Below, piece after piece: positions 1-61,377 of a stretch of DNA of 61,377 nt (positions are counted from its first letter, which is position 1; the number at the start of each line of letters is the position of its first letter). The notes beneath the pieces were generated by a model. That model was not told the DNA's origin. It saw only the letters and a program-made list of their open reading frames with translations, and made no database searches. Origin of the DNA: Phycisphaeraceae bacterium (GTDB lineage Bacteria; Planctomycetota; Phycisphaerae; Phycisphaerales; Phycisphaeraceae); NCBI GenBank assembly GCA_029260635.1, contig JAJDCW010000206.1, positions 1 to 61,377 of the forward strand. The letters run 5' to 3'. A program made the translations under genes and the position numbers.

Positions 1-1033
1 TGTCTGATGGCTTTCTGGCTGACATAGTAGCGCACAAGGCGTTTGTGTTGAATGTTGCCCCCACTACTTCCGGGGGCGGGGGTGAATCCGGGGGCGGGTC
101 TATGGACGGTGCTGGGGCTCATGGCGAAGTCTTCGTGGGTACGGAGTTTGCCTTTGAGCAGGTATGGGTGGACCCAGCGGTGGCGGGTCTGGCGGTGTTG
201 CTTCTGGATGACGCTGTGGACTTTGTCCCATAACGGCTTGCCGATGATCGGCTCGTGCTTTCCTGCCCAGACTTTGTCCTTATGGGTGATCTTCCCGATG
301 TAAATCGGGTGCGTGAGGGTGCGGTAGATATATTTGGGGTTGAGCGGTTTGCCGCCGTGCTCGAGGCCTTTGGAACTGACCCAGCGTTTGGTGGTGAAGC
401 CCTGCTGGTTAAGTTTATCTGCCAACTCAATCAACGACGGCCTTTTGAGGTACTCCCGGAAGATGGTCCGGACCAACGCCGCCTCTTCGGGGATGATGAC
501 CAATTTGCTATCCTCAAGCCGGTAGCCCAAGGGTGGCTGCCCGCCGACCCACATGCCCTTCTTCTTCGTGGCGGCTAGCTTGTCGCGGATCCGTTCGCCG
601 GTGACTTCGCGTTCGAACTGCGCGAACGACAGCAGCATGTTCAGCGTCAGCCGACCCATCGATGTGGTCGTGTTGAACTGCTGGGTCACCGAGACGAACG
701 ACACATTCTGCTCGTCAAACAGCTTCATCATCTGCGCGAAGTCGTGCAGCGAGCGTGAGAGGCGATCGACCTTGTAGACCACAACGACGTCGATATCTCC
801 GCGAGAGATGTCCTCAAGAAGTTGTTTCAGCGCTGGGCGTTGCGTGGTACCCCCCGAGTACCCGCCGTCATCGTATAGTTGATCGACGATCTGCCAGCCT
901 TCGTGCTTCTGGCTGCGTATATAGTCGGTCCCCGCCTGACGCTGAGCGTCAAGTGAGTTGAACGCCTGATCTAGCCCCTCCTCGCTGGATTTACGGGTGT
1001 AGATGGCGCAGCGTTGGGGACTGTGGCATTCAT
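1..1033 (-). pseudogene. Serine recombinase (resolvase/invertase family), 5' frameshift, cut by window edge
   Basis: Large serine recombinase that would cut and rejoin DNA for integration or excision of a mobile element. The readable frame starts near position 1014 with RCAIYTRKSSEEG, the N-terminal resolvase strand carrying the catalytic serine. It continues through the resolvase motif VYKVDRLSRSL and FAQFEREVTGERIRDK into a recombinase domain with GYRLED and YIYRTLTHPIYIGKI. It runs off the left edge. The only plausible start, ATG at 1033, overlaps the upstream DUF2924 stop as ATGA, but it is one base out of frame with the body. One base is missing around 1013-1020, near the start. No other in-frame ATG precedes the catalytic region. 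The gene is therefore probably broken, or the assembly carries a single-base error. Family assignment is firm; functional state is not. Confidence 0.85.
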
Positions 1034-1648
1034 CGGGATGTCCTCGCTTTGTTCAGGCCAAAGAACCTCGGGCCGGACCAGTGCGCCCCGGTGATCTTCT
1101 CCGCGATCGCCGTCAGGCCCCGGAAGGTTTCACCGTTGTATTCGAACCGCCCGCCGCCCCCGCCCCCGGCGTTATCTATAATCGCGAACGATGACCTCGT
1201 ACTGCCTGCCACGCCAGGTTCGGATGAACTTCGTGCCGGGCTGGAGATCAGGCTTTGCACGGGATGTCTTACGAGTAGTCTTCCGGAGGCCTGGGTCGGT
1301 GCGCGCGGGGGTTCTCTTAGCTTGTGTGATTGCCGACCGCAGCAGCGCCCGGGTTTGCGCATCCAAGCCGCCTTGAACCGCCTGCAGTTCGCGCCAGGCC
1401 AGTTCACGCTGTAATAAACTCCTGATTTTCGGTGGGTCTTTACGGCCTATGCGCCGACGCCACAACTTGCGTAGTTGCGCCATACTCAGATCCTTCAAGC
1501 CGGCCGAATTGACATCACCCACGGCGATCACCGTCTCGTTTTTTACTACGGGTTCCAGACTTACATCTGATGGGACATAGGCGGCCTCCTGCTCGGGTGT
1601 CTCTGTATCCACAGATACATCCCTATCCCGGCCGGGATAGCAAGCCAA
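1030..1648 (-). pseudogene. DUF2924 protein, frameshifted near its C-terminus
   Basis: DUF2924 proteins are small partners usually encoded just upstream of phage-type serine recombinases; their role is not established. The N-terminal frame from 1648 carries the family core LSMAQLRKLWRRRIG and LAWRELQAVQGGLD, then GTKFIRTWRGRQYEV. That frame stops at 1172, just where the family normally continues into its last beta-hairpin. The missing end (RFEYNGETFRGLTAIAEKI and SGPRFFGL) is present in another frame ending at 1030. The two parts join across a G/C-rich run at about 1150-1180 that encodes many glycines. Both halves together give a normal full-length protein, so this is a frameshift and not two genes. 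The stop overlaps the recombinase start by ATGA, which indicates former translational coupling. Confidence 0.8.
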
Positions 1649-1879
1649 TAGTGCGGCTATTCGCAGATAGTCTGAAGATTCAATTCAGCCCAGAACAGAG
1701 GGCACACCCCGCTAGTGTTGGGTGTGTGTGGCAAACTTAAGTAAAGCCGCCGCAAGGTCGATTAACCGGATCTGCGGCGCTGGCGGGGGCCTCGGGCCGA
1801 GTGTTCGGCCACGGGGACATACACCCATAAACCCGGGCACATAGCAAGCATGGCCAGGAATTGTGAGATCACATAACGC

Positions 1880-2507
1880 TTAAGCCTCATGTTGGGCTTG
1901 GTCGTCCTCGTCAGTTTCCGCCAATCCTTGAACCAACTTGAGCAACTCAGCCTTGCCGAGTAACCGACGCTCGTCCTCCGATAGCGAAACCGCTTGCTCG
2001 AACTACTGGAAGTCCGATGCTGTCACCAGCCTAATTTTTAACGCCTGGCCACCTTCAACGGCACCCACCTCAGCAGTTTTCGATAGTCGCTCTGCCCAGG
2101 ATGCCTCATCACCCACAAACCGTCCCGCCGACACGCTTGCCCAGGCTCGGGTAGCAGGCGCCATAAAACACGCCATCATTTCCTAATGCCTTTCCCAATT
2201 CATCAACATCCAAATAGGTATCGCCTGAGTGTCTATTTCCGGGGTGGGAGATGGGGGGCGTCCCTGTAATGGAATAGGTCTTCCCCTCACCAACCGGTCC
2301 GCTTCCCAGTGAACCACCGGTCATGCCGGCGTTGAACCAATCTACCGCTTGGAATTTTCGATCCGCCGAGCTGGCATCGCGATCCCTAAGTTTTTGGAGA
2401 TCTGTTGCCTGAGCCCCAGCCGATCGCGCGTCGTCGACGCCGATCTGCAAGACCCAGTGTGTGTTCTCAGGGCCTACGACGGTGGGAATCAGAATAACTC
2501 CGGGCAC
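1880..2507 (-). pseudogene. Unrecognised gene, probably degraded (frameshift plus in-frame TAG)
   Basis: I do not recognise this protein. One frame reads from a GTG at 2507 to 2109 and ends in FYGACYPSLGKRVGG. An overlapping frame then continues with FVGDEASWAERLSKTAEVG and meets a TAG at 2003-2005. After that stop the same frame resumes with FEQAVSLSEDERRLLGKAEL and ends at a TAA at 1880, in a hydrophilic, charged C-terminus. Both segments look coding in composition. I infer one gene of about 205 codons broken by a frameshift near 2110-2180 and a CAG-to-TAG-type change. It could instead be two small overlapping genes. It lies beside two other broken genes of a mobile module, which favours decay. 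Confidence 0.35.
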
Positions 2508-2559
2508 AACCCGTTATAGATAACGATGGAGCCTTGTGCGTACCAGATATCTGCGTATA

Positions 2560-3396
2560 TCAAGGCTGGAAGTCGTAGTCCTCGGTGGTCGCGTTGTTGG
2601 CCCAGTGCCTCATGTCCTGTAGTTCAGTGCGAGACATGCCCGTGGTATGGCCGTCGAAGAAACCCATCACCGCGTTAGAGTTGTAACGCCCTTTGGGAAT
2701 GCCCATTATCGTCTGCGAAACCAGCTCGATTTCATTGCTGGCCACACGCCACTGCACGCCGTTGGCTCGCGGGGGGGTCAGCCGGAAGTAACCCTCCTGC
2801 GGGGTGTCCGGCTCGGGATAGATATTCTGTACTTGGCTGTCTCCCAGGACGATCAACTCAGAAGCCCGACGCACCTCATCGGTCTTGTATACGGCGTGCT
2901 TGCCCAGGTTAGTATTGCCATTGATGTATCCGTAATTCGAGGCACTGCCACCGACATAAACATCATTCATCCCATAGGTCGGGTATATACTCAGCCAATA
3001 TGCCTTGAAGAACGCGACCGGTGCCACATCGTTGCCCTGGGGGAGTTCGGGGGCATCTTTATGATTGTGCAGGACATCCCAAACGCCATCAACGTATGGC
3101 AGGAGCCGCCAAGGGTATCGCTGGCTGACAGGGGCACCAAAGGTGTGGCCCGCGAATCCCACCGTCACGGTTTGGCCGTCAAGTATGCTTGGCGGATACG
3201 CGAGCATGATCGAGTCGTTGTGGTCTGTCTGGTATGCGCTGTACCCGATGAGAAGTTGGCGCAGGTCGCACCTGGAACGCAGTTCCTTTGCTGTAGACCG
3301 GGCTTTTGCAAGGGCCGGCAACAGGATACCGATCAGCAACGCGATGATACTGATCACCACTAGCAGTTCGATGAGTGTGAATGCCTTGCGTTTCAT
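2560..3396 (-). CDS. Pseudopilin-like protein with N-terminal methylation motif
   Basis: The protein begins MKRKAFTLIELLVVISIIAL, a type IV prepilin/pseudopilin leader with the G/A-F-T-L-I-E cleavage and methylation motif and one hydrophobic helix. About 230 residues of globular domain follow. Near the C-terminus it has NSNAVMGFFDGHTTGM, resembling the DG-type tail motif of the many planctomycete DUF1559-like pseudopilin-headed proteins. These are thought to be membrane-anchored envelope proteins processed by prepilin peptidase; substrate or partner is unknown. I chose the ATG at 3396 because GGAGG lies about 10 bases upstream. An earlier in-frame ATG at 3423 would put nine residues before the leader. 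It is followed on the same strand by nothing obviously co-transcribed. Confidence 0.85.
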   Translation of the reverse strand: MKRKAFTLIELLVVISIIALLIGILLPALAKARSTAKELRSRCDLRQLLIGYSAYQTDHNDSIMLAYPPSILDGQTVTVGFAGHTFGAPVSQRYPWRLLPYVDGVWDVLHNHKDAPELPQGNDVAPVAFFKAYWLSIYPTYGMNDVYVGGSASNYGYINGNTNLGKHAVYKTDEVRRASELIVLGDSQVQNIYPEPDTPQEGYFRLTPPRANGVQWRVASNEIELVSQTIMGIPKGRYNSNAVMGFFDGHTTGMSRTELQDMRHWANNATTEDYDFQP

Positions 3397-3461
3397 CGGT
3401 CCGTTGCCTCCATAATGCGCCATATCTGCGGGCGTCGGGGGTACAACATGTGTCGTATGTC

Positions 3462-4562
3462 TTACTGATTCGGCCGGCCCGAATCCTGCGGGTGCTTCGG
3501 TGGTGTATGTCTCATGCGCCGGGGAGTGATCGCCGCAATACCGCCTAGGCTCAGCATGACTAGCGTGCCCGGTTCGGGGATAGCTGCCGCCCTCGGGGGG
3601 GTGCCTGTATTCCAGTTACCTAATACCACGTTTAAGTCATCTATCCCTACGAACTCATCGCCGGACGGGTCCGCTGCCGCGTCACCGGGTGGTGCGTTCA
3701 GGTTCCAGTTGACTAGCACCAGGTTCAGATCGTTGATGCCTACGAAACCATCGTTATCCAGGTCACCTGGCAGGTTCAATACTTCCGCCCGCGTGTCGAT
3801 CGCGATCGCGAATACACTAGTGTGTCCGTATTCAAGATCATCGGTCGAAAGCGGGTCGCTGATCGAGGGGGTATAAGCCCCGAACGATGGGTCGTAAGTA
3901 TCAAACTCGACTAGGTGGGACGCTGCATTCCCGGGCAACTCAAAACGGAACCAATGCGTTACGATAAACGTGGGGAACCCGCCCCCGGTGCCGCCTGATC
4001 GGGATAGCTCGACGTGGTCTACCCAGTCGTGGCCATCCACCTTCACCGAGTTTGCAGCGGCGGGTCTGTTCGGCGTTGAGGGGCCGACGAGGATTTCATT
4101 GCCGTCGATATCCATCTGAAGGATTACAGTCGTCGTGGCGGACGACCCGTAGCCGTAGTCCGGCGAGATCAGTTCCCAATCGGCCGAAGTAAAGAAGCTA
4201 TATATGTTCTTAGGCCCCGCGGTGAGAACGCCACTGTTATACCCCGTGGAATTACGTGTAGCGTCGAGGAACTGGGCGGTCGCGTTCCCGTTGGGATTGA
4301 ACAGGTCGTTGTCCGGCTGGTTAAGCCCGAAGAGGGAGGTGAAATTCTCCCCCCCGCCATTGATTGCTGGCGTCCCCCCGTTCCCGGGTCCGCGCCACTG
4401 CTGATAAGTTGTATCGGTATCTGTACGGGTCCAGTTCGTGAAAGCCGTGGCGCCGCTGGGTGTCACAGACGGGTCTACGAATACCGCCTCGGCGACAGAC
4501 CATGCACCGGTAAGTATCGACGTCATGCATACGGTTGTGATTAAATGCTTGAACTTTTTCAT
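3462..4562 (-). CDS. PEP-CTERM secreted protein with dockerin-like calcium repeats
   Basis: Secreted protein of about 366 residues. It has a signal peptide (MKKFKHLITTVCMTSILTG..), a beta-rich central domain and two Asp/Asn-rich repeats (DLDNDGFVGINDLN and DPSGDEFVGIDDLN) followed by LVNWN/LGNWN. These are typical dockerin-type EF-hand-like loops of planctomycete exported proteins. It ends with IPEPGTLVMLSLGGIAA and basic residues, a PEP-CTERM sorting signal for exosortase processing. The C-terminal tail after the TM stretch is longer than usual (about 20 residues). The start at 4562 is favoured by GGAAGG about nine bases upstream; an upstream start at 4625 would add residues before the signal peptide. 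Ligand unknown. No exosortase gene is in the window. Confidence 0.85.
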   Translation of the reverse strand: MKKFKHLITTVCMTSILTGAWSVAEAVFVDPSVTPSGATAFTNWTRTDTDTTYQQWRGPGNGGTPAINGGGENFTSLFGLNQPDNDLFNPNGNATAQFLDATRNSTGYNSGVLTAGPKNIYSFFTSADWELISPDYGYGSSATTTVILQMDIDGNEILVGPSTPNRPAAANSVKVDGHDWVDHVELSRSGGTGGGFPTFIVTHWFRFELPGNAASHLVEFDTYDPSFGAYTPSISDPLSTDDLEYGHTSVFAIAIDTRAEVLNLPGDLDNDGFVGINDLNLVLVNWNLNAPPGDAAADPSGDEFVGIDDLNVVLGNWNTGTPPRAAAIPEPGTLVMLSLGGIAAITPRRMRHTPPKHPQDSGRPNQ

Positions 4563-4621
4563 AAGTAGCGGCCTTCCACACATACGGATCGGGGCGACGG
4601 AGTCTCCATGTCGCACTGCAC

Positions 4622-5305
4622 TCAATTACCCCCTCTGCGACGCAGCAGAACCATCGCACCTGACGCGAGCAGCATCAGCGAAGCGGGCTCGGGTGTGATC
4701 GTCGGCTGGTCCAGGTCGAAAGTTACCGGTGCGGTGAATCCCGCTAGTCCCGCGGGGACCGACACGCCTAGCTGCACATTACCGATGTTGCTGAAGATCG
4801 AGGCGTGGTTAGATCCCTCGAAGGTCACGAACTGGATGCTGGAGGCGGTGACATCGAACGTGACCTGTGTCCATGTATTGGGCAGAACAGGCACGAAGTC
4901 GATAGCGACACCGCCGGGGAAATTGAACGGGGTGGACGCACGGACGAAGAAGTTCAAGGGCATGATCGCGTTGTGCCGAACATACGCGGTCACCTCCGTC
5001 ACCCCGTCGCTGATCCAATCCCCGACGAATGCGTCGCCACTGGCGTCGAAGTTGTCTTGGCCCCGCAGCAACACGGGGGTGTCGCCGTCCGCCTGCCCCG
5101 CGAAGCTGAACGTCCCTGTCGTGTAGCTGCTGCCGTCCGGGCCACCGGCGGCCACGAAGGTCATGTCGGCGCTAGCCGAATCCTTCCAACCCGCGTTGCC
5201 TGCGGTGAAGTCCTCTGTGAAGGGGACCGTTGCCGCCTGCAACGTCGCTATAGAATACACAGCCGCGAACACCGCCGTTGTCACCTGAGATTTACGTAAG
5301 AACAT
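4622..5305 (-). CDS. PEP-CTERM secreted protein
   Basis: Small exported protein (227 residues). It has an N-terminal signal peptide ending near LQAAT, a beta-sandwich-like body (FTEDFTAGNAGWKD.. is typical of planctomycete PEP-CTERM proteins), and a C-terminal ITPEPASLMLLASGAMVLLRRRGGN. This tail shows the three PEP-CTERM parts: the PEP motif, a TM helix and an Arg cluster. AGGAGA precedes the ATG by about eight bases. It is probably cell-surface or extracellular after exosortase cleavage. It sits 60 bases upstream of the next PEP-CTERM gene on the same strand, so the two may be co-transcribed. Molecular function is not evident. Confidence 0.85.
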   Translation of the reverse strand: MFLRKSQVTTAVFAAVYSIATLQAATVPFTEDFTAGNAGWKDSASADMTFVAAGGPDGSSYTTGTFSFAGQADGDTPVLLRGQDNFDASGDAFVGDWISDGVTEVTAYVRHNAIMPLNFFVRASTPFNFPGGVAIDFVPVLPNTWTQVTFDVTASSIQFVTFEGSNHASIFSNIGNVQLGVSVPAGLAGFTAPVTFDLDQPTITPEPASLMLLASGAMVLLRRRGGN

Positions 5306-5376
5306 GAAACACTTCTCCTTTCGTCTCCATTATTTTGACCCCGTATAAACGCTTAACGGTGCCGGTTGTAAATAAT

Positions 5377-5505
5377 TCACGCCTGATCAGATTCCTTTGT
5401 TAGTTGGCGTCGCGATGACAGCCAGAGTATCGCGACGTAGCCCCACAGCAGGCCGATGGCAACGACGTACGCCAGGACGGTGTGTACGAATGGACTTAAG
5501 CTCAT
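5377..5505 (-). CDS. ccmD: CcmD-like small membrane protein
   Basis: A 42-residue ORF starting MSLSPFVHTVLAYVVAIGLL, with one transmembrane helix followed by a short basic cytoplasmic tail (SSRRQ). Its ATG overlaps the ccmC stop as ATGA. Size, topology (periplasmic N-terminus, Arg after the helix), and position directly after ccmC match CcmD. CcmD helps release holo-CcmE from the CcmABC haem exporter. Sequence similarity in this family is very low, so the call rests on position and topology. It is the last gene of the ccm operon. Confidence 0.75.
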   Translation of the reverse strand: MSLSPFVHTVLAYVVAIGLLWGYVAILWLSSRRQLTKESDQA

Positions 5506-6206
5506 GCCAGACCTCCGAAGCTGCCCCGCACGCCGGTCGGCGGTGCGGGTTCACTACTTGTTTCTGAATTGAGGGATTCCACCCGTTGCAGGCGGAACCG
5601 CAAGGCGATCAAACCTACCGATAGCAACGTGACGGGCACCATGCACGCCAGAAGCGTCAACTTCATCTCCGTGCTAAGCGCGATGGAAGACGGATGGATA
5701 TCAGGCATCAGCTTGACCGACAGGTACACCAGCGGGACATCCAGGAATGCCACCACCCCGTACACTGCGCTGACCAGCGCCCGCCGTTCCCTTGATTCGA
5801 TCGAGGGGCGGATCACCAGGTAAGCTACATAGAGCAGCCAGAGAACCAGGCTGAAAGTCAGCCGCGGGCTCCAGGTCCACCACACGCCCCAGGCGCTGTG
5901 CCCCCAGATCATCCCGGTCAGCAAGACGATGCCGCACAACAACACCGCCATCTTCGCGGACGAAACCGCCAGATCATCCCAGACCTGCCGGCGTTGCCAG
6001 AGGTAGCCGACCGAGGCGATAAACGACACCAGGCAAGCTAAAAACGTATTAATGGCAACCGGCAGGTGTAGATAAAATATTTTCTGAACCACGCCCATCG
6101 TCTGCTCAACCGGTGTCCAAGCGAAGACCAACACGATCGAGGCCGCGAACAGGATGGTTGTTGCCAGCCAGTAAGTAATCATGATTTTATTATCAACCGT
6201 TTTCAT
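5502..6206 (-). CDS. ccmC: Haem export/attachment protein CcmC
   Basis: CcmC is the six-TM haem-handling protein that loads haem onto CcmE in the inner membrane. This 234-residue protein has evenly spaced hydrophobic helices, VVQKIFYLHLPVA carrying one conserved haem-ligand His, and a WWD-type loop WGVWWTWSPRLT. Most family members have Asp or Glu where this protein has Ser (..TWD/EPRLT), which is unusual. A second candidate ligand His lies in LMPDIHPSS. It is 12 bases downstream of ccmB and overlaps ccmD. Family is clear from motifs, length and context. Confidence 0.93.
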   Translation of the reverse strand: MKTVDNKIMITYWLATTILFAASIVLVFAWTPVEQTMGVVQKIFYLHLPVAINTFLACLVSFIASVGYLWQRRQVWDDLAVSSAKMAVLLCGIVLLTGMIWGHSAWGVWWTWSPRLTFSLVLWLLYVAYLVIRPSIESRERRALVSAVYGVVAFLDVPLVYLSVKLMPDIHPSSIALSTEMKLTLLACMVPVTLLSVGLIALRFRLQRVESLNSETSSEPAPPTGVRGSFGGLA

Positions 6207-6218
6207 AATATTACCCGC

Positions 6219-6896
6219 CTAAGGTTCGAGGATCAGCTCAAATACCAGCCAACTCACGACCAAGTAAACCGCATCAAACGCGATCAACACAGCCAGGCCC
6301 GTCCCGCCCAGTGGTTCGCCTTCACCGAACAACCGCATCATCATCTGCGTGGAGACGATGACAAGCGGCAGCGAGACCGGGAAGATGACGATCGCCAGCA
6401 GGCCGCCCTGAAGCCGTGTCGAACTGACAGCGGCGGCGAACAGCGTGCCGATGGCCGCAAAACCTACGAAGCCCCCGGCCATGATGGCGGCGAAACCCAG
6501 CGGCGCGGCAGACAGATCAAAACCGAATAACACGATCGCGACCGGTGTGACAACCAATGCCAGCATCACCATCAGCACAAGGTTGCTAAGCAGTTTGCCG
6601 GCATAAATCACGCCACGGTCGATCGGCGCCAGCATCAGCCCGGCTAACGCGCCATCGTGCCGCTCGACCGCCATCGTCTTCTCGAAGCACAGCACCCCGC
6701 AGAAGAGGTACGCGACCCAAAGCACCGCCGTAGCCGCCATCCCTGACGCCACCTGCTGAGGCCCCAAACCAAGGCCAAGCACGACCACGATCAGTACGCC
6801 GAGGACCACGACCAGCCCAAGGGTCTGCCGGCTGCGTGCCTCGATTCGCAGGTCTTTACCACTGACCAGCGCGATCTGTTGGAGCACCTGCGTCAT
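6219..6896 (-). CDS. ccmB: Haem exporter permease CcmB
   Basis: Inner-membrane permease of the CcmABCD complex, which with CcmA releases holo-CcmE. It has 225 residues with about six TM helices. The N-terminal part QIALVSGKDLRIEARSRQTL and the FEKTMAVERHDGALAGLMLAPIDRG segment are typical of CcmB. Its ATG overlaps the ccmA stop by four bases (ATGA), so the two subunits are translationally coupled. Length is normal for the family. Confidence 0.93.
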   Translation of the reverse strand: MTQVLQQIALVSGKDLRIEARSRQTLGLVVVLGVLIVVVLGLGLGPQQVASGMAATAVLWVAYLFCGVLCFEKTMAVERHDGALAGLMLAPIDRGVIYAGKLLSNLVLMVMLALVVTPVAIVLFGFDLSAAPLGFAAIMAGGFVGFAAIGTLFAAAVSSTRLQGGLLAIVIFPVSLPLVIVSTQMMMRLFGEGEPLGGTGLAVLIAFDAVYLVVSWLVFELILEP

Positions 6897-7648
6897 GAGC
6901 CGATCACCTCCCGGGTCACTTCATCCGGATTGGTATGGCGCGCCTGTCGATCACAGACTACCGATCCACAACGCAGCACCACGACCCGCTGAGCGAGTTC
7001 CAGGCTCTGCCGCACATCATGGTTGGTCAGGATCACGGTCTTGCCGTCAGCATGCAACTCTCGCAATAGCTCCGAGACCGCCTGGACCGAAGGGACGTCA
7101 AGCCCGGAGAAGGGCTCGTCCGCCAGCATCAGGTCGGGCGCGTGCATCAACGCACGAGCGATCGACAGCCGCTGGATCATACCCCGGCTGAAGGTCTTTA
7201 CCATACTCGACGCACGGTCAGCCAGGCCGACGCGTTCAAGCAGCTCGGCGGCGCGTTGTGCCGGTCGAGACACGCCGTACAACTTCCCAAAGAAGACCAG
7301 ATTCTCCATCACCGACAAGTCGCGGTAGAGCATCGGTTGGTGCCCGATCACCCCGATCCGAGCGCGTAACCCGGGGCTTGGGCGATTGGCGGATTTTCCG
7401 AACAGCATTAGCTCACCCGATGTGGCCGGGTTCAACATCGCCAACGTGTGTAGCAAAGTGCTCTTGCCCGCGCCGTTAGCGCCGAGTAGAGTCAGGTACG
7501 ATCCCGTGGGGATGCTCAGATTAATATCACTCAGCACCCAACGCTCGTCGTACCGCTTGCTCAACCCCCTGATCTGAACCGCTAAACCGGCCGTATCTAG
7601 GGCGGCATCGGTTGTTGTCAGCACGGTATCGGAGGTCATAGCGGTCAT
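6893..7648 (-). CDS. ccmA: Haem exporter ATP-binding protein CcmA
   Basis: ABC ATPase that powers CcmE release from CcmC. Walker A is GANGAGKSTLL, the Q-loop lies in GVIGHQPMLY, the signature is FSRGMIQRLSIARAL (SRGM instead of the common SGGQ, as is frequent in CcmA), and Walker B is DLMLADEPFSGLD. The H-loop is LTNHD. At 251 residues it is slightly long because of an N-terminal extension of about 20 residues before QIRGLSKRY. It lies in the ccm operon between the unknown gene at 7676-8698 and ccmB. Confidence 0.93.
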   Translation of the reverse strand: MTAMTSDTVLTTTDAALDTAGLAVQIRGLSKRYDERWVLSDINLSIPTGSYLTLLGANGAGKSTLLHTLAMLNPATSGELMLFGKSANRPSPGLRARIGVIGHQPMLYRDLSVMENLVFFGKLYGVSRPAQRAAELLERVGLADRASSMVKTFSRGMIQRLSIARALMHAPDLMLADEPFSGLDVPSVQAVSELLRELHADGKTVILTNHDVRQSLELAQRVVVLRCGSVVCDRQARHTNPDEVTREVIGS

Positions 7649-7675
7649 TTCGTTCTACACTCATACCGATCGGGC

Positions 7676-8698
7676 CTATGCGGCCGTACCGGTAGTTAAT
7701 TGTTTCTTAGATGGTTTCAGAAGCACGATCACCGCAGCCAGCAATAAGGCGCCCCCACCGATTCCCGCAACCATCTTGATCTGGCTGGCGTTATCTACCG
7801 GTGCAACTGCGCCTGAGGCCGTCATTGATGCAGGTTTGGCGATGGCTTGATCAGACTTGATGGTCAGACCCAGCTCCGTATTTTTTTCTACTTCCTTACC
7901 CATATACATTCTGAATTGCTTGTCACCGGCCTGAAAAGGATCACCGGCTGTCAGTCCTTTGGCGGTAACCACCGACCCGTCGTCGGGCAGGAACACCATC
8001 ATGTGCTTGGTCAGTGCGGGCGCGGTCAGCGGCAGCTCGAAAACACCGTCTTCAGCGGCGAGCCGGTAATTCAGGTGAAGTTCGTTTGTGCCAGGCGTCA
8101 TGGGAGACGTGCTGATCAGCTTGCCCTCTTCAACTCGGGTGCAACAGGCCTCGAATCCACGCCCGGGCTGCACATGGCTCGCTTTGCCGGGCAAAGGCAG
8201 TGCTAATACAGCTCGCCCCTTTTCGTGAGAGGCTTGCGGCTGTGTCTGAGGCGCCTGATCCTGGGGTGCGTCCTCGGACCCGACCATTACTTCGGCTACC
8301 TCTTGAACCGGCTTGCCGATGTAACTCTTCTCCGTAGGATTAAACACCGCCCAGACCTCGGTGACATGCAGTTGATCTTCCATTGGACGGACGATCAGGT
8401 GTCGCACCGCGATGTGCCAGTCCGGCTCGACCTCGGTCGTCTCGTAGACCTTAGGCTCGGGCATGGCGATCGGGGGGTGGCCCTGAGGAAGCTGGCCCTG
8501 GGCCTTAGGCATTGGGGGATGCCCCTGGGGGATTTCAGGATGGCCGCTTGGCAGAGTTGTATGGCCCTCGGGCATCTGGGGTGCCGTCTCAGGCTGAGTC
8601 GCTGGTGCCTGCGTGGATTCTTCGGCCATCACCGCCATGGTGGTTAAGCAGACGGACATAGCTACGAACAAGATGGTATAGGAGAAGATGCGTGTCAC
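7676..8698 (-). CDS. Unknown secreted/membrane protein with His-rich GHPP heptad repeats in the ccm operon
   Basis: Not assigned to a family. It has 340 residues: a signal peptide (..CLTTMAVMAEE), then from about residue 41 to 77 a run of seven-residue repeats of the form (M/L/I)PxGHPx. A beta-rich domain of about 200 residues follows (DWHIAVRHLIVRPMEDQLHVTEVWAVFNP..). It ends with one C-terminal TM helix and a short basic tail (GGALLLAAVIVLLKPSKKQ). The predicted topology is periplasmic with a C-terminal anchor. Its ATG overlaps the ccmF stop by four bases and ccmA starts 27 bases further on, so it is embedded in the haem-maturation operon. The repeated histidines could bind haem or a metal; that is inference. 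It occupies the place where some operons carry CcmG/CcmH, neither of which is present, but it has no CxxC. Confidence 0.8.
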   Translation of the reverse strand: MTRIFSYTILFVAMSVCLTTMAVMAEESTQAPATQPETAPQMPEGHTTLPSGHPEIPQGHPPMPKAQGQLPQGHPPIAMPEPKVYETTEVEPDWHIAVRHLIVRPMEDQLHVTEVWAVFNPTEKSYIGKPVQEVAEVMVGSEDAPQDQAPQTQPQASHEKGRAVLALPLPGKASHVQPGRGFEACCTRVEEGKLISTSPMTPGTNELHLNYRLAAEDGVFELPLTAPALTKHMMVFLPDDGSVVTAKGLTAGDPFQAGDKQFRMYMGKEVEKNTELGLTIKSDQAIAKPASMTASGAVAPVDNASQIKMVAGIGGGALLLAAVIVLLKPSKKQLTTGTAA

Positions 8699-10803
8699 TT
8701 AATAGTCTCCGGTTTGAGGTGGGTAGTACCGGCACTTGCATTAGTCGGTGTGCTGTTATCGCAGAGACCTTCCCCGGCCAACGACAGATGGACCGTGGGC
8801 TGATTCGATTCGGCGGGATTGAGATTCGCAGGGACGAGCGTCGACGCGCGGCTAGCCTGACGAATCAGCTTCGGCATCAGGCAGAACACCGCGCCGAGCG
8901 ACATCACGATGCCGCCGATCCAGATCCACGCGACCAGCGGGTTGATAATTGCCTGGATCGCTACGCGCTGGCCGTCATCATCCCAACCAGCGAGTGTGAC
9001 GTAGGCATCACGTTTCAACGTCGATGTTAATGCGACCTGGGAACTGGGCTGCTCCGACTTATCATAGAATCGCATTTGCGGAAGCATGTGCTGTGTCGCG
9101 CCTCCGCCCGGTGGGATCAGATCGATGTGCGCTTCTACCGCGGTGTAATTCGCGTAACGATTCTGATGCAGCCCGGCAAAAGTAACCGTGTGTCCACTGA
9201 TCTTGGCGGACTCACCGGTCTTGAGCTTGAAGGTCTCGGTGACACCGAAGAGGCTGGAGCCAGCGACCCCGACCATAAACATGATCATACCGATGTGGAC
9301 GAACTGTCCGCCGTAGCGACGGTGGTTGCCGTCGACCACGCGTAGCGTTGTCGCCAGTGAGCCTTCATCTTCAATAAGACGCCGCTGCTTGACCGCTCTT
9401 GAGAGCCCGACACCGATGCTTGTCACCGCGATCGTGGCGACCACTGCACACGCCATCGCCCATAAATCTGAGAGCCCTATGCCAAACGCGATCACGAGAA
9501 CCATGGCGGCCGCGAACGCCGGCAGGGTCAGCCCCCTCGCCAGGGTTTTACCGGCATCCTTGCCGTAGGTCAGCAAGGGCCCGACCGACATCACAGCAAT
9601 CAGAGCCATCCCCAGCGGGAGCACGACTTTGTTGTAGAACGCCGGGCCGACGGATACGGGTTCGGGCAGAATCACGCCGCTGATCAACGGGAAGATCGTC
9701 CCGACCAACGTGGTCAGCGTGATCAGGACAAGCAGCACATTGACGACCAGGAACGCGCCCTCGCGTGTGAAGACGCCTTGCACGATATTTTCGCTTTTGA
9801 GTAGGTTTCTTCGCCAGGCGATCACACCACAACTGATCAGAACGCACACACCCAGGAACGCCAGGAAGAACGTGCCGATCAGAGACTCGCCGAATGAGTG
9901 GACAGACTGCACGACCCCGCTGCGTGTCAGGTAGGTCCCAAAGATGCATAGCAGGAAAGACACCGAGATCAGTGAAGCGTTCCATGTCTTGAACATCCCG
10001 CGGTGCTGCTGGACCATCACCGAGTGCAGCAACGCCGTACCCGTCAGCCAGGGAAGCAGCGAGGCGTTCTCGACCGGGTCCCACGCCCAGTACCCGCCCC
10101 AGCCCAGTTCGATGTAGGCCCACTTCGCGCCGAGGATGATCCCGATGGTCAGGAACAGCCACGACACCATCAGCCAGATGCGTGTCGCGCCGATCCACTG
10201 ATTGTCTTTGCGCCCGGCGATCAGTGCCGCCAGGAGCATGGCCCAGGGGATCGTGTAGCCGGCGTAGCCCACAAACAGCAGCGGTGGGTGGATGATCATG
10301 TACGGGTCTTGGAGCAGCGGGTTAAGCCCGTGTCCGTCTACCGCCTCACCGGGTAGTTGCACGAAGGGGTTGGCGGCAAAGAGCATCAAGGCGGCAAAGA
10401 AACCGCAAACCAACGCCAAGATACGGATCAAAACCGCCTGCTCGACCACCTCCCGGTTGCGGTATCCGTAGACGGCTATCGCACTCATCCCAGCCAGCAG
10501 CAGCGCCCATAGCATCAGGCTGCCTTCCTGGCCGGCCCAGAAGGCGGCGACTTTATATCCCATAGGCAAAGCCCGCTCGGTGTAGCTGGCGACATAGGCG
10601 TTGTTAAAGTCGCTGTTGATCAACGCTGAAAGTAAGGCCCAAGACCCCAGCACGATCATCGCCATAAAGACATAGATCAGCCGACGCGCCCAGGTCAGGA
10701 CTCGCTGGTTGTCGGACTTCACCGCCAACGCCGAGCAGAACAGCGCGCCCGCCGCCGCCAGCATCGCCATCAACAGGCTCAGATTGCCGGTGCCTTCGGT
10801 CAT
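8695..10803 (-). CDS. ccmF: Cytochrome c-type biogenesis protein CcmF (haem lyase core)
   Basis: CcmF takes haem from holo-CcmE and delivers it to apocytochrome c. About 702 residues with roughly 14-15 TM helices. The WWD domain reads WGGYWAWDPVENASLLPW, and conserved His residues lie in MIIHPPLLFVGY and LLHSVMVQQHRG. The start at 10803 (MTEGTGNLS..) overlaps the ccmE stop as ATGA, which decides it over a more upstream in-frame start at 10857. Its 3' end overlaps the next gene by four bases. Length and motifs are normal for CcmF. Confidence 0.95.
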   Translation of the reverse strand: MTEGTGNLSLLMAMLAAAGALFCSALAVKSDNQRVLTWARRLIYVFMAMIVLGSWALLSALINSDFNNAYVASYTERALPMGYKVAAFWAGQEGSLMLWALLLAGMSAIAVYGYRNREVVEQAVLIRILALVCGFFAALMLFAANPFVQLPGEAVDGHGLNPLLQDPYMIIHPPLLFVGYAGYTIPWAMLLAALIAGRKDNQWIGATRIWLMVSWLFLTIGIILGAKWAYIELGWGGYWAWDPVENASLLPWLTGTALLHSVMVQQHRGMFKTWNASLISVSFLLCIFGTYLTRSGVVQSVHSFGESLIGTFFLAFLGVCVLISCGVIAWRRNLLKSENIVQGVFTREGAFLVVNVLLVLITLTTLVGTIFPLISGVILPEPVSVGPAFYNKVVLPLGMALIAVMSVGPLLTYGKDAGKTLARGLTLPAFAAAMVLVIAFGIGLSDLWAMACAVVATIAVTSIGVGLSRAVKQRRLIEDEGSLATTLRVVDGNHRRYGGQFVHIGMIMFMVGVAGSSLFGVTETFKLKTGESAKISGHTVTFAGLHQNRYANYTAVEAHIDLIPPGGGATQHMLPQMRFYDKSEQPSSQVALTSTLKRDAYVTLAGWDDDGQRVAIQAIINPLVAWIWIGGIVMSLGAVFCLMPKLIRQASRASTLVPANLNPAESNQPTVHLSLAGEGLCDNSTPTNASAGTTHLKPETIK

Positions 10804-11216
10804 TTTGATGCTTCCACACGTTTGGCGTGCTCTTCGGATTGGTACTTGCTGGCGCACTTGGTCATCAGTGTGTCTGCCTGGAACACGCCGACCTCGTCGA
10901 GTAAGCCCTCAACCATCACCTCGCCGCCGGGCTTGAAGGTGTCGGGCACGACGCCCTGGTAATGCACGGCCAGACTGTTGCTATCGCCTTGCAGATCAAA
11001 AGACGCGGTCAGCATGGCGGGTTGGACATCGACATTTTCCTGGCCGACCAAGCCATATAGCCTGACCCGTCGTTGCTGGTAGCTGATGTCCTGCACGAAG
11101 TCGTCAACATGCATGTAGTACACCCAGCCACTACTGATACCCGCCACGGCCAGATAACTCACGGAGGTTAAGAGAACCAGCCCGGCGATTAACAGTTTGA
11201 TGCGTACATGTGTCAT
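10800..11216 (-). CDS. ccmE: Haem chaperone CcmE, cysteine (CxxxY) type
   Basis: Membrane-anchored periplasmic haem chaperone, about 138 residues. It has one N-terminal TM helix, an OB-fold (VRLYGLVGQENV.., VHYQGVVPDTFKPGGEVMVEG) and a C-terminal LMTKCASKYQ. In most CcmE proteins the haem-attaching residue is His in HxxxY; here it is Cys121 in CxxxY, the variant known from Desulfovibrio and archaea (system I*). The start at 11216 has AGGA about eight bases upstream. The longer in-frame start at 11252 would overlap a CRP/FNR-like palindrome and is disfavoured. It is the first gene of the ccm operon. Confidence 0.93.
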   Translation of the reverse strand: MTHVRIKLLIAGLVLLTSVSYLAVAGISSGWVYYMHVDDFVQDISYQQRRVRLYGLVGQENVDVQPAMLTASFDLQGDSNSLAVHYQGVVPDTFKPGGEVMVEGLLDEVGVFQADTLMTKCASKYQSEEHAKRVEASK

Positions 11217-11237
11217 GACCCGTCCTTTCACACAGTG

Positions 11238-11253
11238 CGTGATATACATCACA
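11238..11253. promoter_or_regulatory. CRP/FNR-family-like operator upstream of ccmE
   Basis: On the minus strand this reads TGTGATGTATATCACG: inverted GTGAT/ATCAC arms around four bases. That is the symmetry expected of a CRP/FNR-superfamily site (CRP, HcpR and related regulators). It lies about 22 bases upstream of the ccmE ATG at 11216. No gene for such a regulator is in the window, so the binding protein is unknown. Position close to the start suggests repression or a very proximal activator site. Confidence 0.5.
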
Positions 11254-11303
11254 CAAAGCCGATGCCAAACATACGCTGATTGTCAGAGCGACAAAAAGAA
11301 TGC

Positions 11304-11327
11304 AAAGGGTTAATGTATAAACCCTTT
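11304..11327. repeat. Perfect 8-bp inverted repeat between ccmE and the tetrahaem gene
   Basis: AAAGGGTT and AACCCTTT are perfect complements separated by eight bases. It lies about 90 bases upstream of ccmE and could be an operator or a hairpin in a leader. It has no poly-T tract on either side, so a terminator role is unlikely. Confidence 0.4.
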
Positions 11328-11372
11328 ATGCTCGGGATCACGGGGAAAACCGATCCGAGGGGTGCCACGGAG

Positions 11373-11386
11373 TCTCAAGGTTGAGA
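11373..11386. promoter_or_regulatory. Candidate enhancer site TCTCA-N4-TGAGA (copy 1)
   Basis: TCTCAAGGTTGAGA is a perfect palindrome of the same type found at 14078-14091 and 28172-28185. It lies about 180 bases upstream of the sigma54-type promoter match at 11565-11580, a normal distance for an enhancer bound by an NtrC-family activator. I infer that the regulator at 32266-33633 binds here. Confidence 0.55.
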
Positions 11387-11564
11387 AACATTGTCCAAGA
11401 CTCATCCTGTCCCCGGGAACAGTCGCGTACAGGCAGCCCTTTGTTATTCCGATCAACGGGAATCCCTTACGGGTCGGTTTCTTACCTCTGAGTGAGACGG
11501 AGTGAATCAGGCCTGGGAAGCCCCCTTACGGGCATAAAAATAAGGATGTCAGATACCCCTCCCG

Positions 11565-11580
11565 TGGTATGAGGCTTGCA
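11565..11580 (+). promoter_or_regulatory. Sigma54 (-24/-12) promoter match
   Basis: TGGTATGAGGCTTGCA fits the known sigma54 consensus TGGYRYRN4TTGCW at every defined position, with GG-N10-GC spacing. Transcription would begin near 11591, leaving an untranslated leader of about 283 nt before the tetrahaem cytochrome gene. A TCTCA-N4-TGAGA site lies upstream. Confidence 0.65.
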
Positions 11581-11590
11581 TTATGTCTGG

Positions 11591-11873
11591 GTGAAGGTCT
11601 CTATTGAAGCGAGAAACCCATGCATCAAGTCCAACTTGAATCCGAACAGATGGAAAAGCCGGTACCCGCGAGGGCACCTCCTCGAGGGCGGAGTTGGATT
11701 TGATGACGCCGGTCACCACAGGGGGGCCGGCAAGTGAGACGAAATCTCAATTGCACTGTTTACAAGTAAATAAAGACGCCTCGGCCGGCTCAACCACACG
11801 CAGAACGGTTGGCGAGCCGAACCGAAGCGACAGCCATATAGGCCAATAACATCATAGGTAAGGAGAGGCCACA
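11591..11873 (+). ncRNA. Putative structured 5' leader of the tetrahaem cytochrome transcript
   Basis: The stretch between the predicted sigma54 start and the cytochrome ATG has no ORF but strong pairing potential. Bases 11623-11635 (CATCAAGTCCAAC) pair with 11693-11705 (GTTGGATTTGATG) over 13 positions with one G-U pair. They enclose a region with further small hairpins. A second helix pairs 11786-11795 (CGGCTCAACC) with 11807-11819 (GGTT and GAGCCG around a GGC bulge). I could not match it to a riboswitch class by eye. It may be a regulatory leader or the relic of another structured RNA. Confidence 0.35.
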
Positions 11874-12479
11874 ATGAAAACTCAAATGCTCGCAGGAGCC
11901 TTGGCCATAGCAGGATTCTCATTCGGGATCAGCGGCACTTCGTTCGCTGCCCACTCGGATCACGGTTGCGTGAACTGCCACATGCCCCATAAATCGGGCG
12001 ATGCAACCGATCCGGACGCTTACGGCGTGCCCCTCTGGAGCACCGCCCAGACCGCCGACGGATTGCCAACGTTCGACCTTTACACCAGCGCCAGTCTCGA
12101 CGCCACCGACGTGGGTCAGCCCACTGGGCCCAGCAAGCTCTGCCTGGGTTGCCACGACGGCAGCTACGCCGTCTTCGCGTTCATCCCGGATTCCGAAGCC
12201 ATCTTCGAGACAGGCGACCTGGCAAGTTCGCACCCAGTCTCGTTCACTTATGATGACGCTCTGGCAACCACCGATGGCTCCCTGAAACAACCCAGCACCG
12301 TGACCTCGGGCTTGGGCGGGACCATCGAAGAGGATCTGTTGGACTCACAGGGCAAGATGCAATGCACCAGCTGCCACGACGTGCACACCAGCGGCCACGG
12401 CGAATACTTACTTAAGTACGATATCGACGCCGCCTCAGAGCACGAAGCACTGCTCTGCCGTGCATGCCACGAGAAGTAA
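11874..12479 (+). CDS. Periplasmic tetrahaem cytochrome c
   Basis: Exported c-type cytochrome of 201 residues: signal peptide ending near TSFAA, then four CxxCH motifs (CVNCH, CLGCH, CTSCH, CRACH) within paired-CxxCH repeats. The interval between haems 2 and 3 contains ASSHPVSFTYDDALATTDG, closely resembling DDHPISFVYDSGVALTKG in the dodecahaem cytochrome at 18466. The two are therefore homologous over their N-terminal halves. It is probably soluble and periplasmic, or loosely surface associated, and could shuttle electrons to the conduit genes downstream. GGTAAGGAGAGG supplies the ribosome binding site. It is monocistronic: a strong terminator follows. Confidence 0.92.
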   Translation: MKTQMLAGALAIAGFSFGISGTSFAAHSDHGCVNCHMPHKSGDATDPDAYGVPLWSTAQTADGLPTFDLYTSASLDATDVGQPTGPSKLCLGCHDGSYAVFAFIPDSEAIFETGDLASSHPVSFTYDDALATTDGSLKQPSTVTSGLGGTIEEDLLDSQGKMQCTSCHDVHTSGHGEYLLKYDIDAASEHEALLCRACHEK

Positions 12480-12518
12480 GCAAATCTGTTTCGAGCAAAA
12501 TAGAGACCCTAATGTTAA

Positions 12519-12552
12519 ACGGGGCCCGTTCGTATGACGGGCCCCGTTTTTA
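12519..12552 (+). terminator. Rho-independent terminator after the tetrahaem cytochrome gene
   Basis: GGGGCCCGT and ACGGGCCCC form a perfect 9-bp GC-rich stem with a short loop, followed by a T-rich run (TTTTTATT). It lies 40 bases after the stop codon at 12479. Confidence 0.9.
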
Positions 12553-12863
12553 TTTGCACGACTCGTACCCGCAGTCTTCCGGTGCCGTGATCCTAGGCGA
12601 GCCACCGCTGTCATGAGACGTACCGATCGATACCAACCGATTAAGTGCCAGTCGAGTCAACACGCATATCTGACCGGCCATCGCGCGATACGCTCGGTGG
12701 CGTGTACACGTCGCTGGAATACTACGTAGTGCGCGTGGGCATATGTTTGCAGCAAGCACCCGTTGCTGACGCGCACCGTTGCGGACTTAGCAGGCCGTAC
12801 GGACCGATGAAGTGCATCGATCCATAAAACCAAGCGGCTTGTACAAGTAATCTGGACGGAAAC
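12553..12863. other. Intergenic gap without a recognisable gene
   Basis: About 310 bases between the terminator and the 3' end of the NHL lipoprotein gene on the other strand. Only short ORFs without ribosome binding sites are present. I see no RNA gene, operator copy or promoter that I can defend. A small AGCAA/TTGCT inverted repeat near 12751-12767 is the only structure noticed. Confidence 0.5.
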
Positions 12864-13943
12864 CTATTGCCCCCGCATGGACCCAAAGGCGTACACACCG
12901 ATCTTGTTGTTGCCGAACTGATTAGCCAGAAATAGCAGGTATTTAGGCTCAAAACCTGGGGCAAGGTACTCTCGGAACAGCTCGATACTGGTGCTGTCAA
13001 TCGTGAGCCCGGCGGGCAGGCCCATCCCCTCAGGACCCGCGGCGGTGCCGCCGAAGTACAGCAGCGTCTTCCCCTCGATGGTAAAGAGCTGGACGACCTC
13101 CCACTGGGCGTCGGCGACATACATCACACCGTCGGGGTCGATGGCGATACCCTTAGGCCGAGCAAAGTAACCGGGGCGGTCGCCCGGCTCGCCGATCAGT
13201 TTCAGCAGATTACCTTCCGGGCTGAAGACCTTGACCGTGCTCAGTTCAGAGTCTACGACGTAGATGTTCCCGTCAGGCCCCACTTCGAGGTTGGTTGGTG
13301 CCCGGAGTTGGTCGGGCTCAAGCCCCTTCCCGGAGAAGTCGCGAAGCAGTTCCCCTGTAGATCTCGACCAGACCTCTATCTTACACAGTTTTATATTGCA
13401 GACGTACAACTCGTCATCCACGACCACCACATCTATCGGCGAACAACGGTTTGGGTCGCCCATCGTTCGGACGAACCGGTCGTTCGTATCGAACACCAGG
13501 ATCAAGGCCTTCTGCGTGTCGCAGATGTACTTGGTACCGTCGTCGGCAATCGCGATATTCACCGGCCCAAAGAACGAATCGGGTTGACCCAGCCTTGAGT
13601 AGGTCTGGTTGGCCATGTCATAAATGTGCACACAATGCATGGGGATATCGCATACATAGAGTTTCCCGTTGTGCACAGCGACGCCGTAAGGCCCGTGCAT
13701 CGCGCCAACCGCCTCGGGTTGTTCTTTCTCGCCGACCACGAAGTCTGAGAAAGAACTCTTGGTGGTCACCCAGCGTTCGGCATCACTAAAACTGGTCAGG
13801 AACTGAAGCCGGGGAGCATCCGGCGGCGGTGGGTAGAAGACCGCCTGCTCCGTCACGGGGGCCTGGTCGGGTGTGGATGCACAACCGATCAGCCATGATG
13901 AGATCACCATGGACAACACTAAGCTCCGTATCCAAACGTTCAT
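12864..13943 (-). CDS. NHL-repeat beta-propeller lipoprotein
   Basis: Exported lipoprotein of about 359 residues. The lipobox is LIGC with lipidated Cys21, followed by six-bladed NHL-type repeats (HGPYGVAVHNGKLYVCD, RAPTNLEVGPDGNIYVVDS, ARPKGIAIDPDGVMYVADA). Its N-terminal FYPPPPDAPRLQFLTSFSDA resembles the VWPPPPGAARIRHVMDIRTP region of the NHL lipoprotein at 17412, so the two are paralogues. NHL propellers are protein-interaction scaffolds; beside multihaem cytochromes and a beta-barrel this one may be a structural subunit of the outer-membrane conduit. It has no CxxCH. The start at 13943 has an excellent AAGGAGG six bases upstream. A -24/-12 promoter match lies about 80 bases upstream, divergent from the conduit operon. 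Confidence 0.88.
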   Translation of the reverse strand: MNVWIRSLVLSMVISSWLIGCASTPDQAPVTEQAVFYPPPPDAPRLQFLTSFSDAERWVTTKSSFSDFVVGEKEQPEAVGAMHGPYGVAVHNGKLYVCDIPMHCVHIYDMANQTYSRLGQPDSFFGPVNIAIADDGTKYICDTQKALILVFDTNDRFVRTMGDPNRCSPIDVVVVDDELYVCNIKLCKIEVWSRSTGELLRDFSGKGLEPDQLRAPTNLEVGPDGNIYVVDSELSTVKVFSPEGNLLKLIGEPGDRPGYFARPKGIAIDPDGVMYVADAQWEVVQLFTIEGKTLLYFGGTAAGPEGMGLPAGLTIDSTSIELFREYLAPGFEPKYLLFLANQFGNNKIGVYAFGSMRGQ

Positions 13944-14022
13944 GTCGAGCCTCCTTGGATCCCGCCCGGTTCGTGTGTACGAGTACGCGCCGGCACAGCG
14001 TGTCGGCCCCTGCCATTGTTTA

Positions 14023-14039
14023 AGCAACTGCCGTTCCAG
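14023..14039 (-). promoter_or_regulatory. Sigma54 (-24/-12) promoter match for the NHL lipoprotein gene
   Basis: On the minus strand this reads CTGGAACGGCAGTTGCT: a -24 TGGAACG and a -12 TTGCT with GG-N10-GC spacing, one mismatch from the consensus. Predicted start near 14012, about 70 bases before the ATG at 13943. It lies about 50 bases from the shared TCTCA-N4-TGAGA site. Confidence 0.6.
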
Positions 14040-14077
14040 CAGAAAACCCATCTGAAAGCACCCAATCCACTCACGCC

Positions 14078-14091
14078 TCTCAATAGTGAGA
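14078..14091. promoter_or_regulatory. Candidate enhancer site TCTCA-N4-TGAGA (copy 2), between divergent sigma54 promoters
   Basis: TCTCAATAGTGAGA, followed by AT as in copy 3. It sits between the minus-strand promoter match at 14023-14039 and the plus-strand match at 14196-14211. One bound activator could therefore serve both the NHL lipoprotein gene and the conduit operon. Confidence 0.6.
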
Positions 14092-14195
14092 ATAACGTAC
14101 GATCAGATGCTACCACCATACCCAGCAATTGCTCGTAAGATCATTTTAAGAAACAAGATAGGTCAATATCAGATTAATAATAGAGATGGATATAT

Positions 14196-14211
14196 AGGCA
14201 TAGGCTTTGCC
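14196..14211 (+). promoter_or_regulatory. Sigma54 (-24/-12) promoter match for the conduit operon
   Basis: AGGCATAGGCTTTGCC has GG-N10-GC spacing with GGCATA at -24 and TTGC at -12; only the outer T and W positions differ from the consensus. The predicted start is near 14222, which places the GGAAAGG ribosome binding site at the very 5' end and supports ATG 14237 as the first start codon. Confidence 0.55.
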
Positions 14212-14236
14212 CATGTTAAATGGAAAGGCTGCGCCT

Positions 14237-15400
14237 ATGCCGCTGGGCAACCACAGACATATCAAAGCCGACATAGACGAAGCGGGTCACACGAGCACCC
14301 CTCGCGTCGTCGGTTCGCTATGGCGCGCGGTGCCTGTGGCGCTAGGCCTGCTCACGGTGTCGGTATTGATTCTGGCGGGTTGCCAGGACGAGATAAAGCG
14401 GTACGAAACACTGAGCTTCTTCTTCGATGGGGTGCCACCGCCTGAGGGACACGATCTGCCTGAGCAGCACCAGCCGCTGATCGGGCCATGGGGCATTACG
14501 GTAGACCGCGAGAGCGAGTTGGGTCAGCAGATGCTCGCCAAGCGTCAAGCCGCGCCGAACGCGCGGTCCACTGCGGTGGTCGATGAGATCTTCTACTACC
14601 ACACGCCGTATAAGAAACGCGACTGCTTCGGGTGCCATGACCAGGAAAAGGGGTACACCCCCCCCGCCACCGGCGCTCAACTGTGCAGCAAGTGTCACGA
14701 ATCCTACGTACAGCATGAGGTCGACGATTGGGTGCATGGCCCGGTCGTGGTCGGGCAATGCGGCTGGTGCCATGAAGCCCACAAAGCCGAGCACCCCGCC
14801 CTCGCCAAAGACCTTCAGCCCGCGTTGTGCATGACCTGCCACGATGAATCCTTCATCGAACAAGACACGTTCCACGCCGGCTTGGATAACCGGCAGTGCT
14901 CAGATTGCCACGACCCGCACGCCTCGGGCAACCGCATGCTGCTCGCGGATTCCCGTACTTACGATCGCCGATCTGAAACCATGGCCCTGCTGCCGTCACC
15001 CCATGCGGGCTGGCCTAAGGACCTTTGCAGTAAGTGCCACGTCCCGGAGCAGTCCAACGCATTGACCGACGATGTCGATTCGACCTGCATCAGCTGTCAC
15101 GACGACTACAACACCGTCCCTGCGGGCTCGCATAATCTCCATGAAGCGGTCACGCAGGGCAAATGCTCGACCTGTCATATGCCTCATCGTGCGACGTTAC
15201 CAATACTGATCCGCGCCGATGCCGAATTGATGTGCTACCAATGCCATAAACCCGAAGAAGTCCGTACGGGCAATCACCCCGACGTCGCCCGCGTGGACTG
15301 CCTGATATGTCATACCGGCCACAGCTCGTCGCGCCCGGCACTACTCAAACACGGGATCAAGATTCCCGCCCGTCAGGCGGAGCCGGGCGGTGAGTTATGA
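14237..15400 (+). CDS. Decahaem c-type cytochrome lipoprotein
   Basis: Multihaem electron carrier with ten CxxCH motifs (CFGCH, CSKCH, CGWCH, CMTCH, CSDCH, CSKCH, CISCH, CSTCH, CYQCH, CLICH). They are arranged as doubled CxxCH modules with HGPVV-type spacers typical of the cytochrome c3-like/paired-CxxCH families. A hydrophobic segment ends in LILAGC, a lipobox with Cys49, so it should be lipid-anchored. An n-region of about 30 residues precedes it and is long for a signal peptide. I chose ATG 14237 because GGAAAGG lies eight bases upstream and because earlier in-frame starts (ATG 14213, TTG 14207) fall upstream of the predicted transcription start. Its stop overlaps the beta-barrel ATG as ATGA. 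Position and haem number suit the periplasm-facing or pore-inserted cytochrome of a porin-cytochrome conduit. Confidence 0.92.
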   Translation: MPLGNHRHIKADIDEAGHTSTPRVVGSLWRAVPVALGLLTVSVLILAGCQDEIKRYETLSFFFDGVPPPEGHDLPEQHQPLIGPWGITVDRESELGQQMLAKRQAAPNARSTAVVDEIFYYHTPYKKRDCFGCHDQEKGYTPPATGAQLCSKCHESYVQHEVDDWVHGPVVVGQCGWCHEAHKAEHPALAKDLQPALCMTCHDESFIEQDTFHAGLDNRQCSDCHDPHASGNRMLLADSRTYDRRSETMALLPSPHAGWPKDLCSKCHVPEQSNALTDDVDSTCISCHDDYNTVPAGSHNLHEAVTQGKCSTCHMPHRATLPILIRADAELMCYQCHKPEEVRTGNHPDVARVDCLICHTGHSSSRPALLKHGIKIPARQAEPGGEL

Positions 15401-17400
15401 ACCGTAATCTGCCAAAGGCGGCGGGCCTGCTCTTGCAGGTGATGGTGTTAACCCATCCGATCTATGCGCAACGTTCCGCACCGATTCAGGCGATGAATGT
15501 CACCGGGCTTGAGGGTGACCTGTTATTCACCGGGCACTACCGCATCGATGAAGAGACCCGCAGCGACGGCCGGGTTACTGATGAAAAAGAACAGTTCTTC
15601 CGTGAAGAATTGGGGCTGCGATCAACCGGCTACCTGTACCACCCTAACCTGATCGACTGGAACGCGGGGCTGCGGCTGGGCCTCTCCCAGCAACGGATCG
15701 ACATCAACGACGAGAGCTTCGACTCGGACGGCGACATCACGGGTTACAACCTGTCCGCACTACTATTCAAAGAAAAACCCATCTCCATGCGTGCCTACAC
15801 CCGCAAGTCCGAAGACTTTATCGACCGGAGCTTCGCCAGGCAGATCGAACTAAATTCCCGCGTCACCGGCGCCGAGATTTACTTTAATGACGCGGTGCCC
15901 ATGTCGCTGCTCTATGAAAAAAGTGACACGTTCGAGGAATCCGATGTCCGCACCGATGATGAAACCACCGAGCTATTACGGTTTCAGATCACCGACGATC
16001 GCAACACCGACCTGTTCACACAATTAACCTATGAACACGAGGACACCGACAAGACGGCTATCTTCTTCCTCGAGGGGGAACCCCAGGTCACGCAGGACCT
16101 GCCGGAAAGGCGCGACGACTTGAGACTCTCTAACCGATGGCTCTTCCCTGACGGGCCCAACAAGCACTCACTGTTCGGGCAGACCCGCGTATTGAAACGC
16201 AGGGGTTCATTCAACAACGACCTGTTTAATATCAATCAGCGCCTTGACCTTCAGCATAGTGATACCCTGAGCACCTTCTACCGGGCACAGGTCCTCAGCG
16301 ACGATACCGACACGCAAAGCGAAGAGCTTATCGATGGTGAGATCGGTTTTATCAAGCAGTATTACCAGAGCCTGACCGTCACAGGCCGGATCTTTGCGGC
16401 GGATAGCACATTTGATAACAGCACCGAGCAAAGCTTCGGGACGTTTTTTAACTTTGACTATCGCAAGAAGACGCCCGCGGGCAGGTACAACTCTAGCCTG
16501 GGGATCGGGACCGACGTGGAAAAACAGACTTCTGAATCCGGCGAATTGGCGATCCGTGACGAGCCGATCGTCCTGGCGGGCGTCACCCCCCAACGGCTAA
16601 GGGAACCCAACATCACCCCCGGTTCTACCGTGGTTACCGACAGCAATAACGCGGTCATGTACATCGAGGGTTTGGACTACCGGCTCCAGCAGTTTGGAGA
16701 GTTCACCGAGATCGTCAGGCTGGTAACAGGCTCGATCACCAACGGCCAACTCGTGCTGGTGGATTACAACGCCGGGGCAGCCGAAGACGCAGAATTCCAA
16801 ACCAACCGTATCAACTGGCGTCAACGCCTGCAGATACTTGACTCTCCGTACGCCTTGATCAGTGAGTACCGCCTGCGTGACGAACGGCTCCAGTCCGGGG
16901 ACGATCCGGGCAACCTCGACCGGGAAGAGATCATCCTCTTTGGCCTGGAGTACCGCGAAGACCCGTTTACGATCGTGGGCGAGTACGAGCAGCGCGATCA
17001 GCGGCTGTCCCCCTCATCGAAGTCCTACCGTATCCGCGGGTCCTACGACAATGTCTTTAGCGATACCGTGTCCACGACACTCGGTGGGGATTACGAGAGG
17101 CTGAACTACACTAATGCCGACGAATTCGACTTCGAGCCCGGCCGGGACTTTCTCGAGCGGTACGGTATCTTCGGGCACACGACCGTGAAGCTAAGACGCG
17201 ACCTGATCACACGTTTCGAGGCCAGCTTCAGCGACATGCGGGGGCGCGACAATGACCAGCTGGCCCGTGTTGGCGTGTCGCTCAACTACAGGCGAGGCAA
17301 CCTGAACTTTACGATCAGCGGCTACCATGAAGAGTATGAGCAGGAAGAGGAAACTGGAGAGAGTGACGTGGTCCGATTCACACTCAGGCGTACCTTTTAG
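15397..17400 (+). CDS. Outer-membrane beta-barrel protein (putative conduit porin)
   Basis: Outer-membrane protein of 667 residues. It has a signal peptide ending at YAQ, then many alternating hydrophobic/polar strands separated by acidic loops (for example LFTQLTYEHEDTD and YALISEYRLRDERLQ). It ends in VVRFTLRRTF, with the C-terminal Phe used by BAM-dependent barrels. I estimate well over 20 strands. It matches no classical porin that I recognise. A barrel coupled by ATGA overlap to a decahaem lipoprotein and followed by an NHL protein and a dodecahaem cytochrome has the architecture of a porin-cytochrome complex. In such complexes the barrel insulates a haem wire across the outer membrane. 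That role is inferred from context only. Confidence 0.85.
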   Translation: MNRNLPKAAGLLLQVMVLTHPIYAQRSAPIQAMNVTGLEGDLLFTGHYRIDEETRSDGRVTDEKEQFFREELGLRSTGYLYHPNLIDWNAGLRLGLSQQRIDINDESFDSDGDITGYNLSALLFKEKPISMRAYTRKSEDFIDRSFARQIELNSRVTGAEIYFNDAVPMSLLYEKSDTFEESDVRTDDETTELLRFQITDDRNTDLFTQLTYEHEDTDKTAIFFLEGEPQVTQDLPERRDDLRLSNRWLFPDGPNKHSLFGQTRVLKRRGSFNNDLFNINQRLDLQHSDTLSTFYRAQVLSDDTDTQSEELIDGEIGFIKQYYQSLTVTGRIFAADSTFDNSTEQSFGTFFNFDYRKKTPAGRYNSSLGIGTDVEKQTSESGELAIRDEPIVLAGVTPQRLREPNITPGSTVVTDSNNAVMYIEGLDYRLQQFGEFTEIVRLVTGSITNGQLVLVDYNAGAAEDAEFQTNRINWRQRLQILDSPYALISEYRLRDERLQSGDDPGNLDREEIILFGLEYREDPFTIVGEYEQRDQRLSPSSKSYRIRGSYDNVFSDTVSTTLGGDYERLNYTNADEFDFEPGRDFLERYGIFGHTTVKLRRDLITRFEASFSDMRGRDNDQLARVGVSLNYRRGNLNFTISGYHEEYEQEEETGESDVVRFTLRRTF

Positions 17401-17411
17401 GAGTGCACGCC

Positions 17412-18494
17412 ATGTTCAGACGGTACGATTCAGCAAGACGATCGGTCTGTATAACGGCTGCGCTATTGATTGCCGGTGCTGCCGGCTGTGCGTCGCCCGG
17501 GCATACGGATCAGGCGTATCACCCGGTCTGGCCCCCGCCGCCCGGCGCGGCTCGCATCCGTCATGTCATGGATATACGCACTCCCGATGACCTTCACAAA
17601 CCGTCAGTCCTTGAGGGGCTTGGGAGATTTATCACGGGAGGCGGTCAACAAGTATTGCTTCGACCCCACAGTGTGGCGGTCGTGGGCGATGACCTGTTGT
17701 GCATCACCGATCAGGAATGGCAGGGTGTGCATTTGATGGGGATGCGTGGGTCCGGGTCTCGTTTCGTTGCACGCGCGACGGATACGCTGCACTTCGTCTC
17801 ACCGGTTGGTGTGGCCCCGCAGGGCAACCTGATCGCCGTATCAGACAGCGCACTGAAAAGTGTTTTCCTTCTCACGCACGAAGGCAAGCCCGCTGGGCAG
17901 ATCGAGAAACCCGGGGGTTTTGCCCGCCCCACGGGTTTAGCCTACGACCGTGAACACGAAGAGCTCTACGTTGTCGATACACTCGATAATGAAGTCTGTG
18001 TCTTCGGCAACGACGGTCGGCTGGTCCGCCGGTTTGGATCACAAGGCATCGAGCCGGGCCGATTCAACTATCCGACCCATCTATTCGTCGATCATAAGGG
18101 CCGCGTCTTTGTCACCGACTCGATGAATTTCCGCGTACAGGTTTTTGATCGAGAAGGGAAGTACCTGTTTGACTTGGGCGCACAGGGCGATGCAAGCGGG
18201 TACCTCGCGGTACCCAAGGGTGTGGGGGTGGATACCTACGGCCACATCTACATTGTCGATTCTTACTTCTCGAATGTACAGGTATTTGACGAACAGGGTC
18301 GTTTCCTCCTGAGCGTAGGCGGGCCGGGCAATGGGATCGGTCGGTACCAGGTCCCCTCCGGCTTATTCATCGATCAGAACAACCGAGTGTATGTTTGTGA
18401 CAGCTACAACCGCCGCGTACAGGTACTTGAGTACCTGAACGAGGCCAACCATGGAGATGTGGGCCATGAGAGTGATCCAACCCCTAATCGGTAG
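17412..18494 (+). CDS. NHL-repeat beta-propeller lipoprotein of the conduit operon
   Basis: About 360 residues. Signal peptide with lipobox AAGC (Cys26) followed by SPG, then at least five NHL blades (RPTGLAYDREHEELYVVDT, YPTHLFVDHKGRVFVTDS, VPKGVGVDTYGHIYIVDS, VPSGLFIDQNNRVYVCDS). It lacks haem motifs. It is a paralogue of the divergent gene at 12864. The start at 17412 is set by TAGGAG about eight bases upstream, which overlaps the barrel stop codon; an in-frame GTG at 17403 is less likely. Its 3' end overlaps the next cytochrome gene. It may cap or assemble the barrel-cytochrome complex, or bind the partner at the cell surface. Confidence 0.88.
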   Translation: MFRRYDSARRSVCITAALLIAGAAGCASPGHTDQAYHPVWPPPPGAARIRHVMDIRTPDDLHKPSVLEGLGRFITGGGQQVLLRPHSVAVVGDDLLCITDQEWQGVHLMGMRGSGSRFVARATDTLHFVSPVGVAPQGNLIAVSDSALKSVFLLTHEGKPAGQIEKPGGFARPTGLAYDREHEELYVVDTLDNEVCVFGNDGRLVRRFGSQGIEPGRFNYPTHLFVDHKGRVFVTDSMNFRVQVFDREGKYLFDLGAQGDASGYLAVPKGVGVDTYGHIYIVDSYFSNVQVFDEQGRFLLSVGGPGNGIGRYQVPSGLFIDQNNRVYVCDSYNRRVQVLEYLNEANHGDVGHESDPTPNR

Positions 18495-20148
18495 CCTGAT
18501 AGTCATCACGGTATGTATGGTATTGAGTGATCAGGGTGTTGCCCAAAACAACGCGACCGATGTTGCCTCGACCAAACACAACCTATCCGCCACCGGGCCG
18601 GGGCCTGTGCGGGTCGAGGGGTCAACAGGCGCATGCCGGTTCTGCCACACGCCGCATAGTTCCAACCCCATCGCGCCTTTGTGGAACCGCGATGACCCGG
18701 GGACGTATTACCAGACCTACCATAGCTCAACTCTGGTAGCCGACGTGGGCCAACCGACCGGCTCGTCCCGGCTGTGCCTGAGTTGCCACGATGGCACGAT
18801 CGCGTTGACCCAGACCTACAACCCGCGCAACGCGCCGGGAGGCGGGACCGTCTACATCACAGCGAGCGATCAAGGCTTTATCGGTACGGACCTAAGCGAT
18901 GACCACCCCATCAGCTTCGTCTATGACTCCGGTGTCGCCCTCACGAAGGGGGAGTTGCGAGACCCGGCCTCTCTGCCGCCGGAGTTGCCATTGGATCACC
19001 AGAACCATGTCCAATGCACCACATGCCACGAACCCCACGATGATTCATTCGGTGATTTCCTGAGGATGGACAATACCGAATCGAGGCTTTGTCTTAGCTG
19101 TCACGAGCCGGACAACTGGACCACGTCAGATCACGCCACATCGGGGGCGTCCTTGGCAGGTTCCTCTGCGGTCTGGGGCAATCTATCCGCATCGACGGTG
19201 CGTGAAGCAGCATGCGAAAGCTGCCACCGGCCCCATACCGCCGGCGGCCGGCAACGCCTTTTGCGGCGTGAAGCAGAAGAAGAGAACTGTATGGATTGTC
19301 ACGACGGTTCGGTTGCCCGCGCCGACCTTCGGGCATCACTGAATGCACTTAGCACGCACCCGGTCCGCTTGACGACCGGCGTACACGACCCGACCGAGCA
19401 ACCCTCGGCGATGAGCGAGCACGTCGAGTGTGCCGACTGCCACAACCCACACCAGGCGCGGCGTGGCGGGCCTCGGCAAGCGCCCTTCATCCAACCGGCG
19501 ATGGCGGGGGCGACGGGCGTGATGAATGCCGGCCTTACACCGGGCGAAGCTCAGTACGAGTACCAGGTCTGCTACAAGTGTCACGGCTCACGGAACGTCA
19601 GCCAGCCCACAGTCGACCGCATTTTTGATAACAGCGACATCGCCGACGCGTTTGATCCCGCCAATGCGAGCTATCACCCGGTGCAGGCGCAAGGCAGGAA
19701 CCCCAACGTCCCGAGCCTGCTACAGAACTACAACACGACCAGCATGATTTACTGCGCCGACTGTCACGGCAGCGATGACGCATCAATCCGAGGGCCGCAC
19801 GGATCACGCTACGCCCCGCTGCTGACACACAACTATAGCACTCGAGACAACACTAAAGAGAGCCCCCAGGCTTATGCCCTGTGCTACCAGTGCCACAACC
19901 GGGCAAGCATCCTTGAAGATCGGAGTTTCAAGAAACACAAAGAACATATAGACGGAGAGGACACCTCCTGCGCGACCTGTCACGATCCGCATGGTGTTCG
20001 TGAGAATTCACACCTTATCAACTTCGATCGTTCAGTCGTCGGGCCAGCGAGCAATGGGGTCGGGCCCATTTTCGAGGATCGCGGCAACTTCACCGGGTCC
20101 TGCACGCTCTCCTGCCACGGGGAGAATCACATCGATGAAGATTACTGA
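18466..20148 (+). CDS. Dodecahaem c-type cytochrome
   Basis: About 560 residues with a signal peptide ending at GVAQ. It has eleven CxxCH motifs (CRFCH, CLSCH, CTTCH, CLSCH, CESCH, CMDCH, CADCH, CYKCH, CADCH, CYQCH, CATCH) and a final GSCTLSCHGENH with CX3CH spacing, giving twelve potential haems. Paired-CxxCH modules end in DPH/PH motifs. No lipobox is seen. As the last gene of the conduit operon it is the best candidate for the extracellular or terminal cytochrome. Two in-frame starts exist; ATG 18466 has GGAG about nine bases upstream, while ATG 18451 lies further inside the preceding gene. The two genes overlap by about 30 bases, so they are translationally linked. Confidence 0.92.
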   Translation: MRVIQPLIGSLIVITVCMVLSDQGVAQNNATDVASTKHNLSATGPGPVRVEGSTGACRFCHTPHSSNPIAPLWNRDDPGTYYQTYHSSTLVADVGQPTGSSRLCLSCHDGTIALTQTYNPRNAPGGGTVYITASDQGFIGTDLSDDHPISFVYDSGVALTKGELRDPASLPPELPLDHQNHVQCTTCHEPHDDSFGDFLRMDNTESRLCLSCHEPDNWTTSDHATSGASLAGSSAVWGNLSASTVREAACESCHRPHTAGGRQRLLRREAEEENCMDCHDGSVARADLRASLNALSTHPVRLTTGVHDPTEQPSAMSEHVECADCHNPHQARRGGPRQAPFIQPAMAGATGVMNAGLTPGEAQYEYQVCYKCHGSRNVSQPTVDRIFDNSDIADAFDPANASYHPVQAQGRNPNVPSLLQNYNTTSMIYCADCHGSDDASIRGPHGSRYAPLLTHNYSTRDNTKESPQAYALCYQCHNRASILEDRSFKKHKEHIDGEDTSCATCHDPHGVRENSHLINFDRSVVGPASNGVGPIFEDRGNFTGSCTLSCHGENHIDEDY

Positions 20149-20260
20149 TCACCGGTGACGTCAATCACGGATTTCGATAGAGAGTGGGGCTCGTCAGAAC
20201 AGTCGACCCCCCGGCAATACAAGGGGATCAGGACGGAATGTTCGTCCTTGATTGAATTAG

Positions 20261-21280
20261 CTAGTTCTCCTGCGGAGATTTTTCATATGCGTTGCGGTAG
20301 GCAATCGAGGCCTGCTGCCAATCACCGGCTTGTTCGTGGACCCGGCCCAGGTAATAGTAAGCTTCAGCGGGATCGGGATTGATCTTCAAGGCTTGTTCTA
20401 AAGCCTCCCGTGCCTCTTGGTAACGTTTCAATTCGACCAGTGCCCGACCGCGGAGCGTCTGCACCTGCCAGGCCGGGGCATCCTCCACATCCAACTCATC
20501 CAGTAGTGTTAAAGCCCCGGTCGGATCTTGGGACAATACCCGGATACGTGCTAGTGTAAGCATCAGTTGCGTGTCATCCGGGTCAACGGCCAGACCTTGC
20601 TCCAGCTCTTTGAGTGCCAGGGAGATCTGACCCTTTTCCAGGAGCCGTTCCGCCATGTGTAAGTGGCGTGACGCGATACTGTCGGGCGTGCTGGTGATCG
20701 TGCCGTTGGTCTTCAGGCGATCTTGCAGCACCGACTGATCAATATCGCCTGTTGCATATTCCAGGTACGCCCGCAGGTCTTTTGAGTAGGATTCGCGCAG
20801 CCCGGGCATATGGGCAATACCATTACCATGCTCATCAATGATCTCGGTCGTAGGCCAAACGCGCGCTGACATGAGACCCGATGCCTGGTAGTCCACGTCG
20901 ATCACGACCGGGCCGGCCCATCGGTCAGAGCCGTCAAGCTGCGCGGCCCCGACACCGGCATCTTGACCACTAACGACCGCGATGCCCTGAACGGATCCCT
21001 GATATCCCGGTTCTGCCAGCAACGCTCTGAGTTGTGCCATCACCTGATCGCTTCGGGCCTGATCGGCCTTAACAAACAGGATCACACTGACTTTGCCATC
21101 AAGGGGAACACTGACGGGGCTTCCAGTTGTGTCGATCGCCTGCCATTGGATCTTCGTCGATTCCGTCTGCTGCTCGGGCTGGGCACCTGCTATCGTGCTG
21201 GTCATGATCAATGCGATGCACAGGGCCGAGTCGCGCAGGGTGTTGAAGCATCTTTTTATGGTATGTGAGGTATGTTTCAT
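20261..21280 (-). CDS. Periplasmic thioredoxin-fold-like and TPR protein
   Basis: 339 residues: a signal peptide ending near IAGAQ, then a TlpA/ResA-like region (SVILFVKADQARSDQVMAQL, VWPTTEIIDEHGNGIAHMPG) with the cis-Pro WPTTEIID strand but no CxxC, so it cannot act as a dithiol oxidoreductase. From about residue 205 it has TPR repeats (AERLLEKGQISLALKELEQGLAVDPDD, RYQEAREALEQALKINPDPAEAYYYLGRVHEQAGDW). Its ATG overlaps the stop of the upstream 15-haem cytochrome gene as ATGA; it is the last gene of the five-gene cytochrome operon. A role in assembling or holding the cytochromes is likely from context. Redox activity is unlikely. Confidence 0.85.
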   Translation of the reverse strand: MKHTSHTIKRCFNTLRDSALCIALIMTSTIAGAQPEQQTESTKIQWQAIDTTGSPVSVPLDGKVSVILFVKADQARSDQVMAQLRALLAEPGYQGSVQGIAVVSGQDAGVGAAQLDGSDRWAGPVVIDVDYQASGLMSARVWPTTEIIDEHGNGIAHMPGLRESYSKDLRAYLEYATGDIDQSVLQDRLKTNGTITSTPDSIASRHLHMAERLLEKGQISLALKELEQGLAVDPDDTQLMLTLARIRVLSQDPTGALTLLDELDVEDAPAWQVQTLRGRALVELKRYQEAREALEQALKINPDPAEAYYYLGRVHEQAGDWQQASIAYRNAYEKSPQEN

Positions 21281-22632
21281 GGCGTGGCCTTCTTGGGTAT
21301 GACGTTGTAATCCACGGGGGCATCCCGGTCATAAGCTTTCCGCTGATGGCAGCCGGGCGTACACGATCCGCCGGTGTCGGTCTGCTGATAGTTGATAGGT
21401 AGCTCCCACTTGCCGTAGGGCACGGTCTCACGCAGGTGCAGCGCAAGCGTGCTGGCGTGCACACTGTGGCAGGCGCGGCAGCTGCGACCGCGTGTGTCCT
21501 TGTTGACATGGAGGTAGTGCATGTTCGTGTCGCCGTTGCGGAATCCGGTCAGCCCCTGAGCGTTGGGCGTCAGCACGAGCTGCTGCTCGTGACATTGGAA
21601 GCATAGTTTGTAACTATCGATATCAAATGCCTGGTAAAACGTCGCCGGGTATTCATCCGTGAGAAGTTTCACATAATCCGATCCGTGAACGTTATGACAG
21701 CCACCACAACTGCCCTCCGAGACCGGGCCGTGCTTAACTAATGCCGGGTCGGTGATCTCGGAGACTGCCGCGACAGTCCGTCCGTCGCTTGCCGTAACCG
21801 GATTATTGTGGCAGGTCATACAGATATCTACGGGCGTATCCTTCATCAGGGTGGCGAGGTCCCCGCCGTGAGGCGTGTGGCAATTCACACATCCCTTGTC
21901 TTGCATGACCGCCGAATGTTGATGCTTCGCTTCCGTCACCGCCTGCTTGACTTCCTCGTGGCACGAAGCGCAGAGCGTGCCGGGCGCATCATTAACGATC
22001 ATCGGGAAGTTGGAGCCATGCGCATCGTGGCAGCTCAGGCAGTCGTCGAGCACGGGTTCGTGTACGAATGCAACCGTCAGAAGCTGCTCGTCCATCTCGG
22101 TATGACATGTGATGCATAAGTCCCGGCCGGTTTCAACCAGCAGCTTGGGGTTCGCCGAGGCGTGGGCCTCGTGACACATCCCGCAGGCACCGGCGGCCAC
22201 CGGGCCGTGGATATACTGCATGTTCGCGGTCACGTCCTGATGGCAGGATGAGCAGAGCTCATTCATTGTCGGCTGCTTCAGTGAGTTGCGATCAAATCCA
22301 CCGTGCGGGTCGTGGCAACCCGTGCAATCGCGCGCGACCAACGGCTCGTGCAACTTAGAGCCCTCGGGTATATCGATCACGTGGCAAAAAGTGCAGGTAT
22401 CCGCCGGCTCGCGAGCGGGTTTGTAGGTGTGTGTCTGTACATCGACCAGCGTGTGACAAGCGTCGCAGGCGTTGACATTGACCGGGCCGTGCACAACATT
22501 GTGGTTCTTAACGTTAGCGTGGCACTCCGCGGTGACACAGCCATCGGGTTTGATCTCGGTGGTGGGTTTGTCAACACCCAAGCAGATGGAGGTCAATACC
22601 ACAACAAGGCTGACGGCTACAAAGTGTTTCAT
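21277..22632 (-). CDS. Multihaem (13 CxxCH plus CX4CH and CX3CH) c-type cytochrome
   Basis: 451 residues with a cleavable signal peptide. The mature protein starts with GCVTAECH (CX4CH), then thirteen CxxCH motifs, and ends in GGSCTPGCHQRKAY (CX3CH), for up to 15 haems. The repeating unit is about 30 residues with HGPV spacers and DPHGG/EAHAS tails. It is a close paralogue of the neighbouring lipoprotein at 22629: both share the CX4CH start, the HYLHVNK/HYLHVNR segment before the last CxxCH, and a PIN(Y/F)xxTDxGGSC-xPGCH end. It probably diffuses in the periplasm and links the inner-membrane oxidoreductases to the outer-membrane conduit. Both ends overlap neighbours by four bases (ATGA). Confidence 0.92.
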   Translation of the reverse strand: MKHFVAVSLVVVLTSICLGVDKPTTEIKPDGCVTAECHANVKNHNVVHGPVNVNACDACHTLVDVQTHTYKPAREPADTCTFCHVIDIPEGSKLHEPLVARDCTGCHDPHGGFDRNSLKQPTMNELCSSCHQDVTANMQYIHGPVAAGACGMCHEAHASANPKLLVETGRDLCITCHTEMDEQLLTVAFVHEPVLDDCLSCHDAHGSNFPMIVNDAPGTLCASCHEEVKQAVTEAKHQHSAVMQDKGCVNCHTPHGGDLATLMKDTPVDICMTCHNNPVTASDGRTVAAVSEITDPALVKHGPVSEGSCGGCHNVHGSDYVKLLTDEYPATFYQAFDIDSYKLCFQCHEQQLVLTPNAQGLTGFRNGDTNMHYLHVNKDTRGRSCRACHSVHASTLALHLRETVPYGKWELPINYQQTDTGGSCTPGCHQRKAYDRDAPVDYNVIPKKATP

Positions 22633-24227
22633 AATGGACCCTCCTGTGAGGACTCGTCATCTGAAGGTTCTGGACTATCCGATAGGCTACGGGAATAGGC
22701 GCGGGCTTCGTGGCACCCCGGCGAGCAACTACCGCCGTTGTCCGTCCGACTAAAGTTGATCGGCATCGCCCACTGTGACCGCTCGAACGGCACGTCGGAC
22801 GCGATATGATCAGGCCGATCGCTGCCATGGATATCGTGGCACGTCTTACAGGTCCGCCCCTTCTTAGTGCGATTCACATGCAGGTAGTGCAGATTCTGAT
22901 TGCCTTTGCGGAAACCTGTCAGGCTGTCTGTGTTCTCAATTAGCACCAGGTCATCGCTGTGGCAACTGAAACACAAAGCGTAATTGCTCAACTCGAATCC
23001 GGCATAGAAGGTATCTGGGAAACGATTGACAAGCAGACGGGCGTTTTCACCACCGTGCACGTTGTGACACGCCGAGCAATCTCCCGCGCGGACCGGCCCG
23101 TGGAGGTACTTACGGTTTAGTGTCGGTTGCATGTCGGGGATTACACGCCCGTCGGCGGTTTCGACCGGCTGGTTGTGACAACGCATGCAAAGATTATCCG
23201 TCCGATCTTTCAGCAGAGCCTGTCCGCCTGCCGCATGTGGGTCGTGACAGTTGGCGCAGCCGTCCTCGATGAACAACGCGTCGTGGGAAACGGGTTGGGA
23301 CGCTACCTGTTCGGCCATCTGCTCGTGACAGGTAAAGCAACTCTCAGCTACCGGGGCGGCTAACTGGTAAGGGTACTCGCTGGTATGTGCCTCGTGACAC
23401 GTCGTGCAATCCTTCTTCGCCGGCTCATGCACGACGGGTGAATTTGCCATGCGGGTCTGAATCCCGGTGTGGCAGCTGAAGCAGTGATCCGGCTGGTCGC
23501 CCTGTCGAAGCAGGTTGCCGGCGTTGGCTTCATGCGGCTGATGGCAAACGGTGCATTGACCCGCGGCGAAAGGCCCGTGGGCGTACTTCTTAAGTGGCGT
23601 CTCATGGCAAGACGCGCATAATTGCTCAACCGAAGGCTGGTTGAGCAGGAACTTGACATCGGACCGGTGTGGATCGTGGCAGGCCACGCAGCCGTTGTCT
23701 TCGATCGCCGCGTGCTCATGCGCACGGGCCCCCACCACCGGATGGCAGAACAGGCAGGTCTGATTACCCGCCCGCTTCATTGGGTAAACATGCACCCCGG
23801 TGTCGGCATCGTGGCAGGATTCACAGTTCGCGACCGCAACCGGGCCATGGATGTGCTTGGCGTCAACCAGTGAGAGGTGGCAGCCGGGCGTGATACAGGA
23901 AGCGTCCGGCGGCAGTATCGAATCCGGCTTGGGCAGGGGCTCGATGTGCCCATCCCGTTTAGAGGCTATCAAGATAGACCGGCCGACCGGCGTATCCGCA
24001 TCATCGCTAACGTCTGAGTTCTCATAATGCCCCATCGATGCTGACGCGGTCGACTCAACCCCCGTTTGCGCAGATTCAGCCTGCACATCAGGTTCAGATG
24101 GTTCGTGACCACAACCCAGAAGTATCACTAACAACAGGGTGCACAGACACCCCCCACCAAGGCCCCATGCAATATCGGACCGGCTGGATGGACCCGCTCG
24201 CGGATTGGCTTGCGCACAGGTCATCAC
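22629..24227 (-). CDS. Multihaem (13 CxxCH plus CX4CH and CX3CH) cytochrome lipoprotein
   Basis: 532 residues: a hydrophobic segment ending in ILLGC (lipobox, Cys39), a linker of about 80 acidic residues, then SCITPGCH (CX4CH), thirteen CxxCH motifs and a terminal GGSCSPGCHEARAY (CX3CH), for up to 15 haems. It shares architecture and the C-terminal region with the soluble protein at 21277, so one arose from the other by tandem duplication and gain or loss of a lipid anchor. It is probably anchored to the inner or outer membrane leaflet facing the periplasm. Its start overlaps the NapC-type gene stop by four bases. Confidence 0.92.
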   Translation of the reverse strand: MMTCAQANPRAGPSSRSDIAWGLGGGCLCTLLLVILLGCGHEPSEPDVQAESAQTGVESTASASMGHYENSDVSDDADTPVGRSILIASKRDGHIEPLPKPDSILPPDASCITPGCHLSLVDAKHIHGPVAVANCESCHDADTGVHVYPMKRAGNQTCLFCHPVVGARAHEHAAIEDNGCVACHDPHRSDVKFLLNQPSVEQLCASCHETPLKKYAHGPFAAGQCTVCHQPHEANAGNLLRQGDQPDHCFSCHTGIQTRMANSPVVHEPAKKDCTTCHEAHTSEYPYQLAAPVAESCFTCHEQMAEQVASQPVSHDALFIEDGCANCHDPHAAGGQALLKDRTDNLCMRCHNQPVETADGRVIPDMQPTLNRKYLHGPVRAGDCSACHNVHGGENARLLVNRFPDTFYAGFELSNYALCFSCHSDDLVLIENTDSLTGFRKGNQNLHYLHVNRTKKGRTCKTCHDIHGSDRPDHIASDVPFERSQWAMPINFSRTDNGGSCSPGCHEARAYSRSLSDSPEPSDDESSQEGPL

Positions 24228-25765
24228 ATCACCCCGGCTGTATTTTTGATATCGATCTTGGGTGCATCCTTAATCGACTCTAACACGTTCTTATAATGAT
24301 CAATCGCCACATTCAATAAGGCCGTGGCGTAGGTAACGTTGTGGACACCGTGCCCCAGCTTGACCAGCCGAAGGTTGTGGTCGGCGTCATCAATACGCCT
24401 CTGGAGTTCCAACATCTTTTCAGGTGTCACGGCTGTAGTGAGCATCGCCTCCGCACACTCCGCTTGCATTTTCTCTACATATGAAAGGTGTTCCTGGATG
24501 GTGTCGCGCCATTCATCGAGCACACCGCCGTAGTGAGAGTCGTGGCACATATCACATGCGGTCTGTGCCGCGGTGTAAGTTTGCCCGGTGACCTGCGCGA
24601 TCTCGCTGGTGAATTCACGCTGCTGATGGCACGCGGCACAATCGACCTGTGCGGTGAACATGGGGCTGGGCATATCTGGAACACCCCGCCCGCCGACCCC
24701 GCTGTAAAGTTCGGCTGGCCCGTTATGAGTCATGTCGTGGCAACTCGCACAGGTGCCCTGATCGCCACTGCCATGAGCGCCCGGCATGAGGCTGCCGGAC
24801 GAGGCTAAACCAGCTGTCAGGTGGTGTACGATCTGGATATGACAGCTCGAGCACTCGACCTTGTTCGCGGAGATATGCACCTCGTGCATCTTGCTCGACT
24901 CGCCGTAGCGGGCGATCTGTTCAGGCTGGTTGTGGCACGTCCAGCAGAACTGCTTCGGCACAGCGCCGTCGCCTGAGACCGCATCGATATGACAGTTCTC
25001 GCACTTCACGCCTCTTTCTATGTAGTCCATGTGGTTGAAGGTGCCTGTTGCGAGTTGGATATCGCTGGCCGGTGCGTCATGGCAGGACCGGCATCCACCC
25101 AGTGTCTCGTCGTCACGACCGTGCTGCAGCCCCTTGAAGTGACAGAGGAAGCAGGTATCCAGGGTTACCACCAGGTGCTGGCCCTGCACGATCTGTGAAT
25201 GGCATGACACGCAACGCAGCTGCTTGCCCCGCCGAAGCTCTGTCAGGTGCGGCGTGTGATCAAACTTGATCGTGATCTCCGTACCGCGCTGTGTCTGGAT
25301 CGGCCAATCGACACTGCCTTCAAGCAGTCTCTGCTCGTGACAACCTTCCCGCATACAAGACGCATCACGGATCTCGGCGTGTGGTTTTGAGCCGTAAGTG
25401 TTGGTGATATATTTAGCCGCCTGGCTGGAGGCCTCCCACTTGCCGCGGATGGTGTTCTCAAGCCCGGGCTCGAAGTGGCAGCTAATGCAAGATACGTCCT
25501 TGTGTGTCGAATCGTGCCACGCCTGATAGTACGGCTCCATGATGTGACATGACCGACAGAAGTCCGGCTGCATCGAGTACTCAACAAAACCGGCCGAACC
25601 GATCCCCAGCGCGATCAGCACCAGCAAAACCCAGCCCCACCGGCTGGGAATGTAACGCAACCGCTTGCCTTCACGCCGACGCAGACCAACCCAACGCATC
25701 CACCCCCTGCGAGGCCTGAGCTGCGCCGTGTCGCCACTGGTTTGTTTTGAATCGCCATCGCTCAT
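24224..25765 (-). CDS. NapC/NirT-type membrane-anchored multihaem cytochrome c
   Basis: 513 residues. A cytoplasmic Arg-rich N-terminus and one TM helix (about residues 44-62) precede FCRSCHIMEPYYQAWHDSTHKDVSCISCH, the start of a NapC/NirT quinol-dehydrogenase-like domain. It has eleven CxxCH motifs and one CX4CH (CMREGCH), up to 12 haems, far more than the four of classic NapC. A C-terminal helical tail of about 90 residues (HLSYVEKMQAECAEAMLTT.., with HNVTYATALLNVAIDHYKN) resembles the helices of NrfA/ONR-type cytochromes. I expect it to take electrons from menaquinol, or return them, and pass them to the 15-haem cytochromes. It lies ten bases after the CbcL-like gene. Confidence 0.9.
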   Translation of the reverse strand: MSDGDSKQTSGDTAQLRPRRGWMRWVGLRRREGKRLRYIPSRWGWVLLVLIALGIGSAGFVEYSMQPDFCRSCHIMEPYYQAWHDSTHKDVSCISCHFEPGLENTIRGKWEASSQAAKYITNTYGSKPHAEIRDASCMREGCHEQRLLEGSVDWPIQTQRGTEITIKFDHTPHLTELRRGKQLRCVSCHSQIVQGQHLVVTLDTCFLCHFKGLQHGRDDETLGGCRSCHDAPASDIQLATGTFNHMDYIERGVKCENCHIDAVSGDGAVPKQFCWTCHNQPEQIARYGESSKMHEVHISANKVECSSCHIQIVHHLTAGLASSGSLMPGAHGSGDQGTCASCHDMTHNGPAELYSGVGGRGVPDMPSPMFTAQVDCAACHQQREFTSEIAQVTGQTYTAAQTACDMCHDSHYGGVLDEWRDTIQEHLSYVEKMQAECAEAMLTTAVTPEKMLELQRRIDDADHNLRLVKLGHGVHNVTYATALLNVAIDHYKNVLESIKDAPKIDIKNTAGVM

Positions 25766-25775
25766 AACCGTTCTC

Positions 25776-28025
25776 CTAGAGCAGCCCCAGACCTGCCAAC
25801 ACGATCAACAGGACCATCGAGAGCCCTATCGCCATCGCTGATACGCCCACGATCACCGACACAGTCCGTGCCCACTTCGGCGGCGATTTCACACGCAGCG
25901 ACTCCAGCTCGCCGCTCTGCTTCAGCCGTTGGTACTCCGCGGGCCGTTCGTGCCGCAGTTCGTCCTCAGACACGACGCCCGTGAAGATCACATCATCTAC
26001 CGGGAATTTCTCCGGCCTTAGGTTGGCGTTAAAGAAGTGAATCGTGAAGATAAACCCCGCCGCCAACAACGCCTCGTAGCCATGCACGATCGTGGCGATA
26101 TTGAAAGACCACCCCGGGATCATGGTCGAGACCAGGCCCGGGAACCAGAGCATCAGCCCGGTCCCGCCGATGATGAAGGTCCCTGCAATCTCGGCCCAGT
26201 AGTCGAACTTCTCCCAGTAGGTCCACCGGTCAAACGCCGGTTTCCCCCGCCCCGTGAGGAACCAACGAAACATCCCCAGGCAATCGGTAACGTCCTTCCA
26301 GCGTGGAAGCAGTGTGTAGGGGCCGGTCAGCAAGGTCTTGGCCGGTTGCTTGCGGAAACGTTTGTATATACCAACGAAGTGCACGATGAAGTTGATCATC
26401 AGCACGACCGCAAAGACCCGGTGCCAGAGCCCCGCCGCATCCACGCCCCCCATCGCTTTCGCGAGAGCTTTGGCCCAGTCCTGATCGGAGAACAATAAAG
26501 GCATCCCGGTCAGCGTCAGTCCGAAGAACGTGATCGCCACAAACGCATGATTCACGCGGTTGATCTTTCGGAAGCGCTTCACCGAGTAGCCCTGTGCCTT
26601 GGTGTGCGGCTTAACCGTCCGTGTGGCGTGTCGTTTCTTCTCGATCAGGGAGCGGACCAGCCACAGCAACGAGTGGAGGCCATAAAACCCAAAGGTCATG
26701 CTCATAAGGACGATAAAGTAGGTCCAGACGCCCGCCAAGAGTGGATAGTTTTCCCAATCACGGAAGTCTGCGTGTGGCATGAACTGGGCGAACTTGGGGT
26801 TCGATTCCTCGTGACATTCACCGCAGGTAGCCACAATATTGTCCGTGTGTATCCGAGAAGCCGGATCACTGGCGGGCAATACTTCGTGGGCACCGTGGCA
26901 GTCACTACACCGTGCCGAGCGTGCGGACCCCAGTTCATTGACCTGCCCGTGGTAGCTCATCCGGTAGGTGTCGTAGAACGATCGAGCAGTTCCATCCTCC
27001 TTGGCCATCCGATCGTGGCACTGCCCACACTCCCCGATGATGTCCCGCATGAATCCGGGCGTACCCGCATGGGTGATCGCGTGCGCGGCGTGGCAGTCGC
27101 TACAGACCGGGGCGTCCGGGTCGCCCGCCGCGAGCTTCTGACCATGGATACTTAGTGCGTACACCTCCTGGATACCCCGGTGGCACTGCCCGCAGGTTTC
27201 GGGGGTCTGTGACCGGTGGACCGGTGAGTTTTCGTCACGACTTGGCCGCACGGCGTGACCATCGTGGCAATCCACGCAGGTGGCCGCAACGATCAATCCG
27301 GCTTCACGTACCGCTTTGCCGTGCACGCTCTCCATATAACTAAGCACGTATTCGGTCTCGTCGTAGCCGTTGGTGGTCGACTCATGGTGCTTGCTGTGAC
27401 AGTCGCCGCACAACTTGATCACATTAAGCGGGTACAGATTCGAACGGCGATCGGTGGACGGATAGATGTCGTGCCCACCGTGGCAGGTCGCACACGTCGG
27501 AGCCCGATCATCACCGGCAGCGACGGCCTCGGCATGGATACCCCGACGGTATTGAACCGCGGATAAATCGTGGCAGGACGCTGTGCAGTTCACTTGACTC
27601 AGGTTGATCGCATGCGGCAGAGTCTCCGCGTCTTGGTGACACTCCGTACACGCCAGCGCATCGTGAGGCCCGTCCAGCAAAGCATCCGGAGCAACGAAAA
27701 GCCCCGGGCGTGCCTCGGGTTCACGATCAAGCAATAACCGACCCTGTGAAGGCGCGACCATCGATCGACGCTCCGAAACCGACAGATTGGTGATGTGGTG
27801 CTGCCCGTGGCAGTTGTAACAACGATTGTTCTGCACCTGTGCTGGCGTCATTTCGACCGCATACACATCGGCGTAAGCCCACCCCACACTCAGTATGAAG
27901 ATAACCAACAGTCGCGTGAACCACTGAACCATGAAAGCACTCGATATAGCCAATCCGGATCTTTGATCGATGATCCTTGGATCGATCCTGTTCATCCCCA
28001 CCGGCTTCCCTGTCGGACCGGGCAT
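25776..28025 (-). CDS. CbcL-like fusion: multihaem cytochrome c with C-terminal di-haem cytochrome b
   Basis: 749 residues. After an N-terminal hydrophobic signal/anchor (about residues 35-52) there is a periplasmic domain with ten CxxCH motifs and one CX3CH (CTASCH), interspersed with SVHGK, SIHGQ and SYHGQ loops. From about residue 435 it becomes an integral membrane domain with cytochrome b561/HydC/FdnI-like helices carrying candidate haem b ligands (NHAFVAITFFG, HRVFAVVLMINFIVHFVG, HGYEALLAAGFIFTIHFF). This is the architecture of Geobacter CbcL, an inner-membrane quinone oxidoreductase used at low potential in metal reduction. It heads the five-gene operon. The start at 28025 has AAGGTGAGG seven bases upstream. 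The sigma54 promoter match lies about 80 bases further up. Confidence 0.9.
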   Translation of the reverse strand: MPGPTGKPVGMNRIDPRIIDQRSGLAISSAFMVQWFTRLLVIFILSVGWAYADVYAVEMTPAQVQNNRCYNCHGQHHITNLSVSERRSMVAPSQGRLLLDREPEARPGLFVAPDALLDGPHDALACTECHQDAETLPHAINLSQVNCTASCHDLSAVQYRRGIHAEAVAAGDDRAPTCATCHGGHDIYPSTDRRSNLYPLNVIKLCGDCHSKHHESTTNGYDETEYVLSYMESVHGKAVREAGLIVAATCVDCHDGHAVRPSRDENSPVHRSQTPETCGQCHRGIQEVYALSIHGQKLAAGDPDAPVCSDCHAAHAITHAGTPGFMRDIIGECGQCHDRMAKEDGTARSFYDTYRMSYHGQVNELGSARSARCSDCHGAHEVLPASDPASRIHTDNIVATCGECHEESNPKFAQFMPHADFRDWENYPLLAGVWTYFIVLMSMTFGFYGLHSLLWLVRSLIEKKRHATRTVKPHTKAQGYSVKRFRKINRVNHAFVAITFFGLTLTGMPLLFSDQDWAKALAKAMGGVDAAGLWHRVFAVVLMINFIVHFVGIYKRFRKQPAKTLLTGPYTLLPRWKDVTDCLGMFRWFLTGRGKPAFDRWTYWEKFDYWAEIAGTFIIGGTGLMLWFPGLVSTMIPGWSFNIATIVHGYEALLAAGFIFTIHFFNANLRPEKFPVDDVIFTGVVSEDELRHERPAEYQRLKQSGELESLRVKSPPKWARTVSVIVGVSAMAIGLSMVLLIVLAGLGLL

Positions 28026-28106
28026 GGTATGGCCTCACCTTCGGGTGGCACGCTTGGGTATCGCTGCTTTCTGGCTGCGCATACCCACAACGCCCCACAA
28101 CGAAAC

Positions 28107-28122
28107 TGCATACGGCGTGCCA
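28107..28122 (-). promoter_or_regulatory. Sigma54 (-24/-12) promoter match for the CbcL-like operon
   Basis: On the minus strand this reads TGGCACGCCGTATGCA: a perfect -24 TGGCACG and a -12 ATGCA (one mismatch), with GG-N10-GC spacing. Predicted start near 28096, about 70 bases before the ATG at 28025. Confidence 0.65.
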
Positions 28123-28171
28123 GCCGTAATCGCCATAAAGTCTTCTATACAATAATGTTAATACTGAAGAA

Positions 28172-28185
28172 TCTCAGTATTGAGA
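28172..28185. promoter_or_regulatory. Candidate enhancer site TCTCA-N4-TGAGA (copy 3)
   Basis: TCTCAGTATTGAGA, embedded in a wider symmetry (GAATCTCA / TGAGAATG) and partly overlapping another inverted repeat, AATACTGA-N6-TCAGTATT (28160-28181). It lies about 50-60 bases upstream of the -24 element of the sigma54 match and just downstream of the kinase gene's stop. Confidence 0.6.
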
Positions 28186-28222
28186 ATGTCGTTGTCCTGA
28201 GGCTCCCGATCACAAGACAGGC

Positions 28223-29533
28223 TTACACCCGCCGGCTGATCGGCAGGTGGATTGTCGCGGTCACGCCCCGGCCGGGTCTGTTATCAAACTCGATGCGACC
28301 GCCTTGGCTGTGGATCAGGCTGTAACTGATCGCCAGCCCCAAGCCGGTCCCCTTGCCGACGGGTTTGGTCGTAAAGAAGGGCTCGAAAAGGCGGTCCATG
28401 TGTTTTGGATCGATCCCCGGGCCGTTGTCCGCGATCCATATCCGGCACATCTGGCCGTTGCACGCCGTACCGATCTGCAACCGGGGGTCGGGCGTTTCAT
28501 GGTCATCCAAGGCATCCAAGGCGTTGAACAAGAGATTAGTCAACACCTGTTGCAACGCGTGCGGCTGAACCTCAATCACCTCATTGCCCGCCGACAGCTG
28601 CTTGTCGATCGTCACTTTACGCTGCCGATGGTCGAACCGGACCATCTGCAGGGCCGAGTCCACCACTTGATTAATCGGGATGCTTTCCCATTGGTAATCG
28701 GTGGGATGCGCAAAGTCGGTCAGCTGGTGTACGGTCTGCTTGATCCGCTGAACCTGTTGCCTCAGGGCGTCGAGGTTCGCAGGTTTAATGTGCTTGTCGT
28801 TACGCTGCATCAGTTGCAAGACGCTATCCATACTGGCCAACGGATTCGCGACCTCGTGCGCCACACCCGCCGCCATCTGCCCCAGCCCCACCATCTTCTC
28901 CTGCTGGATCATCGCCTGCTGCTGCCGCCGAAGCCGGCGCACGAGCGCACGGACGCGTTGGTTTTTAGCCATCAGATGCGATCGGTTACGCCGCAGGGCC
29001 GAGGTGATGTGGTTGGCCAGGAAGATCGTAACCAGCAGTGTGAACGCCCATCCCATCAGCACGAGCCGGGACCCGCTGTCTTGCGGCCATTCACCGCTTA
29101 ACGAAAGTAATCCTGCAAACATGGCCCCTGTCACCAACGCCACGCCGTAGGCTTGCAGCGGGCGGAACAGCAGACTGGTAAACACCATGTGAAAGACAAA
29201 AAAGCCTAACAAAGGGCTCTGTGCGCCACCGGTCCATACCGCCAATACCGCGAGACACGCCAGGTCCGGAATAACATGAAGCCAAACCAGTGAGGGCGGC
29301 GCATCACGCCCACCCATACGACTCCGCAATCGTGAACGTAATAACAGATTGTACGCAAGGATCACGATACCGATCAGGACCATCCACGGCGCGTTCTCGT
29401 GCCACCTCATCCAGAGGTTGTCAACAGCCGAGATCAGGATCACCGCCGATCCGGCGATCCAGCGCAATCGTACAAGCCAATGGACTTGCTGAATCAGGAC
29501 ACGCCGGTTGTGGACCGAAAGATTATCGACCAT
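28223..29533 (-). CDS. NtrB-like membrane sensor histidine kinase
   Basis: 436 residues. The N-terminal half is a membrane domain of five or six TM helices without a sizeable periplasmic sensor. A coiled-coil linker leads to the DHp helix MAAGVAHEVANPLASM with phosphoacceptor His226. A complete HATPase follows (N box LLFNALDAL, G1 IWIADNGPGID, F box FEPFFTTK, G2 GTGLGLAIS). It is the third gene of a minus-strand operon after the PhnD-like and HAMP proteins. Orthodox kinases of this class phosphorylate NtrC-family regulators; the obvious partner is the regulator at 32266. Its input may come through protein contact with the two upstream gene products. Confidence 0.9.
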   Translation of the reverse strand: MVDNLSVHNRRVLIQQVHWLVRLRWIAGSAVILISAVDNLWMRWHENAPWMVLIGIVILAYNLLLRSRLRSRMGGRDAPPSLVWLHVIPDLACLAVLAVWTGGAQSPLLGFFVFHMVFTSLLFRPLQAYGVALVTGAMFAGLLSLSGEWPQDSGSRLVLMGWAFTLLVTIFLANHITSALRRNRSHLMAKNQRVRALVRRLRRQQQAMIQQEKMVGLGQMAAGVAHEVANPLASMDSVLQLMQRNDKHIKPANLDALRQQVQRIKQTVHQLTDFAHPTDYQWESIPINQVVDSALQMVRFDHRQRKVTIDKQLSAGNEVIEVQPHALQQVLTNLLFNALDALDDHETPDPRLQIGTACNGQMCRIWIADNGPGIDPKHMDRLFEPFFTTKPVGKGTGLGLAISYSLIHSQGGRIEFDNRPGRGVTATIHLPISRRV

Positions 29534-29557
29534 GCTTAAAATACCCGCCCGTATGCA

Positions 29558-30601
29558 TCATGAACCCGCCACAGCTTCCGGCCCTTGTTCCCGGATCGAT
29601 TCATTTAGGTCTAACATCTTAACGCCGTCGACATAATCAGTCAGCACAACCCGCTTAAGCTGCTTCAAAGACGCGATGACCTCAGACATCCGCTGGAGGT
29701 TCTCCTGGATCTGCCCCAGCCCCTTGTGTACGGCCTCGTCGCGACCCGACCTGCGACGCAGAAGTGTCAGTTGGAGGTTGATCGTGGTGATCGCGTTATT
29801 TAACTCGTGATTCAGTGTCAACGCGGTCTGCTGCAGCGTCTGGATCCGGCGTCGTTCGTTCTCCTGAAGCTGTTCCGCCAGGTGATTATACGCCCTGGCT
29901 AGTTCGTCGAACTCATCGGCCTGCCCCAGCGTAACACGGTGCCCGAAGTTTTCTCGGGCCAGTTCTCGACTAGCAAATACCAGCTTGTCTACAGGCCTTA
30001 GAATCATCCCCGCTGTCCGAAGCATCATCAGGATCGAGGTGTTGATCACAACCAGGAAGCCCAACGCGATCGACACAACCAGCCAGCGGAATCGCCCGTT
30101 GATCTCGGTTTGCTCGTTGCGGGTATGGGCCTGGACATGGCGTGCAATCAAGATTAAATCCTGATGCATCTGCGCGGCACGGTCCAGACACGCCAGGTTA
30201 TATCGCAGGGATAAATCACGATCGTTGGCGGTTGCCAACACACCGACCAGCGATTCGAATCCACCAAGGCGTGTCATAAACTGCTCGTATGTCGGCATTA
30301 TCTCCGGCTCCAGCACAACGTAGTGCTCGTCCAACTCATCCGCCGCTAAGTGGATCGATTCAATCTCATCGACCAGCCGATCCAGATGCCGTTGCCTGCC
30401 TGTCTGAAGCGCGTACAACTCGACTTCAATTGTGGACAGGCTCGTGTTCAGTTCGTTGACATGATCGACCGCCGTAGATGCGGTGCGCAGGTGATCAAGA
30501 TCGACGAAGACGCGTTGCAATGACCACAGGGCCGCCACCGCCAAAACCATGAGTAGAGCGGTCAACGCCAACAGGATCACCATTAATTTACGACGGAGCA
30601 T
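29558..30601 (-). CDS. HAMP-domain membrane protein with DHp-like helix but no ATPase domain
   Basis: 347 residues: TM1 at about 7-28, a periplasmic helical domain of about 140 residues (four-helix-bundle style, like chemoreceptor or NarX sensor modules), TM2 at about 172-195, and a HAMP domain at about 196-250. Then comes a DHp-like segment LTLNHELNNAITTINLQLTL with His265. The protein ends about 80 residues later without any HATPase motif. It looks like a split sensor: it could be phosphorylated by, or dimerise with, the complete kinase encoded 24 bases downstream, or relay a periplasmic signal to it. The start at 30601 has GGAGG about eight bases upstream and lies just after the stop of the binding-protein gene. 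Confidence 0.85.
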   Translation of the reverse strand: MLRRKLMVILLALTALLMVLAVAALWSLQRVFVDLDHLRTASTAVDHVNELNTSLSTIEVELYALQTGRQRHLDRLVDEIESIHLAADELDEHYVVLEPEIMPTYEQFMTRLGGFESLVGVLATANDRDLSLRYNLACLDRAAQMHQDLILIARHVQAHTRNEQTEINGRFRWLVVSIALGFLVVINTSILMMLRTAGMILRPVDKLVFASRELARENFGHRVTLGQADEFDELARAYNHLAEQLQENERRRIQTLQQTALTLNHELNNAITTINLQLTLLRRRSGRDEAVHKGLGQIQENLQRMSEVIASLKQLKRVVLTDYVDGVKMLDLNESIREQGPEAVAGS

Positions 30602-30602
30602 G

Positions 30603-31622
30603 CTAAGGACCCTCCGCCTGAGACGTGGCATCCGTGGCGTCGGTCGATGCCGGGTCAGCCATGAAAACCTGCGGAGCGGATAGGCCGATGTTCCCCCAGC
30701 CCGGGCCTAGTTGTTCGGTCATGTCATACACGGCCTGATACTCGTCGGATTGACACGGTAGAAATCGGGCGGCCCCGAAAACCGACAAAACTTTTTGGCC
30801 GGACTCGTGCTGGTCCATCTCAAGCAACACCCGCGTCAATTCCTTTATCAACGACTCATCCATATCATTACGGACCAGAAGCGCATTATTGGGCACGGGA
30901 TCGCCAAGAGCCAACCGGCGGAAGTGAGTCATCGGGTGCTGCTTCTCGTAGGCGTCGATCCTCAGGTCTTTCGCGGCACCTACAGCGATCCTGCCAAGAT
31001 CGACTTCCTGAATCACCTGATCGTGTGTTCCCACCCAGCGCATGGCGACCGCATCCTCTCCAGACAACAGGCCATACTCGCTTAGTCTGAATATCGGGAA
31101 CAGGTGCCCCGCAGTTGTCGTGCGGACCATCGCGATGGATTGGCCGGCCAAGTCTTCCAGGTTACGGATCGGCGAATCATCACGGACAAAGATGACCCCT
31201 CGATAGGTGCTAACACCGTCGGTTGTCTGTGGCTTGACCAGTACCCGGGCCCGTACCATCTCCAGGGTCAGGGCGGCGACCATGGACCCCATAAAGGCGG
31301 CATCGGTCCGGTCCTCAGCCATGTCATTCAGCGCCCCGTGGTAGGTACTGGAGGTCACCAGCGTAACCCGCCTATCTAGTTCCCCAGTTAGGTATTCGGC
31401 CAGGACCTCGTAGCGCCGCCGCTGCTCGAAGATGTCTCGTTCGGGGATGAGTCCTAATCTCAATGGCGCGGCATCGGACTGAGAGATTGCCTGGGCCGAG
31501 GTACCGTTGGCGGTCACTACATCCGGTTCAATCCCCAACCAAACCAGCATGACTATTAATAGCACGAGCAGGGTTACGCTTAATATCGTTTCTGAGATTT
31601 TCATACGGCCCATGGGCATCAT
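30603..31622 (-). CDS. PhnD-like periplasmic binding protein (sensor-associated)
   Basis: 339 residues with an N-terminal hydrophobic anchor or signal (about residues 12-30), then a type II periplasmic binding fold of the phosphate/phosphonate (PhnD) class. Features seen are LRLGLIPERDIFEQRRRYEVLAEYL, the TDAAFMGSMVAA segment, FVRDDSPIRNLEDLAGQSIAM and a conserved GTHDQVIQEV. No ABC permease or ATPase is nearby. Instead it starts an operon with a HAMP protein and a histidine kinase, so it probably presents an unknown ligand to the sensor. Several Met codons compete for the start; AGGAG precedes the first two. Confidence 0.85.
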   Translation of the reverse strand: MMPMGRMKISETILSVTLLVLLIVMLVWLGIEPDVVTANGTSAQAISQSDAAPLRLGLIPERDIFEQRRRYEVLAEYLTGELDRRVTLVTSSTYHGALNDMAEDRTDAAFMGSMVAALTLEMVRARVLVKPQTTDGVSTYRGVIFVRDDSPIRNLEDLAGQSIAMVRTTTAGHLFPIFRLSEYGLLSGEDAVAMRWVGTHDQVIQEVDLGRIAVGAAKDLRIDAYEKQHPMTHFRRLALGDPVPNNALLVRNDMDESLIKELTRVLLEMDQHESGQKVLSVFGAARFLPCQSDEYQAVYDMTEQLGPGWGNIGLSAPQVFMADPASTDATDATSQAEGP

Positions 31623-31780
31623 CCGCTCCTACGCCAGCTAAGTCTGCGCCCCATGTATGCCACTACAAATGGCACGCCGAACCGTGAGTTTTCTGAAATT
31701 GCGATTGGTATCGAGTTTGCAGATCAGAAAGATGGATTGAGCGGGATTTATGTGCCGTTCGACCATCGAGGTGAGCCATC

Positions 31781-32164
31781 ATGAACATCCCATGCCGCCC
31801 CCTTATTCAATACAACCCAAGGGTGCTAAAAGACCTTCTTTTGCTCATAAAATTCGTCGAGGTTTATTGTCACAGCCACCATGCCGACAGGTCAGACCGA
31901 AAAGACGTAGATCTGAAAACTCATGATATCAAAGAACTTACGGGAAAGAATGTTTGCTTGTGCCCCGATTGTAGGAAGCTATTGGCACACGCATTGGTAA
32001 AACGGACCGTCTGCCCGATGCAGCCCAAACCGTCATGCAAACATTGTCCCAGGCATTGCTACCACCCTAAATACCGCCAGCAGATCCGTGATGTCATGAA
32101 GTACTCCGGGCGAAAACTCGTCATGCATGGACGTGTGGATTACTTGCTCCATTTACTTTTCTAG
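31781..32164 (+). CDS. YgbA-family (nitrous-oxide-stimulated promoter family) protein
   Basis: 127 residues. The family signature is seen as a Cys-rich block: CLCPDCRKLLAHALVKRTVC, then KPSCKHCPRHCYHPKYRQQI and RDVMKYSGRKLVMHGRV. E. coli YgbA belongs to this family, is controlled by the nitric-oxide sensor NsrR, and helps recovery from nitrosative stress. The conserved cysteines probably bind a metal or iron-sulfur cluster. AGGTGA lies about six bases before the ATG. It stands between the divergent sensor operon and the regulator gene, so nitric oxide or iron stress may be linked to the regulatory module; this is inference. Confidence 0.85.
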   Translation: MNIPCRPLIQYNPRVLKDLLLLIKFVEVYCHSHHADRSDRKDVDLKTHDIKELTGKNVCLCPDCRKLLAHALVKRTVCPMQPKPSCKHCPRHCYHPKYRQQIRDVMKYSGRKLVMHGRVDYLLHLLF

Positions 32165-32188
32165 GCGCTATTTGAGACAAAAGGCCTG

Positions 32189-32208
32189 TATAATTCCCGT
32201 TATTGAGA
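32189..32208 (+). promoter_or_regulatory. Candidate -10 element and degenerate TGAGA half-site upstream of the regulator gene
   Basis: TATAAT at 32189-32194 is followed directly by TCCCGTTATTGAGA (32195-32208). The right arm matches the TCTCA-N4-TGAGA sites and is followed by AT as in two of them; the left arm is degraded. A convincing -35 box is not seen. If real, the overlap would suit negative autoregulation of the activator gene. Confidence 0.35.
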
Positions 32209-32265
32209 ATCGCGTCTCGCCCACACCCTTCAAGCCACTGTCTGATTCAGTTTTGCAGGCCATCC

Positions 32266-33633
32266 ATGAACAAATCGATCCTGATTGTTGAAGACGAAGA
32301 GGTACTACGCCAGAGCCTCGCCGAACTGCTTAGCGATGAGGGCTACGAAGTCCACCAGGCATGCGACGGCAAGGAAGCCTACGACTACATCCTCAAGCAA
32401 TCCGTTGATCTGGTTCTATCTGATATACGCATGCCCAACATGGATGGCATCGAACTGCTGGGTAAACTTCAGCAGGCAGCGCCTCAGACCCCGGTCATCA
32501 TCCTCACCGCCTACGGCACCGTGGAGAGTGCCGTTGCCGCCATGCGCAGCGGGGCCCACGACTACCTTCTCAAACCCATTAATTTCGATGATGTCTTGCT
32601 TAAAGTCGAGCGTGCCATCGAGTTTGGCGAACTGACTCAGACCCAGCGTGTCATCACCGACCAACTCGCCGAGGGCAGTACGTTTCATAATATGGTGGGT
32701 GAAGCCCAGAACATGGCCAAGCTCTTTGAGATGGTCAAGAAACTCGCCACGGTGAAGACGAGTGTGTTGATCGTCGGCGAATCTGGCACTGGCAAAGAAC
32801 TCTTCGCCCGAGCGGTCCATTACAACGGCATCACGCGAGACAAGCCCTTCGTCGCTGTCAACTGTGGTGCGATCCCCGACAACCTGATCGAGTCGGAACT
32901 GTTCGGATACCGTCGAGGCGCGTTTACCGGCGCGATCCGTGACAAGAAAGGTTACTTCGAGGCGGCCCACCACGGCACACTGTTTCTCGATGAGATCTCC
33001 ACACTACCCGTAAGCGTGCAGAGCTCTCTGCTTCGTGCACTCGAGCAACGCGTCGTCGTTCCGGTAGGTGACACCCAGCCAAGGCCAGTCGATGTCCGCA
33101 TCATCGCGGCAAGCAACCGCGACCTGAAGACTATGGTTGCTAATGACGAATTCCGAGAGGACTTGCTGTATCGGCTGGATGTCGTGAAGCTTGAGTTGCC
33201 CCCTCTGCGCCAGCGTAAAGAAGACATCCCCGGGCTGGTCCATCACTTCCTGAACAAGTACACCAGCCAGATGAACAAGCACGTCCTGGGCATCACCAAC
33301 GACGCGATGCGTGCGATGCTCGCCCATGAATGGCGTGGCAATGTCCGCGAGTTGGAAAACGTGATTGAACGGGCTGTAATCTTCGCCGAAGACCGCCACA
33401 TCGAGTCCGAAGACCTGCCCTTCGCGATCCCGGGCATGACACACGACGATTCCGAGAGCCTTAAAGAAGCCATGCGCCAGTTCGAGCGCCATCACATCAT
33501 CTACTGCTTGCGCCGGCACGACTTCGATAAGACCGAGGCCGCCAAGCATCTGGACATCGGCGTATCCAGCCTCTACCGCAAACTGGAAGAGCTAAACATC
33601 CCCAAGAAAGTCCAAGAAGAAGACCCCGTATAG
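32266..33633 (+). CDS. NtrC-family sigma54-dependent response regulator
   Basis: 455 residues in the classic three domains. The receiver has phosphoacceptor Asp53 in LSDIRMP. The AAA+ domain (about 140-375) has Walker A GESGTGKE at 171-178, the sigma54-contacting loop GAFTGA at 218-223, Walker B GTLFLDEI and an R-finger region ILYRLDVVKL-like segment. A Fis-type HTH is at the C-terminus (DKTEAAKHLDIGVSSLYRKLEEL). The GAFTGA loop means it can activate sigma54 promoters. ATG 32266 begins the receiver directly; in-frame codons upstream to 32203 would add a non-conserved extension. Its likely kinase is encoded at 28223, and its likely targets are the four -24/-12 promoters in this window. Confidence 0.93.
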   Translation: MNKSILIVEDEEVLRQSLAELLSDEGYEVHQACDGKEAYDYILKQSVDLVLSDIRMPNMDGIELLGKLQQAAPQTPVIILTAYGTVESAVAAMRSGAHDYLLKPINFDDVLLKVERAIEFGELTQTQRVITDQLAEGSTFHNMVGEAQNMAKLFEMVKKLATVKTSVLIVGESGTGKELFARAVHYNGITRDKPFVAVNCGAIPDNLIESELFGYRRGAFTGAIRDKKGYFEAAHHGTLFLDEISTLPVSVQSSLLRALEQRVVVPVGDTQPRPVDVRIIAASNRDLKTMVANDEFREDLLYRLDVVKLELPPLRQRKEDIPGLVHHFLNKYTSQMNKHVLGITNDAMRAMLAHEWRGNVRELENVIERAVIFAEDRHIESEDLPFAIPGMTHDDSESLKEAMRQFERHHIIYCLRRHDFDKTEAAKHLDIGVSSLYRKLEELNIPKKVQEEDPV

Positions 33634-33842
33634 AACACGCTGTATAACAGGATCAACAGACCAATCGGATAGTATTGAATATCCTAAGCGAAGAAGTTGG
33701 CCTTTGATTCCTTATGGGCATGCACAGATATAGGCCTAGCCGTGTAGTGGAGGCTACGAAAACCCACACACAGCCTGGCCCAGCGAGACGATATCGACTC
33801 CATAACCGTGGGCGCCAAAGATGTAACCCTACACGGACTTGC

Positions 33843-34661
33843 TCAAGGCGTAGGCTGCCAGCCGGCATCGGCCCACAAGGAACCACTCACGGCGGAGTTG
33901 CTAACCATAAAACACACCGCATCCGCGATCTCTTCGGTCCTTATCAATCGACCCAGGTTTGTGTGTGGCAATACATGCTCAGCGATTAATTCCTCTCCCA
34001 TCGAACGCACCATGGGCGTATCGGTAAATCCCGGGTGTACGACGCCGCAGCGCGCTCCGTGGAACATCCCCTCTTGTGTCATTGTCGCCGCGGCCCCCAC
34101 CAGCCCCGACTTGGTTGCCGAATACGACACCTGCCCACGGTTACCCCGTGATGAGACCGAACCGATCATGACGGTGACGGCCTGAATACCTTCCTCCGGC
34201 GACCATTTTTTCAAACCCTTGGCCTTGCGCTGCTCCGCAAGTCGGCCAACCATCTCAAGCGCCCAATACACGGGGGCGATGAGATTCACCTCTAACACCA
34301 AGCGGAAGTCTTCGGGGGGATACAGACTGCACTTGCCCGTCTCACGATCGATCTTTGCGCCAAGCCGGTCACGCGTGATCCCCGCGGCGGGTACACAGAT
34401 CTGGATCAGGTCACCGAAGCGGTTGCTGGCTTCATCGAATACCCGTGCGCGGAATATCGGGTCGGATGTGTCGCCGACCCACGCGGCAAACATCGTCTCC
34501 GGGTGGACGCTTGCGAGTTCCTCCGCCGCTGCTGTGACGCCGTCGGCCAGGTCCACCAGAGCAACGGCCCCGGCTCCACTAACGGCTAGACGCTCAGCGA
34601 CCGCCCGCCCGATCCCGCTGGCCGCCCCGGTCACCACAGCAACTTTTTTCTGAATCTGCAT
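33843..34661 (-). CDS. Short-chain dehydrogenase/reductase, possible acetoacetyl-CoA reductase
   Basis: About 272 residues, Rossmann fold. The NAD(P)-binding TGAASGIGRAVA is at the N-terminus; the catalytic Ser is in VMIGSVSSRGNRGQ and Tyr/Lys in VSYSATKSG. The C-terminal region has VVHPGFTDTPM and a usual SDR end (SGSLWADAGW). It stands divergently from phaR and next to phaA/phaC. The cluster otherwise lacks PhaB, so reduction of acetoacetyl-CoA to (R)-3-hydroxybutyryl-CoA is a reasonable guess. The sequence alone only proves an SDR. Start at 34661 has AGGAG about seven bases upstream. Confidence 0.8.
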   Translation of the reverse strand: MQIQKKVAVVTGAASGIGRAVAERLAVSGAGAVALVDLADGVTAAAEELASVHPETMFAAWVGDTSDPIFRARVFDEASNRFGDLIQICVPAAGITRDRLGAKIDRETGKCSLYPPEDFRLVLEVNLIAPVYWALEMVGRLAEQRKAKGLKKWSPEEGIQAVTVMIGSVSSRGNRGQVSYSATKSGLVGAAATMTQEGMFHGARCGVVHPGFTDTPMVRSMGEELIAEHVLPHTNLGRLIRTEEIADAVCFMVSNSAVSGSLWADAGWQPTP

Positions 34662-34829
34662 GGCCGTGCTCCTGTGCGAAAAGTGATTGAACAGGCACAG
34701 GATAACACCCATATAAAGATAAATCTACCTTTATTTTGCGTGTGCAATATAAATCGGCCCGAACCTGTGGTATAGTACGTCCAGCAAGAGGGTACCCGGC
34801 CGCATCAAGGGTGCAGAAGCACCGAGGGG

Positions 34830-35414
34830 ATGGCTTTGATCGACCACAAAGATGAATCCGCCGTCGTATCTATTAAGAAGTATCCCAACCGGCGGTACTA
34901 CGACTCCTCTCAGAGCCGACATGTAACGCTGGAGGATATCCACAAGATGATCCGCGCGGGGCGGCGGATTCAGGTGACAGACTCTAAGACCGATACGGAT
35001 ATCACCAGCCGGGTGCTCGCCCAGATTATCCTTGAAATGGACAGCCTCAAGCTCGGCATGTTCCCCAGCCCGCTGCTGCACAAACTGATTCAATCGAACG
35101 AATTAATCGTTCAGGAGTTTGTCGAACTCTATTTTAATAGGGCATTAGACTGGTTTCTGTCATCGCGTGAAGTTTACGAGGACCACTTCCGTCGTGCCAT
35201 GGGCTTGGGAACCCAGGGGCCCGCCGAGGCCCCGGATGGGTCTTTACCGCATCCTATGAAGGCGACCCCCCCGCCGCTTCCCCTGACGGACACAAACACG
35301 ATACTTAGGCCGTCTCCGCAGGCCGAAGACCTGCACAACCGGGTTGAGCAGCTGAGCAAGCGAGTCGAGTCACTGCAGACCCAGTTGCACTCCGCCCGGG
35401 CTGACAAGGCCTGA
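34830..35414 (+). CDS. phaR: Polyhydroxyalkanoate synthesis repressor PhaR
   Basis: 194 residues. The N-terminal PHA_accum/DNA-binding region is clear: IKKYPNRRYYDSSQSRHVTL and IHKMIRAGRRIQVTDSKTDTDITSRVL, followed by a second conserved segment (LLHKLIQSNELIVQEFVELYFNRALDWF). The C-terminus is a Pro-rich linker and a short coiled coil (LHNRVEQLSKRVESLQTQLHSA). PhaR binds both DNA and nascent PHA granules and represses phasin and PHA genes until polymer is made. It lies upstream of the phasin gene; a matching inverted repeat lies between them. Confidence 0.92.
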   Translation: MALIDHKDESAVVSIKKYPNRRYYDSSQSRHVTLEDIHKMIRAGRRIQVTDSKTDTDITSRVLAQIILEMDSLKLGMFPSPLLHKLIQSNELIVQEFVELYFNRALDWFLSSREVYEDHFRRAMGLGTQGPAEAPDGSLPHPMKATPPPLPLTDTNTILRPSPQAEDLHNRVEQLSKRVESLQTQLHSARADKA

Positions 35415-35463
35415 AATCTTGAAGTTTTTGTGCCTTAATCCATTGCCCAGGCTTGGGTAAGGT

Positions 35464-35482
35464 CCGCTGGACATGCCAGCGG
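35464..35482. terminator. Hairpin after phaR, possible weak terminator
   Basis: CCGCTGG and CCAGCGG form a perfect 7-bp stem with a 5-base loop, 50 bases after the phaR stop. No T-run follows, so termination would be weak or Rho-assisted. Confidence 0.35.
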
Positions 35483-35511
35483 GATTATGCACCGTGAATA
35501 CACATCTAAAG

Positions 35512-35531
35512 TTTTGTGCTTTCGCACAAAA
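35512..35531. promoter_or_regulatory. Candidate PhaR operator upstream of the phasin gene
   Basis: TTTTGTGCTTTCGCACAAAA is a perfect 8-bp inverted repeat with a 4-base spacer. The right half reads GCACAAAATTAG, which agrees at 11 of 12 positions with the PhaR site GCAMMAAWTMMD described for Ralstonia eutropha, as I recall it. It lies about 110 bases before the phasin ATG, where PhaR repression would be expected. Confidence 0.5.
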
Positions 35532-35640
35532 TTAGCTTGCGATTTCTTTTAAGATCGATTAGTCTTATGTTGTTGTGTCCGTGGCATTCGTTTCAGCCAG
35601 TTGACCACCTTCTAGAACGGGAATGAAAGGCAGGTGCACG

Positions 35641-36099
35641 ATGTCGGGTAACGCTCATGACCGGATGATCGAACTGTTGGACGAGGCGGGACAGGCCTAC
35701 TTCAATACCATGAAGACCGGCCTGAAGGTGCAGGAGGACGTCACCAGTTGGTGGACGGATCAAGTCACCTCAGTCAATGGCTCCGCCGATTGGACCAAGA
35801 AGCTTAAAGTGGTTTTAACCCAAGCTATCAGTCAGTGGCAGGACAATACAGAGAAGTCCCTGAAGCAGATGGAGAAGAACACGCAGCAGAGCATCGATCT
35901 GCTAAACAAGGCTTTCGAGGTCGGGCAGGCGGATTCCATCGAAGCGGCGCAGAAGAAGCTCAACGAGTTATGGGAAACCTCGTTAGACGCGATGCGTTCA
36001 AACGTGCAATCCACACTGAAAGCCAACGCACAGGTCGCGAAAGCATGGATGGAACTGGCTGCAAAGCAGACGGAAGAAGCCACCGCCGCCGCGGAGTAA
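35641..36099 (+). CDS. Phasin-like PHA granule protein
   Basis: About 152 residues, almost entirely helical and amphipathic, without Cys. It has a phasin-style central region (WQDNTEKSLKQMEKNTQQSIDLLNKAFEVGQ) and a LWETSLDAMRSNVQSTLKANAQVAKAWMELA segment, ending in an Ala/Glu-rich tail. Phasins coat PHA granules and control their size. AGG is about eight bases before ATG 35641; an earlier ATG at 35623 has no good site. Placed between phaR and phaA. Family identity rests on composition, length and neighbours more than on strong motifs. Confidence 0.75.
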   Translation: MSGNAHDRMIELLDEAGQAYFNTMKTGLKVQEDVTSWWTDQVTSVNGSADWTKKLKVVLTQAISQWQDNTEKSLKQMEKNTQQSIDLLNKAFEVGQADSIEAAQKKLNELWETSLDAMRSNVQSTLKANAQVAKAWMELAAKQTEEATAAAE

Positions 36100-36264
36100 C
36101 TCAGCCAAAGGGCGGGCGATCGGGATATGTTGATCCAGGCTTCATGCAATGCATGCGTGATCGGTAGGATCAGGGTTCACCGTTTAATGTCCGCACGGCG
36201 GCTATGACTACGCACGCAATCGTGTGGTGCAATCGGCAGGTCCCGATCATTCAGAGAGTCCAGC

Positions 36265-37443
36265 ATGCTCAAGCAGGTGTTCATAGGTGGAGCGGTGCGT
36301 ACACCGATCGGTCGCTTCGGCGGGGCGTTCGCCGATGTCCCTGCCGCCGAACTCGGTGCCGTGGCCATCCGCGAGTCTCTCGCACGCCTCAGAGCCCAGC
36401 CACAGGAGGTCGACGAGGTGGTCATGGGCAATGTCATCGGCGCCGGGCTGGGCCAGAACGTGTCACGCCAGTCTTCCATCGCTGCGGGCCTGCCGACCGA
36501 GGTACCCGCCGTGACCGTCAATAAGGTCTGTGGCTCGGGCCTTAAGGCCGTGATGATGGCGGCTCAGTACATCCAGTGTGGCGATGCCGAGCTTGTCGTG
36601 GCCGGTGGGATGGAGAACATGACCCGCGCCCCCTACCTGCTTCAGCAGGCGCGAAATGGCTACCGTATGGGTGACGGCAAGGTCATCGACAGTCTCGTCC
36701 ACGACGGGCTGTGGGACACCTACGGCGATATACACATGGGCTTCCTAGGTGACCGCTGCGCCACCGAACGCAGCCTCTCGCGCAAGAAGCAGGACGACTT
36801 CGCCGTGGCGAGTTACCAACGTGCCCGAGCGGCACAAGCGGAAGGCGCATTCAAAGACGAGATCACGGCTGTCGAGGTGAAGCGAAAGAAACTGACCGAG
36901 AACATTACCGAGGACGAAGAGCCTCAACGCTTCGACGAGGATAAACTCCGCTCGCTACGACCGGCGTTTGATAAGGATGGGACGGTGACCGCTGGCAACG
37001 CCTCCAGCGTTAACGACGGTGCCGCGGTGCTGACGGTATTCTCCGAGCGTAAAGCCCATCAACTGGGGGTTCAGCCCGAGGCCCGGATTCTTGGCTACAG
37101 CGGGATGTCGCGGGACCCCAAGTGGTTCACACTCGCCCCGATCCGCGGCATCCGGTCATTGATGCGCAAGCTTGAACTGACCGTAAACGACGTGGACCTG
37201 TTCGAGATCAATGAGGCGTTTTCATGTGTCCCTCTCGCAGCCATGGAAGAGTTGGGGATCCCCCACGAGAAGGTCAACGTGCTGGGCGGAGCTGTCGCTC
37301 TGGGCCATCCGATCGGTGCCAGCGGCTCCCGGATTCTAGTCACGCTGTTGAATGCCTTGAAACGTCGAAACGGGAAGATCGGCCTCGCCGCGTTGTGTAT
37401 CGGTGGGGGCGAGTCGGTCGTGATGGCTGTGGAACGGATGTAA
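36265..37443 (+). CDS. phaA: Acetyl-CoA acetyltransferase (thiolase) PhaA
   Basis: Biosynthetic thiolase that condenses two acetyl-CoA to acetoacetyl-CoA, the first step of polyhydroxybutyrate synthesis. 392 residues, as expected. The acyl-accepting Cys89 lies in NKVCGSGLKAV, His348 in GGAVALGHPIGASGSR, and the second catalytic Cys378 in LCIGGGE. The INEAFSCVPLAAM motif is also present. It is followed by the phaE-like gene after 22 bases, so phaA, phaE-like and phaC are probably one transcript. Confidence 0.95.
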   Translation: MLKQVFIGGAVRTPIGRFGGAFADVPAAELGAVAIRESLARLRAQPQEVDEVVMGNVIGAGLGQNVSRQSSIAAGLPTEVPAVTVNKVCGSGLKAVMMAAQYIQCGDAELVVAGGMENMTRAPYLLQQARNGYRMGDGKVIDSLVHDGLWDTYGDIHMGFLGDRCATERSLSRKKQDDFAVASYQRARAAQAEGAFKDEITAVEVKRKKLTENITEDEEPQRFDEDKLRSLRPAFDKDGTVTAGNASSVNDGAAVLTVFSERKAHQLGVQPEARILGYSGMSRDPKWFTLAPIRGIRSLMRKLELTVNDVDLFEINEAFSCVPLAAMEELGIPHEKVNVLGGAVALGHPIGASGSRILVTLLNALKRRNGKIGLAALCIGGGESVVMAVERM

Positions 37444-37465
37444 AAATCAATCTAGAGGATTTACA

Positions 37466-37999
37466 ATGAAGGATACAACCGCAACCGATGGCCCGGCGGC
37501 CAAGCTGTTCAACGATAGTGCCGAGGCGTTTACAAAGATGTGGTCAGACTTCGCGACCAAGGCGGCTTCCAACGGGTTCACCCTCCCCCAGAACCAATCG
37601 CCCGCCGATGCCGCCAAGCAGATGCGTGACACTTTCTTCGCCGCCTGGTCTGATGCCTGCGAGCGGTACATGCGTTCATCCGAGTTTCAACAGATGATGC
37701 GTGACACCATGAAGATGGCCATCGAAATGCGCCAGCAGATGAACCAGCAGATGGGCGAAATGCAGCACGCTATGCAGGGTGCGACCCGCCAGGATATGGA
37801 TCATCTGATGCGGAGTGTCGAGAACCTTGATGGCCGATTCGCCGAGACCTACGAGCAGTTGGTGGACTGCCTCGAAGCCGTCAGCACCCGGCTCGACGAT
37901 TTGGAACGCCATGATCATAAACATAAAATGCCCAAGGCCGGTGCCTCAGCCAAACAAAAATCAAGCCCCAAGCAACGAACGAAGAAGAAACCGCTTTGA
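37466..37999 (+). CDS. Short PhaE-like class III PHA synthase subunit
   Basis: 177 residues, helical and Met/Gln-rich (SSEFQQMMRDTMKMAIEMRQQ, NQQMGEMQHAM), with a segment GRFAETYEQLVDCLEAVSTRLDDLERH like the end of PhaE proteins, then a basic tail (KQKSSPKQRTKKKP). It lies 20 bases upstream of a class III-type phaC, the normal place for phaE. PhaE is usually about 300-360 residues, so this is roughly half size. It could also be a second phasin. It likely binds and activates PhaC or docks it to granules via the basic tail. Confidence 0.65.
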   Translation: MKDTTATDGPAAKLFNDSAEAFTKMWSDFATKAASNGFTLPQNQSPADAAKQMRDTFFAAWSDACERYMRSSEFQQMMRDTMKMAIEMRQQMNQQMGEMQHAMQGATRQDMDHLMRSVENLDGRFAETYEQLVDCLEAVSTRLDDLERHDHKHKMPKAGASAKQKSSPKQRTKKKPL

Positions 38000-38019
38000 T
38001 ACCGGTTGGAGAACTGTAT

Positions 38020-39117
38020 ATGAGCCCCGAACAGGAATACGCCAAGACCTGGTCTGACCTATCCAAAGCCGCGATCGACGAATCTGTGCAGCAGATGCGC
38101 CGCTTCAGCCGTCTTCCAGACGTTATGGACAAGGCAAAGAACGTTCGCAAAGGTGCCAGCAAATCCGAAGTGGTCCATCAGGACGGCCGGGTCAAACTGC
38201 TGCATTACCACAGCGATAAACCGCCGAAGTACCGCCAGCCCCTGTTGTTCGTTTTCGCGCTGGTCAATAGGCCGTACATCCTCGACCTGCTCCCGGGCAA
38301 GAGCGTGGTCGAGCACTTCGTGAAGGCGGGCTTCGACACCTACCTGATCGACTGGGGCAAACCTACACACGCAGATCGGAACGAGTCCCTCGATACCTAT
38401 GTCAACGGCTACATCCCACGCATCGTGAACCACCTGGAGCACCGCTGCGGCGTCGATCAGGTCAATATCCTAGGCTACTGTATGGGCGGGACCCTGAGTT
38501 CGATGTACGCGGCACTTCACCCCAAGCAGGTCCGCAACCTCATCCTGTTAGCCGCGGGGATCGACTTCAGCACGCGGGAGGGCCTATTGAACATCTGGGC
38601 CGACGAAGATAATTTCGACGTGGACGGTTTCGTTGATGCCTTCGGCAACTGCCCCGCGGAATACCTGCAATGGTCTTTCCTGATGCTAAAGCCCGTACAA
38701 AACCTGATGCAGAAACCGATCTCCTTCCTGGAGCGGATCGAAGACGATAAATTTGTAAACGAGTACCTGACTATGGAGACGTGGCTGAACGACAACATCG
38801 CCGTCCCCGGCGAGATCTACCGCGAGTTCGTGAAGTATCTCTACCAACAGAATCAGTTGACGCGGGGTGAGTTGACCATCCGCGGCAAGCGTATCGACTT
38901 GAAGCAGATCATCTGCCCGGTCTTGAATCTGATGGCACGTCGCGACGACCTCGTCCCCTGCTCACAAAGCGAGCCCTTCAACGACCTGGTCGGATCCAAC
39001 GACCGGAAGACGATTAAACTTGACGCCGGACATATCGGCCTCGCCGTCGGCTCACGTGCCCAGCGGGATTTGTGGCCTGAAGCCGTAAAGTGGCTGGCCG
39101 AACGCACGGATATCTAA
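38020..39117 (+). CDS. phaC: Class III poly(R)-hydroxyalkanoate synthase catalytic subunit PhaC
   Basis: About 365 residues, the short size typical of class III (about 355-365) rather than class I (about 590). The lipase-like box is GYCMGG with the polymer-bearing Cys154; the Asp is in ARRDDLVP (around 309-310) and His338 in DAGHIGLAVG. It also has PLLFVFALVNRPYILDLLPG and FDTYLIDWGKP, characteristic of PHA synthases. It polymerises (R)-3-hydroxyacyl-CoA into storage polyester. ATG 38020 has GGAG eight bases upstream; the in-frame TTG at 37996 overlapping the previous gene is less likely. Confidence 0.95.
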   Translation: MSPEQEYAKTWSDLSKAAIDESVQQMRRFSRLPDVMDKAKNVRKGASKSEVVHQDGRVKLLHYHSDKPPKYRQPLLFVFALVNRPYILDLLPGKSVVEHFVKAGFDTYLIDWGKPTHADRNESLDTYVNGYIPRIVNHLEHRCGVDQVNILGYCMGGTLSSMYAALHPKQVRNLILLAAGIDFSTREGLLNIWADEDNFDVDGFVDAFGNCPAEYLQWSFLMLKPVQNLMQKPISFLERIEDDKFVNEYLTMETWLNDNIAVPGEIYREFVKYLYQQNQLTRGELTIRGKRIDLKQIICPVLNLMARRDDLVPCSQSEPFNDLVGSNDRKTIKLDAGHIGLAVGSRAQRDLWPEAVKWLAERTDI

Positions 39118-39219
39118 CTTACATCCATTTCGTTTGATATGGGCGCGCTGTACATATAGACGGCCATCTGAAATCCGAGCAAACCTGAGTACAGCTACTA
39201 ACAGCAACACGCACAGCTC

Positions 39220-39693
39220 TTACCGGTGAGGTGATCGGTCTAGGCATCGGCTGATCTTTCGGATGTGCAGTTTACGCAACTCCCCCACTATTCTCGTATA
39301 CCCCCACCCGATCTCACGGGCGATCCGGATGACTAGGGCTCGGATCTGTTCCGGTGTCCGACGACGGCGCAATGGCCGGGGCTGAACCAACCCCGCCTCC
39401 CGAGCCACCCAACGGGCGAAGGTTCGGGGGTGGACGATGGTGATGACATCCTTAATAGAGGCACCCAAGGGCTTGCCGAATATGAGCAGTTTGGCCCGCT
39501 CCGCCGGGGTAGTTCGGATATGCTCAGGCAACCTGGCGCGGAGGACCTCGTTCTCGGCCTTGAGGTACTGGATCTGCTTGGCCAAATGCCCCCTACTGGC
39601 GGTGACTAACAGCAGGAGCAATGGGTTGATGAAGCGGGTAGGTATAGTTGAGACTTTCGCACGTAACTCGATATGGGCCCGGCAGAAGACAAT
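39220..39693 (-). pseudogene. Transposase remnant (integrase-core/DDE family), both ends missing
   Basis: The open frame encodes the N-terminal HTH part of a planctomycete-common DDE transposase: NPLLLLLVTASRGHLAKQIQ, YLKAENEVLRARLPEHI, AERAKLLIFGKPLGASIKDV, HPRTFARWVAREAG and IGWGYTRIVGELRKLHIRK. The sequence departs from the family right after RKISR and stops at 39220, so the whole catalytic DDE domain is absent. The 5' end has no proper start: a TAG lies at 39694-39696 and only a TTG at 39621. This is a dead fragment. No inverted repeats or target duplication could be defined. Confidence 0.75.
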
Positions 39694-40116
39694 CTATTTG
39701 TACCCCGCCATAGTAACCCCGACCACGGAAAAACCGGCGCGTGCCGCCGCCATCCGACCCGCCCTCTCTGAGGTCGGGACGGTCGACTTAAGCGGCCAAA
39801 GTAGGGGCGGAATCAGCGTGTCAGGGTCAACAGGGGTGACATGCGGTAACCGACAACACACCAAACACTTACGTGTTTGATGGCATTTCAAATACTGACA
39901 CATTTGCCAACAATTAGCTGGTTTTTGGTCAAAAACTGCATCTCAAACTCCCCATATGATGCCCCCCGCAAATAATCTACGACCACCCCATTATGAGCCC
40001 AACATTGCTCAAGATTAGAGACGATATAATGTACCTGGGGCCGCGCACCGCTTACGCAAGCATCTGATTAAACAGCCGCTTAAAGCCATTCCCTCCCACT
40101 GAAGTCCTGCCGGTTT
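39694..40116. other. Intergenic gap downstream of the IS remnant
   Basis: About 420 bases with no credible gene. A minus-strand ORF of 69 codons (39694-39903) has no ribosome binding site or recognisable motif and may be part of the decayed insertion. No RNA gene, repeat array or promoter was identified. Confidence 0.45.
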
Positions 40117-41109
40117 TTAGTTGCCAAGAACCGTTTCAATCGCCGTCAATTCGGACTCGGTCAGATCAAGATTGTTCAGTGCGCCGACACAATCCTCGAT
40201 CTGGCTGACCTTGCTTGCGCCGATCAGGGCGGAGGTGACGGCCGACTGCCTCAGGACCCAGACCAGCGCGAGCTGGGCCAAGGTCTGCCCGCGTTGCCTA
40301 GCGATGTCGTTCAGCGCAGCGACCTTCTTGAGTTTGTCATCGGTGATGCTGTCGCGTTGCAGGAAGCCGTGTGCTTTGGCGGCGCGTGAGTCTTCGGGGA
40401 CCGACTTGAGGTATTTGTCAGTCAAGAGGCCCTGCGCCAATGGGCAGAAGACGATCCCACCGATGCCTTTTTCATCCAACACCTCGAGCAATCCGCCCTC
40501 GACCCAGCGGTCGAACATGCTGTACGACGGCTGATGGATCAGGCAGGGCGTGCCGAGGTCTTTGAGAATCTCGGCGGCGAGTGTTGTTTGTTCGGCACTG
40601 TAAGAGGATATACCCACGTAGAGCGCTTTGCCGGAGCGCACCGCGTGATCCAGCGCGCCCATGGACTCTTCCATCGGCGTGCCGGGGTCGGGCCGGTGGT
40701 GGTAGTAGATATCGACGTAATCAAGGCCCATGCGTTTGAGGCTCTGGTCAAGGCTGGCGAGTAGGTATTTGCGCGAGCCCAGGTTGCCGTAGGGCCCGGG
40801 CCACATGCCCCAGCCAGCCTTGGTGGAGATGACCATCTCGTCGCGGTAGGCGGCGAGGCCCTCCTTCAATAACTTGCCGAAGGTGAGTTCGGCCGAGCCC
40901 GGCGGCGGGCCGTAGTTGTTGGCAAGGTCAATATGGGTAATCCCCAGGTCAAACGCGCGGTGGATCATCGCCCGGGCGGTATCCATATCATCCACCCCGC
41001 CGAAGTTGTGCCAGAGCCCCAGCGAGATCGCCGGGAGGTCCAAGCCGCTTTGACCGCAGCGGCGGTAGATCATCGATTCGTAACGGTTTTCAGCGGGCTT
41101 GTAAGTCAC
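40117..41109 (-). CDS. Aldo/keto reductase (YghZ/AKR14-like)
   Basis: 330 residues, TIM-barrel NADPH-dependent aldo/keto reductase, probably cytoplasmic. Catalytic residues are visible: Asp/Tyr in HIDLANNYG, Lys in VISTKAGWG, His in DIYYHHRPDPGTP. The end has the cofactor-binding SALIGASKVSQIEDCV. The MIYRRCGQSGLDLPAISLGLWHNFG start and ANNYGPPPGSAE are typical of the YghZ group (E. coli L-glyceraldehyde-3-phosphate reductase). A GTG start at 41109 has GGAG about eight bases upstream. It is divergent from the following kinase gene; no pathway is implied by neighbours. Confidence 0.9.
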   Translation of the reverse strand: MTYKPAENRYESMIYRRCGQSGLDLPAISLGLWHNFGGVDDMDTARAMIHRAFDLGITHIDLANNYGPPPGSAELTFGKLLKEGLAAYRDEMVISTKAGWGMWPGPYGNLGSRKYLLASLDQSLKRMGLDYVDIYYHHRPDPGTPMEESMGALDHAVRSGKALYVGISSYSAEQTTLAAEILKDLGTPCLIHQPSYSMFDRWVEGGLLEVLDEKGIGGIVFCPLAQGLLTDKYLKSVPEDSRAAKAHGFLQRDSITDDKLKKVAALNDIARQRGQTLAQLALVWVLRQSAVTSALIGASKVSQIEDCVGALNNLDLTESELTAIETVLGN

Positions 41110-41257
41110 AACAGGGCTCCAATGAGTGTGAGGGCAACATCATACAACGCATTGCCTTACGCCTGCCAAGCTGAGCATGTGAAGGGCGAGGGGCCAGGCG
41201 ATACCGGTAAATTCCCCAACTGGTGGATGGCGGGGCGAAGTGGGATAGAATCTGGGG

Positions 41258-42997
41258 ATGTCATCCGAACCAGGCCCCATACCGACCCCGGACCCGAAGG
41301 ACGGCTGGGCGCTGCGCCTGCCGTGGTTCGGGCCGGCCGTGGTCACGATGAGCATGCTGGTGCTGATAGGGCTGCTGTTCGGGCGTATGCAGGCAAGTCA
41401 TCTGAACGAGCAGCAGGAGTCGTTGCAGCGGTCCCTGACGACCGCCCGGGACGGGATCGCAACACGACTGGATGCCGACAAAAGGTTCCTGGGGGTGCTC
41501 GCCGACCAGGCGGTGGCAGGCGCGCTGATCTCCTCGGAGTTCCACCGCCTCGCGGACAGCTATATCGCCGACCACCCGCACATGAATGCGGTGTACTACC
41601 TAAGGCCAGACCACACCGTCTTGTGGTCTTCTCCAGTGCGTGTGGATGAACAAGGCGAAGATGCCCTTACCCGTATCCCTGAACACGTTGAAGCGTTCAA
41701 GCACATCGCAGAATCAGAAACATCAAATTTCACGAAACCCTATATAGGTTTAGACGAGCTCCAGAGATTCGACCTCTACGTCCCGGTCACGAATCGCAAG
41801 AAGCTGCTGGGCGCGTTTGTGATTGCTTACGTCAACATTGATCTAATGTCGAATGTTTTGGACGACCTTGTATTAGGCCAGTATCAGGCCGAACTGCTCA
41901 GCGAGAACGGCCGACTGATCTATGGCATACCGAGTTCGGGAACGCTTGACCCGGGGCTGGTAGATACGATCTCCCTGATCCCGCCGGACAACGGGATGAC
42001 CCTTCGGCTTAGTCGATACACCTCGACCATCTGGGACACGGGGACGCTGACCCTGGGGGGCATCTGCATCGCATTGATCATCGGGATGGGTCTGGGGCTA
42101 TGGGCGCTGAACAGGCAGATCGTGGAGCGTGGCCGGGTGGAGCGTGCGTTGTACATCGCGAACACGGGTTTGGAACGGCGGGTCCGGGAGCGGACGCACG
42201 CGCTGAGCGAGACCAACGAGATGCTGGCCAGGGAGATGAGTCAACACCAGGAGGCCGAGGAACGTGCGCGCCAGCACCTGGACCACCTGGCGCAGATCGG
42301 GCGTGTCAGCACGATGGGCGAGATGGCGGCGGGGCTGGCCCATGAACTGCACCAGCCCCTGGCCGCGATTACCAGCTACGCCAAGGCGTGTCTGCGTATC
42401 CTCAACCAGCCCACGCCCGATCAAGACCGTGTGCGCTTTGCCGTGACCAACATGGACCAACAGAGCACACGCGCCGCAGAGATCATTGATCGGCTCCGCA
42501 GGTTCCTCACCCCCGACAGCCCCGAGAAACTGCCCCTGGACCTGCTGGAAATAATCCGGGAGTCTGCCGGCTTTGTAGAACCGGAACGCAAACGCCTGGG
42601 TATAGACCTGACGATCGATGTCGACGATAATGTCCCGGCGGTCCTGGTGGATCGGGTCCAGCTTCAACAGGTACTGGTGAATCTGATGAAGAACGCGTTC
42701 GAGTCGTTACAGACATTGGAAGGGGTCCGCCGAGCGGTAAGGATCTGGGCCGTACCCGGGGAGGCGGGCGAGGTGCAGGTCCACGTGCAGGATTCGGGCG
42801 AGGGCTGCAAGCCTGAGGACCTGTCGCGGGTCTTCGAGCCGTTCGTGAGTATGAAGGCTGGCGGCATGGGGATGGGTCTGTCCATCAGCCGAACGATCAT
42901 CGAGGCACACGAGGGCCGGCTCTGGGCGACGACACAAGACGGCAAGGGCATGACATTCAGCTTCACCATCAAGGCGGCCGACCATGCCAAAGCATAA
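41258..42997 (+). CDS. Sensor histidine kinase with periplasmic Cache-like domain
   Basis: 579 residues: TM1 about 25-43, a periplasmic sensor of about 215 residues (SYIADHPHMNAVYYLRPDH.. suggests a dCache-type fold as in DctB), TM2 about 263-285, and a coiled coil. The DHp helix MAAGLAHELHQPLAAI carries His362, of the HELxQPL type found in FixL/DctB kinases. A complete HATPase follows (NLMKNAFESL, VQDSGEGC, FEPFVSMKAGGMGMGLSIS). It overlaps the FixJ-like regulator gene by 14 bases, so these form a two-component pair. No PAS or haem motif is seen, so oxygen sensing as in FixL should not be assumed. Confidence 0.92.
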   Translation: MSSEPGPIPTPDPKDGWALRLPWFGPAVVTMSMLVLIGLLFGRMQASHLNEQQESLQRSLTTARDGIATRLDADKRFLGVLADQAVAGALISSEFHRLADSYIADHPHMNAVYYLRPDHTVLWSSPVRVDEQGEDALTRIPEHVEAFKHIAESETSNFTKPYIGLDELQRFDLYVPVTNRKKLLGAFVIAYVNIDLMSNVLDDLVLGQYQAELLSENGRLIYGIPSSGTLDPGLVDTISLIPPDNGMTLRLSRYTSTIWDTGTLTLGGICIALIIGMGLGLWALNRQIVERGRVERALYIANTGLERRVRERTHALSETNEMLAREMSQHQEAEERARQHLDHLAQIGRVSTMGEMAAGLAHELHQPLAAITSYAKACLRILNQPTPDQDRVRFAVTNMDQQSTRAAEIIDRLRRFLTPDSPEKLPLDLLEIIRESAGFVEPERKRLGIDLTIDVDDNVPAVLVDRVQLQQVLVNLMKNAFESLQTLEGVRRAVRIWAVPGEAGEVQVHVQDSGEGCKPEDLSRVFEPFVSMKAGGMGMGLSISRTIIEAHEGRLWATTQDGKGMTFSFTIKAADHAKA

Positions 42998-43640
42998 CAT
43001 CCCATCGGTGCCTTCCGCGGCGATCGCGACGGTGTTCGTGGTCGATGACGACGAGGGACTGCGCAACGCGATCGAGTTCCTGCTGGAAACCGCCGGGCTA
43101 TCAGCGAAGACGTTCGCGACGGGGCAGTCGTTCCTGGAGTACTACCGCCCGGAGATGCGTGGCTGCCTGCTGCTGGATATCCGTATGCCCGACATCAGCG
43201 GGCTGGACTTCCAGGAGAAACTCCGCGCCATGCAGATCAGGCTGCCGGTGATCCTGCTCTCCGCCCACGGGACGATCTCCCTGGCGGTCCGTGCGATGCG
43301 CGACGGCGCGTTCGACTTCATCGAGAAGCCATTTGACGACGAGTTCCTGCTGAAGCGCATCCGCGAAGCGATATCGCTGGACATCGACCAGCGTGTCGAC
43401 GACCAGAAGCTCCATGAGGCCCGGGCGCAGCTGGTCACCCTGACCGCCCGCGAGAAGGAGGTGATGGCCTACGTCGTCGCCGGTAAACTCAATAAGCAGA
43501 TCGCCGCCGAGCTGGGCATCAGCGCCAAAACAGTCGAGAACCACCGGGCCCGCGTGATGGAGAAGATGGGCATCAAGGGCCTGGCCGAACTCGTGCACAT
43601 CGCGAACCTGCTGGAACTGGAGAGGCCCGGTTCGGTCTGA
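42984..43640 (+). CDS. FixJ-like response regulator (receiver plus LuxR HTH)
   Basis: 218 residues. The receiver has the acidic pocket VVDDDEG, phosphoacceptor Asp65 in LLDIRMPD, the Ser/Thr switch in LLSAHGT and Lys in IEKPFDD. The C-terminal LuxR/GerE HTH is LTAREKEVMAYVVAGKLNKQIAAEL.., with KTVENHRARVMEKM as the recognition region. It is of the NarL/FixJ type but with the FixJ/TodT-style linker. Partner kinase is encoded just upstream with overlapping reading frames. Target genes cannot be told from the sequence. Confidence 0.93.
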   Translation: MPKHNIPSVPSAAIATVFVVDDDEGLRNAIEFLLETAGLSAKTFATGQSFLEYYRPEMRGCLLLDIRMPDISGLDFQEKLRAMQIRLPVILLSAHGTISLAVRAMRDGAFDFIEKPFDDEFLLKRIREAISLDIDQRVDDQKLHEARAQLVTLTAREKEVMAYVVAGKLNKQIAAELGISAKTVENHRARVMEKMGIKGLAELVHIANLLELERPGSV

Positions 43641-43689
43641 ACAGGTGTGACGCCAAACCTGTGTTCGCGGGTAGTGAAAACAAACCAAA

Positions 43690-43977
43690 TTAATACCGGA
43701 TGGTGAAGCCGTCATTAGCGGACGGACTCCCAAACTCGCCGCTTGCTGCACAGATGTCTTTTTCGATGTGGATGATGTACCCACCAAGCGATTCGAGAAC
43801 CCTGTTAAGAAAGGCCTCGGCCTCTTTACGCTCGGCTTCCACGACCAGCTCGACCCGGCCGTCCGGAAGGTTCATCACATACCCCGCTACTGCGAAACGC
43901 TCGGCAAGTCGGTTCGTAACATACCGAAACCCTACCCCCTGGACTTCGCCGATGTAGCGGACCGTGATTCGGATCAT
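43690..43977 (-). CDS. acyP: Acylphosphatase
   Basis: 95 residues. Acylphosphatases hydrolyse carboxyl-phosphate bonds such as in acetyl phosphate or carbamoyl phosphate. The phosphate-binding loop GEVQGVGFR with Arg18, and the catalytic Asn36 in GYVMNLPDGRVE are both present. Length is typical. It lies 50 bases before YebC on the same strand. Confidence 0.92.
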   Translation of the reverse strand: MIRITVRYIGEVQGVGFRYVTNRLAERFAVAGYVMNLPDGRVELVVEAERKEAEAFLNRVLESLGGYIIHIEKDICAASGEFGSPSANDGFTIRY

Positions 43978-44027
43978 GACCTGACCCCGCTATATTGAAT
44001 TGATACGACGATGACAACCGAAGTCGA

Positions 44028-44777
44028 CTATTCCTGCAGCGCTTCCATCTCCTCGTCGGGGATATCGAAGTTGGCGTGGACCTTCTGGACGTCGTCGTGA
44101 TCCTCAAGCGCATCGATCAGGTTGAAAACTTTTTTCGCGTCTTTACCGGTGCACTCGACGGTGCTGGAGGGGATCATGGTGACGCTGCCGGATTCGATGG
44201 TGAACCCTCCCGCTTCCAGTGCGCCGCGCACGGCGACGTAATCTGTCGGCTCGCAGACGACTTCCCAGCTCTCGTCGCTGTCCTGGAAGTCCTCAGCCCC
44301 GGCCTCCAGCGCGGTGTTCATCACGGCCTCTTCATCTGCGCCGGCCTTGGCGATGAAGAGTTGGCCCTTGGAGTTGAAGTTGTACGCCACGCAGCCGGAC
44401 GCGCCCAGGTTCCCGCCGTGCTTCTCGAAGATCTTGCGGACCTCGGGCACGGTGCGGTTCTTGTTATCCGTCAGGCAGTCGAGCATCACCGCGACCCCCG
44501 CCGCGCCGTAGCCCTCGTAGATCACGGACTCGTAGTTGACCCCGTCCAGCTTGCCCGAACCCTTGGCGATCGCCTTCTCGATCGTGTCCTTGGGCATATT
44601 CTGGCTCTTCGCCTCGTCGATGGCGTAGCGCAGCGTCAGGTTCGCATCCGGGTCAGGCCCGCCCATCTTGGCGGCGACGATGATCGCCCGCGAACACTTG
44701 CTCCAGACCTTGCTCCGCCTGGCGTCCTGACGCCCCTTGCGGTGCTTGATATTTGCCCATTTACTGTGACCAGCCAT
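44028..44777 (-). CDS. yebC: YebC/PmpR-family (TACO1-like) protein
   Basis: 249 residues; begins MAGHSKWANIKHRKGRQDARR, the hallmark of the family. It also contains AKSQNMPKDTIEKAIAKGSG and YEGYGAAGVAVMLDCLTDN. Members act as transcription regulators or, as shown more recently for several, help ribosomes through difficult (proline-rich) stretches. Cytoplasmic. It is followed by acyP. Nothing unusual in length or motifs. Confidence 0.95.
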   Translation of the reverse strand: MAGHSKWANIKHRKGRQDARRSKVWSKCSRAIIVAAKMGGPDPDANLTLRYAIDEAKSQNMPKDTIEKAIAKGSGKLDGVNYESVIYEGYGAAGVAVMLDCLTDNKNRTVPEVRKIFEKHGGNLGASGCVAYNFNSKGQLFIAKAGADEEAVMNTALEAGAEDFQDSDESWEVVCEPTDYVAVRGALEAGGFTIESGSVTMIPSSTVECTGKDAKKVFNLIDALEDHDDVQKVHANFDIPDEEMEALQE

Positions 44778-44916
44778 GCGTAGAAATCTCCAAAATAACG
44801 GCGGCCGGGTATTCTAAGGCAGAGCCGGGCAGATCAAAAGTCGGTTGTATCGGGGGGGATACAGCGGCGTTCAGAACCGGGGATCTCACGGCTGCCCACA
44901 GACCGGGTCATCTCAA

Positions 44917-47772
44917 CTAGTCCCGCCCGGTGCGGCGGTCGGCGCGACGGCGGGCCTTGTCCAGCGCGGAGCCCAGGCCTTGCGAGGCCACGTCAGGTGC
45001 GACATCCGGGGGTGCGGAATCCGGGGGTGCGGGCGGTGACTGCGAGGGGCCGGGGCCGGGCGTTGCTGTTGTGCTTGAGGGTTTGGGAGGTGTTGGCACA
45101 GTGGCCGACGGCGCTTTCTTTCGTGAAAGGATGCGGGTCTTTGGTGCTGTAGACTCTGCCGCCCTATCTGCAGATTGGCTTCGTTTCAGTCGCGGCACAC
45201 TTAATGACTGCGGGACGGACGCGGAGACCCAACCCGTGCGTCGCTCAACGACCTCCAGCAGGATCACCACGACCGCGAGCAGCCAGAGCCAGTGGGCGAC
45301 AGAGACGCGGCGATCAACCGTCGGCAGGTCTCCCCAGATACCGGCCAGCTCCGTGCGCGACACGCCGCCGGTGATCTGAGCGAGTGTGCGCAACGTGTCT
45401 CGGCCGTCACCGGTGCGCGGGCGGTACTCCGGGGAATACAGCAGCCGGACCGGGGGCATGGTGACCTTGCCAAGCGGCCCCAGGTCGATCGTCGCGGTGG
45501 CGACCTCATCACCAGACAAGGTGAAGTCGGCGGAAAGTGTGTCGGTCTCGATAAAACGCAGTCGGCCTGACTTTCGTTCGGGGGCGAAGCCCGGTTTACC
45601 AACCAACAATCGCACCTGTGGCTCGGCGGGCAGACCGGCCTCGGGGTTCTCCGGGTCCATCAACAACTCGACCGAAAGAACGCCTTCATCCACGCGCTGG
45701 CGCACCATCAGAGTGTCCGGCAGCGAGCGGTCGCGCGACTCGACCCACCTGCCGAGGCTGGTCAATAAATCGCCGAAGCTGTTCCAGCCGGCGACCGGGC
45801 CGGTGAACTCGCCATCGGCCTCGCCGGTGTAGACCGCGGCACGCCCAAGCCCGGCCTGCCACGTCGCGACGACCGGGGCACTGTACTCGTCCTGCGTGAT
45901 CATCCCGAGTTCTGCCTCGGGCTTTAGATAGGTCAGGTTGTACCCGCCCAGCGCTGGCGGCTGATCCAACGCTCGGCCGATCAACGCAGACAATGCGCCG
46001 GTCGTCTGCACGCTGGACAGCTCCTCGATGAAGGTGGAACGCGCAACCACAAACGTGTCCTGCGCAAACAGCGAGGGCAGTTTGCGTGCGTCGTCGGTGA
46101 AGAAGATTCGCCCGTTGCCCCGCCGGGCGATGTCTTTCAGCAGGCCCGCGTCGACGTCGGTGTCCTTGCCAAGGCCGATGACGCTGACGGTAATGTTGGC
46201 TTTCTCGCACTTACGCAGCAACTGACGGTACGCGCCTGGGACCTCCGAGTCCTGCGCGTCGGAGAAGAGGATGATGTGTCGTGTCTTGGGGGTCGCTTTG
46301 GCAAGCATGGTGGAGGCGGCCTTGAGCGCCTCGAAGACGTAGATGCCGCCGCCCATCGAGTCGATGCGCAGGACCTTGTCGCGGACCGCTTCTTTATTAG
46401 TCAACGGCCCCAAAGGCGAGATGATGTGTGGCGCGGAGTCGACCGCGATCACGCCGAACTCGTCCATCGGGGACAGCAGGTCGATGACCTGCGCGGTACC
46501 GAGGTTCGCCAGGTCCATCTTCATCTGCCCGCCGGGGACGGGCATCGCCATCGACCCGGAACGGTCCAACGCAACGACGATCGCCAGCGACAGCTTGCGG
46601 TGTTCCTGCCTGAGCTCCATCGAGACGGGGAGCATCGGGTCGATCGGAGACTGGAAGTATCCGCCGGGTCCGAACGACGACTCGCCGCCGGTCATGAACA
46701 AACCGGTGCCCGCGTCTTCGACGAGCGCCGCCAGCCGTTCGAGCATCCCCACCGGCAGGTCCGACGCGGGGACATTTTCCAAGACGACACCCGCGTAATT
46801 CGATAACCCTTCCAGCGACGCGTCAACCTGATCGGGTGCGGCCACGGTGATATCCAGCCCTGCCGAAGTTAACAGCTTCGCCAACCCCTGCCCCGGCGAT
46901 CGCGACACCAGCAGCAACGGCTTGGCGCCCTGCACACCGACGATAAACCGCGCGGTGTTGTTCTCCGGCACGCTGTCCTCACCCCGCCCTTTCACACTCA
47001 GCCGATACCCGGCCGAGCCCGGCCCGCCGGCGCGGTCACGGAAAGACAGCCGGCTAAGTCCCGCGGGCAGGTCCCGTTGACCGGAGCTGATCAGGGTATT
47101 GCCGCGCCAAAGCTCGAGCGTGACCTCTTGCGTGGTCGGGAGGTAGACCCAGCCTGTGATCAGGAACGACTCGCCGGGCTGGACGCTGGCCGGGGCATCG
47201 ACGCGCGTAATCGATGCGTCACCCGCGCTGGTCCGGCTGAGGTCGCGGTAATCGATCGCGATTCCACGGCCGGCGGCCCGCGCCGCGTCGGCGGAGGGTT
47301 CTCGCCCGGTGTAGGCCCCGTCGCTGAGGATCAGCAGCCGCCCTGCGCCGTCTTCGGATATCAACGACACCGCGCGCCGGACCGCGGACGACATGTCGGA
47401 GGCCCCATTGCCGACGACCTGTTCAAACCCGGCGAAGGGCTTAACCCCCGGGCCGTGCTCCAGTGCGGCACGTTCGCCGAAGGACACGACCGCCAGCTGT
47501 TCGCGCGGCGACATCGACTGATGCAGCAGCTTGATCATCTCCGCCTGCCGCGCCTGGGCGTCGGCGGGCATCGAATCGCTCTGATCCGCCAGCACCACCA
47601 CCGTGCCCGCGCGGCGGGGCTGGATCAGCTGCGGGTCACACATCGCAACAATGATCAAGACATAGGTCGCCAGCCGGAGGTTGCGCAGCCACACCGCCGG
47701 CGCACGCAGCCACCACCAGACAACCGCCAGCGGCAGGATCAGCAAGAACCAGTGGGGCTCGAGGAAGGTCAA
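44917..47772 (-). CDS. Large VWA and GATase-like membrane protein of the MoxR operon
   Basis: 951 residues. Two N-terminal TM helices (about 8-60) precede a first VWA domain with degenerate MIDAS DQSDSMPADA. A class I glutamine-amidotransferase-like domain without an obvious nucleophile Cys follows (LITSAGLDITVAAPDQV-like region, VEDAGTGLFMTGGESSFGPGGYF). A second VWA domain has an intact MIDAS (ALDRSGSMAMPVPG). A C-terminal TM helix leads to a Pro/Ser/Thr-rich cytoplasmic tail. It is the last gene of the operon and overlaps the BatA-like gene by ATGA. Such proteins act with MoxR AAA+ ATPases, probably as metal-dependent interaction or chaperone modules in the envelope. The substrate is unknown. 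Confidence 0.88.
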   Translation of the reverse strand: MTFLEPHWFLLILPLAVVWWWLRAPAVWLRNLRLATYVLIIVAMCDPQLIQPRRAGTVVVLADQSDSMPADAQARQAEMIKLLHQSMSPREQLAVVSFGERAALEHGPGVKPFAGFEQVVGNGASDMSSAVRRAVSLISEDGAGRLLILSDGAYTGREPSADAARAAGRGIAIDYRDLSRTSAGDASITRVDAPASVQPGESFLITGWVYLPTTQEVTLELWRGNTLISSGQRDLPAGLSRLSFRDRAGGPGSAGYRLSVKGRGEDSVPENNTARFIVGVQGAKPLLLVSRSPGQGLAKLLTSAGLDITVAAPDQVDASLEGLSNYAGVVLENVPASDLPVGMLERLAALVEDAGTGLFMTGGESSFGPGGYFQSPIDPMLPVSMELRQEHRKLSLAIVVALDRSGSMAMPVPGGQMKMDLANLGTAQVIDLLSPMDEFGVIAVDSAPHIISPLGPLTNKEAVRDKVLRIDSMGGGIYVFEALKAASTMLAKATPKTRHIILFSDAQDSEVPGAYRQLLRKCEKANITVSVIGLGKDTDVDAGLLKDIARRGNGRIFFTDDARKLPSLFAQDTFVVARSTFIEELSSVQTTGALSALIGRALDQPPALGGYNLTYLKPEAELGMITQDEYSAPVVATWQAGLGRAAVYTGEADGEFTGPVAGWNSFGDLLTSLGRWVESRDRSLPDTLMVRQRVDEGVLSVELLMDPENPEAGLPAEPQVRLLVGKPGFAPERKSGRLRFIETDTLSADFTLSGDEVATATIDLGPLGKVTMPPVRLLYSPEYRPRTGDGRDTLRTLAQITGGVSRTELAGIWGDLPTVDRRVSVAHWLWLLAVVVILLEVVERRTGWVSASVPQSLSVPRLKRSQSADRAAESTAPKTRILSRKKAPSATVPTPPKPSSTTATPGPGPSQSPPAPPDSAPPDVAPDVASQGLGSALDKARRRADRRTGRD

Positions 47773-49775
47773 GTCGTGGCCTCCGAATTCACCGCGGATG
47801 ACGGGCCGGTGGGTCGGTACTGAAGCCAGGCGTGCAGCGCCAGCAGGCTGAGCGCCGCCAGCCCGAGTATCCAGGCCAACCCCCGGTAATCGGTGCGCAG
47901 GGCGCGTTCATCATTCCATAACCCGTGCTCAGCCGTGACGGCCATGCTGATGTCGGACTCTTCGGGCGACAACGCGTTGACCGTGTAAAGATGGCTCTCT
48001 GCTCCCGCCGACACATGGTAGATACCGGGCCGATCAGAGTTCAGGATCGCGACATTGTTAAACACCTCAATACGTTTAACCGCTTCCTCAGTTAAAGCGC
48101 CAGACAACGGATGATACATCACCTCGACGTAGTCCACCGGTGTGTTTGGTCTTAATCTGACCGGCATGCCCGGCCGGGCGTTGACACGCGAGAGCCCGGG
48201 CAGCTCGACACGCTGCCAGTCGATGATGTTGGCGATCAGCACGGGCCAGGCAGCGGAACTCAGGAGCGTCGAGCGGTCGGCGCGCAAACGGATACGCAGC
48301 GATTTTGCGTCGCCTGATAGATTGCGCTCGGTGATCAGTGACACGTCGCCGGCGCTGACCACGGCTCGGCCTACAACAGGGAGCCCCGATTCGGTGGTGG
48401 GCGCGGCCCAGACCAACCCGGTCAGCGACAGGCCCGCGGCGAGCGGGTGGTTGTAGTCGATCACGAAAGGCCCGAGGTACGCGTCGATCGCCTCGGCCTC
48501 CGGCACCTCGAACTCGACGCGCCAGGGAACGGGTGTCGCGGCCCGATCATCAGGTGATGTGGCGGACGTGGTTGCGGTGTCTATTTCGCTGTCGGTTGGT
48601 GGCGACGCGGGTCCTTGCCGGACTCGATCCGTGAACATCAGCCTCGGTTGGTTCGTTTCAAGCGAGGCGGCGCCGGACGCCTGCACCGCGGAGCGCACGG
48701 CCTTGAACAGCACCGGGTCCTGGATCGATACAGCTACGGGCAGGGGTTCACGCGCCGGGGGCAGCAGCACCGCCCGGTTGTCGGCCGTCAGCGCATCGTC
48801 ATCGAGTTGGGCGATGAGTGTTTCACTTTTCTTTGGCGGGACCAGCCGGAGGCGGCGCGTTTCGTGGGCGGCCAGGTCGAGCGTGCGTTGATCGATCACA
48901 CGGGACTGGCCTAAGTCCGTATCGGATTGCAAACCCGTTTTGCTGTCGGCTCCCGCCGATGCGCTGAGGGTCATTGTCGCGCTGAATGGCTTATCCGAAT
49001 AGTTGGCGACTTCGATCAATACCTGATCCCGCTGGGGATCGGTGGAACGTACGGCGTTAACGATCGCGGCGTTGGGTTGCGGCTGCCCGACCGCTCGCCA
49101 ACGCAGACGACCCGCCTGATCGGTTGTATTGTTCGTAGAGATAACCGTTGCTTCTTGTTCTGCTTCGGACCCCTCGCCGGGCGTTTGGGCGTCCGGGGAC
49201 GGATGGTCGGAGATGACCAGCACACGGCAGTCCGGCCCGCCGACCTCCCGGGCGAGCGCAACCGCCGGGCCGATGCTGGATGAGGTCGATTCACAACGCC
49301 AGTCGCCGATATTGGACTCGATGTCTGCGAGCCGTGATATGGCGCCCTCCTGCAACGTGGGGGCCGGGCCTGCCACAACGAAGCGGGCGGTAAACGGGCC
49401 GAGTCGGCCAAGCTCCTGTGTAATCGCGTCGACGCCGGCTTCCCGGACGGTGTAGCCGTCATCCTGTACGGCGGACATCGAGAACGAGTCATCCAACACA
49501 ACCATCACGGGGACGACACGGTCGGCCCTTGGGATGCGCGGCCCGGCGGCGGCAAACGCGAGCAGCAGCAACGCGAGCAGCTCCAACAGCCACAGCAGCG
49601 GGGTCTGAAGACGTGTCGCACGTCGGCCTCCGCCGTGGGCCTGTGCTACCAGCGACCAGAGGAACAGCGACGAGACTTCCTGGCGACGGAACCGTGTGCG
49701 CAGCCAGTAGATCGCGGTCAGCGCGGGCAGCGCTGCCAGACCGATCAACGCCAATGGCAAACCGAGGATCGGCAT
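47769..49775 (-). CDS. BatA-type membrane protein with VWA domain
   Basis: 668 residues. It starts with the BatA N-terminal segment (LPLALIGLAALPALTAIYWLRTRFRRQEVSSLFLW) and a second TM helix (LLELLALLLLAFAAAGPRI). The VWA domain begins VMVVLDDSFSMSAV (MIDAS DxSxS). A long periplasmic beta-rich region and a last TM helix near the C-terminus complete it. It overlaps the following large VWA gene by four bases and follows the DUF58 gene after 12 bases. In Bacteroides these Bat proteins are linked to aerotolerance; in planctomycetes their function is not known. Confidence 0.88.
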   Translation of the reverse strand: MPILGLPLALIGLAALPALTAIYWLRTRFRRQEVSSLFLWSLVAQAHGGGRRATRLQTPLLWLLELLALLLLAFAAAGPRIPRADRVVPVMVVLDDSFSMSAVQDDGYTVREAGVDAITQELGRLGPFTARFVVAGPAPTLQEGAISRLADIESNIGDWRCESTSSSIGPAVALAREVGGPDCRVLVISDHPSPDAQTPGEGSEAEQEATVISTNNTTDQAGRLRWRAVGQPQPNAAIVNAVRSTDPQRDQVLIEVANYSDKPFSATMTLSASAGADSKTGLQSDTDLGQSRVIDQRTLDLAAHETRRLRLVPPKKSETLIAQLDDDALTADNRAVLLPPAREPLPVAVSIQDPVLFKAVRSAVQASGAASLETNQPRLMFTDRVRQGPASPPTDSEIDTATTSATSPDDRAATPVPWRVEFEVPEAEAIDAYLGPFVIDYNHPLAAGLSLTGLVWAAPTTESGLPVVGRAVVSAGDVSLITERNLSGDAKSLRIRLRADRSTLLSSAAWPVLIANIIDWQRVELPGLSRVNARPGMPVRLRPNTPVDYVEVMYHPLSGALTEEAVKRIEVFNNVAILNSDRPGIYHVSAGAESHLYTVNALSPEESDISMAVTAEHGLWNDERALRTDYRGLAWILGLAALSLLALHAWLQYRPTGPSSAVNSEATT

Positions 49776-49787
49776 GGCTTCTTCCTG

Positions 49788-50660
49788 TCAGGACAGACGC
49801 AGTAATTCACGCTCAACCAGCGGGCGCAGGTCCCAGCCAGCGGCCAGGTCTTCGGCGATGAACTCGATCAATCGGCCATCGACGCGCCGGCACGCGCCGC
49901 TCCATTGCTGGCGGAGCGTCTGCAAACGTTGCAGGTACCGGTCGCGCGCGCCGCTATCCAGGCGCACCTCGCGCAACAGCCCGGTCTCGCTGTCGACCAG
50001 GCGCAGGTCTCCGTTCCAGGGTGGGTTGGCGTCTTGCGTTGCGAGGACCTGAATGACGAACAACGCCGACGCACCTTCCGCCAGCCGGCTGACGATCGGC
50101 CAGGGATCGGAATCAAACAGCAGGTCGCTGATCAAGACACGCACGCCCCGACGGCGCAGCTTCAGACCCGCGGTGATCGGCGTAGCGCCAAGCGGCTGTC
50201 GGCTATCGAACCCGGGCCAGACCCAGCCCTGCGGGTTGCCCTCCCCACCAGGCACTTGATCATTTTGCTCGCCGACGGCGTAGAGCCTGCGCGACCAGCG
50301 CGCGTTGTCCGCCGCGGCCGAAAGCGCCCCGGCAAGCCCAAGGACCGAGGCGGGCTTGTCGGAGTCTGCCAGCGCCATCGAGCGTGAGGCATCGACGAGG
50401 ATATCCAGATGTGGCGTAACCTCTTCGCGGTGGAGCTTGACGACCAGCCGATCGGTTCGGCCGTAGACAGACCAATCGACCCGGCGGAGGTCGTCGCCGG
50501 GGGTGTACTCCCGGTAGTCCATGAACTCGACGGAACTGCCGACGTGCGAGCCCAACTGCTCGCCGATCATCCCGGCAGGGGTTCGGCTCGGGCGCACCAG
50601 GGCGTAGCCCAGCCCGGCGTTATACCCGTCCGCGATCGGCTTGCCCCAGTCATCAGCCAT
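49788..50660 (-). CDS. DUF58 (VWA-like) protein
   Basis: About 290 residues, soluble and probably cytoplasmic. The DUF58 core is seen as GSSVEFMDYREYTPGDDLRRVDWSVYGRTDRLVVKLHREE, followed by a VWA-like strand LDILVDASRSMAL. DUF58 proteins are constant companions of MoxR ATPases and are thought to bridge them to VWA membrane partners. Start at 50660 overlaps the end of the ABC permease gene by eight bases; an in-frame start at 50714 lies deep inside it and is disfavoured. Confidence 0.88.
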   Translation of the reverse strand: MADDWGKPIADGYNAGLGYALVRPSRTPAGMIGEQLGSHVGSSVEFMDYREYTPGDDLRRVDWSVYGRTDRLVVKLHREEVTPHLDILVDASRSMALADSDKPASVLGLAGALSAAADNARWSRRLYAVGEQNDQVPGGEGNPQGWVWPGFDSRQPLGATPITAGLKLRRRGVRVLISDLLFDSDPWPIVSRLAEGASALFVIQVLATQDANPPWNGDLRLVDSETGLLREVRLDSGARDRYLQRLQTLRQQWSGACRRVDGRLIEFIAEDLAAGWDLRPLVERELLRLS

Positions 50661-52215
50661 CGGTCGTTGCCCCCGTGACAGCGGGGCCGACCCCCAGATC
50701 GGGCGAATCTTCAACCAGCGGGCGGAACTCGGCGACCTGTCGGCCGAGCCAGCGGATGTTTAATAAAACCATTGCCGCCGCCCAGATGGACGAGATGACT
50801 AAGCCACGGGTCTGCAGACGTGTCCACCGGCTGTGGTCCAGCTCGAAGATCGGGCTCAGCGGGTTCAGCGCCAGCCACCAGTCGCCACGGATGTCCCAGT
50901 TGGTGGGGTTGACCGCGAAAGCCACGATCACCGGGACAATGCACCCCATCGCCACCAGGAAGATCGCGATCGCGGAAGTGGAAGCGACCGCGGCGGCGTG
51001 CCGGAACAGCCAACGTCTCAGCAGAACCGCGGTCATCGCATAGGCCAGCAGGTACAACCCGGCGATACCGATGGCGGCGAGCATCTGGATGCCTTCATCA
51101 CTGAATGAACTGCGGCTCGAATATATCAGCCCGGCGATCCAGGCGATGCCGAGCGTCAGCACCGTCATCAGGATCGACCAGCACAACCCGCTGACGGCAC
51201 CGCTGAAAAGGAAAAACGCCGGGACACGCAGCAGGAAATTCTTCGGGATCGATCGGCATAGCCTTGGGCCGAGCTTGTCTCGTTCGCTGATGGAAATGAT
51301 CATTGCGATCAGGAGGATGGCCGAGGCAAACGCCGCCCAGACAAACAGCATCTCACCGTGACCGTAATAGCTATCGAGATAAATAAATACACCCAGGCTC
51401 ACCGCCCAGACCCCGGTCATGTAGAGGCGCAGCGGGAACGCCCGGTTCGATGGCGGGGAGGAGATCAACGCGACCGTGAGGAAGAATACCAGCCCCACAC
51501 CGCCGAGCCAGCAGATGACAAACCCCAGGACCGGTGCCCAGAACTCCCACTCACCCATCCGCGAGCCGATCCCCCATGTGCTCATCTCCCAGACCAACGC
51601 GAATGTGATGAGCCCAAGTGTCCAGATAAAAGACACACCGAGAAACAGTGTCAGCACAATCTTAACCACCAACGAGATCGGCACGGCCCCGATCAGGATC
51701 GCCATCTGCACCGCCGCCAGCACCACCAGCAGGTCCAGGCCGATCACAAACAGGATCGTTGGCGGGTCGATCCCGCGCAACAAGTATGTCACCACCATAA
51801 ACGGGGCACAGGCGCTGAAGATCAGGGCCGTCACGATCATCCCCGCCAGCAGCTTGCCCCAGACGATCGACGACGGGCGGAGCGTGGAGACAAACAACAG
51901 GTCCGACGTGGTGCTGGACCGCTCGACCGCCAGCCGACCACCGACATAAATCGGCACAAACAGCAGGCAGGTCGTTAGCAGCATCCCCTGGAAGATGTGG
52001 AACAAGTTCGCGCCGTGGTTGCCCGTCACCTGCCCGATCGTGTCGGTGTTCAGAACGTACAGCAGTAGCGTCGTCAACAGGATGACCAGGAACAACATCA
52101 GGATCGAGACGATGAACCGCGATTGAACCGCCTGGCGCAGCTCCTTGACGACGATCGGGTTCATCCGGTCGTCCACCCAAGAGGCCACGCCGAATAGGCC
52201 GCCGGTCATACTCAT
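50653..52215 (-). CDS. ABC-2 type transporter permease
   Basis: 520 residues with about 12 TM helices. The N-terminal NPIVVKELRQAVQSRFIVSILML is typical of GldF/NatB/ABC-2 permeases of planctomycetes, and the LFVSTLRPSSIVWGKLLAGMI loop is their conserved coupling segment. It pairs with the ATPase encoded directly upstream (four-base overlap). Substrate unknown. Its place inside the MoxR/VWA operon suggests a role in envelope assembly or gliding-type export rather than drug efflux. Confidence 0.88.
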   Translation of the reverse strand: MSMTGGLFGVASWVDDRMNPIVVKELRQAVQSRFIVSILMLFLVILLTTLLLYVLNTDTIGQVTGNHGANLFHIFQGMLLTTCLLFVPIYVGGRLAVERSSTTSDLLFVSTLRPSSIVWGKLLAGMIVTALIFSACAPFMVVTYLLRGIDPPTILFVIGLDLLVVLAAVQMAILIGAVPISLVVKIVLTLFLGVSFIWTLGLITFALVWEMSTWGIGSRMGEWEFWAPVLGFVICWLGGVGLVFFLTVALISSPPSNRAFPLRLYMTGVWAVSLGVFIYLDSYYGHGEMLFVWAAFASAILLIAMIISISERDKLGPRLCRSIPKNFLLRVPAFFLFSGAVSGLCWSILMTVLTLGIAWIAGLIYSSRSSFSDEGIQMLAAIGIAGLYLLAYAMTAVLLRRWLFRHAAAVASTSAIAIFLVAMGCIVPVIVAFAVNPTNWDIRGDWWLALNPLSPIFELDHSRWTRLQTRGLVISSIWAAAMVLLNIRWLGRQVAEFRPLVEDSPDLGVGPAVTGATTDG

Positions 52216-53153
52216 TGGACATCTCCTTTGGTCACGTCCATGAACAGCTTCTCCAGGTCGGCCTGAACCTGTTTGAACTCCATTAGGCGGAACCCCTTAC
52301 TCAACAACTCGGCGACCAGCTCGCAGGCGGCGTCCTCGTCCCCGGCGACCTCGGCCTCGACATGGTTGCCGGCGACGCGGGCGGCTTTGACGTTGGGCAT
52401 CTCCAGCAGCGTCCGGTGCAGACGTTCGTTGTCGTCGCGCGTGCGGATGGCGACGTGCTGATACGGCTCCTGATCGACTCGGCCGTAGTCATAGATCTGC
52501 TTCATCGTCCCGGCACGCAGCAGCTTGCCCCGCTCGATGATGACCGCGCCGTTGGCCATCTCGGCCAGCTCGGTGAGGATGTGTGAGCTGATCAGAATCG
52601 CCTTGCCCTGGTCGGCCAAAGCTCGCAGCAACTCACGCAGCTCGACGCGGGCGCGGGGGTCCAGACCGGCCGCGGGTTCGTCCATCAACAGCAGCGGCGG
52701 GTCGTGGATCAGGGCGCGGGCCAGCGAGACGCGCTGCTTCATGCCCTTGCTCAGCGCCTTGAGTGTTTTCTCGCGGATGCCTTTGAGGTTCGTGAAGTCT
52801 TCGATCTGATCGATCATGCTCTTGCGTCGTCGGCCACTCAGGCCGTAGGCACGGGCGAAGAAGTCCAGGTAGTCGTGGACGGAGAGGTCACGGTGGGTCG
52901 GGAGGTTGTCGGGCATGTACCCGATGAGTCGGCGGGCCTTCTCGGGGTAGTGGATGATGTTCAGCCCGTCGAACCGGCATCGCCCGGTATCGGGCGTGTC
53001 CAGCGTTGCCATGATGCGCATGGTCGTGGTCTTGCCCGAACCGTTGGGCCCGACAAAGGCGAAGATCTGCCCGCTCTCAAACCCGAAGCTCAGGTCGCTC
53101 ACCGCGACGGTCTTGCCAAATGTCTTAAAAAGGTTGTCGACCTGGATATGCAT
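52212..53153 (-). CDS. ABC transporter ATP-binding protein
   Basis: About 313 residues. Walker A GPNGSGKTTTM, Q-loop GYMPDNL, signature LSKGMKQRVSLARAL, Walker B LLLMDEPAAGLD, H-loop ISSHILTELAEMA. A C-terminal domain of about 90 residues (MPNVKAARVAGNHVEAEVAGDED..) is typical of NatA/GldA-like ATPases. Start at 53153 forms a TAATG overlap with the upstream stop. Works with the permease at 50653. Confidence 0.92.
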   Translation of the reverse strand: MHIQVDNLFKTFGKTVAVSDLSFGFESGQIFAFVGPNGSGKTTTMRIMATLDTPDTGRCRFDGLNIIHYPEKARRLIGYMPDNLPTHRDLSVHDYLDFFARAYGLSGRRRKSMIDQIEDFTNLKGIREKTLKALSKGMKQRVSLARALIHDPPLLLMDEPAAGLDPRARVELRELLRALADQGKAILISSHILTELAEMANGAVIIERGKLLRAGTMKQIYDYGRVDQEPYQHVAIRTRDDNERLHRTLLEMPNVKAARVAGNHVEAEVAGDEDAACELVAELLSKGFRLMEFKQVQADLEKLFMDVTKGDVQ

Positions 53154-55009
53154 TACCCGCCCTCCCCGTAGTAGCCTAGGACGACGCAATCCGTGCGGTG
53201 TTCTTTAAGACCCTCAAGCCCCGGATCGAGGAAGGCCGAGTCGCTGATCTGCGCGATGTAACTCCCGGGCGTAAGGAATACATCCGGCTTCATATTGATC
53301 GATTTCGCCGCCGCCCAGTCGTCACGGCGGACCAGCTCGGCGACAGACGAAGGCGAGCCGTACCCGGGGTTCTTGGCGCTGGGCGTCAGGGCGACGCTCT
53401 GACCCGCCACGATATTCTCCGCCGTCCACCGCGTGCCGCCCGGATCAACCAGGACCAGTTGCGTGATGTCGCTGCCGAGCCCGTTGACGACGCTGACGGC
53501 CCCGTCGCTGTCGGTGGAGACATCCAGGCGTTCGTGTCGGCGTTCGCTCTTGCGGAGGACGAAGTGCGCGGGGATGCGGGCGGCGACCCATCCGCTGACC
53601 ATGTGCTGGCCGTGAGAGACGTCCAGGGTCCGGCTGCGTCCGCTGTCGCCGCCGCCGTAGTACCCGTAACCCCACTGTTCGAACTGCGGTGTGACCAGGG
53701 TGTTTTCATCGAACCACAGGCCGTTGGCGGGGGTGAGCGGCGCGTAGTACCCGCTGACACCGACGGTCACAGCGCGGTGCGACCGCTGGTCAAGCATGGT
53801 AATTGATGTGGACCTCGCCTGGGGCGTGATCCCCTCGCTGAGCAACGCGTAGACCATGACCGCCGCGGAAAAGAACAGCGCGATCACCGGTACGGTCACC
53901 AGTAGCAGCATGCGCCGTTTGAGCATATACAGCACCATCACGTTGACCGGGCCGATGACCACCGCGAAAATCAGCATCACCAGCAGCAGGCCGCGCGCGG
54001 GCGTGACCTGGCCCTCGACGATGGGCATGTCGCGGTTGGCGTTCTCGGTGCTGCGCTTTGCAGCGCGGGATCCGGTTAGAGAATGCCAGTAATTGAGCTG
54101 CTTGATCCAGCCCTTGGAATCCTGGCTTGCAGCGGTGTCCGCACGGATCAGGTGGATATTGCCCAGCCCGTAATCGTTGGAACCTTCGAGGGGTGAGAAG
54201 CCCTCGGCCCCCGATGCTCCGAGCCACTCGTCGACCCAGTCGTTTGGCACCTGTGCTTCGGCGGAGGCAAACACAACCGCGACGGTGCCACCGGTCAGGA
54301 CAAAAGAACGCAAGGCATCAGACAACTCCGGAGGCATCGACGCGAAGTCCTGGTCGGACAACACGACAGCCATATAGCGCGTGTAACCAAGCCAGCTCGT
54401 GCCCCACTCGGCCAAGGGTCTGGGCTCGCGTACGAGCTCGAATATAGAACCGTGACGATAGCCATAGCCACTGCCGTATCCCCCCGTCCCGGCCCCGCTG
54501 GCACCGTCGTCCTCGATCGCGGTATCGATTTTTTCTTTGACGGCCCCATCGACGTCCCGGCTGACCAGGATAAGCTGGCCCGAGTTGTAGCCGATATGAG
54601 AGCCGATGTTCACCTCAACATTTCGGCGTTGCCTGGCGCCGTCGATATAAACCGCCGCGCCGTGGCCCTGGATCGGGACCGGGGGCTGAAGCATCTCGAA
54701 CGCCGTCGCCGCGCCGGCCTCGACATCGACGGTGCGCGTCATGCGGTCGATGACATCACCTCCACCGTGGCCATAAGTGGTCGCGGGGATTTGAATCCTG
54801 ATGCGGTGTGGGTTCTTGGACCGGTTGGCGACGACCACGCGGTAGGCGACGTAGCCGTAACCGCTCTCACCGGACAGCGGGCCATCGACCGACACGGAGA
54901 TGTCGCCGTAGGTCCGGCTGTCCGCACGGCTGGTGCTCAAGGGCAGCACCAGGAGCATGGCCAGCACGGCGAAAACCGCGGTCATCATTCCCCGGCAATG
55001 ATACGTCAC
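53153..55009 (-). CDS. Unknown membrane protein of the MoxR/ABC operon
   Basis: 618 residues: signal peptide or TM at the N-terminus (..MLLVLPLSTSRAD), an Ig-like beta domain (YVAYRVVVANRSKNPHRIRIQIP), a Gly/Tyr-rich linker, and a GATase-like or DUF4350-like domain (TRYMAVVLSDQDFASMPPELSDALRSFVLTGGTVAVVF). Two TM helices follow near residues 345-400, then a C-terminal periplasmic beta domain with Gly/Tyr-rich stretches (WGYGYYGGGDSGRSR). It resembles the auxiliary extracellular subunits encoded with GldFGA-type ABC systems. Not assigned further. Start overlaps the moxR stop by ATGA. Confidence 0.8.
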   Translation of the reverse strand: MTYHCRGMMTAVFAVLAMLLVLPLSTSRADSRTYGDISVSVDGPLSGESGYGYVAYRVVVANRSKNPHRIRIQIPATTYGHGGGDVIDRMTRTVDVEAGAATAFEMLQPPVPIQGHGAAVYIDGARQRRNVEVNIGSHIGYNSGQLILVSRDVDGAVKEKIDTAIEDDGASGAGTGGYGSGYGYRHGSIFELVREPRPLAEWGTSWLGYTRYMAVVLSDQDFASMPPELSDALRSFVLTGGTVAVVFASAEAQVPNDWVDEWLGASGAEGFSPLEGSNDYGLGNIHLIRADTAASQDSKGWIKQLNYWHSLTGSRAAKRSTENANRDMPIVEGQVTPARGLLLVMLIFAVVIGPVNVMVLYMLKRRMLLLVTVPVIALFFSAAVMVYALLSEGITPQARSTSITMLDQRSHRAVTVGVSGYYAPLTPANGLWFDENTLVTPQFEQWGYGYYGGGDSGRSRTLDVSHGQHMVSGWVAARIPAHFVLRKSERRHERLDVSTDSDGAVSVVNGLGSDITQLVLVDPGGTRWTAENIVAGQSVALTPSAKNPGYGSPSSVAELVRRDDWAAAKSINMKPDVFLTPGSYIAQISDSAFLDPGLEGLKEHRTDCVVLGYYGEGG

Positions 55010-56058
55010 GACGCGGCCTCCACCTCGACGCCGCGCGGCAGCTCAAGCCCCGTCTCGTCGATATCGTTGAGCATCTGATCGACCACGTCCAGCGAGCTGA
55101 CCTTATCAAAGCGTGCCTGATAATTCAGGATCAGCCGGTGGTTCAGGACGTGCGGCGCGACGGCCTTGACATCTTCAAACCCCGCGGTGGGTCGGCCGTC
55201 AAGCAGCGCGACCGCCCGCGCACTCTCCGCCATCGCGATCGCGGCTCGTGGAGATGCGCCATAGGTGACATAATCCCCCACGACCTTCGGGGCCGTGGGT
55301 TCCTGCGGATGCGTCGATACCACGAGGTTGGCGATATAACGGTTCACGGGCGTCGGCATCACCACGCGGTCCATCGTGTCGAACAACGAATCGAGCTTAA
55401 CCTGATCGATGACGGAAGTCGGCTCGGGCAGCTCGCCACGCCTTCGTGAATCGATGATGCGTTCGAGTGTGTCGGCGCTTGGCCGGCCGACGTGCAGCTT
55501 CAAGAGAAATCGGTCGACCTGTGCTTCCGGGAGCGGGTAGGTACCCTCCAACTCAATCGGGTTCTGCGACGCCAACACGAAGAACGGCGAGGGCAGCGGC
55601 CGGGTCTCGCCCATCACCGTGACACGCCGCTCCTGCATCGCTTCGAGCATCGCGGACTGGGTCTTGGGCGACGCGCGGTTGATCTCGTCCGCCAGAAGGA
55701 TGTTGGTAAAGACCGGCCCGGGCTCGAAAACCATCTGCCGCCTGCCGTCGTCGTCTTCCTGGAGGATCGGGCTGCCGACGATATCGCTGGGCATCAGGTC
55801 GGGGGTAAACTGCACGCGGTTGAATGACAGCGAGAGCAGTTGGCCGAGCACGTGGATCAGGGCGGTCTTGCCGACACCGGGCATGCCCTCCAGGAGGATG
55901 TGACCCCGGCTGAGGATGCCGACCAGGACCATGCGGTGCAGCTCGGGCTGGCCCAGGAGCGTCGCGTCGAGCTGTTGAAGAACGCTTTTAAGCAGGTCGA
56001 CCGCCGGGGCCAGTTCATCCGGCCGCATGAGTTTCGTTCGGGCATCGGATTCAGGCAT
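55006..56058 (-). CDS. MoxR-family AAA+ ATPase
   Basis: About 350 residues. Walker A EGMPGVGKTAL, the MoxR FTPDLMPSDIVG and FEPGPVFTNILLADEINRASPKTQSAMLEAMQE segments (Walker B with sensor), and the typical FVLASQNPIELEGTYPLPEAQVDRF. MoxR ATPases are chaperone-like and usually activate metal- or VWA-containing complexes together with DUF58 and VWA proteins, all encoded here. Start at 56058 has GGAG five bases upstream; the TTG at 56073 is less likely. Confidence 0.94.
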   Translation of the reverse strand: MPESDARTKLMRPDELAPAVDLLKSVLQQLDATLLGQPELHRMVLVGILSRGHILLEGMPGVGKTALIHVLGQLLSLSFNRVQFTPDLMPSDIVGSPILQEDDDGRRQMVFEPGPVFTNILLADEINRASPKTQSAMLEAMQERRVTVMGETRPLPSPFFVLASQNPIELEGTYPLPEAQVDRFLLKLHVGRPSADTLERIIDSRRRGELPEPTSVIDQVKLDSLFDTMDRVVMPTPVNRYIANLVVSTHPQEPTAPKVVGDYVTYGASPRAAIAMAESARAVALLDGRPTAGFEDVKAVAPHVLNHRLILNYQARFDKVSSLDVVDQMLNDIDETGLELPRGVEVEAAS

Positions 56059-56122
56059 AGACACTCCAGACAAACGGTTGACAACCGATCACGGACTCAT
56101 CACGGCGGCGACGGACCCGGCT

Positions 56123-57637
56123 TCAGTGCGCGGCGTCTTGAGATTCACCCGACGATTCAGGGAGGCCCGAAGGGGCGGTTGAGCTATTCGGGTCCTTATC
56201 ATTATCGAAGACGGAGCGCTGGAAGTACCGTTGCACCGCGCCGCGGTGACGGGGCAGGACGGGAGCGGTCTCGGCGCTGCCGCCGGTCGACGTAACCCCG
56301 GAAAGTGCCCCGCCGGTCGATTGCCCGCCGGCCGGCTCGCTGTCGGGTACCGCGCGTGTCACGCCCATCAGTCGGGCGTCTTCTATGTCTCGCATGCGTG
56401 ACGGGGGCAGGACCTGTGGCTCGAACGAAGCCTCTTCCTTGCTGGACGGGTCTTTCCAGAGCATCTCGGTGTGGGCGGGGCCGCGGGTGATCCCGCCACG
56501 ACCCGCCAGTGCGCTCTTACACGCCTTACAGACCTTGTCCGAGTCACATTCCCCCTGACTCTCCAGCCACTCCAACAACTCCGCCGGATCGAGTTCGTAG
56601 TTGATATCCGAGAGCTTGCCCTCGATCAGGTTCGCATCCTTAAGCGCCGCGAGCATCTTTTTTAGGTCAGCCTGCTGGCCCTCCATCATCTTGGCGAGTT
56701 TCTCGAGTGTCTCGGCGTCGAGCCCAGCGGCGGCGGCCTCGCTGAGTGCCTTGGCCATCTCGGGTGACATGTTCGCAGCCATATCTTCGCCGATCGCCTG
56801 TTGAGTCATTTCCGACAACGCCTGCATCGCCGATGAAAGCTGCTGCGGTGTTAGTCGGCCGTCCTCCTGCTGCATCGCCTGGGCCAGTGACTTTGCTGCC
56901 GCGGCGTCATCCATTTTCCGCAGAGCCTCGTCCGCGGCCTCGGCGGCGGTCCTGTCCAGCTGGTCCCCCATGTGGTCCAAGGCCTCCCACGTCCGCGACG
57001 GGTCGGTCCCCAGCGCGTCGTCGGCGACCTTGGCCATGTCGTCCCTCATCGCGTCGGCCTGCGGCTCGTCAATGATCTGCTCCTCCTCGAGCACCTGAAC
57101 CTGATCCTCCAGTGAATCGATCGTCCGCTGCACGTTCATGGCGATGGCAGAGGCCTCGCTTTCCGGGATCGGCGCGAGCACCGCGCCGATCAGGAAGACC
57201 GCGGACAGGCCAAGCGCCGCAAGCGTCTGCCCGCCACGCCAACGCACACGCAGGGGTGTCGGGACCGACAGCCGCTGCGCCCAGACGTCGAAGCCGTCCA
57301 TATCTTGCGCCATCAGCAGGCCGCCGAGTTTCCTTCGGCCGTCCACGACGGCGCGGGCCTGCTGCGGGTCGGGCCTTTCGTGCCAGGCCAGCCCGCAGGC
57401 GACGAGCCAGACGATGACCAGCCCGATACCGCCGAACCACCAGCGTGCGCTGTCCACCCCGGTGGCAAACCGTGTGATTAATGCGGCCACACCCCAGAGC
57501 AAGAGATACCCGGTCGATAACAGCACACCCCAACGCAAAACCGCGGCGCGGAAGATATCCGAGATAAGGTCCGTAGAGACGGCCTGGGCCTGCGTGTCGT
57601 GTACGTCCAACGGGCTCTTGCCGAGGTGGTCAGTCAT
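56123..57637 (-). CDS. Unknown membrane protein with long coiled-coil region, first gene of the MoxR operon
   Basis: About 504 residues. Three TM helices in the first 190 residues (WGVLLSTGYLLLWGVAALITRF, WWFGGIGLVIVWLVACGLAW, LAALGLSAVFLIGAVLAPI), then about 200 residues of Ala/Met/Glu-rich helices likely to form coiled coils (AAAAKSLAQAMQQEDGRL, LEKLAKMMEGQQADLKKML). A Cys cluster (CDSDKVCKACKSALAG) could bind zinc. The tail is Ser/Gly/Pro-rich and unstructured. The DUF4175-like membrane proteins next to MoxR in other bacteria have a similar plan. Start at 57637 is the first Met with a plausible site (GGGG about 8-12 bases upstream); more upstream Met codons precede it. Confidence 0.75.
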   Translation of the reverse strand: MTDHLGKSPLDVHDTQAQAVSTDLISDIFRAAVLRWGVLLSTGYLLLWGVAALITRFATGVDSARWWFGGIGLVIVWLVACGLAWHERPDPQQARAVVDGRRKLGGLLMAQDMDGFDVWAQRLSVPTPLRVRWRGGQTLAALGLSAVFLIGAVLAPIPESEASAIAMNVQRTIDSLEDQVQVLEEEQIIDEPQADAMRDDMAKVADDALGTDPSRTWEALDHMGDQLDRTAAEAADEALRKMDDAAAAKSLAQAMQQEDGRLTPQQLSSAMQALSEMTQQAIGEDMAANMSPEMAKALSEAAAAGLDAETLEKLAKMMEGQQADLKKMLAALKDANLIEGKLSDINYELDPAELLEWLESQGECDSDKVCKACKSALAGRGGITRGPAHTEMLWKDPSSKEEASFEPQVLPPSRMRDIEDARLMGVTRAVPDSEPAGGQSTGGALSGVTSTGGSAETAPVLPRHRGAVQRYFQRSVFDNDKDPNSSTAPSGLPESSGESQDAAH

Positions 57638-57966
57638 GATGATGTCCCCGAGGTCGATCAACGGGTGCGATGAACGAAACGTGCCCGCCTGCGGCACCTC
57701 AAGCCGCCGACAGCCCGTAAATATGTTACCAACTCGAACCACCCAAAGACAGTACATTCCCATGATCTACCCCCATAGACGGGGCAGACCGGTTTTCATG
57801 ACACCTATTCATACGCCGCATCTATATAAGGGGTTCAATCTCGGCCTGATTACACCCACTGTTGCAGACCCGGTTGCGATAACCCCGGGCGGGACAATCC
57901 CCAGCCGGTCCGGTACTATCTGCGGGTCGTCAGCCGCCCGCCTCACGTCGCCACGGAGCCCTCTCG

Positions 57967-59316
57967 ATGAGCAACGCCCCTGTATCTTCGCCCTCGATCA
58001 ACGCACCGAAGCAATCGGCCGGCCTGCGGCTGAGCGTGATGATGTTCCTGCAGTACGCGGTATGGGGGGTGTGGCTGCCGATCATGGCGAACTATCTGGG
58101 TGCCCCCGTGTTAGAAAACGGGCAAGGCGGGCTGGGCTTCACCGGCGCACAGATCGGGTGGATACTTGGGCTCGCCGGCGCGATCGGTGCCGTCGCCGCC
58201 CCGTTTATCGCCGGCCAGGTTGCCGACCGCTACCTCAATGCCGAGCGTGCCCTCGCGCTGCTGCTGCTGCTTGGCGGGGTCGTCAAACTCATCCTAGCTA
58301 CCCAGACGTCTTACGAGGCCTGGTTGTGGCTGTCGATCCTCTACTCCGTGCTGTACATGCCGACCCTGGCGCTGACCAACAGCATCGCGTTTGCGAATCT
58401 GGACGACCCGGAGAAGAAGTTCCCGCCGGTGCGTGCGTTCGGCACGATCGGGTGGATCGTCGCGTCGGTCGCGTTCCCCGTGGCGTGGATGATGACGGAC
58501 GTGAAACTGGTCGGGTACTGGCCTTTTATCGACGGGACCAAGATCGCCGGCAGCACGCACCTGATCGCCGACGCCGTGACTGTCTCCGGCATCGTGTCGA
58601 TCGCTTACGCGGTCTACTGCGTGCTTCTGCTGCCCAAAACCCCGCCGAAGAAAGACGTGGCCCACCCGTTTGCGTTCGCCAAGGCTTTTAGCCTGTTTAG
58701 CCGACTGGACTTTACGGTACTGACCATGGCTGCACTTATCATCTCAATGATCCACCAGTGCTATTTTTTCCGCACCGGCCTGTACCTGGAAAACGCCATC
58801 GGATTCGACGTGGCGAGCGTTGGACCGATCATGGCGATCGGGCAGGTCAGCGAGATCCTCGTATTGGCGGTACTCGGTCTCTTCATCAAACGCCTGGGTT
58901 ACAAGTGGGTCCTGATTATGGGCACCCTCTCTTATGTCCTGCGTTACGGCCTGTTCGCTTTCGTGCTCTCCGATGAAACGCCCAGCCAGGGCATCGTTCA
59001 GGCCGCGATGATCCTGCACGGGTTCAACTACGGCTGCTTCTTCGCCGGCGCGTTCCTCTACGTCGAGAAGATCGCACCAAGGGACATCAGCCACTCGGCG
59101 CAGACCGTGTTCGGGATCATTATCCTGGGCGTCGGCCCTGTGCTGGCCGGGTTCTATAACCAGTATTTCGACCGCTATACGGACACCGCCGGCTCACAGC
59201 AATACCAGCAGTTCTGGTACGCGCAATCGGCCCTGGCACTGGTCGCGACGGTGGTCATCCTGGCCCTGTTCAGGCAGGCAAAGGGGGCCGTGGCGGCTGA
59301 GGACACTGCTACATGA
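57967..59316 (+). CDS. MFS transporter, nucleoside:H+ symporter family
   Basis: 449 residues, 12 predicted TM helices. SVMMFLQYAVWGVWLPIMANYL and the loop GTIGWIVASVAFP with RAFGTIG are characteristic of the NupG/XapB-like nucleoside symporter branch that is abundant in planctomycetes. It precedes DUF1080 and MocA-family genes that usually act on carbohydrates or nucleoside-like sugars, so a sugar or nucleoside substrate is plausible. Start at 57967 follows GGAG in CACGGAGCC. Confidence 0.88.
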   Translation: MSNAPVSSPSINAPKQSAGLRLSVMMFLQYAVWGVWLPIMANYLGAPVLENGQGGLGFTGAQIGWILGLAGAIGAVAAPFIAGQVADRYLNAERALALLLLLGGVVKLILATQTSYEAWLWLSILYSVLYMPTLALTNSIAFANLDDPEKKFPPVRAFGTIGWIVASVAFPVAWMMTDVKLVGYWPFIDGTKIAGSTHLIADAVTVSGIVSIAYAVYCVLLLPKTPPKKDVAHPFAFAKAFSLFSRLDFTVLTMAALIISMIHQCYFFRTGLYLENAIGFDVASVGPIMAIGQVSEILVLAVLGLFIKRLGYKWVLIMGTLSYVLRYGLFAFVLSDETPSQGIVQAAMILHGFNYGCFFAGAFLYVEKIAPRDISHSAQTVFGIIILGVGPVLAGFYNQYFDRYTDTAGSQQYQQFWYAQSALALVATVVILALFRQAKGAVAAEDTAT

Positions 59317-59450
59317 TTCCCCGGTCTATGGGATGCCCGGGGTTAACAAGTGTTTAGCAGATTTCAGTCAAACCGCCTTGGCTGGGGGTTGTAGTCCCGG
59401 CCAACCGGACTATCATTGACCGCTTCACAAGCACGATCGAGGAGATCAGG

Positions 59451-60218
59451 ATGAGTCTATCAACCACGATACGTTTTCTGGTCGCGATGCTGCTGACGGC
59501 ATGTGTGACCGGCACAACCTGCGCCGATCAAGATGGTGTCGATCAGGCAACCGAGCCCAATACCCTGACCGAGCAAGAGCGGGCCGACGGCTGGATCCTG
59601 TTGTTCGACGGCAAAAGGATAGACCATTGGCGCGGCTACAAACAGGAAGACTCACACGACGGCTGGGCCATCAAGGACGGCTGCATCACCCGCGTCGGAC
59701 CCGGCGGCGACCTGATGACCCGTGAGCAGTTCGACGACTTCGAGCTGTCTATCGAGTGGCGCATCAGTGAGGGCGGCAACTCCGGCATCTTCTACAACGG
59801 CACCGAAGAATACGGCAACGTCTACGAGAGCGCCCCGGAGATGCAGGTCCTTGATAACGGTGCACACAAGGACGGCGGGGACACGCTCACCAGTGCCGGC
59901 GCGAATTACGCCTTGCACGCTCCCGCCGTCGATGCCACCAAACCCGTCGGCGAATTCAACCTCGCACGTATCCTCGTCCGGGGCAACCACGTCGAGCACC
60001 ACCTCAACGGGCAGAAGCTATTGGAATACGAACTGGGCAGCGAAGCGTGGAAGACCTTGGTCGCCGCCTCTAAATTCAAGGACATGCCCGGGTACGGCCA
60101 GGCCGAATTCGGACACATCGCATTACAGGACCACGGCGACGCCGTGAGCTTTCGCAACATCAAGATCCGCGTACCCCATGACCCTCCATCACCACCCGCA
60201 ACCCAGGGAGACGATTGA
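59451..60218 (+). CDS. DUF1080 (3-keto-disaccharide hydrolase-type) secreted protein
   Basis: 255 residues: signal peptide (..MLLTACVTGTTCAD), then the DUF1080 concanavalin-like fold with GWILLFDGKRIDHWRGY, DFELSIEWRISEGGNSGIFY, and the C-terminal GHIALQDHGDAVSFRNIKIR. The family includes 3-keto-glycoside hydrolases. It is followed by a Tat-exported Gfo/Idh/MocA oxidoreductase, which matches the idea that 3-keto sugars are made by the oxidoreductase and cleaved here. AGGAG occurs about ten bases before ATG 59451. Periplasmic or surface location. Confidence 0.92.
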   Translation: MSLSTTIRFLVAMLLTACVTGTTCADQDGVDQATEPNTLTEQERADGWILLFDGKRIDHWRGYKQEDSHDGWAIKDGCITRVGPGGDLMTREQFDDFELSIEWRISEGGNSGIFYNGTEEYGNVYESAPEMQVLDNGAHKDGGDTLTSAGANYALHAPAVDATKPVGEFNLARILVRGNHVEHHLNGQKLLEYELGSEAWKTLVAASKFKDMPGYGQAEFGHIALQDHGDAVSFRNIKIRVPHDPPSPPATQGDD

Positions 60219-60219
60219 A

Positions 60220-61377
60220 GTGACTGACCCTACCCCCCCCACCGAATTGAAACAGCGTCAGGGCGCTTCCCGCCGTGAATTCCTTGTGCGTACCGCCGCG
60301 CTCGCCGGTACCGCCGCAGTGCTCGGCGCTACAAGTAAAAGCGAGGCCAAGATCGGCCTGGACCCCGGCGCCAAGGTCCCCAACTCAGGCAAACGCACGC
60401 CACTGGGGGAAAACGACCCGATCCGCCTGGGCGTCATCGGCGTCGGCGGGATGGGCACCGGGCACGTCCACGCGATGCTCGGCATCAACGAACGCAAAGA
60501 TGCCAACGTCCAGATCGTCGCGCTATGCGATGTCTGCGAACCCCGCTGGCAGAACGCGCTGATCGCCTGCAATGAGAAGCAGCCGGGTGTGCAGACCGAT
60601 ACGTATGTCTACCACGAAGAGCTGCTGGCGCGCGACGATATCCACGGCGTGGTGATCGCCTCGACCGAGCACTGGCATGCCGGGCACTCCATCGACTCGA
60701 TCGCGGCGGGCAAAGACGTCTACTGCGAGAAGCCGATGACGCTTCGGCTGCCCGAGGCGCTGCACATGCGCGAGGTCGTCAAGGCCAACCCCGACATCAT
60801 CGTGCAGGTCGGCACGCAGCAGATGATGCGGCCCAAATTCGATTCGGCCAAGAAACTCCTGGCCGAGGGCGCGATCGGCAAGGCGACCTTCAGCCAGACA
60901 AGCTACTGCCGGAACTCCAAAGAAGGCGAGTGGCTCTACTACGACATCGACCCCGCCTGGGAGCCGGGCAAGAACATCGACTGGGAACGCTGGTGCGGCT
61001 CGCTGGGCACGCGCGAGTGGAGCCCGGAGGTCTATGCCCGCTGGCGTCGTTATAAGGACTACTCCACGGGGATCATCGGGGACCTGCTGGTGCACGTGAT
61101 GACCCCGATGATGTACGCCCTGCAGGCCGGCTGGCCGACCCGGATCGTCGCGTCCGGCGGGCACTACGTCGACAAGGCCAGGGAGAACCACGACCAGGTC
61201 AACATCAACGTCGAGTTCGAGACCGGCCACACCATGGTCGTCGCCGGCTCGACCGCCAACGACGTCGGGCTGGAGGTGGTGGTACGTGGCCACGAGGCGA
61301 ACATCTACCTGGGCGGGCGCAACTGTGTGCTCCGGCCCGAACGCGGCTACGTCGACGACATCGACGAGCTGGACATC
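60220..61377 (+). CDS. Gfo/Idh/MocA-family oxidoreductase with Tat signal, cut by window edge
   Basis: Partial, 386 codons visible. It starts at GTG 60220, two bases after the DUF1080 stop, with GGGAG nine bases upstream. A Tat signal (ASRREFLVRTAALAGTAAV) precedes the Rossmann domain (IRLGVIGVGGMGTGHVHAM, VIASTEHWHAGHSIDSIAAGKDVYCEKPMT with the catalytic EKP). The second domain (QVGTQQMMRPKFDSAKKLL.., GDLLVHVMTPMMYAL) is seen almost to the edge. Such planctomycete enzymes are exported folded with bound NAD(P) and oxidise or dehydrate sugars; the exact substrate is not evident. Confidence 0.93.
   Translation, partial: MTDPTPPTELKQRQGASRREFLVRTAALAGTAAVLGATSKSEAKIGLDPGAKVPNSGKRTPLGENDPIRLGVIGVGGMGTGHVHAMLGINERKDANVQIVALCDVCEPRWQNALIACNEKQPGVQTDTYVYHEELLARDDIHGVVIASTEHWHAGHSIDSIAAGKDVYCEKPMTLRLPEALHMREVVKANPDIIVQVGTQQMMRPKFDSAKKLLAEGAIGKATFSQTSYCRNSKEGEWLYYDIDPAWEPGKNIDWERWCGSLGTREWSPEVYARWRRYKDYSTGIIGDLLVHVMTPMMYALQAGWPTRIVASGGHYVDKARENHDQVNINVEFETGHTMVVAGSTANDVGLEVVVRGHEANIYLGGRNCVLRPERGYVDDIDELDI

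Follow-up and report, generated by a model that had tools for sequence, protein, structure and literature searches.

Binding-protein sensing and ATP use appear to lie on separate receptors in a conserved signalling cassette next to planctomycete multi-haem cytochrome genes

In the textbook view, a two-component receptor is a single protein in which sensing, dimerisation and ATP use are combined. A tight operon on the (–) strand (28223-31622) of a 61,377-nt contig from a Phycisphaeraceae bacterium (JAJDCW010000206.1; this whole stretch is referred to as the window) raises the question of how these tasks are distributed when they are encoded by neighbouring genes. The operon specifies a PhnD-like periplasmic binding protein of 339 aa (30603..31622), a protein with a HAMP domain and a DHp helix pair (29558..30601; referred to as the HAMP/DHp protein) and a complete histidine kinase of 436 aa (28223..29533), with gaps of 1 nt between the stop of PhnD and the following ATG and of 24 nt between the HAMP/DHp stop and the kinase ATG. 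The gene of an NtrC-type sigma-54-dependent response regulator (32266..33633, + strand) adjoins the operon in divergent orientation, and between this gene and PhnD lies a YgbA_NO-family gene (31781..32164, + strand), which is found next to the cassette in approximately one third of the loci. In a group of aquatic planctomycetes, the NtrC-(PhnD)-HAMP/DHp-kinase cassette adjoins multi-haem cytochrome genes: relatives conserve the regulator, HAMP/DHp and kinase genes, together with PhnD in 21/56, mostly flanked by cytochrome genes. The gene order is kept over about 50 loci, and in those that lack the kinase the regulator still adjoins HAMP/DHp. A literature search found no paper on this cassette or on the regulation of planctomycete cytochromes.

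The PhnD-like protein matches the Phosphonate-bd family (PF12974, E=7e-50) and carries an N-terminal membrane anchor or signal at about residues 13-31, as judged by hydropathy, while its AlphaFold model (pLDDT 86) is closest to ArrX (TM-score of 0.87, normalised by ArrX length). No ABC transporter is adjacent to its gene, and a genome search for a PhnE-like permease (assembly 92% complete) yielded one weak match, which lies on a different contig and falls well short of the cut-off of the family, in line with the earlier note, which had described a binding protein without a transporter. A second PhnD-like gene of the genome (L001) was considered as a transporter subunit and rejected, its short locus containing no permease and the sub-cut-off PhnE match lying elsewhere.

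The nearest known systems are AioXSR and ArrXSR. AioR is an NtrC-type regulator. In AioX-AioS-AioR, ArxXSR and ArrXSR, a PhnD-like binding protein without transporter works with a histidine kinase, and a respiratory operon carries an RpoN promoter (PMC5908839). The present cassette resembles them in its transporter-less PhnD-like protein, its kinase, its NtrC-type regulator and the RpoN promoter of the neighbouring respiratory operon. It differs from AioXSR/ArrXSR in that the sensor half and the kinase are separate in all examined loci, in the additional ATPase-less DHp protein, and in its putative target, a multi-haem cytochrome operon. The arsenic-oxyanion pocket of AioX comprises Tyr88, Cys106, Tyr131, Ser161, Ser163, His192 and Asp210 (PMC5908839). 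Mapping this pocket on the PhnD-like protein revealed that Tyr94, Tyr140, Thr169 and His200 are kept, whereas Gly112 takes the position of Cys106 and a conserved Lys218 aligns with Asp210; the alignment thus did not recover the arsenic-oxyanion pocket of the AioXSR/ArrXSR type.

The HAMP/DHp protein is ordered as TM1, a periplasmic helical bundle, TM2, a HAMP domain (196-247), a DHp helix pair (approximately 248-313) and a conserved tail. Numbering refers to the 347 aa starting from the ATG at 30601, which places the DHp histidine at 265 (codon 29807..29809, in the motif H-E-x-x-N), while the longer start of the ORF finder would make it 275. Profiles matched HAMP (E=2e-10), HisKA (E=7e-6, 0.5 bit below the Pfam cut-off) and HEF_HK (just above cut-off), and the model (pLDDT 82) gave NarQ-like sensor-TM-HAMP and CpxA-like HAMP-DHp matches. 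The chain stops about 80-100 residues past His, no HATPase domain was found in it by Pfam, and the frames downstream of its gene are devoid of ATPase motifs, bearing out the earlier description of a HAMP protein with a DHp-like helix (LNHELNN) that ends before an ATPase domain. When the genome contigs were searched with the HAMP/DHp alignment (a single-protein query having given no match), the protein was found in 53 of 400 genomes of the order, with no fused ATPase domain in the examined loci. Among 56 non-redundant homologues, profile searches revealed no ATPase domain (0/34 for HATPase by Pfam), while His and an N/T at His+4 are present in 56/56 and an acidic residue at +1 in 53/56; the three homologues without the latter still keep His and Asn, and 25/34 members match HisKA (PF00512) at 1e-3. 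Because all 56 lack the ATPase domain and keep both His and the Asn/Thr, its absence is, judged from these alignments, no truncation. A frameshifted or truncated kinase was likewise ruled out, given the downstream frames without ATPase motifs and the 56 homologues stopping at the same place.

The tail of the HAMP/DHp protein (residues 319-335; 29597..29647) reads V-L-T-D-Y-x-x-G-x-K-M-L-D-L, with Y323, M329 and D331 invariant in 34 members, and is predicted by the model to form a beta-hairpin plus a short helix. ATPase-less helix pairs that share this C-terminal tail also occur in many phyla, mostly in fusion with receiver domains. With chemoreceptors and NarX/NarQ the protein shares the periplasmic helical bundle, TM2 and HAMP domain, but it ends in a DHp and has neither an MCP signalling domain nor an ATPase. 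Membership of chemotaxis, which the earlier note had raised against its own reading, was therefore ruled out: the members match only HAMP, HisKA, HEF_HK and, in a few cases, the 4HB_MCP_1/TarH sensor families, and HisKA stands where a chemoreceptor would carry the MCP domain. Spo0B and ChpT are soluble and keep a degenerate ATPase-like domain. The HAMP/DHp protein shares with Spo0B and ChpT (PMC3433190), both histidine phosphotransferases, a dimeric helix pair of the DHp type that has no kinase activity, but the combination of a DHp with a degenerate ATPase-like domain was not found in it. It falls into the same domain content class as the HisKA proteins lacking HATPase, which number 1556/42417 in SMART (Amin et al. 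2013), and shares their HE/DxxN/T motif; unlike that count, it represents a defined family with a conserved tail, gene context and partner.

The kinase contains HisKA and HATPase_c (1e-22) domains, and its His226 is kept in all 32 aligned homologues. Of these, 24 match the six-helix 6TM_PilS domain (PF25323) at 0.01, as in PilS/RegB-type kinases, from which the present one differs in being paired with a second receptor. The window kinase itself has no PF25323 match; its membrane part shows a weak similarity to ActS/PrrB/RegB (E=0.003), with the full-length match below that family's cut-off. The previous description of a full kinase without a large periplasmic sensor thus holds for its completeness and for the missing large sensor, but had overlooked the PilS-like membrane domain. 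A kinase query against viral contigs matched in the generic catalytic part only. The HAMP/DHp gene is present in 47/48 kinase genomes. In five genomes with HAMP/DHp and NtrC, the locus contains no intact kinase of this type, four of them lacking the gene and G657 having a truncated remnant of it, and in four of these five the acidic residue is Asp; conversely, one genome (L210) has kinase and NtrC without HAMP/DHp, and the short contig L041/L109 holds PhnD and HAMP/DHp without kinase or NtrC. The analysis supports the proposal of the earlier note that sensing by PhnD, transmembrane transmission by the HAMP/DHp protein and ATP-dependent catalysis by the kinase are spread over three polypeptides, and the genes of these stay together. 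Its heading of a kinase split across genes fits this spread of roles, but not a kinase that is itself complete (His226 and ATPase domain) and has its own membrane input, and the genomes that keep one of the two proteins beside NtrC without the other (one and five, respectively) speak against a single kinase divided over genes.

In some chemoreceptors, a binding protein docks at the apex of the bundle. Among the cassette lineages PhnD has been lost several times, and in lineages without it the periplasmic domain of the HAMP/DHp protein evolves about twofold faster relative to the cytosolic part. At equal cytosolic identity (50-60%), periplasmic identity amounts to 27-32% with PhnD versus 16-18% without (0/500 label shuffles), and the periplasmic/cytosolic branch-length ratio is 2.1 with PhnD versus 4.6 without, being raised in every PhnD-less clade; because the lineages without PhnD group together on the tree, the number of independent losses behind this comparison is no more than a handful. 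The extra conservation with PhnD is located in two segments predicted to form the docking site, residues 60-83 (30353..30424) and 116-147 (30161..30256), each near a membrane-distal loop predicted from the model (p=1e-7), whereas the kinase membrane domain displays only a small rate effect of PhnD presence or absence. This relaxed constraint after PhnD loss and the extra constraint near the distal loops suggest that PhnD most likely docks on the HAMP/DHp protein and not on the kinase, although the relaxation could instead reflect adaptation to new ligands.

In the regulator, D10, E11, D53, T81 and K103 of the receiver are invariant in 25 sequences, and the GAFTGA loop is present. Its putative target is the cytochrome operon (20261..28025, – strand), comprising a cytochrome b561/multi-haem gene (25776-28025), a NapC-type multi-haem gene (24224-25765), two multi-haem genes (22629-24227 and 21277-22632) and a TPR protein gene (20261-21280); the stretch 11874..20148 adds more multi-haem cytochrome genes together with NHL-repeat genes and genes of putative outer-membrane barrels, all of which recur beside the cassette in relatives. 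Upstream of the operon lies a sigma-54 promoter-like site, TGGCACGCCGTATGCA (28107..28122, – strand), and the same element precedes the cytochrome gene in 14/21 loci; sigma-54 genes are present. Over the whole window the sigma-54 pattern is not in excess (22 found versus 30 expected), and the only conserved position is the one upstream of the cytochrome operon; sigma-70 promoters revealed no excess over shuffles. A perfect 8+8 palindrome, AATACTGA-N6-TCAGTATT (28160..28181), lies some 50 bp upstream of the sigma-54 promoter-like site and is a candidate binding site of NtrC, although it was not found in relatives. The neighbouring NtrC-type regulator and the conserved promoter support, at the level of sequence, a tie between the signalling genes and the cytochrome operon.

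We put forward, with somewhat less than even confidence, that the four-protein cassette controls the adjacent cytochrome operon via sigma-54, and that the HAMP/DHp protein acts as a ligand-gated phosphatase or phospho-acceptor arm on NtrC. The PhnD-like protein, probably carrying a small oxyanion, would dock at the end of the periplasmic bundle that points away from the membrane, as the evolutionary rates suggest, and the HAMP domain would relay the change to a DHp helix pair that cannot itself use ATP, as its sequence shows (His, acidic residue and Asn but no ATPase domain). Given its intact motifs, the six-helix kinase would autophosphorylate under its own membrane input and phosphorylate the regulator, and NtrC~P would activate the conserved –24/–12 promoter. 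The HAMP/DHp protein would then form a second arm on the same NtrC, most likely as a stand-alone receptor phosphatase or a reversible phospho-acceptor for NtrC~P. The more far-reaching proposal that it is a stand-alone transmembrane receptor phosphatase, i.e. a DHp dimer that is gated by a binding protein, makes no use of ATP at any time and signals only by removing or reversibly accepting the regulator's phosphate, and that it belongs to a wider ATPase-less DHp family (Y-x-x-G-x-x-M-x-D tail, many receiver-fused, several phyla), is offered tentatively. HisKA proteins depend on the N/T for their phosphatase but not their kinase activity, and on the acidic residue for their kinase but not their phosphatase activity (PMC3510030); a known precedent is EnvZ, reported to have phosphatase activity without its catalytic domain (Zhu et al. 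2000, cited in PMC5727384). The retention of the acidic residue in 53/56, also in four of the five genomes that lack an intact kinase, argues against a pure phosphatase. A docking surface on NtrC shared by the HAMP/DHp protein and the kinase is not evident, because on inspection the DHp residues just past His differ between them.

That same acidic residue, needed for His phosphorylation, would be expected if the kinase also phosphorylated His265 in trans within a heteromeric complex, so that PhnD gates a second NtrC phosphodonor. This rather unlikely reading is the nearest to the split kinase of the earlier note; it draws on the adjacency and near-perfect co-occurrence of the two proteins (47/48 also fits a physical complex of both) and on known split kinases, HisKA proteins without ATPase domain having been proposed as such (PMC3591291). 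In CheA3/CheA4 of Rhodobacter sphaeroides, the His likewise lies on a protein that has no ATPase domain but shows phosphatase activity or a phosphatase motif, and the ATPase on a separate one (PMC3591291); in the present cassette, however, the partner is a complete kinase rather than an ATPase-bearing protein lacking His, the family is HisKA and not CheA, and a membrane receptor and binding protein are involved. Its own His226, kept in every aligned homologue, indicates that the kinase needs no partner, and the five genomes with HAMP/DHp and NtrC without an intact kinase, as well as the three homologues that lost the acidic residue and kept His and Asn, are at odds with phosphorylation in trans. 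Adjacency and co-occurrence would equally suit a HAMP/DHp protein that pairs with or packs on the kinase as a mechanical relay of PhnD, its His remaining unphosphorylated, and the related AioX-AioS model has the binding protein acting on the kinase (PMC5908839); this is improbable, however, as an invariant His and N/T at +4 would be needless in a purely structural helix pair, and HAMP/DHp persists without an intact kinase. Least probable of all, and very much so, is that the proteins are mere neighbours, with the kinase and NtrC an ordinary two-component pair and PhnD-HAMP/DHp serving another regulator: the L210 and L041/L109 arrangements would agree with it, while the gene order kept over the loci, with NtrC beside HAMP/DHp even without kinase, does not.

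Because binding-protein sensing and ATP use sit on separate receptors around one regulator, and are conserved there, the ligand-gated second arm would make the cassette a two-input switch. The cassette may further serve as a natural example of the role that has been proposed for HisKA proteins devoid of an ATPase domain (PMC3591291), and simple mutants in the predicted docking surface and in the H265/E266/N269 box would tell the phosphatase, acceptor and structural models apart. For the mostly uncultured planctomycetes, it would provide a first handle on the control of their large multi-haem cytochrome clusters.

Three genes on the minus strand, encoding a PhnD-like binding protein (30603-31622), a HAMP/DHp protein (29558-30601) and a histidine kinase (28223-29533), confirmed the operon observed in the earlier note, including the missing ATPase domain of the second product. 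The start codon of this HAMP/DHp protein is the ATG at 30601, a single base past the PhnD stop codon, so that the histidine of its LNHELNN motif is residue 265, as had been noted. Divergently from this operon runs the gene of an NtrC-type regulator (32266-33633, plus strand), and between it and PhnD lies a YgbA_NO-family gene (31781-32164, plus strand), which roughly one third of related loci have at the same position and which suggests some connection to nitric oxide or nitrosative stress. Downstream of the kinase, a multi-haem cytochrome operon (20261-28025) occupies the same minus strand, and beyond it lie more cytochrome genes, together with genes for NHL-repeat proteins and putative outer-membrane barrels. 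Elsewhere in the window, a polyhydroxyalkanoate-like gene cluster (34830-39117) includes a PHB accumulation regulator (Pfam) and, as judged by eye, phasin-like, thiolase and synthase-like genes.

The HAMP/DHp protein matched HAMP and HisKA/HEF_HK and nothing C-terminal of these, and no ATPase motifs were found in the frames downstream of its gene. Homologues were present in 53 of 400 genomes of the order (leaving out G411 and G422, whose 499-508 aa frames resemble ordinary full-length kinases). None of the 56 non-redundant homologues carried an ATPase domain, and Pfam analysis of 34 members detected HAMP in all, HisKA in 25 and HATPase in none. The absence of the ATPase domain is a trait of the whole family. 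The histidine and an Asn or Thr at His+4 were found in 56/56 homologues and an acidic residue at His+1 in 53/56, while the C-terminal tail (V-L-T-D-Y-x-x-G-x-K-M-L-D-L) was strongly conserved. In an AlphaFold model (pLDDT 82), a helical bundle in the periplasm leads through TM2 and HAMP to a pair of DHp helices and a tail folded as a beta-hairpin; the model's top Foldseek matches were NarQ sensor-TM-HAMP fragments and CpxA HAMP-DHp, at E-values of about 1e-3 to 4e-2 that are weak and in the range expected for helical bundles.

DHp proteins with the same tail, ending 70-100 residues past the histidine, also occurred in many other phyla, mostly with a fused receiver domain (Response_reg in 25, HisKA in 21 and HATPase in none of 32 aligned). 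Because these relatives were sought by H-box and tail patterns, the search itself accounts for part of the motif sharing, but not for the missing ATPase domain. Receiver-DHp proteins of this kind (L110-L153) were seen in Zixibacteria, Nitrospirota, Nitrospinota, Chloroflexi, Omnitrophota, Gemmatimonadetes and others; several from Chloroflexi have a Tyr in place of the acidic residue, and one member (alignment A7) matched a 6TM_PilS membrane domain in place of the receiver. The class of ATPase-less HisKA proteins was foreseen, since Amin et al. (2013; PMC3591291) had already counted HisKA proteins without HATPase (1556 of 42417), some of which they suggested to be split bifunctional kinases. 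Our literature search found no published study of the HAMP/DHp family or its cassette.

The order NtrC-PhnD-HAMP/DHp-kinase, with or without PhnD, recurred next to cytochrome genes. PhnD lay immediately upstream of the HAMP/DHp gene in 21/56 loci, and a kinase directly followed it in 47/56 by script, or 50/56 after adding L220, L224 and L094, where the kinase frame overlaps the HAMP/DHp gene or extends to the contig end. The HAMP/DHp protein was found in 47 of 48 genomes with the kinase membrane domain, with a Fisher p of 2e-53 that overstates independence because the genomes are related and the genes are neighbours. One genome (G692, locus L210) has kinase and NtrC without HAMP/DHp. Conversely, no kinase of this type was detected next to NtrC and HAMP/DHp in G574, G721, G679, G648 and the close relative G695, and G657 retains a truncated kinase remnant adjoining PhnD, HAMP/DHp and NtrC. 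No strong match to the kinase membrane domain was found anywhere in the former five genomes, for which genome-wide absence is not certain at 79-94% assembly completeness; absence at the locus was seen directly in G574, G679 and G648, where the stretches reach at least 5 kb past the gene. At loci L218 and L217, the kinase gene is missing and cytochrome c biogenesis-like genes (ResB/CcsB-like by eye) follow HAMP/DHp instead. The L105 contig is titled Vicinamibacteraceae (Acidobacteriota), yet its cassette clusters with planctomycetes, and it is probably mis-binned, or else transferred.

The kinase of the window, with His226 and a full ATPase domain, is more than a bare catalytic part. A PilS-like six-helix membrane domain was matched in 24/32 kinase homologues, and eight of the 32 have an extra PAS domain; the membrane part of the window kinase alone weakly matched the ActS/PrrB/RegB family (E=0.003). 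Given its membrane domain, the kinase probably has its own input.

By profile, the solved proteins nearest to PhnD were PtxB, PhnD, ArrX and AioX, and its model gave the top TM-score with ArrX (0.87). The oxyanion-pocket residues Tyr94, Tyr140, Thr169 and His200 are kept, whereas, with AioX positions mapped via the ArrX alignment, the arsenite-binding Cys106 of AioX corresponds to Gly112 and its Asp210 to a conserved Lys218. We expect the ligand to be a small oxyanion other than arsenite. No PhnE above the family cut-off was found in the window's genome. Cys290 of PhnD, in RFxPC, is kept in 17/20 homologues and absent from the aligned ArrX, PtxB and PhnD.

The presence of PhnD switches no fewer than three to four times along the HAMP/DHp tree. 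At equal cytosolic identity (50-60%), periplasmic identity was 27-32% with PhnD versus 16-18% without, a difference reached in 0/500 label shuffles, which ignore the tree. When periplasmic and cytosolic branch lengths were fitted on one topology, their ratio was 2.1 on PhnD-bearing versus 4.6 on PhnD-less branches and rose in every PhnD-less clade (tips 3.9 to 8.6 versus 2.3); the kinase membrane domain shifted only slightly (0.41 versus 0.35). The extra conservation with PhnD fell in residues 60-83 and 116-147 (p=1e-7, which is optimistic because the segments were defined after the ranked positions had been seen), surrounding loops 68-73 and 125-127, which in the model lie at the bundle end away from the two membrane helices. 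Most likely, then, PhnD docks on the HAMP/DHp protein. The independent losses behind this comparison are few, and new ligands could also have caused the faster periplasmic evolution in PhnD-less lineages.

In the NtrC-type regulator, the set of receiver residues is complete and the GAFTGA loop is present, and the genome encodes sigma-54 twice (G000:C204 and G000:C205). A predicted -24/-12 site, TGGCACGCCGTATGCA, is located upstream of the first cytochrome gene, with its end 82 bp away, and the same element precedes the next cytochrome gene in 14/21 loci (at least 10/12 positions, shuffle p of 0.02 or less). The pattern was not enriched over the whole window, so the weight rests on the site's position and conservation. 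A perfect palindrome at 28160-28181, not seen in relatives, is a candidate regulator-binding site. Two further sigma-54-like sites were observed on the minus strand: TGGAACGGCAGTTGCT (14023-14038), upstream of the likely start of an NHL-repeat lipoprotein gene (12864-13943), could be part of the regulon that includes the cytochrome operon, and TGGGACAATGTTTGCA (32036-32051), about 400 bp upstream of PhnD, points weakly to possible autoregulation.

Willett and Kirby (PMC3510030) showed that HisKA proteins need the acidic residue following the histidine for kinase activity alone, and the N/T at His+4 for phosphatase activity alone. Among the HAMP/DHp homologues, the phosphatase residue was lost in 0/56 and the kinase residue in 3/56. 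Because only the kinase residue is ever lost, and because HAMP/DHp and NtrC persist without an intact kinase, the evidence favours direct action of the HAMP/DHp protein on NtrC, most simply as a ligand-gated phosphatase or reversible phospho-acceptor. With the acidic residue often retained and the kinase almost always alongside, an acceptor trans-phosphorylated by the kinase is a less probable but serious alternative, and a structural heterodimer of the two proteins is possible. The earlier note's division of sensing, transmission and catalysis over three polypeptides holds in part: the probable docking of PhnD on the HAMP/DHp protein supports it, and a complete kinase with its own likely input speaks against a kinase split across genes. 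AioXSR/ArrXSR have a one-protein sensor kinase and an arsenic pocket; the cassette has neither, and is therefore not classed as a member. By analogy, it would work like AioXSR/ArrXSR with the sensor half turned into a separate, ATPase-less DHp receptor.
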